Source of the DNA: Chaetoderma sp. LZ-2023a
Lineage: Eukaryota > Mollusca > Caudofoveata > Chaetodermatida > Chaetodermatidae
Assembly: GCA_034401795.1 (NCBI GenBank)
Contig: CM067369.1
Location: 90,820,579-90,884,578, forward strand
Length of the DNA: 64,000 bases
Direction of reading: 5' to 3'
A program made the translations under genes and the position numbers. The notes under the pieces are model-generated. The model saw only the letters and a list, made by a program, of their open reading frames with translations, did not search any database and had not been told where the DNA came from. Below are positions 1 to 64,000 of the stretch, piece by piece; the first letter of the stretch is position 1, and each line of letters opens with the position of its first letter.

Positions 1-345
1 TCGGTTAACGAGCCAGTCATTACAGTGTTTAATTTTCAAAAATATTGTTTTGGCATGCAATTGTACATTCCTTAACCCCTCTCGCGTCAACATAACACTT
101 TAATGGTCAAACTGACCAAAAAAACCAACTGCAGTGTTCTTCAGACAGGGCTATTTGAAAGGCCTAGAAGAGTATTTTTGAATATTTACCAACAGAATGA
201 CTGGCTCGGTAACGAGCCAGTCATTCTAGTGGTAAATTTTCAAAAATACTCTTCTCTCGGCCTGCAGAGGTACTGGATAAGTAAAAACTTTTCTTTCCCA
301 TTACCCCTTTAGTGGTCAAGCCGGTGAAAAAGAATTCAGTCGTAA
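1..345. repeat. Foldback MITE family F1, two copies
   Basis: Half a copy at 1-105 and a full copy at about 101-345. The centre is a palindrome, ACTGGCTCGGTAACGAGCCAGT at about 203-224, flanked by inverted arms (ATTTACCA / TGGTAAAT, TATTTTTGA / TCAAAAATA). The family recurs throughout the window and has outer ends like TTAACCCTTTAACAC. No coding capacity. Confidence 0.8.
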
Positions 346-439
346 ATTTACAAAAATAGTCTAAAATTAAAATATTTTGAAAAATATTGACCATTAAAAT
401 GTTTAATTGATATATCAAGTTTTGGGGTGCTGTTGACAC

Positions 440-720
440 AAGTGGTTAAGACCACTGCGGAAGCCGTTTTTGGTCAGCTTCGTTATATAAGGGTTAATGA
501 ACCAGCCATTCAACAATGGCTTCTGCAATGAACTTGAGAAACATCCACTTGCAGTCCAGATTATTATTTTTGAAAACCTATTACTGGAATGACTGGCTCA
601 ATAACCAAGCCAGCCATTCATTCCAGTGATAAATTTTTTTTTTAAATCTCGACATTCTCTAACTAAATCAACTTGACTTTCCTGATCAATCTTGAACAGT
701 AAAGGGTTAAATCGACGGAA
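440..720. repeat. Foldback MITE F1 copy
   Basis: Diverged copy centred on GACTGGCTCAATAACCAAGCC near 595. Outer text (CACTGCGGAAGCCGTTTTTGG and AGGGTTAA) matches the family ends. From 720 to 1,190 I see only unannotatable AT-rich DNA. Confidence 0.6.
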
Positions 721-1189
721 GATATTTGAGTCAAATTTATTACATTTATAATCATAGTGATGAGCATGTTAAAGAACAATTTGAAAATAGTTTGGCAATA
801 AGTTATTTAAGTAATTTATTTTGAGGAGTATTTTCTCAAAAAGTTAGATACAATAAATATTCACCTAAACTAGATAAGGCATCATAAGCACTCTAAGACT
901 ATGGTCACAGATCATAGATGATTAGAAACTAGTACATATACGCATTCCTTTGTCCTGAAAATCTGCATGATACCAGAATACTGTATTAATACATGGATAA
1001 TCGAGGGATCTGGTCTGTCATTCAGGTATCTGACGCGATAATAGAGGAATCCAATCTGTCAGTCAAGTATATGATGTCATAATCAAATACATCACAGGTG
1101 GCTGATGCCACAATTAATATACGTCATGAATGGCATATCTAAGTCCGTCAGGAATTCTTAATAGTCTGTTATGATGTGTACGAATTGTA

Positions 1190-1384
1190 CGTCTTTACGA
1201 CCTAACCATTCTGTTGAATATCTTGAAACTAATTTCAATGGGCGCTGTTGCTGCCTCAAATTAGTTTCAAAATATTCAACAGCCTACCTGTATAGTTTTC
1301 TGCAAATTCAAGGAGTTCAGGGTTCGATTGATCTCAACACGGGCAAAGCATGGGCAGAGCTTAGCTAGAAATGGCTGGGACATT
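1190..1384. repeat. Foldback repeat family F2 with attached SINE-like tail
   Basis: Inverted arms TTGAATATCTTGAAACTAATTT and AAATTAGTTTCAAAATATTCAA surround GCTGTTGCTGCC. It is followed by GGGTTCGATTGATC, which looks like a tRNA B box, and by GGCAGAGCTTAGCTAGAAATGG. The same chain recurs, whole or in parts, at 2,065-2,250, 3,030-3,300, 20,790-20,960, 21,170-21,335, 44,200-44,280, 54,265-54,360 and 63,185-63,290. Confidence 0.6.
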
Positions 1385-1985
1385 AAACCTTTAACACTCA
1401 TATCAGCTAAAAACGTCATCTGCAGAGGTCATGATAAATGTCCATTTGCAGACATGACTTTTTTTTTAAATTTACCATTGGAATAACTGGCTCATCAAGT
1501 CACTCTATAGAACACCTCAATCAGAAGATGCCTACCATCATCTCTCGAGGCCAGAGCAAGTGACCATTTTTCATCTCAGAACTGGACGTAACAGACTAAA
1601 CCAACACATGTACAGGCGGTTCCACATTACGACATCGCCCGCTTGTCCTTGTGGAGAAGCTGAACAGACCACAGAGCACACACTTCAATGTTGCAGTACG
1701 TATCAGTCGCTGAGAGAAGAGATCTGGCCGTTGTCAACCTCTTTTCTTGAAAAGCTGTATGGGCCTGCGAAGAACTGCAGAAAACCACAGATTTCATCTT
1801 GAGAACGGCTTTCCAAGTGTGATACCAGCGATCGAAAAGAAGAAGAAGAAGAAGAAGACTGGCTCGATAACCGAGCCAGTCATTCCAGTGGTAAATTTTC
1901 AAAAATAGTCTTTTCTAGGTCTGCAAACGGACATTTTCTATGATAAAATTGAACTTTTTAAAATAAATCCAAGGGTTAAAGATGT
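1384..1985. repeat. Foldback MITE F1 split by a LINE tail
   Basis: Left half 1384-1493 and right half 1858-1985 of one F1 MITE (outer ATATCAGCTAAAAACG and CCAAGGGTTAAA). The palindromic centre is interrupted by the LINE fragment at 1494-1857. ACTGGCTC is present on both sides (1486-1493 and 1858-1865) and reads as an 8-bp target duplication. Confidence 0.8.
1494..1857 (+). mobile_element. 5'-truncated LINE 3' end (C-terminal ORF fragment)
   Basis: An open frame from about 1,497 to 1,802 reads EDAYHHLSRPEQVTIFHLRT then GRNRLNQHMYRRFH, CPCGEAEQTTEHTLQCC and KLYGPAKNC. This is the C-terminal region of non-LTR retrotransposon polymerases (non-LTR LINE, Jockey/CR1-like type), after the reverse transcriptase and including the CxC..EHxxxxC segment. 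The insert ends in a GAA microsatellite (about 1,836-1,857) as a 3' tail. Plus-strand insertion, dead on arrival, flanked by the ACTGGCTC duplication. Confidence 0.8.
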
Positions 1986-2064
1986 CACTTGCTAGCTGAT
2001 GTCAGAATCAAAATGACATAGTTATGAAATTCGTCATGAACGTGTACAAATTACTTGGATGACT

Positions 2065-2250
2065 TTATTAAACATTCTGTTGAATATTTTAAAACAAATT
2101 ACTTTTAAAATATTCATCAGCTTATCTCTGTAGCTGCCTTGAAATTTAGATTCTGGGAATTTAGTTTTCAATGTTTCAAATCTTTTACATGTGTAAAAGA
2201 TAGTGGGAGGGGCTTATCTAGAAATGGGTGGGGCATAGCTAGATATGATC
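2065..2250. repeat. F2 foldback/SINE-like repeat copy
   Basis: ATTCTGTTGAATATTTTAAA and TTTTAAAATATTCATCAGC are inverted arms, followed by GGGAGGGGCTTATCTAGAAA. Same family as 1,190-1,384. 2,250-2,614 holds nothing I recognise. Confidence 0.5.
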
Positions 2251-2614
2251 CCTCTTTACCACAGATGATGACAATATATAAATTTACTGGTGATAAGCTT
2301 GGCCCACAGCCATATACATGTAATTCTGTAAGTTCACAAATATACTATTCTCTCTATTTTACTAAATTACAGATAGTGGATACTCACATTAATCGCGTAG
2401 ACTAAGTACACCAAATTCTGTACAATGTTAAAAGTGCTTGGTTGAATGTTTTTGAATTTAATTTGACTGCAGCAGGTGATTTTTTTCAAAATATTCACCA
2501 CTTTTCCTGCAAGGGATAACAGGATTTCATGAAATGAAAACAGGGAGTAAAATACCTTAATACCTTTTCATACAATTATTTAATTTCATCATTATTAAAT
2601 TATTAAAACTAGTG

Positions 2615-2806
2615 TCATTGCCAAAGATTTGTTGACAGTGTGGATTGTGTGTTATTCCATTGACCAGTACCAGGTGTTCCCATGACCATGCCGCCACCGA
2701 CAGGCTGACCCATCATCATGCCCCCACCACCACCTTGCATCATAGGCATCTGTCCTTGTACACCAGGCCCTCCGCCAAGCATCATACCAGACATTTGCTG
2801 CGGTAA
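2615..2806 (-). CDS. SMAP: SMAP last exon with stop codon
   Basis: Exon of 192 nt including a TGA stop at 2615-2617. The acceptor is TTTGTCTAG. It encodes a Gly/Met-rich stretch and ends [10 protein letters not shown], matching the conserved SMAP C-terminus. An ATTAAA on the minus strand at 2579-2584 could be the polyadenylation signal; that is a guess and would make a very short 3' UTR. Confidence 0.94.
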   Translation of the reverse strand, partial: LPQQMSGMMLGGGPGVQGQMPMMQGGGGGMMMGQPVGGGMVMGTPGTGQWNNTQSTLSTNLWQ

Positions 2807-5800
2807 CTAGACAAAAACAATAGTTAATTATGTATACAAAGAATTCAATGATAATATCTTAAAGTGGATACGTTACAAACAAATACTCTATGGAGTCACA
2901 CATGCGCACGCACATGCCCAATACTATTTCTCCACACACACATTTGTCAAATCAAGGATTGATCACAAAACTTCAACCCATTCCCAACACTAATTTATTT
3001 TAGTATTGCATGGTTTGTCTAAGAAAAGAAATTTCCATTTTTTATATGCCCCGTCCACCTCTAGCTAAGCTTCAACCACAGCTTAATTTCCAGAAAACTA
3101 TACACGTTAGCTATGGCGGCAAGTGTCCAGTCACATTAGTTTCAAAATATTCAACAGAATGTTTATTAAATGGTAGACATACAATTTGTACGTGTCGGAC
3201 TATTAAGCATTTATGATGGCCTAAATTGAGTCATTCATACCGTAATTAATTATGACATCATCCTACGCGTTACATAGTTGATTATGATGTCATATGCCGC
3301 CAGATGATGGATGGATAAAATGGAAAGGTCGATTAAAGAGACTGCCGAAACAGAATGCTGCAATCCAAACTATGTATGAGAGCGATTCAAAGGGTTAAAA
3401 TAAAAAAAATGGTCTGATTCTATCAGCTGTTTATGATGAGCTTTCAACTTTGTGAAAACTAGGTCATCCAAGATAACGGTCAGACAATCAGGTTATCTTA
3501 AATAACGAACTCGGTTTAGCGATAGGTCTAGATTATGCTTCCTTGTGTTTGACATCAATCATGGATCTTTATAATTTAAGGATGCTTCCAAATAAATTTG
3601 GCAAAAATCAATCCATAGTTCTTCAGAAGTCGCTAAAAGGTGGACGACGGACAAATGAGATGCCACAAGCCCACTTGGCACTCTGGCCAGGATCTAGCTA
3701 ATAATAACACAGTGATATGCTGACCTGTTGGTACTGCATTTGTTGCTGAATTTGAGGCGAGTTTCCATACATGCCCATTGGTGCCATCATCTGCTGTCCA
3801 GTCATACCTGCGCCAGCCATGTTATACATCATTGGCTGAAACAAAACAAAGATACCATAATCAAGTAATCCATTAACCCTTACCACACTGATGTCAGATG
3901 TTTAAATTAAAAGATGAACTGGTGTACAGTTTTCAACAAATTTGGTGGAAGATGGTGCTGTCGAAGAAAAATAAGAAAATTTGTCAAATTTCTTTTTCAC
4001 GAGTGAGATGGCATACTTACCTCCCTAACACTCTTGATATACTAGTATATCGGCTCTAAATTCAATAATATTCAGAATTATAGTTAGGTGCCCCCTACTG
4101 GGCAGGTGGAATGTACACAGTCATGCACATGTCAGACACCACCTCTGTGCATGTGCATACTGGTACTTCCGTTACTAAATATTGGCTGACATAGAAGCAA
4201 CTATTCAAATAACCAAAGGACCAGGCCTCCGTGGGGTGGAGGCTGGGATCCTGTTACGGAGGTATGTCATCTCACTCATGAAAAAGAAATTTGATAAACT
4301 TTCTTATTTCACATCATGAGAACATACTTACCTCCCTAACACCCTTGATAAAAGCCAGAATTTGAAAGTAAATTTGGCGGGAGGGAGGCAAGGTCCTAAA
4401 AACAGTTCACCCTTGAATAGACTAGCTCTATGAATTTTCCAGAGATTTAAAACATCTGAAATTGTGTCTAAAACACAACCAGGAACAGAATTTTGCATCG
4501 GATAATCGACCGATGAAGAGATTGATCGAAAAGCAAATGCGCTCCCCCCACCCCTCTTTCTGAGGAAGGTTAGGAAAAATGCTGCTCTAAATGACAAGCA
4601 CATTCTCTAATACTTGAACAAATATTACTAGAAATCGGAAAAAGAAGAATTTGCTTCATTTTCAAAAAAATCTCTGAAAGAACCACAATTAAGAGACATT
4701 AACCATTAAATAATAACATGACACAACCAACAAGACAAAAAAAAAAATGCTCACATATACTGACCTCTGATGTCTTGAGCACGGAAATCACCTCTTCTCC
4801 CATATGGATGCAGAGAATGTAACCGGAAACAGTAGGGATTACCATACTAACAAATGTGATGTTTGTAAATAGCAGAGGAGGAAACCTAATTACAAATAAA
4901 TACCTCTGCATTATTTTCTGAGGACTGAGACGGCGAGCTGGTTGGAAGTGTCATGGAGATAATGGTTGGTAAAACTCGATTCACAGTGCCACTGGGCTAC
5001 TGACATAGTGTCTTCAACAGAAACACCATTAAATAATGCCGTGGAAGTTACCACACCATAGACACTATTAGTCCGGGAGCCAATTTTCAAAAGGGGTCTA
5101 GAAGAATGGTTTCGTAGCACACCCAGTATTCAGAAGGTTTGTCTCTATATTATGCTAGACCGATGTCTTGGGTATATTCTGAGCCGTGTTGTACAAGAAA
5201 ATTGTGGTATCACTAACCCGTGAGAAGCCCATTTACAATAGGTGTTGAATGTAGTTTTCAGACAATTTTCACAATGGTAAATTTTTCACAAACTTAAGCG
5301 CATGTTATATCAATACAATCTTAACCAAAATGGAAAGGAGTGATCGTATATCGCAGATTTATACATAATCAACCTCGTTTAAGGCACCCGTATGTTGCTT
5401 TGTACATATTGGGGCACTTAGGTCTTCTTGTGACTAGCAATACCGTAGCTACAACAATGCCCATGTTTTCTACATTTTTCATAATTAAACTTTTAACTGA
5501 CATGCAGTGCATGTCTACACAAGCTGGCAGGACATACTTATCACGTGAGCAAATGAGAGAATGTTACTCATCCGTGTCAGAGTCATCTTCGACAATTGTA
5601 TGCTGAACATTGTCACACATTTCACCTCCCATACAAAGGCATGCTTCAGTGCAGAGTAGATTGTTAGCCTTGCATTGACAGAGATCTGTTCTTTTGCAGG
5701 CAGACTTTTGACATCTACATGATGTGAGTTCAATTAATCCAAATGGAGCAGGATCCTTTGACCTTAGAACAGGCTTGAGTAGACCATCCACTATACTCCA

Positions 5801-8800
5801 GCTATGTCCATTTGGAGATGGAAGATTCTGAACAGCTTGCAATGAACGTCTCCAAACAAGAGCTTGAAAATTGGCCCTTTCGGTGTGATGCTTTAGAAGA
5901 TTTTCATTTCTTTGTCTCTTTTGACAAAAGAGCCAATAACGGGTTTCATCAGCTGTCTTTCCCACATCCCTGGTGGTATACAACTCACAGACAAATTTCT
6001 CACATAGAATTGCAGTCAACATGTTCGCCGAGTTGGGCTAAGCTAAGCTGATGACATTCAGATGACTTTAAGAGATTGAATGATTTTCTCTTAGCGAGTC
6101 CAAATAATGCACTAGTGCTATCACAACCTGTAAGAGAATGAAACCCAGGCAAAGACACACAGATAGCTGGGCCCAGTACTTGAGAAACTGTATGTATTGG
6201 AATGTATCGCAATTTGTCCTTTGTGCCCGTACGGAACCATAGTTCAGAACAGTGAAGCGAACGATACGTATATATACTAAGTACTGCCACGTCTGTATCA
6301 GGAGACTGTATAACAACACGCATGTGGTCTTTTGAAGCGTGTAGCGCGTGCAACATCATACGCGTATCTGCTTCCTCGTGATCTGATCGAAGTTCTTCCA
6401 AATACGACGAATTGTTCGCTGAAATGACAACAACATCCATTCCATCGTTAAAGCCACCAGCAAGAATAACGCAATTGTCGGCAGATAGCATATTTGGACC
6501 AGTATCACGCCACCGCTTGCTGAGAAATGTAACCAGGTTACTTTTGTTGCTTGGATTGCTGATGTACTTGGCCCATTGCTTTGGAACGGGAGTATTTTCT
6601 CCAGCAATCTTTACTTCCAATGCTGTTGATGACCTACGTTTTAGCCGCTCTTCCGCTTTGAGAGATTCCAGTCTATCATATCTGTCAAAAACTATATCTA
6701 CTCTGTTGCAGTCTTCTTGATTCAGTGGAACTGTAAAGATGTGCCAGTATTTATCAGCCAATTCTCCAAATGTAGACGTACCTCCAGTTTTAACCATTTG
6801 CACAATTGCCATGCCATCTACTACATAAGCTGTTGCGCCTGTCTTGTCAACAGGTGGAAGCCGTCCATCAACATTTACTTCCGTTTCTAGTTCACTTAAC
6901 AAAACACTTATCACATTCTTTCTTAGAGTCCCATCCGTATGTGACAATGATAGTGGAACAGCAGACAGTTCATACGTCATCACTAGTTTTAAATCAACAT
7001 CTCTGGACCTTGCGGCAATAATTAATCGACCAAATAGTTCGCGATCAGATCTCACATTGTGAAATTTTTCATCATTTGTTTTGAGTTTTTTCTTCTGTGC
7101 TAGGCTGGCAAATGTTTTAAGTTTTAAGTGTGGCAACGTGTCCCAAAAGCTTCTCGTGTTAGTGTCCAGCCGCTCCTGAACAAAATTTTCCATAATCTCC
7201 TTACCAATGTCACAGGCGGAAACAAGTCTCTTGGCGATTTCACTAGGCAATACCACGCCAGTTGCAATGTTTACAAGCGGAAGACACTCGCTGTCGTCGC
7301 TTTCCGCAATATTAAAGGCATTGGTCATTATATCTGATGAGAACATCGAAAGTATCTTCTGCACATCGGTTTCATCCCTGTTCATTCGATTAGTCCCCAT
7401 TTCCTTATGTACTCCAAACATGTGACTATCTTGTAACCCACACATTTGCTTTGTGACCGTTGTTATGGCTGCCCTCTCGTGGCTAGTTAAAAACCACCTC
7501 TCCAGAGCTCCTGGCTTTTGTGTTATTCCAATAATACCACCTCGCTTTTTGGAATCCAAATTAATCGATTGCTCTAAGGCCATATCTGTCCACACTTGAT
7601 TGAATGGATGGTCTGAGCGACTTACGGAATGATTTCCATTCAAGAATTGTTCATGTACATGGGGATGTGTACTTGGAAGCATCTTCATGTCCGCAAGATA
7701 TATTGGCAGCCATCTTGCATAATTGGTTCTGTCCATGCTGTAGAAATATGGCGCCATAGCAGCAGTAGCAGATAGGTGTGCCTGCCAATCTCCAGTTCTC
7801 TCAGCTCTTATGAATCCAAGCAGCAGCTCTCCCATATGAATATATGAGTTCCAAAATGTGAACAGGTGTGATTTCGAGCTTGACCCAACTTTAAAGGATT
7901 TGAACAGCTGTTGCAATTTATTCACGTACATACACACCTCTTTGAAATTTTCTTGCAGTGCGTCTAAGTCGTCAATGCTGCTTCGGCACATCTTAATTTT
8001 CTCATCCAGACTCTCCAAATCTGTTGGAGTAATGTGGTCTTCATGTTGTCCATTTTGTTGAACCCATTTGGAAAAAGACTGCCATTGTAATCGCAGCAGC
8101 GCTTCCAGAACCAATTTGTGAGCCCTCACTCCTCGATTATATGACTTCCCTTTAAGTAGAGCAGCAGCCGTGCTGCTACCATATGTGTTGGCCTCTATGA
8201 GGAGATCTTCTAAGCCAGAGTCATCAAACATCTTTCCAATAACAGCTAAGTAGTTTACTTGTGATGTCAAATTACAAAATTACCCCGGAACAAGTGTTAC
8301 AGGCATAATTTGAATTATATGTAGACAATGACAATGAGAGCGATGTGAGGTGTAGTATTCATTTTAATTTGTTTTTCCGCACCGATTACCACCACATCCA
8401 TCTGTCTCATTCCAACCACCATTACCTGGGTGCTTTGTCAACAGTGGTACAGCTGGATATACAGATTCTATGATGGAGTTAGTATACATACATAAAATAT
8501 AACCTTCACATTTCACCCTCGCCGTTGGTATATGCATGCAAAATGTATGTTGGATATATGTTAGGTCGATATCCGTCTAAATATCATATATGGTGAATCT
8601 AATACGATATTACTTTGAGTTATGACACGATCATGCTTATATCGTTGTGCACTGTGGATACAGCCAAAGCCTAGACCCCCTATGCAAATAAATCAGAATA
8701 ACTAATTAGTGCTACCACAATTTGTTTGTACAACAGGGCTTAAAATGTGTGGGACATGTCCCCCAAGCCACAGCAAGTGTCAGACCTTCCGAATACTGGG

Positions 8801-11800
8801 TGTGCTACGTCACGATTCTGACCTAGCTTTAGCTCCTGGACTATATGAGCCTTGGCTCTATCTACTTGTTTTCCAGTTGCTGTCTTATGACAGAATTGAA
8901 TGCATTCTACTATCCATCTGGAAATAGTGTCTCTTGACGCCCTACCATGGGGGTTCAATATATGACAACCATAGAGAGCATGGGTCAGTCCGCCAAACCC
9001 GAGTCCTTTTCTTGTACTTATTTAAGGCACGGACAGGAACCCATGCTTTAGCACCAGGATCATATCTGGTTAAGGCAGGTAAAATTATAGGTTGACCCGG
9101 ATATTTTAAAGATTGATTCTTAGCCAAGAAATTCAATCTCGGTAGAAGCTTAAGGCCTTCACCAGTAGCTATATAACAGTCAGGCTCAGCAGACAAGGCA
9201 TGAATTTCACTTCTGCGTCTGACTGATGTTGCCGCAACTAAAAATACAGCTTTAAGTGTCAATAATTTTAAAGAAATAGCACAAAGTGGTTCAAAAGGTT
9301 TATCACTCAAAACTTGAAGAACAAGAGACTCCATGACGGTGTCTGTGGAGGATTTCTCGGTCTTAGATTTCCCATACCTTTGATAAGAGTATTTAGAACC
9401 CATACTTCATCACTTCCCCTCTTTGCCAAGCAAGGGATAACAGTCATTAATGCTGATTTATATCCAGCAATAGAATTAGGCGTAAGACTATAGACATCAT
9501 ACAGGTGACAGAGAAAATCAGCTACCGTACTACCTGAATAGTTCATCCATTGGATTGATACATCTCTTTGAGCACCATTCTGCAAATCTGTTGATTTTAT
9601 AATTATATGCTCTGGAGGTTGACCCCCTTCTGGCTCTGGCCAGAAAATTGGCTGCTTGTTCAGAAAAGCCCTCCTTAACTGCAGATTTTTTGACAACATC
9701 CAAGCAGTCAATTGAAACATTGATGGATTGATGTGAAGGGTCTTGCCCTCTAAGATAATATTGTCCATCAGAGGCAGAGGAACCGGATTGCAAACCAGAA
9801 GGTTCAGCAGATCCGTAAACCATGACCGGCTTGGCCAATTCGGGCCGATCAGAAGCACTTGGCATTCCTCCCGTTTGATCTTCTGAAGAATCCTTGGAAT
9901 CAGGATTGTTGGAGGGTATTCGTATGCATACATTCCCTTCCAACTGATAGCTAGTGCATCTATTGCGATAGCGCTTGGATCTGGAATCGGCGAAACGTAC
10001 GTCGTCATCTTTACATTCTTCTTCATTGCGAATAAATCTATGTTGGGTTTCCCACAATGATTGAACAGATGATCTGCCACACATTGATTTAGTTGCCATT
10101 CCGTAAGCAGAATGCTCATCTTTCGGCTCAATGAGTCTGCTAACAGATTCAGCTTTCCCGGAATATGAACTGCTTTCAAGGTGATCATATGATCCATACA
10201 CCAGCAAACCAGTTTCCATGTCATCATACAGACTGGGTGACTTCGTTCCGCCCTGGTGGTTTATGTAACTCACTACCGTTGAGTTGTCTGAATGTATCAA
10301 CACAAATTTCCCTCCACTTCCTTTAAGAAGTGTTCCAGGCCTAGGATTACGGCTCGTAATTCTAGCATGTTGATATGCTCCTTTGACTGATCCAGATTCC
10401 AAAGCCCTGATATTGTCGCTTCTTCCAGGCAAGCTCCCCATCCCTCCAACGATGCATCCGCAAACATCGTTACTTAGGATGGGGAGGGGTCAGCATGACC
10501 CCCGCCAGGAGATTCTCTCTCCATCCACCAATGAAGTTGATGAATGAGAGGATCCAACACTTGAGTGCGCATATCCACTGATCCTGAGCTCTGCGCCCAC
10601 TGAGTCATGAGAAACAGCTGAATCAGCCACCTGCGCAAGGCCGCCTGAGGAATAACTGGTTTCATTGAAACCATCAGACCTAGCATTCTCAGATAGACTC
10701 GTGCTAGAAAATAATGACTGCTGCAAACCAATTGAATGCACGAGAGGAGATTCTCCACTCTCAATTGGGATGGATAAAACTATCCTATCTCCAGATTGAA
10801 GAACATATCCACGTAAACATACTTCTTGGATGGTCAGCTCTGATTTTTTAAAGTTGAGCCTAAATCTGTGAGAGTTTTCAAAACTATCTCCAAATTTGCT
10901 GTCTAGCTTTCTGAGTTATGTGCCTTTAGCAACCATTCGTCTATGTAAGTGTGGACCGCTATATTTCTTCTGCGGAGGAAAGCTGTGATAGCAAGGACCA
11001 CTCGAGTGAAGACCCTTGGAGCCATCGAAATTCTGAATGGGAGAACTTTGAATTCCCATTGGCATCCCTGAAAAGCAAATCTCAGGAACCGACGAAAACT
11101 CCTTGCAATGGGAATGTGGAAATAAGCATCTTTCAGATCTATCGAAGCTGTCCACATCCCCTTCTCTAACCCCAACAACACTGATTTTATTATTTCCATT
11201 TTGAAACTTGGTGTGTCTATAAACTTGTTTAGAGGTTTGAGGTTGAGAATTGGTCTCCACCCCCCGGTCTTCTTTGTCACAAGAAACACGCTTGAATAGA
11301 AGGCTGGGCAATCTTGCGCCGGTTGAATTGCTTCTTTTAGAATTAGAGATTCTATCTCCTCTTCTATGCACAACGGCTTGTCTGGATCTCTTGGAATTTG
11401 AGTCCAGACCGGTACCAGACACAGATGCAATGGCTAACCTATTATCCATTCTGGACTGTATCCGCGCGAAGACCATTGCAAGACTAAGTGGTCCAGAATT
11501 AACCGCTCCCACTCCTGAATGTGGAAAGTCAACCGACCTTGGTGCACCTAGGGTTAGCGGGGTGCACATAAATTTTAGAAGTGGGTGTGTCTCTAGTACG
11601 TGTGACAACACCAGAGTGGTACCTGTGGTAACCGAAAATTCTTTTAGGCATCCGAAAATTCTTTTAGGCCATCAGGCCTGGTTACCACATGCTGCTCCCT
11701 GTGCGCCGCGCCCAGCGCCACGCACACCGAGGTGCGTGGGCTGCTGACTGGCTAGCTGCGCTGGCTGACGTACAGCAGCATGCTGCTGCCGGCCTGTTGC

Positions 11801-14800
11801 CGGCTATGCCGGCAAGGTTTCTGAACCCGGCCGGCCTCCTAGCCTCTGACACTGCCAGCACCGCCACGAGCGTACTGCTGTCGAACAGCCGAAGGCTGAA
11901 CGCACACATGTTCTCTGTGCAACACTTCAAATTGTGCGTACAGTGCCCTCTGGTTGTTGACCAAGTTCATTGTCTCTTGGAGGTGCCGACAACCCTCACC
12001 TCCAAACAGACCAGGGCCCGCCATCGGCGCTTGCAATAAGCGCGACGAGCTCTTGGGACGGGCACAGATTGTTCAGTGCAAACGTGCGCCTTATCCTCAG
12101 TGACTTGGTCACCGACCTAGTCAAACAGTCCAACGACAGGTTGATACTATCCTGGATGGCTCGTTGGATTGTCACTGGACTAGGCTGCTGGTGAACTGAG
12201 GCTGCTACCACACCTGATAGCAGTTGAGAGACGTGAGACAGCGCACTGATTGCTGCTCGCGAACTCACCTCAGTATCATGCAGTGCGGCGTTTGCTGAGA
12301 ACATAGCGCCCGAGCTCCCGTGTCAGCACGAGAGCCTGGCCGCGTGTCTTCACCCAGAGCGGCTCGGTCGCCTGCGCTCGGTCTGGGCGCTAGACCATAC
12401 CGAGTGTACTGTCTGGCAGTAACTCGACAACGTCTAGCAACCTCGCACGGGGGGGGGGGGGGGGGCCTTTGAGAGGTGACGTTTCGGTCTATTCGACTCC
12501 TCTGCTGCAGCGAACATATCTACGATATGCTCTGCATATGGCAGCGATTGAGCCGAGGTGGCCAAGGGCTTAGCCTGTAACCACGCCCGCGGGTTACTGG
12601 CGGCCGTTTCATACACGGAGAGCTTTGGTCTGACAGCGAGGAGCCACACACACGCGTCAGACCAGTCTTCGTCCATGGCCACCTGCAAATTGCTGATGAG
12701 CAACGGGCCCTCGTCATCTTCAATGGCATTCACAGGGGGGGGGGGGGGGGAGCATGGAGGAGGCTACAGACGTACCCAACTGCCCGGGGAATGCATACGG
12801 GCCCGCCAGGGCTGGCATGACATTCTACATGGGCAGGCCGCGCACCGGGGCCTCGCTCGTGTGATGGGCATATGCCACACTAGCGCACTCCGGGTCGTCC
12901 GTATAAGATTCCACAGCTAATTGTGGTATCTTATACGGGCGGCAGTCCGCTCCAAATCGGCCCACAGGTTGAATCATGAAACCCGCTCCCGAGGGAATGA
13001 TACCATAAGCGCGAGCATCCGTACTACCCATGAGGGGCATGTAAACGCTCGCATCAATGGTTTCATGATCGTCCCGTGGGTCGAGCAGCAGGTAGCCTTC
13101 GTCATCTTCCTGGTCAGAAAAGTCAGACTCTGGGTTAGCAAAGAAAACTACCCCAGACTGACCAGAAGGCCCGTAGGCAGATGACGAGGGTACTCCGCGA
13201 GGGATCGTGGTCAGGCCCGCTGGTTGGGTCCCGCCTGATGCTACTTGCGCCGCTGGTTCACCAAGCCATGCGAACATAAAGCCTGGGTCCAAGTCGGCTA
13301 CCCCTGGATCACTGAAAGCTTTGTTCGAAATAAGAGGGCATGATACAGGGATGGGGGCTACCTGCACTAAGTCGATGCGCAGGAAGTTGAAACATGTCAG
13401 GCATCAGGTCCTTCAAAGTCCTGTGTATCTCACTCACATAACTCTACCTTGAAGGCCTCCAGCTCACCTTTCTCGGAGGCCTTCTTACCCTTCTCCCCCT
13501 TCCTCACCCTCTTGCTGCCATCCACCATCATCTTCGCCTGAGAACAGAAGAATTCAGAGGTTAGATCCCCCTCACTCTTTACAAATGGCACATTTGTTAG
13601 ATAGCCTGCAATCAGTGCAAGATGGGCAGAGGTGGTTGAAGAATCTAGCCTTAGTTGATTCAGACAAGACGGACATGATGACTTCTGCAAAGGTAGACAT
13701 ACGAAGAGAATGAGTATTTTAGTTTGTTCATAACATAATAATGATAATGACATCGAGATCCTCTTTGTAAAAAACAAGATTATGATGTCAAGGAAAAGGG
13801 AAAAACTGGCTGATTATGACACCTCAATGCAAAAGCCCCTTCAAGGGGAGGAGATATCAGATTATGAATGCAAGAAATACCTAGGACTACATACAATCAT
13901 CACTCAAGAATAATATAATACTATAATTATATATCTGAGAACCCATGCACAACCACAAGAAAGAATACAGTGCAATAAGGATGGCAGCAAAGACTGATAA
14001 AAATTTCAAATAATTAGGTGCCATAACTAATGAACTCCCTTACCCTGAAAACAGGTAAACAATCCTCTTGTGCAGAAATCACGTCCCTACCATCTGCCGA
14101 GTCTGTAGTCTGATGAAAGGGATGGGACAAAAGGAGGGATATTTTTTGTTTTATATCTCAGACCCTTAGACAACAGATGATAAGTCAGAAACAAGAGCCA
14201 TCAGAAGACGGTATATCACCCCGGATCCAAGCATTTCAGATAAACAAACATCATAGCTAAACTGTAGGAGTTGTGTTGACATCTTGAAATGATTGCCAGA
14301 GATGGACGGACCGACAGACTGACACACATACATTCGATACAGATGCATGGATGTACAGGCATACGGATAACACATGCGCATCCTCAAGCGGTAATGAGAA
14401 TCCTTACTAAGTTTCAATAGAATTACAGCTAAATTGTAGGAGTTGTGCTGACAAGAAATGATTGGTATTGCAGTTTATGTATCTGCTTAAAGGTATTTAA
14501 AGGGAGATAACGCTGTAATGAATAATTTTCTGGCCGCGAAAAAAGCACCTGCACATCTTCAGATGGTAATGACTAGATTTACCATGTTTCAAAAGAAATG
14601 TAACTAAACTGTAGGAGCTGCATTGACAAGGATGGAATGACAGACGAACACACATTTTGGACAGATAGAATGATGTACAAGTATACGGATAGCACATGCA
14701 CATCTTCATGTCATAATGATAACACTTACCAAGTTTCAAAAGAATCGCAGTTAAACTGTAGGAGGAGTTGCGTTGACAAACGATTGGCAATGCAGTTTAT

Positions 14801-17800
14801 GTATCAGCTTTAAGATATTTAAAGGGTGATAACCCTGTAATGAATAATTTTTTGGCCGCGAAAAAAGCACATGCACATTTGCACATGATACTGATAATGT
14901 GGACAAAATTTAAAGTTAATCCATTGAGACTTCTACGAGTTGCATTGACAAGAAATGATTGTCAGCGATGGATGGACTGACAGACGGACATACATACATT
15001 TTGGACAGACGGATGGACGTACAGGTATAAGGATAACACATGATACTGATGTGGACAAAATTTAAAGTTACTTCATTGAGACCTCTAGGAGTTGCGTTGA
15101 CAAGAAAAGACTCTCAGAGATGGATGGATTGACAGATGGACATACATACATTTTGGACAGACGGATGGACATACAGGTACACGGATATCACATGCACACC
15201 TACACGTGGTAATGATAACACGTAGCAATTTTCAAAAGAATCGTAGCTAAACTGTAGGAGTTGAGTTGACAAGAAATGATTGGCAATGTAGTTTATGTAT
15301 CAGCTTTAAGATATTTAAAGGGTGATAACTCTGTAATGAACAATTTTTTGGCCACGAATTAAGAAAATTTATCAAATTTCTTTTTCACGAGTGAGATGAC
15401 GACATACTTACCTCCCTAACACTCTTGATATACTAGTATATCGGCTCTAAATTCAATAATATTCAGAATTATAAAAAGTTAGGTGCACCTAATGGCCAGG
15501 TGGAAGTACACAGTCATGCACATGACAGACACCACCCACTGCGCATGCGCACACCGGTACTTCCGTTACTAAATATTGGCTGACATAGAAGCAACTATTC
15601 AATAACCAAAGGACCAGGCCTCCGTGGGGTGGCAAGGCCGGGATCCTGTTAGGGAGGTAAGTATGTCATCTCACTCGTGAAAAAGAAATTTGATAAATTT
15701 ACTTATTTCACATCATGAGAACATACTTACCTCCACTCTTGATAAAAAAACCAGAATTTGGTAGGGAGGCAAGGTCCTGAAAACCAGCACACCCTCGAAG
15801 AGACTAGGCTCTGAATTCTCAAGAGATTTAAAACATCTGAAATTGTGACTGAAACACAACCAGGAATAGAATTTTTGCATTGGATAATCGACCGATGAAG
15901 AGAGATTGATCAAAAGGCAAAATGCACTCCCCCCCCGGTAACAAATCCTGAACCGTCAAAGTTTTTTCAACCGCAAAAATGGGCACAACGGGTTAAAAAC
16001 TCACAACTGGTAAAAATGACCACAACCGCCAAAAAAGGCAGAACCGGCAAAACACTTACAACCGGTAAAAAACTGCCAAAACTGGCACAACTGGTAAAAA
16101 AGTCACAACCGCCAAAAAACGGTCACAGGCCGCCAAAACAGGCCAACCGGTAAAATGTTTGGCCAGGCCGCCAAACCCCAAAAAAATTCCAAACGGTTGA
16201 ACCGCCAATCTGGTTCATTTCTGCCCATATAAAGTCAAGATCGACTCAATCCACAGGCTCGCCCAGGAAGGGTATAAAAGGGAAGAAAATTCCAGTCCAG
16301 ATCATTCAGACTTTTGGTCTCACATCGAGACCAAGCGTCAGGCTTAACAACCTTCGACGAGTAGCTCATATAACTGACTACGTTGTTATTATCTATCATT
16401 TCACAATTGATTCATCCAGCAAACTGTTGCCACAGGAAACGGAGATAATCACAATACCTCCGCTGTCCACACTGAGTCTAAACTCAGCAGGTTCGGACAT
16501 GCAAGCCGCCAGGTCTACACAGACCCGAATGCCACCAAAAACAACCGGTAACAATTACAATCGGTGAAGTTGACCACAACCGCCAAAAAAAGTTGCCCAA
16601 CCGCCAAAAATGGCAGAACCGGCAATAACCATCCATAAGTATGTAGGGGAAAATACGCCCCTCTAAATTCAGAATCCAATGACATCTCAGATTGATATCA
16701 AACCGCCATAGGTATCCTCATCAGACCTGGACGATGAAAACTCCACGTCATGGAGAACACAGAAAGAATGTCTTTGGATACACCAGCTCCACCCAATGGA
16801 GCCTATAGGCACAAACCGAGCAGGATAAGGGACTCACTTTCCCTGGACCAACACGCCCACCACGGGCGGACACGCCCAGTATGTTGTTATTATTCAATTA
16901 TGTTATTCTGTCGAGAAAGTAGCATATATTGTAATATATTTTGTCATCAGGTCGAGTAACAACGATTCTCAAAAATAGCAATGAACAAGAAGACGTTAAC
17001 AATATTGTAAATTCAAAATCCATCGAATAAAACAAGATGGCCGACGAAGTCAGAACCATTTGGCCACTCAAGTTCTCTTGAACAAACTTGGTTCAGCTAA
17101 AAAATCTATCAAAATCCAAATTAGCTGATTGCATCTCAATGCCATAAGGATGCTTCCTGCCAAATATAATTGAAATCAGCCCAGTGGTTCTTGCGAAGTC
17201 ATTTAACGAAAAGGTTCACCAGAAATGTGGTTGCACGCAATGCTCGACTTTACGACTGCAATGAATTATGAAGCTTGAGTTCGAACAAGAGGCCTAAGGG
17301 CCTGTAATGCTCACCTGGACCATTAGCATTTGAACCACTTGCATTTAAATACAGGTAGACGTGATGGGTAGTTAAAAAAATATCCAAGATGCCACCAAAG
17401 AAATTGAGCAATCAAAATTCTCGTTTGATCTGTTGATGCCTACTGACATAGGATCAGTCCACCCAAGTTTCATTGAAATTGGGCTAGTAAGGAATAGCAT
17501 TTTAAATGGTTTTGGAAAATATAAAAAAATCCAAATGGGCACCAAAAAAATAGTCCAAATAAAATCCTGAATAGAAGTTAAAGAGCCTACCATTATAGAA
17601 TCCCTCCAGCAGAATTTGGATAAAATCCAACAAGCGGTTAAGGAGGAGATGCATTTTGACAATTTCCTGAATTTTTTTCCATAAAATCATAGATTTTCTG
17701 ACAAAAAAATTGACCAATCAAAAAACTGTAATTAGAAGGCAGGAAAACACATCAAGAGGTATGAGTGGACAGCTGATGATGGAACCAATTGGCATGTACA

Positions 17801-20800
17801 TGTATGAAATAGCTGAACCAAGTTTGTTCAAGAAAACGTGATTGGCCACTTCGCCATCCATCTTGTTTTATTTGATGGATTTTGACCTTACAACTGCGTT
17901 TTTAATGTCAATATCTGGATGTGAACGAGCGGCAATTATCATCCTGGCAAAGAGAACGATTTTACTTTATTCCAACTAGATTCTTGTCGAGGTGTAGATG
18001 GACTACTTGCATCAGTCCATGTCTTCAGCTATAGCCTAGTCATTCTGTGCCATAGATCTTCATTTCCATTAACACGCTCTGAAACAAACTTCCTGTATGC
18101 TTCTCCGCCACCAGTCTCAGAATGCCACAAGCCACTTCATCAGGTATGATGGATTTTGTGACAAAATTCATCAGGTTTCCTGTTTCAAGCTTGAATTGGT
18201 TGCCTACTTCAACAACTGCTTTGAGACGCTTGATGTTTTCTCTTGCCTTCTAATTACAGTAGCCTATGTCTGAGGATGAGGTGATCGTCTACTCTTAGTA
18301 ATACCAGCCATGTTTTCAGCCGCATGAGACTCTGGAGCTATACGGATGTCAGTGTTGTTGGCCTTCATGTTATGCCAGCAAGCCTTTCATTTTATGATTT
18401 TACGATTTTCCGGTTCTAGAGTGTGCTCCACACCGAAGCTACTAAATTTGATGTTTGTTTTCTTTACAGCAAAGTTCCCATCGTCGAATTCTCTCCACCC
18501 ACCTGGATCACCAGGTATGTAGTTTTTTTGCCAATGCTCAGAGCTATTCTGTGCATATTTCAATCTGATTTTAATGAAGACGTGTGTACAGAGTTGTTTG
18601 AGAGATGCCACGTGAAAAACCCAGAGACCTTGACGTGATACGCGGATTAAAAGTAATAATGTGGACACCATATCCATGTGTATTTTTGTGGATTTCACAA
18701 TAGGCATAATTCTTCCCTTACTTCAGCAGATTTCCTCTAGATTTTTAATCAAACCAATGTCATCAATATTCCACACTATTTCATTGTGCGCAAGCAGAGC
18801 AGCTTTGATGTCCAAATCTCCACAGGCTTAGATGACCCGGCAACAATTTTGAGAGCGTTTTTGGTAACAAGTTAATGTTGTCTGTAAGCATATATTTAAA
18901 GTCACGTCAAACTAGTGCCAGTATTATTGTCACATGTGCTTCCACCGATTGCATTATGTGTTATTATTCCAAGATTATCCTGGTTGTTGTTGGACCAAAA
19001 CAACCTTACTATCCAAGCATCATCTATTTCAGTGTTTTCTATGGCAGATTCTATTGCTCGGAGAGTGCATAGTACTATATGGAATTTGACTGGTCATAAG
19101 ATGCATTTCGTGCAGACTAGAATTTGATTGCTTGCCTAAACAGGTCCATGCCAAGTGATATTAGTCTTCTTGTCAACTTCAGTGTTCATGTTTGGCCTGC
19201 TTTAGCACAGTCAGTAAATTGGCCATTCCTTGTCTATCATTGTTTGTCTTAGAACCAGTTTACAATAGCAAATGAATTGCAATAATCAAGCTATAAGTGG
19301 CCATTAAGTGGCCATTATACAGAGGTTTAATTGCAATTTTACAATATTCACATAAAATTCCTACCGGAAATCGTAAAAATCACCAGGGATCGCATACAAA
19401 TAGAATAGTCCTGTAGAATATTCAATGATGGTCATTTTAAAAGGCAGAATAATATACTTGTCATCAAACGTACTCCTGTTTTGAATTTTTGCAATCGTAC
19501 CCAGGGTTCCCAGCACTTTATCAAAACAAAATTCCCTGAGTTTTCCCTGAGAAATTTCCAAAATTCTATGAGAAATATTTTCACATTAATGGGTTGCTTG
19601 GAAGTACAACAGAGTGGTAGCCTCTGCATACAATAATTTTTAATATATTCCATTTTCAGTAAATGAACACAGCTTGGATACATCATACCAGATGCACCTA
19701 CCGCAGACTGGCAAAATATGAAAACCTTCTCTTCTGGGTCACTATTAAATTCCCTGAGTTTTCCCTGATTTTTTTATGTTTTTTCCAAATTCCCTGAGTT
19801 TTTCCTGACCGGAAAAATGGAAACACATTTTCGTTTTCCCTGATTTCCAGTGGCTGGGAACCCTGCGTACCTATATGTGTCATGTATTATCACCAAAAAT
19901 GCTAAAGAAAAACTGCTACCAATGTTTTTAACTTTTAGGAATATTTAAAGACTCCAAAAGTGCATGGTGCCATAAATTTACAGAAAAATCTCACGGTACA
20001 AGAAATCCTGACATAGGGCTAATATATAATTATGTACATATATATGTGTAATATATAAAGCACGCCTGAAAATGAATGATATGGAATCTGTCCTATAAAG
20101 AGTACAGCATAACACGATTTCATATCAGTGGAGTATCATTATAATCATAATGCATCTGCACCAAAAAATTAGAATCCTGTAGTCTAAACTAGTTAAATAT
20201 TCTACACACAGACAATGCAGTTCACATTTAGATCTTCACATTCCTTTAGTTAGTTTACACCTTAGCTAAGCATGTTGGACATCCGGGAGGGGAGGACGAA
20301 AATCAAGTCGCGTTAGTTGCTACTTACTTGCATGCCCATATTTGGCATTTGAGAGGGCATTCCTTGCTGCATGACCGGTATGCCCGGTGCTGCCATCATG
20401 TTGACACCGCCATACATGCCCATGTTCTGTGCATTCTGAGCCATATACATGCCACCTGGTGTCAACGGACATAGGAAAATAAAACATGCTTAAAGATCTT
20501 ACAAAGGACACAATTAACTCTTTCACGACGAGGTCGGACGAAACCAGTCTCTGCAGTAGTAGTCTTGTGCAATGTGCATTTGCAGACGAAGAGAAAACTA
20601 TTTTTGAAAATTTACAACTGGAGAGTTTGGCTCGTTAACAGCGCTAGTCATTCTAGTGGTTAATTTTTTAAAGCGTCTTCTAATGGCCTTTCATTAAGGA
20701 ATTCTTTTTTTTTCCCCGCCCTAATTTGGTCTTTAAAGTGCTGAAACACTTTAGCTCTTGAAAGCCCAATGTGTCTCAATGCAGGAATCCAGTTTTAGCT

Positions 20801-23800
20801 ATGCCCCACCCATCTCTAGCTAAACTCCATCCAAACTTCGCCTGTGCTGGGATCGATCGATCCCTGCACTCTCTGAACCTTAATTTACAGAAACCTATAC
20901 ATGTAAGCTGTTGAATATTTTGAAACTAATTTGACTGGGTGCTGCTGCTGCCTACGAATTATTAAATAGTAAACACAAACAATTTGTACAACCTGACAGA
21001 CTTTAACACTTATATCAGCCAAAAATGGCTTCTGCAGTGGTCCTGATTGCCAAGCCAGTCATTCCTGTGGTAAATTAAAAAAAATAGTCTTCTCTTGGTC
21101 CGCAAATGGACATTTTCTGAGAAAATTCAAATTTTCTTGAACAAATTCGAGGGTTAAAGTGTTAAGCGTCATTCATGATGTAATTGATTATGACTTCATC
21201 CTACACATCACGTAGTTGATTATGAGGTCCTATGATTGATGGATAAACTGGAATCCTACATTTTGAAACTAAATAGGCAGCAACAGTTCCCAGTCAAATT
21301 AGCTTCAAAATAATCGATGGAAAAGTGCTTATATCACAAACAATTTGTCATCTATGAATCGTAAGCGTCAAAGGATTAAAGATAATGTATTTAATTTAGC
21401 TCAATAATAACAGGATTTAACAAGAATTCCATAGAATTAAATGCATCACATGACCTCATTTGTCAAGAAGTTTTCTGCTTGTTGGTATCAACATATGATT
21501 GACATTGTGCTCAATGTCATTGTACTACCTTCTACCAACATAGCCAACCATGAGTTCTACATCTAGTTTAGTTCCAATAGGGTAAACTAAACCTCAGATA
21601 TATGTCAAAGCGTTTTGCTAAATGTAAAACTTAATGCTGCCGCAACCGCTGTAACCGTGGCACCTACTGCGTCGCAGGCGAGACACACATTTTAAAGACA
21701 AACTTTGTTGATTTTCGACAAACTTTCGCAATCAAATGTGTCATCGGCTTCGTCTGACAAAATGTTTGATGATTCATCATGAATGTCACATGCTTGGAAG
21801 AAGCCTACTTTGGCTCAAAATGAACATATATGTTTAATATCGCAACCCGGTTTCACTTACTGACTGGAACAAAGATATGCACATGCACACACGCACATGG
21901 GCAGGAATGCATGCACACACACTATGAGCTCATAAAACTGACTTCACTTACCTGGTACACCAAACTGTGGCGGTGCTTGTCCAGTACCATATAATGCTAA
22001 AATAGATTCCTTGGTCTTCGTTTGTGACATGTCATCCATCAATGGTGGGTCATCATTATCTTTTGTTGATTGGTTAACATCTGCTTCTGTTAAGCTTGGT
22101 GCTGTATTAGGTATGTTTGTACCACCTAGTAAGTCATCTAATAGATTTGAGCCAGCGCTTTGTGAGGGATTTTCTGGTACATCTGCATTAATATTAGTAT
22201 TAGAGAAACATTATTATTATTCAAAGAAGCAGAAGAAAACTTGCTAAAGCTCGTTCCAAATAAGATCGTAAGTACTAAACTCATGTGGTAACTTTGATAG
22301 GAGATGTCAACTCCTGTGAGATCCTCTATTTCTAACATGATTATCAGTAAACTTAATTGCTAAGATCGAAAAATTAATATTAATCCTTTGACACTTATAT
22401 CAGCCAAAAACGGCTTCTGCAGTGTCCTTGCGAAATGTCCATTTGCAGACAAAGAGAAGACTATTTCTGAAAATTTACCACTGGAATGACTGGGTCCGAA
22501 CCAATGATTCCAGTAGTAGATTTTCAGAAATAGTCTTCTCTTGGTCTGCAAATGGACATTTTTCGAAGGAAATTGAAATTTTCTTGAATAAACTTGAGGG
22601 TTAAAGGGTTAATGTAACTAGTACTTAGATAATTTTTTCTTCTCAAAAAATCAACACCCGGAATACCATATCACAATTTACTTGAACTCAAATAGAAATA
22701 AACTTATTAAATATTTTTAAATGCACTGCTGCACACAAAATAAAACCCGCATACCATGAGAATGGGTGCATGAACATCGAAATCTGAGGAAACTGAGGCG
22801 TAAGAATCATTAGTCCCAGAATAGCTTACCTAATCCAAGCAAATCTATAGAATGATTAGTCTCATGACTAGCAGCAGGTTTCGTGGAATCCACAGTGGGT
22901 GCGGGTAAAATACTGCTCTTCACCTCACCATTTGCATTGGCGGTGCTGGTGGTAGGCTGTGGCTTTGGTCTAGAGCTTATGGACTGCAATATGAAGATGA
23001 GCACATGAATAGAGATCTCATAATCAACCAGAAATGTGGTGCCAATGCAACCCTGAAACTCAGCTGTACGACTTAGCAACAAACTATGAAGTTTGACTTC
23101 AAATATAAAATAAATATAGAAGGCTTATCAATCCACTTCTTATTGACCATGACCTTTGAACTCTTGACCCCAAGATCATTGTGTCATCCCTCTCTCATTG
23201 CAAGGAAGCATATGTTCAAACTTTGGTGCAGTATGATTAACCAAAATGAGAAATGAACTAGGCTTGCGTGATTTTTGCTTTGAAACATCACGATCAATTT
23301 GGGGGAAAATTACCAAAGGTATAAACCGTAGCAACGTGACAAGTCACGAAAGGTGGGACTAGGAATTGACAAAGATGATGCAATGCCAACCCCTCCCCCC
23401 CCCCCCCCCACCCCACCCACCCACACGCCTCCAACCCCGTTGTCGTTCGGGTTTGGCTTGGTACACAAAAATATGTCGGTACTATATTGATTAAATAAAG
23501 GTATATGCCATTGGAAATACACATTCATATCTGCGTTGCTGTTGGGGTGGGTAAAATTTTGACATTTGAGCTGTAATTTAAGTTTACTTGATGATAGATT
23601 TGGTAAAGATGGTGACGATGAAATACAGCGACGCGTCATGCGCGAACGGTAGTTTACTATAGTTGACTAATGACTATTTGCCAGCCAAACACACCTACCT
23701 ACAATTAACTAATTCAAAAATGTTGTACTCGACTCACAAATACTTGACTTAGTAGATCGAACCTGTGCCAAGATGTATGTAAATAATTATTGTATGAGCA

Positions 23801-26800
23801 TGCACACTTTATAGTTGCTTTCAAAGTGTAAGATTTACATGTAAGAAAAATCAACAGAACGCAAAATACAATCATGTCAACCAAATCAAAAAAGAAAAAT
23901 TAACTCTGCCTGACCTTGTTATTAATTGAAATTGCTAAAGTTCTCTAGAATTAAAAAGAACAAGAACGACAATCAGATTACTAAAGTATGACCACCATTC
24001 CGTCAAGCACAACCTCCTACCAAAGATTGGTCACCGTGACCTTGACCTCAAAATCGAAACACCAAGGACAACATCCCACCCAAGATTAGTAATGATCCCT
24101 TCAATCGAACTCGAGTTATCATCCGGAAACAATATTACATCATTAATTAGGTCATTGTGGCCTTAACCTTTGACCCTTTGGCGCAAAAATTGATATGGCT
24201 CTTCAGACTACCAAGAACAAGCTCCCACACCAGATTGGTAATGATCCCTTCAATAGAACACAAGTTATCATCCGGAAACGCAATATTACATAATTCATTA
24301 GGTCACCGTGACCTTAATCTTTGACCGTTTGATGCTGAAATGGATAGGGTTCTTTGGACCACAAATGACAAGCTCCCATGCCAGAGTGGTAACGATCCCT
24401 TCAATAAAACTCGAGTTATCATCCGGAAATGAAACCTGAATGGACGGACAAAGCAAACGCTATATAACCCCATATATTTAGGGGGGGGGGGGCATAATTA
24501 TGTTCGTCGATTATTTCCTAACATTCTGTAACTAAATATATACTTGGTATTTCATGACAGACTCAGGGTTTGCAGTGAAAGAAAGAAAATTATATGGCGA
24601 GTCAACAAAGTAACTAGCTGGTTTTCTCAATGACACTGGTGTTACCTCGCTGTTGTTAGCTTGTTTATCGTAGCGGTTTGCGGTGTAATTAGTCAACATG
24701 TGCATGGCACAGTGGAATATAAACACAATGTACACACGCCTGAATTGATTATAATTGTACTCATGTACTGCTAAAATGCGACGGAAAAGTACACACCTTA
24801 GACTTTAAACAGACATGAAATTTTTGACGATTTTCCGATTTTACCTCAATTACATCTAAAATAAATCGAACTTCACGATTAAATCGAAACAGCGCTCAAG
24901 CATACAATGAACCTTCAAGTTGAGCTAAGCGCAAAATATTATTGTTGAAATTTTGTTTGTCATTATAACACTGACCTTGACCTTTTGATGTCAAATGATT
25001 GTGTCATCCCCTCTCATTACAAGGAAGCATATGTCCATATTTGTGCCCTGTATGTAGTGTTACATGACGGTTTTATGTTATATCGCGATATTTTGGTATC
25101 AACAAAACCATATCGATATGACTAACTGTATAGCTATGATAACAGTATTCTTTATAATATAGGTACACCATCAAGCCCTGCCTGTATGCTTAACCAAACA
25201 TTAGATATAAATTGCTACGTTGAGCTAAACACAAAATCCAAAAGTTTTATCAAGGACACAGTGACCGTGACCATTTCACCAAATGTGCCATGTGTCATGC
25301 CCTCACATTATAAAGCAGCGTGTGTCAAAGTTTGGATCCAGCATGATTAAGCAAACATGACACATAAATGGCAACAGGAATTCCACGGAATGAAATGTCT
25401 CGCCTGTCACCTGTCTGTCACAGTGGCATTGACCTTTGACCTTGTGACCGCCATGTTATCATGCTGCTCCTAACATTATAGGTAACAATCTATTCAAGCT
25501 TAGTTCCAATAGGATTAACCAATCCTGAAAGATAAATGATTTGCTGAATGTAAAAACTTATGGTTCAAAAAGCAGAGCTAATATATCAATATTAGAATGG
25601 CCTTGACTTTTGACCTAGTTTAGTCCATGTCGCCATCCTTTATCCTCTTGGCATAAGCAACCATGTACCCCAGTTGCGTTCCATTAGGGTTAAGCAATCC
25701 CGAAATATAACATAAGATTTGGTGAGGCTAAAAACGTAACAATGTTTTGTAGAGGACAGAATGACCGTGACCTTCGACGTTGTCACTTCAGTGTCAGCAT
25801 GCTGCTTCCTAACATTATAGGTAACACTGTATCCAAGTTTAGTTCCAATAGGAACAACAAATCCTGAAAGATAAGGCAAGACGTTTTGCTTAATGCAAAA
25901 ACTTAAAACTTGTATCAAGGTCAAGTGTGTCCAAGTTTTCATTCAGTATGCTTAAACCAACATGAGATATGAACTGCTAAGTTGAGCTAAATGTAAATTG
26001 TTAATGTTGAAAAAATAAGGCTTTACCAATGCCAGTGACTGTAACCTTTGACCTCTTGACCCAATGACATTGCAGGAAATGTCAATTTCCCTTTCTCCGA
26101 GATCTAACAATACTCACCATTCTGTTACTTCTGATATACAGCTGGCCCTGACAGCAGCTCTAGGATTATAGACTTAGAAAGCTTTACCGACTCCTGGGAA
26201 CCGTGTACTCGGCTCCCAACTGCCGAGTACCCGTTTACCATAGAGCTCATATTGTTTGCATAGCCACCAAACAAGAGAAAACTATGGCTTGCCTCCGTGG
26301 GGCTGGGAGGCTGGGTCCGTAACAGAATGGTGAGTATTGTTAGATCTCGGAGAAAGGGAAATTGACATTTCCTGCATTCTCCTTCGATCAATACTCACCA
26401 TTCTGTTACTTCTGATATACACCAGATTTGATCAGTAACCTGGTGGGAAGGGGCAAGCCATAAATGCAAATTTTGCCCCTTGGAGAAAGATTTTAGACTT
26501 CAAACTTGACTAACGGAGACCTAAAAGGACCGTCAAGTTCACGGAACCGAATCACATTCGCGTCACAGTCCCCCACCCTTTTTCCTCCTAAGAAAAGGGA
26601 GAGAACTAACGAACATGTATCTCGCCTGAAAACACAAATATGCCAAGAGGGTTAACTGCTCCCTGCATACTCCATGTATTAGCCTGGGAATGAGCATGAA
26701 TATATAAGATGAATGAACATGATACATATCCATAATACAAAAAACTCTCACTATTGAATTACCTTATGATAATTGGACTTCAGACGTACCGCCTCCAACC

Positions 26801-29800
26801 ATTCACCGGTTCGGCCATCAGTGACACAATCTGGTTGACATCCTCTCGCCTGACCATGCCTGCTTTAGGTTCTTTTCTTACCGAAGTGAGAAAAGGGTGA
26901 AAAGCAGTGTGGTCACTAACTATCGTTTCAAAACAGCTAAAGCGAGTGGATTGGCTGAGTCTGACACATCCCTCATATAGTAATCCGTGAATGAGGACTC
27001 ACAGTGCCATTGTGCAACGGCCATGATGTCCTATAACGGAACACCATTGTAAAGGGCGGTCGAGGCGGCTATTCCTCTGACATTGTCTGCCCTTACGCCT
27101 TGCACCTGGTGCCCAGTCGCCATCTCGTGAGTAGTCTGAATGCATTCGACCACCCAACGAGAGATAGTATCCATGGATGCGGTGCCATAAGACTTTTTAT
27201 GGCAGATCCACAGATGTCTATCGTTCGACCGTAACGAGTCAGTCCGTTTCTTGTACTTAGTCAAAGCACGGACCGGGCACCAGACACTGGCATCACGATC
27301 AAACCTAGTTAACTTCGGTATAATGATCGGTTTGCCGGGATATCTCAAAGATTGGTTCTTTGACATAACCTCTGCTCTTGGCAGAAGACGCAGACCTTCT
27401 CCAGAAACAATAAATCGGTTCCTCTCTGCCGAAAGCGCATGGATCTCACTGCGCCTTCTAGCTGAGGAAGCTGCCAATAGAAAGACCGCCTTTAGAGTCA
27501 AATGCTTTAGACTAGCCGAACGCAACGGTTCGAAAGGGTGCTTGGCCAGTACATTAAGCACTAAAGATAGACTCCAGGCTGGAATGACTACCGGTTGTCT
27601 CGGTCGGAGATTGCTCATTCCCTTCAACATCACATTTAACTGGGCCACCTCTGGACTATCCCTGTTGGCTAGACAAGGGATAACTGATGCCAAAGCTGAT
27701 TTGTATCCAGCAACTGTGACGGGAGCTAGTCCTCAAAAGAACAGCTCACAGAGAAAGTCTGCTATTTGCGGATAGTGGATTGAAAGGTATAAATACCCTT
27801 TTCTTCACACCAGTCTGCAAATCTGTTAACCTTGTTGTTATATGACTTGAAGGTTGACCTCCTTCTCGCAGCCGCGATGAAATCAGCAGCCTGTCGAGAA
27901 AAGCCTTCCGACGTGGAACGTTGTTTGATAACATCCACGCAGTCATTGAACATTTCGGGACGCTCGTGTAGGAAGCGTCCCTTGGCCTGGGAGATTATGT
28001 TCGGAATCTCGGGCAATTGCACAGGATTTTCCACCAGCAGATCTAGAAGATCCGTGAACCACGCCCTGCTCGGCCAATACGGCGCTATTAGCAGGACCAG
28101 ACACGGTTCCTCCCTGACCTTCACCAAAACCTTCGGTAGAAGAATGGTGGGTGGGTACGCGTAAGCGTGCATCCCTCTCCAGCTTATCGCCAGAGCGTCT
28201 GTATCGACGGCATTTGGATCTGTAATCGGCGAGACATATGTCATGATTTGAGCATTTTCCTTTGTGGCGAACAAGTCCACGTTGGGTTTGCCCCAATGCT
28301 CGAAGATCCGTCGCAGAACTGGAGGGTTGAGGGACCATTCTGTTGGCAGGATTCTCTGTCTGCGAGACAAAGCATCCGCCAGAATGTTCAATCGGCCAGG
28401 AATACGAGCTACTTTCAAAACAACCGAGTAATTCCTGCACCATTGAATCAAGTGCCACACCCTGATACACAGAGTGGGCGACCTGGTCCCGCCTTGGCGA
28501 TTTATATATGATACTACTGTCGAATTGACCGACCGTATCAATATCACCCTGCCCCTGATCATCGGAAGGAACTCTTCCAACGCCAGTTCCACTGCCATCA
28601 TTTCCAACAGATTGATATGCAGCTGACTCTCCGGGAGAGTCCATGTGCCCGAGACCTGGTTCTCCCAGGCAGGCACCCCACCCTTCCAGCGATGCATCCG
28701 TGTAGACGGACAGCTGGGGCCGGGGTAGGTGCAGCGAAACCCCTAATAGGAGATTCTGACGCTGTTTCCACCATAGAAGATGCGATATTATCGGCTCCAA
28801 AACTGGCAACAGTTTTGACAGGGGTTCTGTTCTCTGTTTCCACAGAGACATCAGATACAACTGGATAGGCCTTCGCATTAGAGCATCGTACGGGATAACC
28901 TGCTCCATGGAGACCATCATGCCCAGCATCTGAAGGAACCGCCTCGCCTTGAATGTGGTTTCCCACTCGAAAACTCTTGAGGATGGCTAACAGAGACACC
29001 ACTCTGGGCTCTGACGGGTAAACCCTGCCCTCCTCGAGGTCGAATCGCATCCCCAAATAAACGAAACGTTGAGTGGGCGTCAACTCGGATTTCTCCTCGT
29101 TGACTATGCAGCGTAGATCTGAAAGTAACTTCAGAGTCAGAGCAGTATCCACGTTCAACCTGGCTGCCGAGTCTGCCTTAAGCAGCCAGTCGTCTATGTA
29201 GGTGTGTAGCGCCACGTTCTCTTTTCTGAGAAACGCTGTCACCGCAAGGACCACTCTTGTGAAAACCCTCGGAGCTGTCGACAGGCCAAACGGGAGACTG
29301 TAAACTCCCATACTTGATTTTGAAACGCAAATCTCAGAAACCTGTGCCAACTCCGATTCATAGGAATGTGGAAATATGCATTTTTCATATCGATCGATAC
29401 ACACCACATTCCTTTCCTCAATCCCGCATTACCGACCTCGGCGTTTCCATCTGGAACCGAGGCGTATGGATAAACCAATTTAATGGCCTGAGATTGAGTA
29501 TGGGTCTCCATCCCCCTGTGCTCTTGGGGACAAGGAACATGTTTGAATAGAAGCCTGGAGTGTTTCGATTTGCTGGTTTTATTGCTCCCTTCAGAAGCAA
29601 ACCTGACACTTCCTTTTGAACGGCTTCTAACTTGTCTGGCTCCCTTGGTACGGGTGTCCAGACAGGTGCCAAAGACAGATTTTGTGGTGGAAAGTCCCAC
29701 CACTCCGGCATGTAACCCTGGGATAACCATCCCAGGACCAGACTGTCTGACGTCACACCTTGCCAGGCCTCGACGAAACGCATGAGCTTTCCACCCACCA

Positions 29801-32800
29801 TAGACGCCTCGACGTCTAACGGGGTTGTCCGGCTTGCAGTCCGCCCCCCCACACCCCACTCTTTCTTAACGAGAGAGAGAGAGAACCATTTCGTTCTAGG
29901 CACGACGGGTATAACTGGCACCGCTGTTCCTGTCGCACAGGCGCGGTCCAGGCGGATATGAAGGGAGCTTTCGTACCCTCAGGTACGCTTCGGCCCCTTC
30001 TGTCCGCCCTTTGAGGCCTTACCCTTACCCTTCCCCTTCCCGCCTCTAGGGCGGTCAGGAGCAACATTGGGGAGGGTAGGCGCCTCTACAACCTTCCTGG
30101 GCTTCTTCGCCGGCCGAGGCTCTGAAACCCCAGCTGAAGCAGAAGTCGCAACAGGCCTAGCTTTCGCCTTGCCCGTATGCTTCTTCTGCTCCTTTGAAGG
30201 TTGTCCTGTTAGCGGTTTCCCCACAGGCCCTAGTGCATGCGCTTGCCGCACTAGCTCTAGCTGTAGGTTTACCGCTAACCGATTCTGCGCGATACTGGCG
30301 GTATCCTCTAAGATGGCCCACGCTTGGCCACCGAAGATGCTAGGCCCTGTCAGGGGTGTCCCAAGGAGACGCTCTCTGACTGCCGTAGCCGGACGCATAT
30401 GGTCAATGACCATTTGCCTCCTGGATTTCGTCACACGCGCTTGCACCCTTGCCAATGCGTCCATCGACAGCACCAGGCCGTCATTGACACATGAAAGCGC
30501 CACAGGTGGCACAGGGTGGCCTGCCCCGCTTCAGCCCACACCGACTGAAGGAGACGATAAGAGTGGTTGACAGCGCTCATCGCTGCCCCCACACCCTCAT
30601 CGCATAGGGACAGGACTTCTTCCTGGTGTACCTGAGACTTGTCCACAAGTGCCGGACCGGGGTGACCCGGCACGGCACTCTGGACGCCCAGTACCCATCG
30701 GTCATCCTCCGTGACCGACGGGACTACACCATACCTGTCGTATTCCCCCCGCGGAATACGACATCTTGCCCGCACCTCCCTGGAGGCCGCAGGGAGCTGA
30801 CCCTTGGTCATCAGTTGTTTGCTATAAATAGCATCCAACCATTCTATGAACCGTGGATCCAGTCCCACTGACTGGATCCGGGCCGCGGGCAAAATCCCCG
30901 TCCTGATCGACGCAACCGACGGACGGGGCGCATCTTCATCGGCCGTGGCCGAAACCACAGACGGGTCAACCCTGGCTAGCCACGCCAGAGCATCTGACCA
31001 ATCTACCTCCGATGAAGACACCCCCGCAAACACGTCACCCGTTGACGTGCTCACGGGTCTGCCAGCCACGGCCTCCCAGCAAGGAGCCACGGCTGACACG
31101 CCAGGCACTCCGGTACCACACGGTTCCGCCGCCACCCCATGAACGGTCCATGGGGTAGGTCCGCACGGAAAACCGTACGGACCCGTAGCAGTCGCGGAAC
31201 CATAGCCGGACACGGGCGCCCACGGCACCCCACGTCCGACTGCCGGACCAGGCGAGATAGGTGAGTACCACGCCCGGCCCGGCACACCCGTTCCCGTGAC
31301 GGCTGGTGCCAAACCAAGCCGCACGGAACCGGTGCACGGTAACGGATTTGCCTCAGCCACAGGCGGAGCCGCTGACCTGGCTTGCGCCAAACCAGACAAA
31401 TGGAGGCCGGTTCCGTCTAGGACGGAATCAACCTCCATATTCTCCACCTGCGGCTTCACGGGCCGCAGCAACCTCTCTTCCTCGGCCTCCTCGTCTTCAG
31501 ACTCCGAAGAGTCGTCACTAGACGAGTCAACCGTGGAACCGTCCTGGCGGACAGCTCCCACACCTGACGGACCGGCCACCGCTACTGGACCACCCGGAGG
31601 TGGCCGCAGAGAAACAGAAACCCGTCTGGCCGAAGCCAGACGGGACTGCCAGGGGGCCGTACGAGACGGCCCCCTCAGTAACCAGTCCAGAATCCTGTCC
31701 GAGGACAGGATCCGTACCAGGCATGGGGAGAAACTGCCCCCCAACCTTTGGTAGCAGGGACGACACCAGCGTGGTCAGAACGCTATGCAGAAAATCCCTG
31801 CAGAGCCGGACCAAACCACGCCGTCGGTGCCATCTTCGCCACCTCCAGCTGGGGACGTGGAGCACCCGCACCGGCTGAACCGGGCGCTCCACGATTTACT
31901 CTCGGACCGCCTGACCCCGCGTCAGACCCAGCCAAGTCCTTCTGGGCAAGGAACGTAACCATCGTTTCGACGGACCACACTGCACAAACATTACACCTAT
32001 GATCTATATTACACAGGGCACACCTAAAACAGACATGGTCCTTGAACATTACACGGACAAACTTATGGCAGTCGTCACATGATGGCGGGGCTGGCTTGGC
32101 CTATAAAATAAGCACAAACCTACAATAAACAAGCGGAACGAGACCCGGATGGAAGGCAGACAATTAATTTTCAAATAATTTGACTCATAAATTAACCGTA
32201 ACCTCCCCGCACCCCACCCCGCCACGTTACAACAACGATCGCATTGATTATGACGACAAGTACGCGGCGGGCACAACACACCCATAATAGATCCTCCAGG
32301 ATGTGTAACGGCTCCAGGAATCATATCGCATAGCATTCAGGGTATATTTACTAATCAATATAAATTATACTCCTAACGAACGCAGCACGATATGTGAAGA
32401 AAACAACAAAATGTATAACAAAACTGCTGTCTCACACGGTAAAACCGCAGACCACACATCTACTCAAGAATTTTGAAACCACCGATCATTGCAAACCGAT
32501 CGTGATCGCACGTAAACTTGATCATTCTAAAGTTTCCGGTACCATTTTTAGTACGCAGCACCCAGAATAAGATGCGCGAATTAATGAAAAATTTTTCTTC
32601 ACATAAACATCCGAGCGACCGGGTGTGACGTCACCCGCTCGGATTCTACGGAGAACGACGTCAGCCGATATTCGTGTTAGAAATACCGTAGCAAACACCT
32701 ATTTTCATATCTACCGATCGCCTGTTGGGGTTTAAAGAAGGCGATCGTCTGGCATATATCGTTGTTAGCACACGTCCCAGATTCTATGGGGTCATAAATT

Positions 32801-35800
32801 GGAACATGCGACACAACGAAATTTAGAGACCTAAGTCTTTTAACTATGGATAATAAAGAACAATACAACCTGGTTGTCTTGGGCGGTATTCTCCATAGTC
32901 CTTAGTTAATCCTTTCAGAACACACAAACTATCACTGATTAAAGACTTAGATTATTTTAAAACACTAAAATCCTTAATGCAAAAAGCATGTATTGCTCTT
33001 GTCGCTATGCAAACAAGAATGAGCTCTATGGTAAACGGGTACTCGCAGTTGGGAGCCGAGTACCCGGTTCCCAGGAGTCGGTAAAGCTTTCTAAGTCTAT
33101 AATCCTAGAGCCGCTGTCAGGGCCAGCTGTATATCAGAAGTAACAGAATGGTGAGTATTGATCGAAGGAGAATGCAGGAAATGTCAATTTCCCTTTCTCC
33201 GAGATCTAACAATACTCACCATTCTGTTACTTCTGATATACAGCTGGCCCTGACAGCGGCTCTAGGATTATAGACTTAGAAAGCTTTACCGACTCCTGGG
33301 AACCGGGTACCCGGCTCCCCACTGCCGAGTACCCGTTTACCATAGAGCTCATATTGTTTGCATAGCCACCAAACAAGAGAAAACTATGGCTTGCCTCCGT
33401 GGGGCTGGGAGGCTGGGTCCGTAACAGAATGGTGAGTATTGTTAGATCTCGGAGAATGCAGGAAATGTCAATTTCCCTTTCTCCGAGATCTAACAATACT
33501 CACCATTCTGTTACTTCTGATATACAGCTGGCCCTGACAGCGGCTCTAGGATTATAGACTTAGAAAGCTTTACCGACTCCTGGGAACCGGGTACTCGGCT
33601 CCCAACTGCCGAGTACCCGTTTACCATAGAGCTCATATTGTTTGCATAGCCACCAAACAAGAGAAAACTATGGCTTGCCTCCGTGGGGCTGGGAGGCTGG
33701 GTCCGTAACAGAATGGTGAGTATTGTTAGATCTCGGAGAAAGGGAAATTGACATTTCCTGCATTCTCCTTCGATCAATACTCACCATTCTGTTACTTCTG
33801 ATATACACCAGATTTGATCAGTAACCTGGTGGGAAGGGGCAAGCCATAAATGCTAATTTTGCCCCTTGGAGAAAGATTTTAGACTTCAAACTTGACTAAC
33901 GGAGACCTAAAAGGACCGTCAAGTTCACGGAACCGAATCACATTCGCGTCACAGTCCTCCCCCCTTTTTCCTCCTAAGAAAAGGGAGAGAACTAACGAAC
34001 ATGTATCTCGCCTGAAAACACAAATATGCCAAGAGGGTTAACTGCTCCCTGCATACTCCATGTATTAGCCTGGGAATGAGCATGAATATATAAGATGAAT
34101 GAACATGATACATATCCATAATACAAAAAACTCTCACTATTGAATTACCTTATGATAATTGGACTTCAGACGTACCGCCTCCAACCATTCACCGGTTCGG
34201 CCATCAGTGACACAATCTGGTTGACATCCTCTCGCCTGACCATGCCTGCTTTAGGTTCTTTTCTTACCGAAGTGAGAAAAGGGTGAAAAGCAGTGTGGTC
34301 ACTAACTATCGTTTCAAAACAGCTAAAGCGAGTGGATTGGCTGAGTCTGACACATCCCTCATATAGTAATCCGTGAATGAGGACTCACAGTGCCATTGTG
34401 CAACGGCCATGATGTCCTATAACGGAACACCATTGTAAAGGGCGGTCGAGGCGGCTATTCCTCTGACATTGTCTGCCCTTACGCCTTGCACCTGGTGCCC
34501 AGTCGCCATCTCGTGAGTAGTCTGAATGCATTCGACCACCCAACGAGAGATAGTATCCATGGATGCGGCGCCATAAGACTTTTTATGGCAGATCCACAGA
34601 TGTCTATCGTTCGACCGTAACGAGTCAGTCCGTTTCTTGTACTTAGTCAAAGCACGGACCGGGCACCAGACACTGGCATCACGATCAAACCTAGTTAACT
34701 TCGGTATAATGATCGGTTTGCCGGGATATCTCAAAGATTGGTTCTTTGACATAACCTCTGCTCTTGGCAGAAGACGCAGACCTTCTCCAGAAACAATAAA
34801 TCGGTTCCTCTCTGCCGAAAGCGCATGGATCTCACTGCGCCTTCTAGCTGAGGAAGCTGCCAATAGAAAGACCGCCTTTAGAGTCAAATGCTTTAGACTA
34901 GCCGAACGCAACGGTTCGAAAGGGTGCTTGGCCAGTACATTAAGCACTAAAGATAGACTCCAGGCTGGAATGACTACCGGTTGTCTCGGTCGGAGATTGC
35001 TCATTCCCTTCAACATCACATTTAACTGGGCCACCTCTGGACTATCCCTGTTGGCTAGACAAGGGATAACTGATGCCAAAGCTGACTTGTATCCAGCAAC
35101 TGTGACGGGAGCTAGTCCTCAAAAGAACAGCTCACAGAGAAAGTCTGCTATTTGCTGATAGTGGATTGAAAGGTATCAATACCCTTTTCTTCACACCAGT
35201 CTGCAAATCTGTTAACCTTGTTGTTATATGACTTGAAGGTTGACCTCCTTCTCGCAGCCGCGATGAAATCAGCAGCCTGTCGAGAAAAGCCTTCCGACGT
35301 GGAACGTTGTTTGACAACATCCACGCAGTCAATTTGAACATTTCGGGACGCTCGTGTAGGAAGCGTCCCTTGGCCTGGGAGATTATGTTCGGAATCTCGG
35401 GCAACTGCACAGGATTTTCCACCAGCAGATCTAGAAGATCCGTGAACCACGCCCTGCTCGGCCAATACGGCGCTATTAGCAGGACCAGACACGGTTCCTC
35501 CCTGACCTTCACCAATACCTTCGGTAGAAGAATGGTGGGTGGATACGCGTAAGCGTGCATCCCTCTCCAGCTTATCGCCAGAGCGTCTGTATCGACGGCA
35601 TTTGGATCTGGAATCGGCGAGACATATGTCATGATTTGAGCATTTTCCTTTGTGGCGAACAAGTCCACGTTGGGTTTGCCCCAATGCTCGAAGATCCGTC
35701 GTAGAACTGGAGGGTTGAGGGACCATTCTGTTGGCAGGATTCTCTGTCTGCGAGACAAAGCATCCGCCAGAATGTTCAATCGGCCAGGAATATGAGCTGC

Positions 35801-38800
35801 TTTCAAAACAACCGAGTAATTCCTGCACCATTGAATCAAGTGCCACACCCTGATGCACAGGGTGGGCGACCTGGTCCCTCCTTGGCGATTTATATATGAT
35901 ACTACTGTCGAATTGTCCGACCGTATCAATATCACCTTGCCCCTGATCATCGGAAGGAACTCTTCCAACGCCAGTTCCACTGCCATCATTTCCAACAGAT
36001 TGATATGCAGCTGACTCTCCGGGAGAGTCCATGTGCCCGAGACCTGGTGTTCTCCCAGGCAGGCACCCCACCCTTCCAGCGATGCATCCGTGTAAACGGA
36101 CAGCTGGGGGTGGGGTAGGTGCAGCGAAACCCCTAATAGGAGATTCTGACGCTGTTTCCACCATAGAAGATGCGATATTATCGGCTCCAAAACTGGCACC
36201 AGTTTTGACAGGGGTTCTGTTCTCTGTTTCCACAGAGACATCAGATACAACTGGATAGGTCTTCACATTAGAGCAGCGTACGGGATAACCTGCTCCATGG
36301 AGACCATCATGCCCAGCATCTGAAGGAACCGCCTTGCCTGAATGTGGTTTCCCACTCGAAAACTCCCGAGGATGGCTAACAGAGACACCACTCTGGGCTC
36401 TGACGGGTAAACCCTGCCCTCCTCGAGGTCGAATCGCATCCCCAAATAAACGAAATGTTGAGTGGGCGTCAACTCGGATTTCTCCTCGTTGACTATCCAG
36501 CCTAGATCTGAAAGTAACTTCAGAGTCAGAGCAGTATCCACGTTCAACCTGGCTGCCGAGTCTGCCTTGAGCAGCCAGTCGTCTATGTAGGTGTGTAGCG
36601 CCACGTTCTCTTTTCTGAGAAACGCTGTCACCGCAAGGACCACTCTTGTGAAAACCCTCGGAGCTGTCGACAGGCCAAACGGGAGAACTGTAAACTCCCA
36701 TACTTGATTCTGAAACGCAAATCTCAGAAACCTGTGCCAACTCCGATTGATCGGAATGTGGAAATATGCATCTTTCAGATCGATCGATACACACCACATT
36801 CCTTTCCTCAATCCCGCCATTACCGACCTCGGTGTTTCCATCTGGAACCGAGGCGTATGGATAAACCAATTTAATGGCCTGAGATTGAGTATGGGTCTCC
36901 ATCCCCCCGTGCTCTTGGGGACAAGGAACATGTTTGAATAGAAGCCTGGAGTGTTCCGGTTTGCTGGTTTTATTGCTCCCTTCAGAAGCAAACCCGACAC
37001 TTCCTTTTGAACGGCTTCTAACTTGTCTGGCTCCCTTGGTACGGGTGTCCAGACTGGTGCCAAAGACAGATTTTGTGGCGGAAAGTCCCACCACTCCGGC
37101 ATGTAACCCTGGGATAACCATCCCAGGACCAGACTGTCTGACGTCACACCTCGCCAAACCTCGACGAAACGCATGAGCCTTCCACCCACCATAGACGCCT
37201 CGACGTCTAACGGGGTTGTCCGGCTCGCAGTCCGCCCCCCCCCCCCTTTCTTAACGAGAGAGAGTGAGAACCATTTCGTTCTAGGTACGACGGGTATAAC
37301 TGGCACCGCTGTTCCTGTCGCACAGGTGCGGTCCAGGCGGATATGAAGGGAGCTTGCGTACCCTCAGGTACGCTTCGGCCCCTTCTGTCCGCCCTTTGAG
37401 GCCTTACCCTTACCCTTCCCCTTGCCCTTACCACCTCTAGGGCGGTCAGGAGCAACATTGGGGAGGGTAGGCGCCTCTACAGCCTTCCTGGGTTTCTTCG
37501 CCGGCGGCGGCTCCGAGAACCCAGCCGAAACAGACGTCGCAATAGGCCTGGCTTTCGCCTTGCCCTTATGCTTTTTCTGTTTCTTTGAAGGCTGTCCGGT
37601 TAGCGGCTTGCCCACAGCCCCTAGTGCGTGCGCTTGCCGCACCAGCTCTAGCTGGAGATTTACCGCTAACCGATTCTGCGCAATACTGGCGGTGTCCTCT
37701 AAGATGGCCCGCGCTTGGCCACCAAAGATGCTAGGCCCTGTCAGGGGCGTCCCAAGAAGACGCTCCCTGACTGCCGTAGCCGGACGCATATGGTCAATGA
37801 CCATTTGCCTCCTGGACTTCGTCACACGCGCTTGCACCCTTGCCAATGCGTCCATTGACAGCACCAAGCCGTCATTAACGCACGATAGCGCCACAGGTGG
37901 CACAGGGTGGCCTGCCCCCGCTTCAGCCCACACCGACTGAAGTAGACGATAGGAGTGATTGACAGCGCTCATGGCTGCCCTCACACCCTCATCGCATAGG
38001 GCCAGGACTTCTTCCTGGTGTACCTGGGCCTTATCCACTAGTGCCGGACCGGGACCACCCGACCCGGCACTCTGGACGCCCAGTACCCATCGGTCATCCT
38101 CCGTGACCGACGGGACTACACCATACCTGTCGTATTCACCCCGCGGAATACGGCACCTTGCCCGCACCTCCCTGGAGGCCGCAGGGAGCTGACCCTTGGT
38201 CATTAGTTGTTTACTATAAATAGCATCCAACAAATCAATGAACCGTGGATCCAGTCCCACTGACTGGATCCGGGCCGCGGGCAAAATCCCCGTCCTAATC
38301 GACGCAACCGACGGACGGGGCGCATCTTCATCGGCCGTGGCCGAAACCACAGACGGGTCAACTCTGGCTAGCCACGCCAGAGCATCAGACCAATCTAACT
38401 CCGAAGAAGATACCCCCGCAAACACGTCACCCGTTGACATGCTTACGGGTCTGCCAGCCATGGCCTCCCGGCCAGGAGCCACGGCTGACACGCCAGGCAC
38501 TCCGCTACCACATGGTTCCGCCGCCACCCCATGAAACACTCCGGTCCATGGGGTAGGTCCGCACGGAAAACCGTACGGACCCGTAACCGTCGCGGAACCA
38601 TAGCCGGCCACGGGCGCCAACGGCACCCCATGTCCGGCTGCCGGACCAGGCGAGATAGGTGAGTACCACGCCTGGCCCGGCACACCGGTTCCCCTGACGG
38701 CTGGTGACAAACCAAGCCGCGCGGAACCGGTGCACGGTAACGGATTGGCCTCAGCCGCAGGCGGAGCCGCTGACCTGGCTTGCGCCAAACCAGACAAATG

Positions 38801-41800
38801 GAGGCCGGTTCCGTCCAGGACGGAATCAACCTCCATATTCTCCACCTGCGGCTTCACGGGCCGCAGCAACCTCTCCTCCTCGGCCTCATCGTCTTCAGAC
38901 TCCGAAGAGCCGTCACTAGACGAATAAACCGTGGAGCCGTCCTGGCGGACGGCTCCCACACCTGACGGACCGGCCACCGCTACTGGACCACCCGGAGGTG
39001 GCCGCAGAGAGACAGAACCCGTCTGGCCGAAGCCAGACGGACCCGCCAGGGGGCCGTACGAGACGGCCCCCTCGGTAACCAGTCCAGAATCCTGTCCGAA
39101 GACAGGATCCGTACCAGGCATGGGGAGAAACTGCCCCCCAACCTTTGGTAGCAGGGACGACACCAGCGTGGGCAGAACGCTATGCAGAAAACCCTGCATA
39201 GCCGGACCAAACCACGCCGGCGGTGCCATCTCCGCCACCTCCAGCTGGGGACGTGGAGCACCCCCACCGGCCGAACCGGGCGCTCCACGATTTCCTCTCG
39301 GACCGCCTGACCCCGCGTCAGACCCAGCCAAGTCCTTCTGGGCAAGGAACTTAACCATCGTTTCGACGGACCACACTGCACAAACATTACACCTATGATC
39401 TATATTACACAGGGCACACCTAAAACAGACATGGTCCTTGAACATTACACGGACAAACTTATGGCAGTCGTCACATGATGGCGGGGCTGGCTTGGCCTAT
39501 AAAATAAGCACAAACCTACAATAAACAAGCGGAACGAGACACGGATGGAAGGCAGACAATTAATTTTCAAATATTTTGACTCATAAATTAACCGTAACCT
39601 CCCGCACCCCACCCCGCCACGTTACAACAACGATCGCATTGACTATGACGACAAGAACGCGGCGGGCACAACACACCCATAATAGATCCTACAGGATGTG
39701 TAACGGCTCCAGGAATCATATCGCATAGCATTCAGGGTATATTTACTAATCAATATAAATTATACTCCTAACGAACGCAGCACGATATGTGAAGAAAACA
39801 ACAAAATGTATAACAACTGCTGTCTCACACGGTAAAACCGCAGACCACGCATCTACTCAAGAATTTTGAAACCACCGATCATTGCAAACCGATCGTGATC
39901 GCACGTAAACTTGATCATTCTAAAGTTTCCGGTACCATTTTTTAGTACGCAGCACCCAGAATAAGATGCGCGAATTAATGAAAAAAAAATTTTCTTCACA
40001 TAAACATCCGAGCGACCGGGTGTGACGTCACCCGCTCGGATTCTACAGAGAACGACGTCAGCCGATATTCGTGTTAGAAATACCGTAGCAAACACCTATT
40101 TTCATATCTGCCGATCGCCTGTTTGGGTTTAAAGAAGGCGATCGTCTGGCATATATCGTTGCTAGCACACGTCCCAGATTCTATGGGGTTAGAAATTGGA
40201 ACATGCGACACAACGAAATTTAGAGACCTAAGTCTTTTAACTATGGATATAAAGAACAATACAACCTGGTTGTCTTGGGCGGTATTCTCCATAGTCCTTA
40301 GTTATCCTTTCAGAACACACAAACTATCACTGATTAAAGACTTAGATTCTTTTAAAAAACACTAAAATCCTTAATGCGAAAAGCATGTATTGCACTTGTT
40401 GCTATGCAAACAAGAATGAGCTCTATGGTAAACGGGTACTCGGCAGTGGGGAGCCGGGTACCCGGTTCCCAGGAGTCGGTAAAGCTTTCTAAGTCTATAA
40501 TCCTAGAGCCGCTGTCAGGGCCAGCTGTATATCAGAAGTAACAGAATGGTGAGTATTGATCGAAGGAGAAGTTATTTTATCATCTCCTGTCAATATAAGG
40601 AACCATGTGGACAAGTTTGGATCCAGTATGCTTAACCAGACTGAGATAAGAACAGATAAGTTGAGCTAAACGTAAATTTGCTGCGCCGCCGCCATCGGAC
40701 GATGCAGTGTCTTGAGGAATGTTAATTTTAATTTACCACTAGAATATCTGGCTAGATATTTGAGCCAGAAGTGGGCATTCAGTAAGCCAAAATCTAAATT
40801 TTGTTGACCAATTGTGATAAACTGATAATTAACCCTTTAATGGTTAAATTTGTTTGAGAAAATTCCAATTCCAAATTTGCTGAGCAAGAGACTATTTTTG
40901 AGAATTTAACGCTGGAATGACTGGCTCGAGAATCGAGCCAGTCATTCCACTGATAAATTCTAAAAAATAGTCTTCTCTTGGTCAGCATAAGGACATTTTG
41001 TCAGGACCACTGCAGAGGCGGCTTATGGCCAGCTTTACCGCTAAGGGGTTAAAATACAGCTGGTATATTTCATACAAATCAGAGAATCCAATATTGCCAT
41101 CAAATGAACCAGATTTTGTATGATGGCTGCCAAGCAGTCACATTACATTTCAGATTATCATGTATAATCTCTATAGGATTTCTCAATAATCCATGACAAA
41201 CACGCTCAGAATCATGCAATATATTATTGGAAAAGGCATCCAAACAGTCATACACATCACAAAAACTAAATTCCACCAACACATCACTACGACACAAGAA
41301 GGTAAGCATTGTGGAAAATTCAAATCCTTGTCCACCCGCCGTTTTAAACTACTTTGACCTTTTGGCCCCAAAATCAATATAGTTCTGCAGGACCCAAAGG
41401 GCAACGTTGGCATTCATCACAGCTCAGAAATAACTTTGAATGTTTCCAAAACAAAAACATGTTAGTTTTGAGCATGAGCATGTAAGAAATATTATGTTGA
41501 ATAGTTTTAACATAATTTAATTAGGCAGCAATATCTTCAACAGTGCATTTTATTTTGTTTTAAAAATATGTTAGGTTATTTCGGATCTCTGCTGTAGACA
41601 TAAAATGCATACATACATTTAGTTGAATGGAGCCAGTTGATGGCTTTGGTCGACTTCTTTTTTTTTTATCACTGTCATCTTCAAGGAACTGTAAAACAAC
41701 AATACCACAATGTAAAAGTATCCACAGTTATGCTACGTATATTCTATATGTATCAGTACTTGCACACTCAGACAGTCAACCCTTTATGGGTTAGCTGGCC

Positions 41801-44800
41801 TCAAATCATCTCTGCAGTGGTCTTGACGAATGTCACCTGCAGACCAAATACACTTTTAAATTTACTTAAATTTACTATTGGAATTCCTGGTTCATTAACT
41901 GGTCCAGTCTTTCCAGTGGTAAACTTCTAAATTAAGTCTTCTCTTCGGCAGCAAATGGAGATTCAATAAGCAAATATTTTGTTTCTTTTGACCAATCTTG
42001 ACCATTAACCATTTGATGACCAAATTTGGTCATTTTAATTTTCAATTTTCTCTTAGAAAATGTCAATTTGTAGACCACAAGATTATTTTGGAGAATTTAC
42101 CTCTGGAATGATTGGCTCGGTTATCGATCTAGTCATTCCAGTGGTAAATTTTCAGAAATAGTCTTCTCTTTAGTCTATACATAACACATTCCTTAAGACC
42201 ACCACAAAGGCCGGTTTGGGCCGGCTTAAGCATCAAATGGTTGAAAGGTCAACATAGCAAAGCATACTCAAAGAGATGACCATCCTTTTCAGCCGAATGA
42301 TAGTCGGCAACTCATGAACGGCATGTGCACTGATTTGCAGCAAATCAACAATGTAGTTTATGCAGATAACCGAGCCAGTCATTCCAGTGGTAAATTTTCA
42401 AAAATGCTTTTTTCTTGGTCTGTAAATGAACATGTTCTATGAAAAAACTGACTAATTCGAGGGAGAAAGGGTTAATTAAGTATCTGACGGACTAAATCGG
42501 GTCATTAATGACATAATTGATTATGGCTGTTGTGACATTGTTAAATATGACGTCATATGATTGAGAGATAAACTGGATTCATCCATTTTCATGCAAACAG
42601 AAGACAATTTTTTTTTTCACCACTGAAATGAGCGGCTTAGTTATAGAGCAAGTCATTCCAGTGATAAAATTTCAAATAATATTGTATGCGCCATAATTTA
42701 AGTCCATTCGATGACCAAGCCCCTCCCCCATAGAAACCCGTTACTCCCTTGCAAAACAAAAAACTGCAACATATGCCTCAAAATGCAGAAGGACAGATTC
42801 TTCTCTAGCTCCACACAAAGCTATCCTACAGGTCCAAGATAATAGGCAACTGTCAAACTAGAAACATAGTATACCTTCTAACCTGTGACAGATGCAACAA
42901 ACAATACGTGGGAGAGACCTCTTTCAAAGTCTGCATAGAAGAACACTTACGTTCTATCACGAATCTCTACAAAGATGAGAGATATGATACCCCAGTATAC
43001 AGACATTTCAACAAACCTAGGCATTCTAGGAATGACATGAACTATTATTATCCAGGTCTTGTCATCAGACCTTGAAGATGAAACTTCCACAAAATGGAGG
43101 AGACAAAAAGAATGCCACTGGATACACCAGCTCCACACCATGGAGCCAATAGGGATTAACCTAGCAGGGTAAGGGCCACCCATTTCCCTGGGCCAACTCG
43201 CGAACAATAGGCGGACACGCCCAGTACGTTGTTATTAACCCCCCCTATAATTAGTCCATGCCTTATTACTAGGAGACCAGTCCCTAACGTTGGGACTTGC
43301 AAAACATATTTTAGTGCATCAAAATTTGCTACATGTAGGTACATGTAGTTTCTCTTGCCTTGCATAAATGGACATTTTTCAAGACCAAGTGTTGTAAATG
43401 CTGATTTTCGTCGACTTGATGAATACAGGATTAAAGACACTTACTTCTGCTGGAACTCTCGGCGTTGGTGGTACCCATTCATGGGCAATGTATTTCTTGT
43501 GCTCGTACTTTGCACGGACGAATGATTCTAATGCTCTGATGATAATAGCTTAAGGAGAACCATTGCTACAGTACTTAAAAACAAGGCATACTGCACGCAA
43601 TACAAATCCCCTCAATTCCCACTCTTGTTGAAATGAAATGTAAGGAATTTTGCTCCATATAACTGATATGTGCTTACATTAGTGTTTGTTGTAAGGGAAT
43701 GACATAAAATTAACAGTCTAATTTTCAAGGGTGATAACTCTGGCAAATACTGGTTGAAATCTGTTTAGTCTAGCATGAGCTATTGCCCGGAAATGGTCAA
43801 ATTAACGAGGTATATATTTCCAAGGACAATAACTCCGGCAAATATGGACAGAAACTAACGAAACACAAATGTAATCTCCTTCTAAATAGTATTATTAAAA
43901 TTCTGAATTTGGTTCAAATCCATTTAGTCTAGCATGAGTTATTGCTTAGAAATGGCCAAATAAATGAAGTTTGTATATTTCAGAGGGTGACGAAAACTCC
44001 TTTGAATATTGAAAAAAAATAATGAAAAACCGAGTTGACATTCGCCTCAGTAGAATTTGGTTCAAATCTGTTTAGGCTAACACAAGTTATTGTTTAGAAT
44101 AAATAAAATTTATAATTTCAAAGGCAACAACCCTTGCAAATACTGACGAAACTAACGGAACACGAACTTGACCTTTGCCGTCTGGAAATTTTGATTCAGG
44201 GAGTGCATGGATCGATTGATGGGCAAAGCGTAGGCGGAGCTTATCTACAGGTGGGCGGGACATGGATAAAACTGTATTCCTCCATTGGGATTAGATCTTT
44301 CTATTAACCCTTGAACCCTAAAATTTTCACATTGTCTATGTCTGGAATGCCGACTTTTACTAACGTCATCACTCCGACTTTGCTTCTTGTTTTTAATGCT
44401 CATGGCAAAATGTAATTTTCTCAGTGTAAATGTCCATTTGACAACCAAGAGAAAAGTATTTTTTTGCAAATTTATCACTTGACTGTTATCAAACCAGTCA
44501 ATCCAGTGAAAAATTTACAAATACAGTTCGTGGTCTGCAAATGGACATTTCTCAAGATCATGTCAAAACAGTTTTTGGCTGACTGGAGTCAAGATAGTCA
44601 AGACATTCGGGAACAAAATTGCACATTGCATGAGTCCTCTCATGGCCTGCAAATGAACAATCTTCAAGAGCGCAACACAAGCACGTTGTAGCCGTCACGA
44701 CCATTTGTGGTTCAAACATTAACCTTTTCACATTCAAGTTGGGCAAAAATGACTTCTGCCTTGTCTGCAGTGGTCTTGTGACATATCCATTTGCAGACCA

Positions 44801-47800
44801 AGAAGACTATAATTTTTGAAGATTTATCACTGCAATGACTGCCTCGATAACTGAGCCAGTCGTACATTTTCAAAAATAATATTCTCTTGGTCTGCAAATG
44901 GGTACTTTCTATGAGAAAATTGAAATTTTTAAAGTGAATTAATTGGTTAAAGGGTAAAATTAATGGCCATATTACAATTATACAGATTCATTTTGTGTGC
45001 CCGGATGAAACATTTATACATCAGATATGCAGACACCAATGATTAACCAACAAAACAACAGCGTTACACTGACGGAATATTGGCGAAAATCTTGGCATTA
45101 TTCAGTTCCAAATGCAAATCTAGATTTGTATCAAGATCACAATGACCTTGACCACTGAAGTTTGAATGTCTTTGTGCTGCTCTGATTAGTTCAGGTAACT
45201 GAATGATCACGCTTTGAGTTCCAATAATTTGGCCAATTCATAAAGGCAAAATGAACTACGCAGAAGAATTTATGTGTAACTGTTAGTCTGCATTTTATAT
45301 TAGTCCAATGGTACAATGACCTTTGACCTCAATATCATTGTTTCATCCCCATGATACTAGGAAGCATCCAAGTTTAGTCCCAATAAGGTGAAGCTATGCC
45401 ATGATATAAGATGATACGTCGAGATAAACAAAAAACATAACAGTAAAAAATAGTTTTATACCAAGTTCAGTGACCTTGAAGTTTGACCTCATGGTCTCAA
45501 TATCATTGAACTCAATTCCATTGATATAAGGAAGCATGTGTCAAAGTTTAGTCCGAATAGGGTGAAGCCTTGCCGCGATATAAGCCGATATGTCGAGCTA
45601 AACGCAAAACTTAACAGTAAAAAGTAGTTTTATACCAAAGTCACAGTGACCTTGAACTTTTACCTCATCACCTCTATATCATTGTATTTCATCCCCTTAA
45701 TATATAAAGAAGGATGTGACCAAGTTTAGTCCCAATAGGTTGAAGCCATGCTCATATTTAAGACGATATGTTGAGGTAAATGCCAAACTTAACTGTAAAA
45801 AGTAGTTTTTACTACGGTCAGTGACCTTGACCTTTGACCTTATGATATTAATATTATTGTGCTTCATCCCTTTGATATAAGGCAGCATGTGTCCATGCTT
45901 AGTCACAATAGGGTGAAGCAATGCCGAGATATAAGATGATATGTTGAGCTAAACGCAAAACCTAGCGGGGGCTTAATATGCCTGTCTTTAATTAATTTTA
46001 ATCTTTTCAGGAAGTATAACTCTGGCAAATATTGACAGATCTTGCCGGAGCAAAATCATGACACATCGTCTCTATGTATATGTTCACTGTAAATCGAATT
46101 TCAAATGTAGGTTCAAAACTCCTGACCAGGCAAATATTTTTTGACAAATTTCACTATTTTCAGGGGTGATAATTCTCATAAATACGGATGGATCTGACTG
46201 AAACAAAATCATGACGCATCGTCTCCACCGAATACGTGCACTGGAGCAAAAATTTCAAATGTAGGTTGAGAAGTTTTTGAGAAATGGCATGGACACAATT
46301 TTTGACGCATTTTACGCATTTCAGGGAGGATAACTCTAGCAAATATTGACATATCTCAACGAAACGAAATCATGACACATCATCTCCACTTAATATGTGC
46401 ACTGGAGAAACAAGGCAAATCAATAAATTGATGTATGCTCCCCGAAGGCATACTCTGCAGAGAAACTGAATGGATAACCCCGAAGGCATATGCTTCAGGG
46501 AAAGGGTTGGAACTGTGGCTCAGACACAGAGAAACGAACTTGAAATTGTCAATATATCACCATATTAGGCCATCCTTAAAATATTGTTGGTTTGGAGTAA
46601 TGATGTTAAATCCACAATTTGGGGAGTAGGAATGATTCGGTGGGCCATGGGCCATCATTCTTTTGGTCTGGCGGGATTTGCCATAACAAACAATTTGTTA
46701 AGGACAGCTTAATAAAAGCAAAATCTAAGTTTCTCTAAATAAACACACTTAGACTTTGCTTAGCACCATATGTAAAATACATATAAAAACTATGTTCAAA
46801 ATGAACAGAGATATTTTCTGTAATAATCAATACCAAGTTTGGTGACCATATGTGAAAAAGTCTTGAAACTATGGCCCGGACAAACATTTTCTGTGATATT
46901 CAGTCGACCATGAAAAGTAGGTCATCATGACCTACTTTTGAGCTACTTTTCATACTCCGCACACCTTCTCCCTAAGATGCATTCACATACCAAGTTTGGT
47001 GACCATGTGTGAAAGTCTTGAAACTATGCCCCGGACAAACTTATATATCGTAAACAGATGGATGGATGAACGGATGGATGGACAAAGCGGCGACTATATG
47101 CTCCCACGAATTTTTTTCCAGGGAGCATAAAAAATTCCAATGTAGGTTAAGAAGTTTTTGAGATATGAACCGGACACGGATTTGCTAACAGATGGATAGG
47201 CGATAGCCAGAGACACCACGCGCCATCACATAATACAACCCGTTTTATAAAAAGTATAGTTTTATACCAAGGACGTTGAACTTTGGCCTCATGACCGTAA
47301 TATCGTTATGCTCCACCCCCGATATAACCAAGCATGTGGCCAGGTTTAGGCCCAATATAAATTTAATCTAGATTGGACGCCGACAAACAGACAAATGGAG
47401 TAACGGAACCCATTGATATATTGGCAAAGATTTTACTTTTTGGCAATAATAACAAAATGGTATATGTAATGTGTTATGAAATATGCTTGTAGGGCTGCAT
47501 TGCGACTTAAGGATACGAGTCTGACTGAGGTCTGCGGAATCCATCAGGAATCTCTGCTTCATAAACAGCGCGTGCTCGACTGTTTCCCATCTCCATCACC
47601 ATCTAAAACGACATTAATTAATGCACAGTGAAATATGTACAGTAGAGTTCATAAATAAGTTAAAATGTTTCCAAAACAACAAGAAAAACATGTTATTGAC
47701 AGGGAATCGAACCCACAACCGGCGAAAGTGCCAAGCATCATAGTCCACAAACGCTACCACCACACCAATGCTGCAAGTCTTGCTTTGCTGGCAGGGTTGG

Positions 47801-50800
47801 GGGCAATATACTCATGTAGTCGTGTACGCAAATAAATATTTTCAAGTAATTGTATGTACTCAGTACTCATGACTTTTTATGAGTACATGTACTTGTACTC
47901 AGCCTCGGCACATTTCCAAAGTACTCATACTTGAGTACATACTCTGTACTTGTACTTTTGAGTACATGTCAAGTACTTATCCATTTTTTACATAAAATTA
48001 TATGCATACTGTACTTAAATATCCTCTTCATTCAAAATTCCAGCAACTGGTTCTCACACATGGCAGAGAGGTGATATGAAATCTAGTAAATATGTGAAAA
48101 CAATTTGACTAACTTGATGCTACATGCTCAAAATTTTGAAATTAATTTGCCTAGTAATATGTTTTCATAGTGATTTGTTTTTCCCCCTGTTTTCAAACTG
48201 AATTTCTGGATGGTTGCCTGTAAAAGGGCAATTGCTGTAGTAGTTATGCTTAGGGAATAAGGTAACAAGCATTTGACACTTACACTAACAAAATATTTTT
48301 ATTTAAATTTCAAGGCTGTCATACAGGAAACCTTTGAATATTTTAAACATAAATTGACAATAAGCCCTTGTTGCTCGAGTCAGCAACTGCTTCCAGTCAA
48401 ATTAAGTTCAAAAAATTTTAAAACTTAGCTGTTAATTTGGTTTGAAATTGAATTTCTGGATGTTTGTGCTGAAATGGACAATTGAAGTAGGTATGCTAAT
48501 AGGGAATAAGATTAAACAAGTCCCTTGCATTTTAAAGGTACATAGTCAGGCAAATACATTATCTCAGATTGGTCTCTAAGCTACATGTTTATAACTCATT
48601 TCACTATCTAAATACAAGACTATCTGCGCATTTAACAACCAATGAAATGATGTACTATCACCGTTTCAGCGATCATCAAATACGGCATTTCAGCTTTATC
48701 AATCGATGATTTTTAGTCATTTTGTTCGTCTTCCCAAAAAATGGAAACGGAAGAGGGAAATCTAATGCGCGTCACGTGACGTTAATATTGGTGCTTGTAT
48801 TTCCTCATTTACTTTTGGTTTCGGTTTTAGCTTTTGTTAACGACTGATACGTCTGCTGCAAAATTATGTAATCGAACATTTATCAGTCACAACCAGAAAA
48901 TCCTTAAAACATTTCAATAATTTTCTATTCCCAGATATAAAAATTGATTCGTGAATTGGTCCACATATAATACTTATCGCGCTGGTAAGGCGATGTCACG
49001 AAAACTGATAACTCTTGACAAACTGAAATTTTGCACACGCGATTCCTACAAATGTTTAGTGATTTCTTTTGTTACTGGGATTTAACAAAATAATGAAGAA
49101 ACCATTACAGCTAAAAAGAGGATGTCAGAATAGATTTAACTTTGTTAGCGTTTTAGCATTGAGGGGCAGCTGTTGTGATATGTGTAGTTATAAGAACTCG
49201 GAAAGAGTGTAAATCATGTCAATCCTCCAGCAGCGAAGCTAGGCTTGCGCGATTTTTGCTTTGAAACATCACGATCGATTTTATTTTTAAAATCGCGATT
49301 TTCGATTAAATCGGGGGTCCAAATTCCCAAAAGTATAAACCGGGGTAATGTGACTATTTTCTAGAAAACGTTGAAATAAATGATACAAAAATATCACAAA
49401 ATTAGAACACATTTACATGCGACGAATTCTTACCATCCTACGTCTATGTTTAATGTATACATTATATCCATCATCGCGGGAGTGAAATTATTAATTGGGA
49501 CCGCTTAAATATTGTGTATAGTTTAATAAACATTATTTATTTCATCAAAATTTGAGATAAAATGTCGGCGAGAAAAAAAAATTACATGATGTATCAGCTT
49601 CCGCTTATAGCCTCCCTTTGTAGGACGAGTATAGGTCATTACCTGAGTAACGGGAAGACGCTAATATTAGTACCCGGGAAGATACTGCGCAATCCACACA
49701 CATAGGACTTTGGCTTTGTGCAGGTACGAGTGTAACGGCGTAAACTCGTCCTATAGTGCAGTTTATAGTTGCTTTCAGAATGTATGATTTACATTTAAGA
49801 GTAATCAACAGAACGCACATTTCAAAATCAAACAATCTGGAATGCTGTTGCTTTATTTTCTTTAATTTGACATGACAACCGAATCAAAAGGGAAAAATTA
49901 TTACACCGCCTGAAATTGCTAACTCTTGAATTAAAAAGAATTATGTTCACTGATTGCCTAACACTCTGCAACTAAGTATATACTTGGCATTTCACGACAG
50001 ACTCAGGGTCTGCAACGAAAGAAAGAAAATTATATGGCGATTCAACGGAGTAACTAGCTGGTTTTCTCAATGACAAAGGTGTTACCTCGCTATTGTTAGT
50101 GATTAGTAATTATTCGACACGTGCATGGCATGGCGGGATATAAACACAAGGAACACAGGCGTGAATTGATTATAATTGTACTCATGTACTGATAAAATGC
50201 GACGGAAAAGTACACACTTCAGATTTTAAAATAACATGAAATTTTTGAAGATTTTCCGATTTTTCCTCAATTACATCGTAAAAATCGTGATTTTAAAAAT
50301 AAATCGCGCAAGCCTAAGTGAAGCGTCTGAAGACAATTATCCAGAGACTAATTCATCTAAATTAAATGCAAATGTGCTCACGCACTCCACATTGATATGG
50401 GTAACTCACATACTAAATCTGGTTGAATTCCGCTCAATGGTTTCGGAAGAGTTGCATTACACTCAATTTTGTGACGTTTTGACCCACACCCTCACCCACT
50501 CCTGGGACGGGGCCAAATACAAATGGGCTCATGTACTCCACATTGATATGGGTAACTCACATACCAAATTTGGTTGAATTCTATCCAATGGTTTCGGAGG
50601 AGATGCATTACAATCAATTTCTGCAGGTAAAAATTTAACCTTCTGACCCTGCCCCAGGGGGCGGATCCAAATGTAAATAACCTCTTGCACTCCGCAATCA
50701 TATGGGTAACTCACATATCAAATTTGGTGGAGTTCCTTCTAACGGTTTCAGAGGAGTTGCGTTGCAAGTGATTTGGCCTTTTGACCCCTGTCTCGCCCGC

Positions 50801-53800
50801 CCGTCCCACCTGGGGGCGGAGCTAAATCTAATATCGTCTTGGAAAGCGGAATCATATGAGTAACCCACATCCTGGTACCAAATTTGGTTGAATTCCGTCC
50901 AATGGTTTCGGAGGAGGTTCATTACGTGTACAATCAATTTTGTGACCCTTTGACCCACATTCCCTACCCATCCCTGGTGTACTCAAATCTGTATTGCTAA
51001 AACTGGGCTCAAAGTGGTAACATGCTCACTCGGACCTGCAAAATTTGGTGATTTCTTGTACTCTGATATATTGCACGGATAAACAGACAGCACCAACCGT
51101 GTTACTCACACCCGCCTTCTGTAGCATGAATAACAAGATTTAAGTTTTTAATGAATTCGCCACAGCTACAGAGAGTTATGTCACAGAAACCGATTTTTGA
51201 AGATGGCTTCATATTAGCCATTTGGACCAATTTTTATAGATAACTCACATATTAAATCCATTTTACATGCAGATTTCCTTAGTTTTACAATCAATGTTGC
51301 AGAAACTGATATACAACCTGACTGCCTAGTAGGCTATTATATGTAGCTATTTTATATGTATTGTAAATCCAAGCTAATTACTCATGCCACCAACTCGCGG
51401 CTACTGTGTTTTTCTAACAATAGATTGGCGTTGCGCGACATAATTATACAGCTAAATCAAAATTATCATTAGCCGTGCCAACACAGCGCTACAGTCGAGT
51501 CAGTCGTCCTTAGCGTGGCGCGGCAGAAAGTTTGACGTATAAAACGGGCCTAAGATGTCTTCTAACGGAATGTGTGACTAGGCCACTTTATCGATGATTT
51601 CTACTCATATCAACGTGTTATTACCACGGATATATTAATGGTGTGCGGTCTAACACGTCGATTTCCCTATAACTGTCACAATTTTCTCTTCCTTTGTATA
51701 AATCTATTTGTTCGGTAGACTTTATCGTTTACTTTTCCGCCATGTTCCGCTGTTTGCTTTCTTTGATATTCGCGTTGAAGTCATGTGATATGTGATAACG
51801 TATTATTAATTTCGCAATGCCTTGTGGGTCTGGAAAACCCAGCGCCCCCAGGTTCTCAGTCGAATTTTACTATCGGGAGTGAAATTAAAATGAGAAAATA
51901 ATACGATCCATTACGGATAAGCAACAGACGCAAGACTGCCATAGATGTTTTCAAAACATAAATATATGAAATATGGCATGATATAGTTAAAGATTTAGAT
52001 ATTATTTTTATACCCGCTGTGCCTGACTATGTACCTTTAACCCTTGCACTATTGAAACCCTCTTTTAACATGATTACAGACAGACAGAGAGATCTTTCAA
52101 AGCAGTTGTCATACAGGTAAACTGTTATATATCTTGAAAGTAATTTGTCTGGAAAGCATAACTGTAGCTTAAAGTTATCCTGAAGCATTAAGATTAGAAA
52201 ATTTAGTGACGATCTGCCTCTCCTGAGCCGCCATTTTACTTTGATATTTGCAGGCACCATTATTTGGGATTCTATTGTTCTCGCTTCTGCCCAATGCTTG
52301 GTATAAAATCATTCCCGTGACGCTAATACTAGTCATTGTACTGTTGGCCTCCGAAGTGACCAGTAGATGTGAAACATGCTAGCCTAGATATTTTTATAAC
52401 AAGATGACTGATAATTGTTACTGATGATAGCAGCAACAACTTTCCTTCAAATTATTTGTGAAATAATCAGCAGAAAATACCAGTTAACATTTTGAAAATG
52501 AGTTGACTGAAAATCGTTGCTGCAACAACCAGCAACCAAATTGTTCTTAAAGTAATCAGCAGGATTTTCAATGTAGTAAGGCATTCTGAAGGTGTTTCTA
52601 GCAATTCGATTGACAGTTGTTGCTGACTAAGGCAACAACAACATTATCAAATTCTTCTCAGAATAATTAGTGTCGAGCTGTCAACATCGTCAGCTAATAA
52701 TACATGTTTGTACAATTGGCTAGGCCCTCGTCATAAACGTAATAGAGATCCACCGCGAAATATATTTGCATAGACGAGTAGGTCAGCAAAGCGCATGCAT
52801 GAGGCACGCTTACCTACTAACTGAGCAGTTTTTGACATATTTCACGTCTGATCGTGACAATGTATATGACACATGTCTACCGAATTATACGTACATGTGT
52901 TAGCTAACCACATTGAAAACCTGGCAATGATTAATAATTTGATAAAAGTGTGGCTGATTTAGTCAGCAACGACTGTCAATCGAATTGCTCAAAAAACTCA
53001 GAATGTGTTAATACATTGATAGTCCTACTGATTATTTTGAAAACAATCTGGCTGGAAGTTGTTGCAACCACTATTTTCAGTCAAACCATTTTCAAAACAT
53101 TAGATAGTAGAACTTGGATTTTCTGGTGATTATTTTGCAAATAATTTGAAGGAAAGTTGTTGCTGCTATCGGCAGCAACAATTATCAGTCAAATTGCTAT
53201 ATAAAATATCTAGCATAGCATGTTTCACATTTACAATAGTAAATACACATTTAGAATCAAACTACTATACGCTTACTACACGCTATACAGGTAGACCCGC
53301 ACACCTCCGAGGCCAACAGTACAATGACTAGCATTAGCGTTACGCAAGAACAATAGAACACCAAGGCTACAAAAATCAAAGTAAAATGGCGGCTCAGAAG
53401 AAGACGATCATCACCAAAATTTTCAAATATTTTCCTAATGTTATTGCTTCAGGATAACTTTAAAGCAGCAAGATCTACCAGCAACTAACATACCCAACAT
53501 TCAATAGAATCTGTCTTAGCAGCATAAAAATTGTCTTTTATCATTGAGAGTGTTGAGCATTGTAGGAGCGAAGATTAGAACAACCGTGCAAACACACAAG
53601 CCTTATGTCAACAAATACATGGCCTGGGCAAATATACTAAGGACTATTGATAAGATACTATTCACGCATGATAGTCCTTACAATGAAATTGGACAAATAA
53701 GTTATTGGTTTGGTTGGCATCTATCGAATCCCTGATTCCAGGTCCCATTCACGCCATTCTAGGCTGGCTTTATTTCAGTCTATTAATGGTAACTTCCCCA

Positions 53801-56542
53801 GTTTTACACTGGTACCCATTTATACTCCTGGTGGAGAGGCAATGAGGAGTGAAGGAGATTGCCTATGTTTCCAGCAATCGTCTGTTGGCCCAAAAGATAC
53901 ACACGCCCGAGGTCGCCGGTTTCACATCTCGTTACCGCCTGAGCTCCCGCCTCCTCAAAAAATTGGACAAAGCCCATTATTTCAGGCGTTATAGACCTCC
54001 CAACTTTTAACATTCAATCCAACGAAAAAGCCTTCTGCAGTAGGCGTGGGAAAATGTCAATTTGCAGACAGACTATTTGTTAAAATGTAGCGCTGTTGAA
54101 TAACTGACAAAATAAGAGAGTCAGTTATTCCAGTGGTAAATTTTCAAAAATATTCTGCAAATTGACGACATCTATGAGAACAGAGAAATTTTCTTGAAAA
54201 ATTTAAGGGTTGAAGAGTTAATTAATCAATGTTATTATTAGATAAACTATTTTAAGAATAAAGCTTAATGTTGAATATTTTGAAAATAATTTGACTGTAA
54301 GCGAATGCTGCCATCAGTAGTAAGGTTTATCAGTCACATTAATTTCAAATTATTCAACATTACTACGTTATTTATCTGAAATAAATTATTTCTAATCTAA
54401 CCCTTTCAATGATGAAGCCTTATATTATACATTATATGCCAGGAATTCAGCAAATTTTTTATGAAGCACGGCAGATTCTGCTAAATATTTAGAAAATAAT
54501 TCGAGTGAAAGTAATTGCCGCCTAAGATAGGAACAACTGACAATCAAATTATTATTATTATTCAACTGGTTATTTCTTATTGTCATGAATTTGTCATTTT
54601 TACACTAAATTGGGAGGAGCTAATGCCGCCCATGGTAGCAACAGCATTCAGTATGATTATATCCAAAATATTCAACAAGCTTGAAAAGGTACCTTTTTTG
54701 TCAATAAATTGAGGGAAATACCACTACAGAAGGCATATTTTATATAAATTTACGTGTATATTTACAGAATTCACAGCAACTCCACCTCATATAGCAAACA
54801 TATGGGAATATTATAGTATAGCTGTTCACCACCACCCCCACCCCTCTTCCCATTATATTAAGCCACATGGATGACACTTTCGTATAATTAATATGGACTG
54901 TACTCGTACTCAAGTACATCTACAATGTACTCGTACTCAGCCTCAATACAATTGCTAAAAAGTACATGCACTTGTACTCAGCCTCAGGTACTTTGCCAAA
55001 CAACTCGTACTCAGCCTCAGTAGTTGTGCGTACTCGACCCCAACACTGTTTACTAAAAATTGGTCAAAATCCTATAGATGATAAAATGGTCGATAGGCTT
55101 CATATGAAAATACTTCTCGGAACTGCTGCCTTTGAATGGTCATAAGCGGTCTATAGCAATACAGGTGGATTTAATAGATTGAGCTAGCATACTTCTCGTA
55201 GTTTCTTACAAATACAATGTACAATCACAAACAATGGGAATACATTTGTGCATAAGTACATTATGTAAACCATTACAAAATCTTGTCGCAAACTTTCATT
55301 TCAACAAATAAACTTCACAATTCCATTTTATTCCCAATTGATACAAACTAATTCAGTAGAACATCGTGAAAATGTGTTGTCCTTTCTCGCCTTGGAGAAG
55401 TTTGAGGGTGATCAACTGATTATTGAGTTTTGAAGTTGTTCTCAATTAAAATTTATTAAACCTAATTCAGATTTTCAAAGATGTGGCATTTATTATTTAA
55501 CTATTTATTAATCATACTACATAGCAAAATTATTATTTACTGTAAACCAAGCAAGTCATTCCAGCATGATTTCAGCACTACCTAGCTTATACATAGCCTC
55601 CCTTCCCAGTACTTGCTTGCTGGTAGAGATGGATACTCTGTCCAAGTGCTACTCAGTACTGGCCAGGAGTAAGTTTTCATATTCCAAAATATTCTTCCAG
55701 TGGTCATTACAGCAGGGTTCCAGTCTCAATAACATCGTTTTCAAGAGTCATACAACTGAGCAGAACCAGTCGAATATTTTGAATGTAATTAGGGTGCCAA
55801 GAATTGTGATAAAATGTCTGAGATTTAATGAAGATTCTGTATTCTGCAACAAGAAAAATTATGTGTATCGATACGTATTGTATCGTGAGAACTGTATCGA
55901 ATCATCAGCTAGGCATATCGTTACACCCCTATTCTGGAGAAGTTGTTTTCACAAAAACTAGGTCATGGGCCTGGTCATCCAAGATGGCCGCCGAACTGTT
56001 TGGTCAATCAAGTTCCCTTGAACAAACTTGGTTTCGTTCTTGCCCTACATGATATTTCATGTTTTGAATCGATCACCTAAGCAATTTCATAGAAGATTTT
56101 TAAAGACCTTTCCAAAAATCAGCCAAAATCCTAGATGGCCACCAGCCAAATGGGTCGATTGGCTTCGTTTGAACAAACTTGGATCACTATGCACTAAGGG
56201 TGCTTCCTGCCAAATATAATTGAAATTGACCTAGTGGTTCTTGAGGAGCCGTTTAAAGGAAAAGTAAGTTGATGGGCGGACGATGGATGAACAACGGATG
56301 GCCGACATGGCATAAGTTCACTTGTGAGCTAATAACTGATATTCATTGCCATTGGCTATATATTGAGTGAGAGATGGTTAAACAAACTTTCGATTGTATA
56401 ATACTTACTGAAATTTGTTCTGGCGACCATGAATCCAAATTGACAGATTTCACTTTAGATATATGGACGCCCAGGTTCCTATGGATTCCAGCACACCGGA
56501 TGCAAAGGAATATACCAAGGTTCCATGATGCCCAGCGTGGAC
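2615..56542 (-). CDS. SMAP: SMAP-type ArfGAP gene (nine exons seen; first exon not found)
   Basis: Stromal membrane-associated proteins are cytosolic GTPase-activating proteins for Arf that act with clathrin in vesicle budding; that role is family knowledge. In the sequence, nine minus-strand exons join in phase at 56409-56542, 47517-47602, 43445-43535, 41617-41688, 22830-22983, 21952-22182, 20328-20455, 3725-3835 and 2615-2806, giving about 398 residues plus a stop. The order is: second half of the ArfGAP domain ([12 protein letters not shown], with the arginine-finger R), the conserved [15 protein letters not shown] segment, a clathrin-box-like DLLGL, a [11 protein letters not shown] block matching vertebrate SMAP, and a Met/Gly/Gln-rich tail ending STLSTNLWQ (human SMAP1 ends STQLWK). 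The exon with the start codon and first zinc Cys pair is not visible between 56,543 and 64,000. Introns reach about 18.6 kb and are filled with transposons. SMAP1 and SMAP2 cannot be told apart here. Confidence 0.95.
3030..3345. repeat. F2 composite repeat, reverse orientation
   Basis: Contains GCCCCGTCCACCTCTAGCTAAG, half of the F2 foldback (CACATTAGTTTCAAAATATTCAAC) and the ATTATGACATCATCC / TTGATTATGATGTCATATG segment also found at 21,170-21,260 and 42,500-42,580. 3,345-3,724 is intron without recognisable content. Confidence 0.5.
3725..3835 (-). CDS. SMAP: SMAP exon: Met/Gln-rich tail part 2
   Basis: Exon of 111 nt, 37 codons, acceptor TTGTTTCAG and donor GTCAGC, phase 0 at both ends. 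It encodes [20 protein letters not shown] and then a Gln-rich end. The intron above it (3,836-20,327) contains the old DIRS element with its nested transposon, and a decayed transposase. Confidence 0.92.
3969..4309. repeat. Left end block of the old DIRS element
   Basis: A ~340 bp block bounded by inverted repeats: TCAAATTTCTTTTTCACGAG at about 3984 and its complement CTCATGAAAAAGAAATTTGA near 4280. It shares CTCCGTGGGG and GGCTGGGATCC with the end blocks of the young elements, and is about 90% like 15,360-15,709 by eye. The element body starts after it at about 4,310 with the CATACTTACCTCCCTAAC motif again. Confidence 0.75.
4930..5065 (-). pseudogene. DIRS tyrosine recombinase, C-terminal part (old element)
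   Basis: The minus strand reads [20 protein letters not shown], clearly related to [10 protein letters not shown] of the young elements. This is the far end of the recombinase, now separated from the rest of the gene (8,847-9,760) by the transposon at 5,069-8,843. Confidence 0.8.
5069..5141 (+). repeat. Left terminal inverted repeat of the Academ-like element
   Basis: 73 bp, paired with 8781-8843. Inner 39 bp differ at five positions. The outer 13 bp differ at two. The middle varies in length. Confidence 0.8.
5564..6022 (-). CDS. Cys-rich C-terminal part of the transposon protein (second frame)
   Basis: 152 residues overlapping the main frame by 23 nt. FVCELYT near its start is typical of this family just after the TGCDST motif, so this is the continuation of the same protein, not a separate gene. 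Residues 102-136 form a Cys cluster, [17 protein letters not shown] then CTEACLC, with spacing C-x-C-x4-C-x5-C-x-C-x6-C-x3-C-x-C-x5-C. It resembles the CXC (tesmin/TSO1-like) zinc-binding pattern and would fit DNA binding. An acidic tail (EDDSDTDE) ends the protein. No slippery heptamer is evident at the overlap, so decay is more likely than programmed frameshifting. Confidence 0.7.
   Translation of the reverse strand: MLTAILCEKFVCELYTTRDVGKTADETRYWLFCQKRQRNENLLKHHTERANFQALVWRRSLQAVQNLPSPNGHSWSIVDGLLKPVLRSKDPAPFGLIELTSCRCQKSACKRTDLCQCKANNLLCTEACLCMGGEMCDNVQHTIVEDDSDTDE
6000..8270 (-). CDS. Transposon protein with FEN1/XPG-like nuclease motifs (main frame)
   Basis: 756 residues without introns. 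Residues 1-400 carry the conserved block of a large invertebrate protein family ([16 protein letters not shown] at 180-195, GNHSVSRS at 212-219, [10 protein letters not shown] at 230-239, GGIIGI at 244-249). This is the likely transposase or core part, but I cannot assign a catalytic triad. Residues 480-725 show the acidic motifs of FEN1/XPG nucleases in order: VVDGM (D485), VFDR (D529), HEEADTR (E633, D635), SPDTDV (D658, D660), TGCDSTS (D716), then a Gly/Lys-rich FGLAKRK. These correspond to D34, D86, E158/E160, D179/D181 and D233 of human FEN1. The frame closes at 6000 while homologous sequence continues in an overlapping frame from 6022, so one frameshift is present. The start is the first ATG; family members often extend further upstream, perhaps across an intron in 8,280-8,780. 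Confidence 0.8.
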   Translation of the reverse strand: MTSQVNYLAVIGKMFDDSGLEDLLIEANTYGSSTAAALLKGKSYNRGVRAHKLVLEALLRLQWQSFSKWVQQNGQHEDHITPTDLESLDEKIKMCRSSIDDLDALQENFKEVCMYVNKLQQLFKSFKVGSSSKSHLFTFWNSYIHMGELLLGFIRAERTGDWQAHLSATAAMAPYFYSMDRTNYARWLPIYLADMKMLPSTHPHVHEQFLNGNHSVSRSDHPFNQVWTDMALEQSINLDSKKRGGIIGITQKPGALERWFLTSHERAAITTVTKQMCGLQDSHMFGVHKEMGTNRMNRDETDVQKILSMFSSDIMTNAFNIAESDDSECLPLVNIATGVVLPSEIAKRLVSACDIGKEIMENFVQERLDTNTRSFWDTLPHLKLKTFASLAQKKKLKTNDEKFHNVRSDRELFGRLIIAARSRDVDLKLVMTYELSAVPLSLSHTDGTLRKNVISVLLSELETEVNVDGRLPPVDKTGATAYVVDGMAIVQMVKTGGTSTFGELADKYWHIFTVPLNQEDCNRVDIVFDRYDRLESLKAEERLKRRSSTALEVKIAGENTPVPKQWAKYISNPSNKSNLVTFLSKRWRDTGPNMLSADNCVILAGGFNDGMDVVVISANNSSYLEELRSDHEEADTRMMLHALHASKDHMRVVIQSPDTDVAVLSIYTYRSLHCSELWFRTGTKDKLRYIPIHTVSQVLGPAICVSLPGFHSLTGCDSTSALFGLAKRKSFNLLKSSECHQLSLAQLGEHVDCNSM
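8280..8780. other. 5' flank of the transposon gene, no ORF
   Basis: About 500 bp between the first ATG and the right terminal repeat. It must contain promoter and leader, and perhaps a first exon. I see no convincing coding sequence or TATA box. Confidence 0.4.
8781..8843 (-). repeat. Right terminal inverted repeat of the Academ-like element
   Basis: 63 bp, reverse complement of the left repeat with a 10 bp shorter middle. It is followed by TAT (8844-8846), the presumed duplication. Confidence 0.8.
8847..9760 (-). pseudogene. DIRS tyrosine recombinase, main part (old element)
   Basis: Recombinase text such as [40 protein letters not shown] and [15 protein letters not shown] aligns with the recombinase of the young copies ([20 protein letters not shown]). 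The family uses a Tyr recombinase instead of a DDE integrase. Broken fossil. Confidence 0.85.
9900..11611 (-). pseudogene. DIRS reverse transcriptase and RNase H (old element)
   Basis: RT text includes [35 protein letters not shown] and [17 protein letters not shown] (about 10,900-11,430). RNase H-type text lies at about 10,100-10,450, followed by [12 protein letters not shown] and [18 protein letters not shown]. The order RT, RNase H, recombinase is that of DIRS. Broken fossil. Confidence 0.85.
11840..13700 (-). pseudogene. DIRS gag-like region (old element)
   Basis: A Cys-rich patch at about 13,570-13,690 parallels the zinc-finger-like start of the young gag. An acidic segment ([18 protein letters not shown]) and a helical stretch around 11,900-12,300 follow, parallel to young-copy segments such as [20 protein letters not shown]. 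Two long G runs (12,449-12,465 and 12,735-12,750) lie within it and may be assembly weak points. Broken fossil. Confidence 0.65.
13700..14240. other. Intron sequence, presumed eroded DIRS leader
   Basis: By comparison with the young copies about 1 kb of leader should follow gag, but no matching terminus is visible. No genes. Confidence 0.3.
14240..15359. repeat. Degenerate tandem array with GACAGACGG core
   Basis: Repeated units of roughly 130-250 bp contain AACTGTAGGAGTTG, TTGACAAGAAATGATTG, CATACATACATTTTGGACAGA and GGATAACACATGCAC, at least four times in variable order. The GACAGACGGAC / GATGGATGGA microsatellite core and unit sizes resemble the bivalve pearl or HINE (non-autonomous Helitron-like) elements. 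That assignment is inference. Confidence 0.65.
15360..15936. mobile_element. DIRS end fragment (second old copy, left end only)
   Basis: A direct repeat of 3,969-4,560: the end block 15,360-15,709 with its own inverted repeats, then the first ~225 bp of the element body up to CAAAATGCACTCCCCCCCC. The rest of that copy is absent; a minisatellite begins at once. Fossil fragment. Confidence 0.75.
15944..16640. repeat. AACCGGTAAAA / AACCGCCAAAA minisatellite in two blocks
   Basis: About 25 short units of 12-20 bp (ACAACCGGTAAAAA, ACAACCGCCAAAAAA, AGAACCGGCAAAA) at 15,944-16,215 and again at 16,535-16,640. The two blocks flank a 320 bp non-repetitive segment. Confidence 0.75.
16215..16535 (+). 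promoter_or_regulatory. TATA-containing unique segment inside the minisatellite
   Basis: GGGTATAAAAGGG at about 16,270 is a strong TATA-box match, followed about 50 bp later by a perfect 7-bp hairpin (TGGTCTC-ACATC-GAGACCA). ACGTTGTTATTAT near 16,380 also occurs near the Penelope tails at 16,880 and 43,220. It may be the promoter-bearing terminal part of a Penelope-like element. Inference only. Confidence 0.35.
16680..16960 (+). mobile_element. Penelope-like element 3' end fragment
   Basis: The plus strand at about 16,715-16,830 reads [20 protein letters not shown] then [13 protein letters not shown], the characteristic C-terminal end of the Penelope endonuclease protein (WRxxKExxWIHxLxTxxPxGxN), then a stop and a short 3' tail. 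Truncated. Confidence 0.7.
17030..17250. repeat. High-copy AAGATGGCC repeat fragment
   Basis: Text such as CAAGATGGCCGACGAAG, CTTGAACAAACTTGGTTCAG and GGATGCTTCCTGCCAAATAT is shared with 55,950-58,680. A shorter, inverted piece lies at 17,800-17,890. 17,250-17,800 is AT-rich intron without recognisable genes. Confidence 0.6.
17890..18640 (-). pseudogene. Decayed relative of the Academ-like transposon protein
   Basis: The minus strand shows fragments in several frames that follow the order of the 6,000-8,270 protein: [18 protein letters not shown] with [11 protein letters not shown] (about 18,390-18,490; compare [17 protein letters not shown]), then [16 protein letters not shown] (about 18,140-18,190; compare [14 protein letters not shown]), then a KFVSER-like and a [10 protein letters not shown]-like segment (compare ARSRDVDLK). 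Many stops and frameshifts. It represents a different, older lineage of the same family. I found no terminal repeats. Confidence 0.55.
18641..19501. other. Intron sequence, nothing recognised
   Basis: AT-rich DNA; short open frames here have no recognisable motif. It may hold further decayed pieces of the transposon protein at its low end. Confidence 0.4.
19502..19865. mobile_element. Short TIR element (MITE), 364 bp
   Basis: Begins CAGGGTTCCCAGC and ends GCTGGGAACCCTG (13-bp perfect inverted repeats). Inside, TTCCCTGAGTTTTCCCTGA repeats several times. CGTACC flanks both ends (19,496-19,501 and 19,866-19,871), a 6-bp duplication. The CAGGG termini suggest a hAT-like origin, though hAT elements normally duplicate 8 bp. 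19,872-20,327 holds nothing recognised. Confidence 0.7.
20328..20455 (-). CDS. SMAP: SMAP exon: Met-rich tail part 1
   Basis: Exon of 128 nt with acceptor GACACCAG and donor GTAAGT. It encodes [20 protein letters not shown] and further Met/Gly/Pro-rich residues. This resembles the low-complexity Met-rich C-terminal half of SMAP. Phase 1 in, phase 0 out. Confidence 0.92.
20515..21335. repeat. Foldback MITE F1 and F2 composite cluster
   Basis: F1 copies at 20,515-20,720 and 21,003-21,170. F2/SINE-like pieces at 20,790-20,960 and 21,170-21,335 (TGATTATGACTTCATCC, CAGTCAAATTAGCTTCAAAAT). 21,335-21,951 is intron without recognisable genes. Confidence 0.6.
21952..22182 (-). CDS. SMAP: SMAP exon: SILALYG motif
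   Basis: Exon of 231 nt with acceptor TTAATGCAG and donor GTAAGT. It encodes an acidic, Asn/Asp-rich stretch with a second Leu-rich box (LLDDLLGGT), then [20 protein letters not shown]. The [11 protein letters not shown] block corresponds to SKDSILSLYGTG of human SMAP1. Phase 1 at both ends. Confidence 0.94.
22380..22615. repeat. Foldback MITE F1, well-preserved copy
   Basis: Arms AATGTCCATTTGCAGAC, AAAATTTACCACTGGAATGA and their complements surround a short, diverged centre (CTGGGTCCGAACCAATG). Outer ends are CCTTTGACACTTATATCAGC and TTGAGGGTTAAAGGGTTAA. Confidence 0.8.
22830..22983 (-). CDS. SMAP: SMAP exon: clathrin-box segment
   Basis: Exon of 154 nt with acceptor ATATTGCAG and donor GTAAGC. 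Low-complexity Pro/Ser/Thr residues end in SIDLLGLG. The DLLGL core matches the clathrin-binding LLGLD box of human SMAP1/2. Phase 0 in, phase 1 out. Confidence 0.93.
23259..24904. mobile_element. hAT-like non-autonomous element with internal array insertion
   Basis: Begins TAGGCTTGCGTGATTTTTGC and ends CGCTCAAGCATA. Flanks AAATGAAC (23,251-23,258) and CAATGAAC (24,905-24,912) read as an 8-bp duplication with one change. Its right part is close to 49,240-50,316 (shared ACTCAGGGT..GCA, GAAAGAAAATTATATGGCGA). A tandem array at about 23,962-24,497 is absent from that copy and is a later insertion. It sits inside a TGACCT-rich repeat unit. No transposase. Confidence 0.75.
23962..24497. repeat. 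Tandem array inserted in the hAT-like element
   Basis: Three units of about 145 bp (GGTCACCGTGACCTTGACCT, GATCCCTTCAAT, GAGTTATCATCCGGAAA), then TGGACGGACAAAGC and a G run. Same layout as other arrays in this window. Pearl/HINE-like by inference. Confidence 0.65.
24940..26071. repeat. TGACCT-bearing interspersed repeat, several diverged units
   Basis: Units of roughly 170-200 bp with TTGACCTTTGACC, CCTCACATTATA / CCTAACATTATAGG, GTTCCAATAGG and AGTTGAGCTAAA. A perfect TGACCTTTGACCT lies at 25,430-25,442. The last unit is cut at 26,071 by the DIRS array and resumes at 40,571 (TTATTTTATCATCTCC). Confidence 0.65.
26072..26375. repeat. DIRS end block 1
   Basis: Bounded by perfect inverted repeats GCAGGAAATGTCAATTTCCC and its complement, extending through CTCCGAGATCTAACAATACT. 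Its first half repeats, inverted, the right end of the element (CAGCTGGCCCTGACAGC). Its second half carries CTCCGTGGGGCTGGGAGGC. Confidence 0.85.
27031..27960 (-). pseudogene. DIRS tyrosine recombinase (element A)
   Basis: Includes [32 protein letters not shown] and [13 protein letters not shown], then the C-terminal [10 protein letters not shown]. The Tyr recombinase joins circular DNA copies to the genome in this family. Confidence 0.85.
27962..29921 (-). pseudogene. DIRS reverse transcriptase and RNase H (element A)
   Basis: RT text [38 protein letters not shown] and TYIDDWLL (the YxDD box) lies at about 28,900-29,800. RNase H text [10 protein letters not shown] and the LADALSRR block follow, then [19 protein letters not shown]. 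Broken. Confidence 0.87.
29979..32090 (-). pseudogene. DIRS gag-like region (element A)
   Basis: Cys/His-rich start ([16 protein letters not shown]), acidic Ser/Glu stretch, Pro/Gly-rich middle, helical region and a basic Gly/Lys-rich end ([18 protein letters not shown]). GC-richer than the surrounding introns. Broken in several places. Confidence 0.75.
32609..32644. promoter_or_regulatory. DIRS leader hairpin with TGACGTCA (element A)
   Basis: Imperfect palindrome ATCCGAGCGACC..TGACGTCA..CGCTCGGAT, the same as 40,006-40,041 in B. TGACGTCA is a full CRE-type site. It lies upstream of gag and could act in transcription; inference. Confidence 0.4.
33174..33761. repeat. Two tandem DIRS end blocks between A and B
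   Basis: Units 33,174-33,457 and 33,458-33,761 are near-identical to 26,072-26,375. The first lacks the last ~20 bp of its right inverted repeat. They fill the A/B junction. Confidence 0.88.
34417..35340 (-). pseudogene. DIRS tyrosine recombinase (element B)
   Basis: N-terminal SAM-like part ([33 protein letters not shown]) and catalytic part ([39 protein letters not shown]). Same content as element A. Confidence 0.87.
35350..37306 (-). pseudogene. DIRS reverse transcriptase and RNase H (element B)
   Basis: RT at about 36,263-37,306 ([55 protein letters not shown]). RNase H at about 35,800-36,120 ([43 protein letters not shown]), followed by the DLFATKEN domain usual in DIRS. Confidence 0.9.
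37364..39500 (-). CDS. DIRS gag-like protein (element B)
   Basis: An open frame of 693 residues (37,364-39,445), with related text upstream to about 39,500. It starts with a Cys/His cluster ([16 protein letters not shown]), then an acidic [17 protein letters not shown] stretch, a Gly/Pro-rich middle, a helical region ([20 protein letters not shown]) and a basic tail ([19 protein letters not shown]). A splice-acceptor-like TTATTTTATAG lies just upstream of the Cys cluster. Presumed nucleic-acid-binding coat protein of the element. Confidence 0.8.
40006..40041. promoter_or_regulatory. DIRS leader hairpin with TGACGTCA (element B)
   Basis: Arms ATCCGAGCG and CGCTCGGAT around a GGTGTGACGTCACC centre. 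Identical to the copy in A. Upstream of gag on the minus strand. Confidence 0.4.
40571..40685. repeat. Continuation of the TGACCT repeat split by the DIRS array
   Basis: TCATCTCCTGTCAATATAAGG and AGATAAGTTGAGCTAAACG match the later part of the unit seen at 24,940-26,071 and 45,120-45,970. Confidence 0.7.
40690..42700. repeat. Cluster of foldback MITE F1 copies
   Basis: Copies or parts at 40,697-40,780, 40,830-41,052 (perfect centre CTGGCTCGAGAATCGAGCCAG), 41,775-41,975, 42,000-42,245, 42,360-42,475 and 42,590-42,700. The SMAP exon 41,617-41,688 lies between them. 41,052-41,616 has no recognisable gene. Confidence 0.7.
41617..41688 (-). CDS. SMAP: SMAP exon: basic linker
   Basis: Exon of 72 nt, 24 codons, phase 0 at both ends, acceptor GTTTTACAG and donor GTATGT. 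It encodes [19 protein letters not shown] then SIQLN. The Lys-rich linker after the ArfGAP domain is usual in SMAP proteins, although the sequence is not closely conserved. The support is its phase and splice sites. Confidence 0.85.
42710..43240 (+). mobile_element. Penelope-like element 3' fragment with GIY-YIG endonuclease
   Basis: Plus-strand text includes [12 protein letters not shown] (the GIY-YIG type start), [20 protein letters not shown] and [10 protein letters not shown], then the [13 protein letters not shown]-type C-terminus in a shifted frame. PLEs use this endonuclease to nick their target. Several frameshifts. The tail matches 16,680-16,900. Confidence 0.75.
43445..43535 (-). 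CDS. SMAP: SMAP exon: C-terminal end of ArfGAP region
   Basis: Exon of 91 nt with acceptor ATCATCAG and donor GTAAGT. It encodes [17 protein letters not shown] then [13 protein letters not shown]. The RxKYExKKY motif is the last conserved ArfGAP helix of the SMAP family. Phase 2 in, phase 0 out. Confidence 0.94.
43715..44170. repeat. Tandem array, ~150-180 bp units
   Basis: GGTGATAACTCTGGCAAATA, TCTGTTTAGTCTAGCATGAG and GAAACTAACG(G)AACAC recur about three times. No coding capacity. Confidence 0.65.
44200..44960. repeat. F2 SINE-like piece and two F1 MITE copies
   Basis: 44,200-44,280 matches the F2 tail (GGCGGAGCTTATCTACAGG). F1 copies lie at about 44,290-44,700 and 44,715-44,955 (centre TGCCTCGATAACTGAGCCAG). 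Confidence 0.6.
45120..45970. repeat. TGACCT tandem array, about five ~175 bp units
   Basis: Each unit has CAGTGACCTTGACCTTTGACC-like text, CATTGTTTCATCCC, GATATAAGGAAGCATGTG, TTTAGTCCCAATAGGGTGAAG and GAGCTAAACGCAAAA. TGACCTTTGACCT occurs at 45,317-45,329 and 45,828-45,840. Its complement AGGTCAAAGGTCA is a canonical DR1 nuclear-receptor element. A further half unit lies at 47,265-47,365. Confidence 0.75.
46005..46430. repeat. Tandem array, three ~150 bp units
   Basis: Units with TAACTCTGGCAAATATTGACA, AAATCATGACACATCGTCTC and TTTCAAATGTAGGTT. 46,430-46,780 holds no recognised gene. Confidence 0.65.
46780..47120. repeat. Two repeat units ending in a GGATGGAC core
   Basis: CCAAGTTTGGTGACCATATG and GAAAGTCTTGAAACTATG occur twice, followed by GATGGATGGATGAACGGATGG and ACTATATGCTCCC. 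The ending matches 24,440-24,497, which suggests one element type. Confidence 0.6.
47517..47602 (-). CDS. SMAP: SMAP exon: end of ArfGAP domain
   Basis: Exon of 86 nt with acceptor CGTTTTAG and donor GTATCC. It encodes [19 protein letters not shown] followed by [10 protein letters not shown], matching human [27 protein letters not shown]. Starts in phase 0 and ends in phase 2. Confidence 0.95.
47690..47780 (-). repeat. tRNA-derived SINE head
   Basis: The minus strand has an A-box-like TGGTGTGGTGGTAGCG and a B box GGTTCGATTCC with tRNA-like spacing, followed by unrelated sequence. The acceptor arms do not pair well, so this is a SINE head or pseudo-tRNA, not a tRNA gene. Confidence 0.55.
47791..47995. 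repeat. GTACTC-rich terminal region (left)
   Basis: Starts CAGGGTTGGGG and is dense in GTACTTGTACTCAGCCTC-like motifs. Resembles 54,895-55,048, whose end is CCCCAACACTG. Possibly the two ends of one hAT-like element. Confidence 0.45.
49240..50316. mobile_element. hAT-like non-autonomous element, 1,077 bp
   Basis: Left TAGGCTTGCGCGATTTTTGC, right AAATCGCGCAAGCCTA. Flanks AGCGAAGC (49,232-49,239) and AGTGAAGC (50,317-50,324) form an 8-bp duplication with one change. Related to 23,259-24,904. Confidence 0.8.
50375..50990. repeat. Tandem array, four ~155 bp units
   Basis: Units with CTCCACATTGATATGGGTAA, CAAATTTGGTTGAATTC, AATGGTTTCGGAGGAG and TTTTGACCCAC. Starts near 50,385, 50,537, 50,695 and 50,850. 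50,990-52,040 otherwise has no recognised gene. Confidence 0.75.
52165..53475. repeat. Large inverted repeat, ~490 bp arms, 320 bp loop
   Basis: Left arm about 52,165-52,645, right arm about 52,968-53,475. Matches in inverted order include AAAGTTATCCTGAAGC, GAGCCGCCATTTTACTTTGA, GCTAGTCATTGTACTGTTGG, CAGCAACAACTTTCCTTCAA and CAATTCGATTGACAG. Arms are roughly 75-80% alike with indels. No ORF. Units of the F2 foldback (AGCAACAAC / GTTGTTGCT) lie inside. Confidence 0.8.
54000..54360. repeat. F1 and F2 foldback copies
   Basis: F1 at 54,000-54,225 (GCCTTCTGCAGTAGG, TTCCAGTGGTAAATTTTC). F2 at 54,265-54,360 (TTGAATATTTTGAAAATAATTTG and its inverted partner). 54,360-54,895 has no recognised gene. 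Confidence 0.6.
54895..55048. repeat. GTACTC-rich terminal region (right)
   Basis: GTACTCGTACTCAGCCTCA repeated, ending GACCCCAACACTG. See 47,791-47,995. Flanking 8-mers of the two regions (TTTGCTGG, TTTACTAA) match at only five positions, so pairing is uncertain. Confidence 0.4.
56409..56542 (-). CDS. SMAP: SMAP exon: ArfGAP zinc finger second half
   Basis: Exon of 134 nt. Acceptor TTTCAAG on the high side, donor GTAAGT on the low side. It encodes [17 protein letters not shown], then [18 protein letters not shown] and DSWSPEQIS, nearly identical to the human SMAP ArfGAP core. CIRC is the second zinc Cys pair and R in GIHRNLG is the catalytic arginine finger. It begins in phase 1, so an upstream exon ending in G must exist. 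Confidence 0.96.
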
Positions 56543-57679
56543 CTTGAAATAAAAACAAGGTGAATCAGTAAAACCTGATGGATGCTCCCAGAAATAAGTA
56601 TTTAAAATAACAAATATATTGTATAACAAGTTATTGACTGGAAACCATTTAACCGCTGTATGAATGTATCAGGTATGCATGAATGTGTTGGTTCCAGTTG
56701 GACAACGCAAACAAAAGATATCACCCGGAAACGGAAAGTTTTGCAATAAAACACTTGAAGCTACGACTTCGTACAAAGGGTAAGTGCAACTTCTGTCAAG
56801 TTATGGACCAAACGGAAGTTATGACGTCATAACTAGGACGCGCATTATATTGTGGGTAATCTGTTCCTCTTGATTCAAGCGCATGCATATAACTGCAACT
56901 TTCGCATTTAGAAAATTTGCAAGATCACACTCACTATATTTTTAGATATGGAGGCCGGTATCCAGTCAATTTAGAGACCGGTATCCAGTCAATTTACCCA
57001 GAAGACAATGGGCTATATCATGATTCTAACCCCTCCCATAGATTTACAGATTTACTATGGGATTTTAGTTCGCCACGAAATCTGGTTAAAACACTATAAA
57101 TAACATTATATATAAAATTTTCAATGTCTACAACATTTTAAAAAGTAAGACTATGATGCTTTTTTTGCCATATGAAGAAAAACCAAATAACAGAAATAAA
57201 CTTGTGTTACACAAGTGGAATGATCAGCATTGTGTCGATTTGAGGAGAAACTAAAATCCTTAGTAGGCTCTTGCCAAAAAATCCAAATGATAGTGACCTT
57301 AGAGTACAGATGCTTTCTACTAAGAAGAAATACAAAAAGCTGATTTGAAAAACGAAAAGTAATTTTAAAGCTGATATTCTCCGGCGCATTGAAGAAATGC
57401 ATAATGTGTATCCCTCAATGTAGTGGAAAATAGTCAAAGATCTTCGTACCAACAGTGAAGGGAATAATTGGTCTGATTTAATTAATGCTAATATATGGTA
57501 CAACCACTTTAGCAATCTCCTGAGTTCCAAGCAGCCCCATGTAAATGTCCATCATGATGAAATAATCGATTCCCCCAGCTGTTTTGGAGAACGAAATTTT
57601 TAAAGACATTTCTAAAAATCAGCCGAAATCCAAGATGGCCACCGGCCAAATGGCTTCGTTTGAAGAAAATGAATTCTCT

Positions 57680-58675
57680 ATTCCATAAGGATGCTTCCTG
57701 CTAAATATAATTCAAATCAGGCCAGTAGTTCTCGAGAAGACGTTTTAAATTTCCCATTGCTTTAATATGGGAGCTTTTGGCGGAAAAATGATCCAAGATG
57801 GCTGCCAAACCGTTTATTCGACAGTTTTGAAAATTGCAAATTTGAGATCAGAATACCCAAAAAACCCATATAGAATGAATTTCGGCCTCAATATTCATCA
57901 AATAAAAAAATCCAATATGGCTGCCAAACACTATATTTTGATTGGTCCACCGTGGCCATGTTTTTTGGCGAATCAACTTCTCTTGAACAAACATTAATCG
58001 CCCTTAGTTGCTAATTATATATCACAAATTTCAGCTTGATTGCTTCAGCGGTTCTGGGGAAAAAGTCGTTTTTGTGAAAACTAGGTTTTCCAAGATGGCC
58101 GCTGAACCATTTGGTCAATCAAGTTCCCTTGAACAAAGTTGATTCAGCGCTTACCCTAGATCATATTTCATGAGTTTTGAATTGATCCCTCAAATGGTTT
58201 GGGAGGAGAAGATTTTTAAAGACATTTCTAAAAATCGGCCGAAATCCAAGAAAAAACGGTTCGGCAGCCATCTTGGATGACCTAGTTTTCCAGAAAATGA
58301 CTTATCCAGAACCACTGAATGGATCAGGCCAAAATTTGGGAGATATATTTAGGGACTAAGGGCCATTAAAGATTCCTCAAGGGAAGTTACTCCGCCAAAA
58401 AACATGGCCGCCATGGGCCAATCAAAATGTAGCGTGTTTGGTGGACATATTGGATTTTTTTATTTGATGGATTTTGAGGCCAAAATTGGTTCTATATACG
58501 TTTTTGGGTATTCTGAGCTCAAATTTGCAATTTTAGAAACTGTCGGATAAATGGTTTGGCGGCCATCTTGCATAATTTGCTCGTCAGAAGCTCCCATGCT
58601 AAAGCAATGGGAAATTTAAAATATCTTATCGAGAACTACCAGGCCGATTTCAATTATATGTGGCAGGAAGCATCC
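57680..58675. repeat. Second large inverted repeat within the AAGATGGCC family
   Basis: Left arm about 57,680-58,115 and right arm about 58,265-58,675, spacer about 150 bp. Inverted matches include CATTGCTTTAATATGGGAGC / GCTCCCATGCTAAAGCAATG and TGGGTATTCTGAGCTCAAATTTGC. Confidence 0.75.
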
Positions 58676-58680
58676 GTGAA

Positions 58681-59812
58681 GAAATTTCTTAAAACAAGCC
58701 AGAAAAATAAATAATAACGACTTCAACGCTGCTCATTGTTAATAAATTAGCACGTGATCAAAACGGCACGAGCAAATACTACGTTTTAGTCAATTTTCAT
58801 TGATAAATTCAGCATAGTAATGTATTTTCTCACGGTCTAGTTCATGAACAACCAATCAGATACGTCTGCGAGATTGCAGTTGTGTTTGAATAGCACGCAG
58901 TTTGTATGTTATTTTGTTATTCTAGCGTGTTTGTTCCGTGACAAAATGCTTGGAGTAATAAATTACAAATAATAGAAACGGGAATAGGGAATATATTATA
59001 GTGTAATTACTACCCGTGGACGGCCAGAGAATGAGTTTAGATGTTTTAAATAAAGCAATTTTACGGTGAGACTTTCAAGACGTACGCTTGACATACAATT
59101 CTGCCTGTCATTATTTTGTAATTGACATCTTGATGTTTGTTTTTACAATGACCCTTTCACCTCAACTCGGCTAATAGTTAGGGATGCCTGTATTTTTGGC
59201 ACTATTAGCACTTATTTACCCTTGGTCAAGTCAGATTTTATGAATATATTTCTCAAATATTGCTCAACCATTATGGACGGTATTCACGGTATTTGTAAAT
59301 GTCAACGGTCACGGTATACCGCGGTCCTCACGGTACTACCGTCACACCACCCAGCTCTACATGACAGAAGCCGTTTTGAATGAGTATTGAGTATTAATTT
59401 ATAGTTAAAACTGCTTGCATGTGTATGTACGTGCGTGGTCTCTACCTCTCCGGCTTCATCTCCCTCTCCTCCCCCGACCCTCCCTCTCTCTCACTTAAGA
59501 GTATTATAAAATAATTGTGCTAAACTCATGCTATAATACAATTTATATTCACTATTTTGCTCTAGATGTACTACTTGTCATTGTGCTATAATTTACCACT
59601 GTATTTGTATTTTGCATTCATGGTTTTATTGATTTGTTATTCATTAAAATATGAATATCCATTAAAATTCTTCATTGTTTATTTATATCCACGCATGCAT
59701 CATCATAGTTATGCTGATACGTCATAGAAAGACAGTATTGTATTAATAATGCACACACGCACGCACACGTTATGCATACACACACGCACATATTGACATA
59801 GTTTCCCAACTA
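58681..59812. other. Intergenic or intronic DNA, nothing recognised
   Basis: AT-rich. Contains an ACGCACAC-type microsatellite near 59,755-59,800 and a pyrimidine-rich CTCTCC tract near 59,445-59,500. No exon with SMAP first-exon features found. Confidence 0.5.
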
Positions 59813-59838
59813 TACACCTGTGCAAAAGTTAAGCACCA
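59813..59838 (+). repeat. Tc1 left terminal inverted repeat
   Basis: TACACCTGTGCAAAAGTTAA and six further bases, matching the right end. Confidence 0.9.
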
Positions 59839-60137
59839 CCCTATTTTTTACGCACATGCGAGGGTATATTCATGTGCTATGAAGAAAGCAATAGCATAAA
59901 CATTTATGTACCCATCCATCTTAGTGCAAGAGGCAATAATGCAACTAGAGGAATGCTGATTATGATGGTGGGGAAACACTGTATGTTTTTGTTTGAACTT
60001 GAAAACGAGGCCTGAATATGGTTACGTTGACACAACTGACAACTATTGCCCTACAGTTGACACACGTGGCTAGATTGTCATTAATGGTGTCTGAAAACAA
60101 AGTTTAACATCTGTGCACGAGTTTGAGACTGTCATTA

Positions 60138-61175
60138 TTAATACCGGGTATATCCACCTTGTGCCTGGATGACGGCCTGGACACGGCGTCTCATGCTGGT
60201 CACCAACCGACTGATACGCCATTGTGGTATTCGTTGCCATTCAAGATGGAGTGCGTCTGTTAATTCCTGTAGGTTCTGCACAGGAGGATCCCTCCTTCTC
60301 ACCATGTTTCCCAGAATGTCCCAGATATGCTCAATAGGGTTCATGTCAGGGCTCCTTGCTGGCCATGGTAGGGTTTCGATGGCATTCTGGCGGAGGTATT
60401 CATGCACAGCTCTAGCACGATGTGGTCGGGCGTTGTCATCCATGAATATAGGGTGGGTTCCAGGTGCATGATTTACAAAATGAGGGACCACAACTCTATC
60501 CAGTATGGAATCTTGATATCTTTGTCCATTTAGTGTTCCAGGTACAGTCAACAGATCCAGCTTACAATCAAATGAGATGCACCCCCATATCATAACGGAA
60601 CCTCCACCAAATGGAACTTCTTCCATGATGTTACGTTGGTCGTACGCCGTGCGTCTGGACCTCCATACACGAGTTCGACCATCTGTGGCATGAAGCAGGA
60701 ACCGACTTTCATCGGACCAGTGTACCCGTCTCCAGGATCTCATGTTCCAGTGTCTTCTTTCGTTGCACCACCTCAGACGCTCCTCTTTGTGGTGTGCAGT
60801 GAGGAGAGGACGTCTGAGAGGACGTCTGACAGGTCTCCTAGCTTTCATGCCAGCAGCATACAGTCTCCTTTTGACGGTAGACATTGACACTCTATTGCGC
60901 GTTTCCCATTGCTGGCTGAGCACTCTGCTGTTGGTGAATGGAGATCTCCTAACAAGGCGTACTAGGGCTCGATCATCACGGGCAGTAGTCTTCTTCGGTC
61001 TTCCAGATCTAGGCCTGTCCTTCACCTCGTTAGTTTGCCCATGTTTTGCAATCAAACGACTGATTACAGTATGGTTAATGTTCAGCTGTCTGCCAATCTC
61101 TCTGCATGACATACCAGTGGTATGCATGCCTATGATTTGCCATTTCACACGATCACTTAACCTTTGTCTTTCCAT
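60138..61175 (-). CDS. Tc1/mariner transposase, DD34E
   Basis: 345 residues, the usual Tc1 length. It cuts the element out and inserts it at TA sites. N-terminal paired-like helix-turn-helix (GMSCREIGRQLNINHTVISR at 21-40), GRPR-type basic link (RPRSGRPKK at 54-62), a second helix-turn-helix to about 115, then the catalytic domain: D155 (HWSDESRF), D247 (FMDDNARPH) and E282 (SPDMNPIEHIWD), with 34 residues between the last two. The Gly-rich box is PFGGGSVMIWGC (189-200). The first ATG gives the family-typical start MERQRLSDR. No stops, frameshifts or missing catalytic residues, so it may be active or very recently so. About 300 bp of flank on each side to the inverted repeats. Confidence 0.95.
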   Translation of the reverse strand: MERQRLSDRVKWQIIGMHTTGMSCREIGRQLNINHTVISRLIAKHGQTNEVKDRPRSGRPKKTTARDDRALVRLVRRSPFTNSRVLSQQWETRNRVSMSTVKRRLYAAGMKARRPVRRPLRRPLLTAHHKEERLRWCNERRHWNMRSWRRVHWSDESRFLLHATDGRTRVWRSRRTAYDQRNIMEEVPFGGGSVMIWGCISFDCKLDLLTVPGTLNGQRYQDSILDRVVVPHFVNHAPGTHPIFMDDNARPHRARAVHEYLRQNAIETLPWPARSPDMNPIEHIWDILGNMVRRRDPPVQNLQELTDALHLEWQRIPQWRISRLVTSMRRRVQAVIQAQGGYTRY

Positions 61176-61460
61176 AGCGGTTCACAATCAAGAGCTAATT
61201 CTCTCTGTACAAATAAACCACGGTCATGAACACAAAATTCCTAATCTTGTTGTCTAAATCTGTATGTAATGTTCTACACCTCAAACTGGACTTTTACATA
61301 ACTGAACACGTGTGCTGTTTCCTGCCACGCACGGACATCAAGCGGCGTGAAGTCATGCATGCATGTGCATTTTGTACTTGGAATTATGTCAGCTAACGCG
61401 GGGACAAAAAGTATGGCAGCCTAGTTGTACCATCATGTTTCTACGTTCTATTGTTTTTGC

Positions 61461-61486
61461 TGGTGCTTAACTTTTGCACAGGTGTA
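61461..61486 (-). repeat. Tc1 right terminal inverted repeat
   Basis: Reverse complement of the left repeat, followed by the TA duplication. Confidence 0.9.
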
Positions 61487-61488
61487 TA

Positions 61489-62084
61489 TAACAAGAGCAT
61501 TCAGAGACCGCAAACACATGCAATGATAATTGTAGGTTACCAGTATATGTATCATGTCACTGAAAAAGACTAGCGATCTGCATTCTAGAGTCCACATTTT
61601 CCCACATATTCACTTTCTCTGAACGATCTACAAGAGTCTGGTGACAGATCTAAAGAAAGTGTATTCATAAAATGAGTCGTTATGGTTCGTGATAAAATGA
61701 GTCGTTATGGGTCCATTATGGGTGATTCGTCGGTCCCATTCAATTTATGGATACAGCATTTATTTTATAAAAGAAACTATTTCAAAACAAATTTCAATCT
61801 ATAATTAAACACTATTTATCAAATAATATTGTTAACGCGTCCCAATCACCAACCCGTCCCTTTTTATATACGACAACTCGTCCAATCTAGGAAAGTCAAC
61901 CGGTCCTAACATAATAAACCGTCTTGACTGTTTGGAATTTGGGGCGAGTTGACTTTTTTCGGCAGACCTCTTTCCTAGATGGTTGGTAGCTGGGACGGGG
62001 TACAGAGATGTCGGCCGCATACGATGCCGGCCGCTATGTATACGATGCCGGCTGCCTAGTGTATATGTAGCTCTAAGATATCTA
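61489..62084. other. Intergenic DNA, nothing recognised
   Basis: A short duplication (AAAATGAGTCGTTATGG twice at 61,668-61,710) and no convincing exons. Confidence 0.4.
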
Positions 62085-62158
62085 CCTATCTATCTATCGT
62101 TCTACCTACCAAATTACCTATCTACCTACCTATCTCTCTCTCTACCTATCTATCTACA
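62085..62158. repeat. CTAC/CTAT microsatellite
   Basis: Degenerate run of CTACCTATCTATCTATCG-like tetranucleotides. Confidence 0.85.
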
Positions 62159-62195
62159 AAAATTATTCTAAAAATCTGTTCTTGTGTTTTCACAG

Positions 62196-62296
62196 ATTCC
62201 GGCGGCGATGTTTTGGACACTGCGCAACGATTGCAATTATCGGCGGAGACTATAACACGGAAAAGCAAATTCACGCCGGAACTGGAACTGTTATAA
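62196..62296 (+). CDS. Candidate terminal exon, unknown gene
   Basis: A strong acceptor (TTGTGTTTTCACAG) precedes an open stretch which, entered in phase 1 (G|AT), reads DSGGDVLDTAQRLQLSAETI then TRKSKFTPELELL and a TAA stop. AATAAA follows at 62,326-62,331. The stretch is GC-richer than its surroundings. I do not recognise the protein and found no upstream exon, so this may be chance. Confidence 0.3.
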
Positions 62297-62331
62297 CTTG
62301 TGAAAATTTCCAATTGCCCAACTTGAATAAA

Positions 62332-63184
62332 GATTGAGAAATCATACCAAAGGACGAAAATTAGATTCTGTTAAATTTTTAATATTCATGTTTTGTCTTA
62401 AATTTCAATTTAATAAGTCTTAGTCGGAAAAGGGTGTAATTGATTTTATGATTGAAATTATCATCGGACTTATCAATGCAATAGAAATATGCCCAAGACT
62501 AAAACGTCTGTCAATGTCTGCCAATATACGGTTTCCTGCAATTATCTCCCACCTCCTGTTCCTGTGATTTCACAGTTAATTCCATTCATTGTTGACAACA
62601 ATGAATGCACTTATCAAGATTCGTCGTGTTGTGAGCTTAACGCCCAAAAATGTAAAATGGATTTCATGATGTAAGGTTGAATGGAAGCTATTGCTGCCGT
62701 TAATGAATTCATGCAACAGCTTTAACCGTGACAGCAACCTTTAAATAAATAAATAGAAATTCTGGTTTAACTACTACAGTTTCTTGCAATATCTGACAGC
62801 AACAACTTTCTGTAAAAATATACGTTTTCCAGCGTTTTTTAAAAATTGAATTAAAATTTGATCAAAAGTGGTTGCTGCCTTCTTGAGTGATACTTTTACC
62901 CTATTGTAATCGAGTCTGTCTGCGTGTCTCCGTGCGTGCGTGCTTGTGTCCGTGCATGTGTCTGACTGTGCGTGTATCCATCTACAAAATTTGGCGTGAT
63001 ACGATTAAATCCGAAAAATCCGGAAATATACAATGAGATAAAATGGGAGATCTGCAAACTCTGATTGCTCTTGTTTCTTTATCTATTTGATTACGAATTG
63101 TTGCCTCCGCCAATAACATATGTCTTAACACCTTGAACCCAAAAGACAAAATCAACAAAATGAATGACAAGTTTTATAAATATG
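62332..63184. other. Intergenic DNA, nothing recognised
   Basis: AT-rich, with a GTGCGTGCGTGC-like tract near 62,930. A faint F2 piece lies near 62,670-62,720. Confidence 0.4.
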
Positions 63185-63290
63185 GAGTTGAGTATTTTGA
63201 AAGCAATTTGACTGGGAGCTGTTGCTGCCTATGGCAGCAACAGGTTGCTGTAAAATTTGTTTCCAAATACTCAACAGGTTACCTATGTGA
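63185..63290. repeat. F2 foldback repeat, best-preserved copy
   Basis: Arms GAGTATTTTGAAAGCAATTTG and AAATTTGTTTCCAAATACTC surround GCTGTTGCTGCCTATGGCAGCAACAG, a nearly perfect palindromic centre. Confidence 0.8.
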
Positions 63291-63778
63291 TCGCATTAAA
63301 ATTATGATTTATGGGAACTCATGGTTCAGAGGGTTAATCAATCACAAGTGCTAATACATGTGTATTATGATCTTTCCGACACGTACCCGACATTGTATTG
63401 TGACTGGAAGGGTTAAACAGCATTCTTTGATAAACAACACTCCTTGAAACAAAGGCTTTATCCAAGCCCATATATGCCTCTAAAGGTTCCGTTTAAACGG
63501 TACCAGGTTATGCATAGTTTTTGATGAAAACTATTTATTTGTTGTTTTGAATTTGTAAAATAGCGCATTTATTTTTTCTCTTTTTTTAATCCAAAAGAAA
63601 CATCAACAAACCACGCAAGCTGTCTTGAGTAAATTTGCCACTCCCATCTTCTATAAAACTATCATGAAAAATTATTTATCCAAAATCTTTTAATTTCGAT
63701 TCCATATATTCAAAGTTATTAGATATCATTCGAGTTTCTTGTAATTCTGCATTCGCATGTTATTTGGAAATTGTCGTT

Positions 63779-63959
63779 ATGGCTTTTCCATGTATAGTGT
63801 GTAGTGTTGAAGTAAGCGGTCGGCAGCAGGCGATCCATCCAGTGCGATGGCAGCATCGCACATGTGGAAGCGGGATTTCGCAGGCTGAGTACCGTGCTGC
63901 ATGCCAGCGTGGGAATCTGGATTCGATGAGTGCTAGTTGCAAAATCCAAGATGATGCGG
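63779..63959 (+). CDS. First exon with Cys/His zinc-finger-like motif (multicopy invertebrate family)
   Basis: ATG opens MAFPCIVCSVEVSGRQQAI, then WQHRTCGSGISQAEYRAAC and so on. The exon ends at a GTAAGT donor (phase 1). The CxxC...RQxA...W.HRTC.TGIS..EYR pattern is, from memory, the N-terminus of a multicopy family in mollusc and other invertebrate genomes, often in proteins with MULE-type transposase domains. The middle Cys pair expected before W is absent (HPVRWQHRTC), so the finger may be degenerate. The rest lies beyond the window. Confidence 0.5.
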
Positions 63960-64000
63960 GTAAGTAATAATGAATTACATAATAAACATTTTGTTGGAAA

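Follow-up and report, generated by a model that had tools for sequence, protein, structure and literature searches.

Positions 5069-8843 of the window (the whole 64,000-nucleotide stretch of DNA analysed here) are a 3.8-kb insertion, flanked by imperfect inverted ends and by a TAT triplet on each side. We consider it likely that this insertion is an internally deleted, non-autonomous copy of an AcademX-type element whose parent joined a DDE-type transposase and an XPG-like nuclease in one protein, and that it entered a DIRS element with a 3-bp TAT duplication. A first, sequence-only reading had proposed a DNA transposon with a FEN1/XPG-like nuclease, and our analysis supports this, with the putative nuclease recognised at motif level only. 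The coordinates of all features are collected in Table 1.

Table 1. Features of the insertion and of its host, in window coordinates
Feature	Position	Strand	Basis or remark
Host DIRS-like retrotransposon copy, interrupted by the element	3969..15934	-	outer limits inferred from repeats
Left TAT target-site duplication copy	5066..5068	.	sequence; DIRS register best at 3-bp removal
Left imperfect terminal inverted repeat, TAGTCCGGGAG...	5069..5216	+	local alignment of the two ends
Second frame, 152 aa: C-terminal part of transposase-like protein, out of frame with the main ORF	5564..6022	-	
Cys-rich CXC-like domain, then acidic tail, at the end of the second frame	about 5609-5722	-	sub-threshold Pfam TCR/CXC match (E=0.011)
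756-aa main open frame with the end of the DDE-like region and the FEN1/XPG-like nuclease region; truncated on its 5' side when compared with L007	6000..8270	-	
25-residue stretch, candidate FEN1 Asp233 and the helix-two-turn-helix after it	6069..6143	-	profile comparison and motif blocks
QSPDTDV, candidate FEN1 Asp179/Asp181	6288..6308	-	motif blocks
HEEADTR, candidate FEN1 Glu158/Glu160 (EXO1: EAD)	6360..6380	-	block score in this register close to zero
Asp of VFDRYD, candidate FEN1 Asp86	6684..6686	-	block score negative; motif resemblance only
Asp of VVDGMA (L007: IFDAMA), candidate FEN1 Asp34	6816..6818	-	block score low, 3.8
12-residue motif, conserved in part in L007, with a Glu that is a candidate third acidic residue of a DDE triad	7560..7595	-	role inferred
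Imperfect terminal inverted repeat on the right, TAGTCCAGGAG... when read inwards	8706..8843	-	local alignment of the two ends
Right TAT target-site duplication copy	8844..8846	.	sequence; DIRS register test

The element had been described as holding a single intronless protein region, a description that was not confirmed, as its coding region consists of two overlapping minus-strand frames offset by a frame-shift and lacks an N-terminal part. The frame-shift lies ahead of the Cys-rich end, and since the second frame is in a different register from the main frame, the gene is broken there. Because of this frame-shift and the loss of N-terminal coding sequence, the window copy is regarded as non-autonomous; the intact full-length transposase gene of an autonomous transposon is not present, the missing part amounting to the N-terminal half. 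Searches of the window frames against Pfam and NCBIfam returned no family above cut-off, PHROG returned none below E=0.2, and the only phmmer match among PDB sequences was an unrelated one (E=0.35).

A scan of genome contigs yielded three stretches, two of which, L007 and L008, are relatives of the element; the third, L009, was rejected, having no match at E 0.1. Searches of 397 genomes from the class of L007's genome and of 83 genomes from the family of L008's genome each returned one match, in both cases the relative already known. Among viral contigs, 44 and 101 pattern stretches were considered and none was confirmed by tblastn; three stretches aligned over 9-19 residues only (E 0.16 or worse), three more had no match at E 0.1, and further viral-contig scans gave no candidate stretch. 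The L007 protein matched nothing among plasmids and phages, and the XPG_I family (PF00867) was not found in the L001 record, with 4 of 14 controls positive. Within the window, blastn revealed no second copy, the only match besides the element itself and its own ends being one of 22 bases at 58556 (E=0.005), and tblastn matches elsewhere in the window were at E 0.45 or worse.

L007 has one continuous frame of 1,466 residues, a length that is a lower bound with the 5' end open, and it aligns with the main frame at 37% identity over 755 alignment columns and with the second frame at 39% over 132 columns. When the L007 protein was compared with the window using tblastn (E up to 10), the element was matched only by residues 587-1301 and 1308-1456, leaving the first 586 residues of L007 with no counterpart in the element; three further matches lay outside the element (E 2.5-4.1). 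The picture implied earlier, of a nuclease as the transposon's only protein, is not supported, as L007 extends over at least 586 more N-terminal residues that are absent here and that include DDE-like Asp motifs. Only the 3' side of L007 lies on its contig, and an end of the element's type was found in neither L007 nor L008.

The N-terminal half of L007 contains FDNID from residue 340, VVLDEAIY from residue 549 and GAFH from residue 578. Its two Asp motifs, with Asp341 and Asp552 as candidate acids, resemble the opening part of a DDE site, and together with GAFH and with Glu799 of DMAIEQ (L007 numbering) they would form a DDE-type core, an assignment drawn from motifs in one relative. In the window copy, the DDD/E domain is absent but for the candidate third acidic residue, the candidate Asp motifs being those of L007. 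Pfam matched the N-terminal half of L007 to DUF6589 below threshold (E=0.003), with two other L007 matches at E=0.079 and 1.1; no paper on DUF6589 was found in the literature collection searched.

The FEN1/XPG-like motifs named in the sequence-only reading are present at motif level, with an ordered FEN1/EXO1 block score of 102.5 that lies above all 5,000 column shuffles (best 75.3), while HMM and profile comparisons are weak. The score is carried by two of the five FEN1 blocks, and the Asp34, Asp86 and Glu158 registers are poor. Using a FEN1/EXO1 profile, hmmsearch gave E=0.036 for the window protein, with its best stretch (78-116) outside the nuclease region, and E=0.074 for L007; profile-profile comparison with FEN1 (hhalign) gave E=0.1 and a probability of 0.6% over 29 columns in the Asp233 region only. 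In the element protein, the candidate Asp179/181-like and Asp233-H2TH-like blocks follow one another as they do in the FEN1/EXO1/XPG 5' nucleases, and an EAD motif is shared with EXO1; no HMM or profile match to these nucleases was significant, and the more N-terminal blocks fit poorly. Structure predictions for the nuclease region by itself and for the DDE region (two sequences) reached pLDDT values of 30.5 and 31.5, too low for use. The automatic block chain sets the Asp86 block on the motif assigned here to Asp34.

AcademX, a lineage of the Academ superfamily, is reportedly treated by Kapitonov and Jurka in 2010 and by Kojima in 2020. Its nuclease is of the XPG type, and a DDD/E transposase domain is one of its features. 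The element makes a 3-bp duplication (TAT, one site), has inverted ends and may encode a nuclease; neither the window frames nor L007 had a helicase among their Pfam matches. In PMC10045372, AcademX is characterised by 3 or 4 bp target-site duplications and an encoded nuclease, and AcademH by a helicase and by duplications of 9 or 10 bp. Academ, the superfamily guessed earlier, fits by that description in its AcademX form, and the element is probably a member of a transposon group that already has a name. Unlike AcademX, the window copy is frame-shifted and lacks the front half of the protein seen in L007; AcademH would share its superfamily if the Academ assignment holds, but differs in both duplication length and enzyme. 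In the literature collection searched, no paper treating Academ together with XPG was found, judged partly on titles. We think it fairly unlikely that the element instead represents an undescribed superfamily outside Academ that shares this arrangement of DDE-like core, XPG-like nuclease and CXC: convincing coverage by Pfam, NCBIfam or PHROG is lacking and the likeness to Academ is one of description only, but the 3-bp duplication and the encoded nuclease are the two AcademX features given in PMC10045372. We likewise doubt that there is a separate superfamily, not yet described, in which one polypeptide of ~1,500 residues would carry, alongside a divergent DDE core, both a FEN1/XPG-type nuclease and a CXC DNA-binding domain, with flap or donor-strand processing built into the transposase.

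In the AcademX-type reading that we favour, a cut-and-paste DNA transposon would have entered an older DIRS element, producing the TAT duplication. In its intact parent, a single protein of some 1,450 residues or more would comprise, in order, an N-terminal half with the DDE-type core, the FEN1/XPG-like nuclease and a Cys-rich domain that presumably binds DNA. The DDE core would cut at the inverted ends and join them to target cuts staggered by 3 bp, and the nuclease may trim flaps or the donor strand before repair fills the gaps. The window copy would have lost coding sequence that covers at least 586 residues at the N-terminus, among them the two putative first Asp residues; it would either have been moved in trans or have decayed after insertion.

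A protein type without a Pfam or NCBIfam name, described in the sequence-only reading as widespread in invertebrates, is now tied to a bounded mobile unit. The fused layout of L007 raises the question of what part a FEN1/XPG-like nuclease plays in DDE transposition and in the 3-bp stagger. The window copy is itself a dead derivative, and its worth therefore lies in annotation more than in discovery.

We judge it very unlikely that the element is a complete transposon with the FEN1/XPG-like nuclease as its only enzyme and no DDE transposase behind its movement. The 756-codon frame runs uninterrupted to its stop, compared with 44 and 54 stops in the other two frames of the same stretch, and a candidate residue can be named for every FEN1 motif class; against this, L007 itself continues upstream in one frame for at least 586 residues, and the window frame begins mid-homology and meets a frame-shift before the C-terminus. 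Still less probable is an N-terminal half placed in an upstream exon inside the element, which would make the copy intact there, with an intron. Although a minus-strand AG ahead of the homology start could serve as an acceptor site, only 573 bp remain from the main frame to the element end, 138 of them terminal repeat, the L007 protein matches nothing in these 573 bp, and the frame-shift would stay.

The limits of the element were examined by local alignment of its left end with the reverse complement of its right end, with 27-28 bp of flank taken in. The alignment begins exactly at 5069 and 8843, spans 148 and 138 bp and scores 106, compared with a top score of 38 in 1,000 shuffles; 0 of 958 random window pairs scored 106 or more (best 101). 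Ten of the 11 terminal bases are identical between the two ends, and identity is 72% over a 114-bp core. The inverted ends, originally put at 63-73 bp, are thus real, but longer and less perfect. Within the window, TAGTCCRGGAG is matched exactly at the two element ends and nowhere else; with one mismatch allowed, one more site appears, at 37819. When flank lengths of 1-9 were compared across the insertion, only 1 and 3 matched.

The limits of the host copy were inferred from 0.6-kb repeats at 3969-4549 and 15357-15934, which are 86.5% alike. Its naming as DIRS rests partly on a reverse transcriptase match in a neighbouring frame and partly on what we take to be recombinase-like sequence; Pfam searches returned no family for two DIRS frames of 233 aa each or for one frame of 154 aa. 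For the register test, the DIRS reading with the insert and n further bases removed was aligned to two DIRS copies, the better being the copy at 27 kb. Removal of the insert plus 3 bp gave a score of 246 against this copy with a gap-free junction, and removal of 0, 6, 1, 2, 4 or 5 bases gave 240, 235, 174, 123, 172 and 121, respectively. Removal of 0, 3 or 6 bases is not separable by frame alone, and the gap-free fit favours 3. As the sequence-only reading had it, the DIRS recombinase is back in register across the insert, best when one TAT is removed with it, and the TAT triplet stands on both sides (one site only); the DNA-level version of the 3-bp join gave only a 36-bp match, which falls short of the junction. 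That a decayed gene lies between inverted repeats by coincidence, with no mobile unit, is a reading for which a single observed copy and imperfect repeats might speak, but it is scarcely credible, as it is contradicted by this empty-site reconstruction, the terminal match beginning exactly at the DIRS break and removal with 3 bp restoring the DIRS reading. The element is younger than the DIRS copy that it interrupts.

The 3.8-kb unit with inverted ends proposed in the sequence-only reading holds at the limits first drawn. When its left end was aligned locally with the reverse complement of its right end, the alignment (score 106) began precisely at 5069 and 8843, although 27-28 bp of flank had been included per side. 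The top score was 38 among 1,000 shuffles and 101, still short of 106, among 958 pairs of stretches taken at random from the window. The outermost bases of the two ends are identical at 10 of 11 positions. Inverted repeats are therefore present, but the 63-73 bp first given for them is too short and too regular, since the repeat is imperfect (72% identity over 114 bp). As had been reported, TAT lies outside both ends; among flank lengths of 1-9, only 1 and 3 match.

The claim that the element interrupts a DIRS recombinase was also borne out. With both other DIRS copies in the window supplied as targets, the copy at 27 kb was the best fit every time. Taking out the element and one TAT gave a recombinase reading that scored 246 and was gap-free across the junction, narrowly ahead of keeping the repeat (240) or removing six bases (235), while removing 1, 2, 4 or 5 bases gave 121-174. 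Frame cannot discriminate between 0, 3 and 6 bases; the gap-free fit selects 3, by a small margin. At the DNA level, where the copies are too diverged, the rejoined DIRS yielded just a 36-bp match away from the junction. As the host reading contains stops and frame changes, this DIRS copy is decayed too. The element is a transposon copy of an ordinary kind, with well-defined bounds, and it is dead.

Its protein had been described as a single intronless region, which proved incomplete: two overlapping frames lie in different phases, and the second has at its end a Cys-rich domain that CXC matches below threshold. A search of genome contigs with the HEEADTR pattern returned three stretches, one of which (L009) had no match at E 0.1. 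L007 is a contig of 6.5 kb assigned to a Planctomycetota MAG; its one continuous frame of 1,466 aa, open at the 5' end, shares 37% identity with the main frame (755 columns) and 39% with the second frame (132 columns). L008, a contig from a Bathymodiolus gill symbiont assembly, holds the same protein in pieces in three frames. Searched against the window, L007 residues 587-1301 matched 8249-6015 and residues 1308-1456 matched 6010-5567, whereas residues 1-586 had no match within the element; outside it there were three matches (E 2.5-4.1). Homology thus begins mid-protein, seven codons into the main frame, and the N-terminal half cannot fit upstream because just 573 bp remain before the element end. 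On these grounds the window copy is very probably an internal deletion derivative, with one relative at 37% identity standing for the whole family, and a frame-shift is additional to the deletion. The idea of a transposon encoding only a nuclease falls away with the unmatched residues 1-586.

We infer that L007 and L008 both represent eukaryotic DNA, from an animal or another source, inside bacterial assemblies. This origin is favoured for the assembly of L008 by five reverse-transcriptase matches, among them one that shares 38% identity with the DIRS of the window across 312 residues. It is not favoured for L007, whose genome has no reverse-transcriptase match of that type and whose base composition (0.384) resembles the 0.40-0.42 of three other contigs. 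Tc1 had no match in the genome of either. In the symbiont assembly (G003), transposon and reverse-transcriptase contigs, including L008 1-3431, resemble host mussel DNA.

The N-terminal half of L007 contains FDNID (from 340), VVLDEAIY (from 549) and GAFH (from 578), and DMAIEQ, with Glu799, falls in the portion common to the window copy. This order of Asp, Asp, FH motif and Glu looks like a DDE transposase core, as a reading of motifs in one sequence. Pfam gave DUF6589 at E=0.003, below the cut-off, and two others at E=0.079 and 1.1; the sub-threshold DUF6589 similarity spans L007 protein residues 559-760 (about 4233-4838, minus strand) and offers a lead to DUF6589 as a possible transposase domain. 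Structure prediction of the DDE region from two sequences gave no usable fold (pLDDT 31.5).

The FEN1/XPG-like motifs of the earlier reading are present. Six FEN1/EXO1 sequences served as reference in an ordered-block test, where the scores of the C-terminal regions were reached by 4 of 2,000 shuffles (window) and 0 of 2,000 (L007), and those of the full proteins by 2 of 600 and 1 of 400, respectively. The joint score was 102.5; shuffling the columns 5,000 times gave at most 75.3, and reversing them gave 32.8. N-terminal control regions were not special (reached by 605 and 145 of 1,000 shuffles). The signal comes from two blocks, one at SPDTD (Asp179/181) and the other at TGCD plus the helices after it (Asp233). 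The preferred registers scored poorly at Asp34 (window 3.8, L007 7.7), Asp86 (-2.5, -2.8) and Glu158/160 (-0.2, 0.2). The automatic joint chain put the block for Asp34 at another place, that for Asp86 on the motif assigned here to Asp34, and that for Glu158 three residues away from the preferred register. Hmmsearch gave E=0.036 for the window protein, its best stretch (residues 78-116) lying outside the nuclease region, and for L007 it gave E=0.074. With hhalign, 29 columns aligned at the Asp233 region (E=0.1, probability 0.6%). Structure prediction of the nuclease region alone likewise gave no usable fold (pLDDT 30.5). Because the block test is positive but these registers are poor and both profile comparisons weak, a FEN1/XPG-like nuclease in the element protein is likely, short of proof.

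An excerpt of PMC10045372 gives duplications of 3 or 4 bp for AcademX and 9 or 10 bp for AcademH, two Academ lineages, and links these lengths to the encoded nuclease and helicase, respectively. The 3-bp duplication and nuclease motifs of the element agree with the AcademX features described there, so the original guess of Academ fits and membership of AcademX is probable, though not proven. Academ amplification in bivalves, described in an excerpt of PMC10294476, suits L008 without identifying the window. In an intact copy, a DDE core would recognise and cut the inverted ends and join them to target strands cut with a 3-bp stagger; repair would then leave TAT on both sides. The nuclease would remove flaps or trim back the strand that is not transferred, and DNA binding would fall to the CXC-like domain. 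The window copy is without both presumed Asp residues and is incapable of acting by itself.

Features of the element and of the rest of the window
Feature	Positions	Strand	Description
Terminal repeats of element	5069-5216; 8706-8843		
Second frame	5564-6022	minus	152 aa; same protein continued in another phase
Main frame	6000-8270	minus	756 aa; overlaps second frame
Tandem DIRS-like copies	26071-33172; 33457-40570		about 7.4 kb apart; 96.8% identity over 7.1 kb
Repeated pieces at tandem DIRS-like copies	near 26.1-26.4, 33.0-33.8 and 40.4 kb		0.1-0.4 kb
Direct repeat clusters	14262-15358; 45317-46413; 50364-50977		local, diverged (about 70-89% alike)
Large imperfect palindrome	52363-53234		0.87 kb matching own reverse complement at 73%
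Tc1-type transposon	59811-61488		perfect 28-bp inverted repeats around 347-codon open frame

The open frame of the Tc1-type transposon matches Pfam DDE_3 and HTH_Tnp_Tc3_2, both above cut-off, and this copy may be recent.
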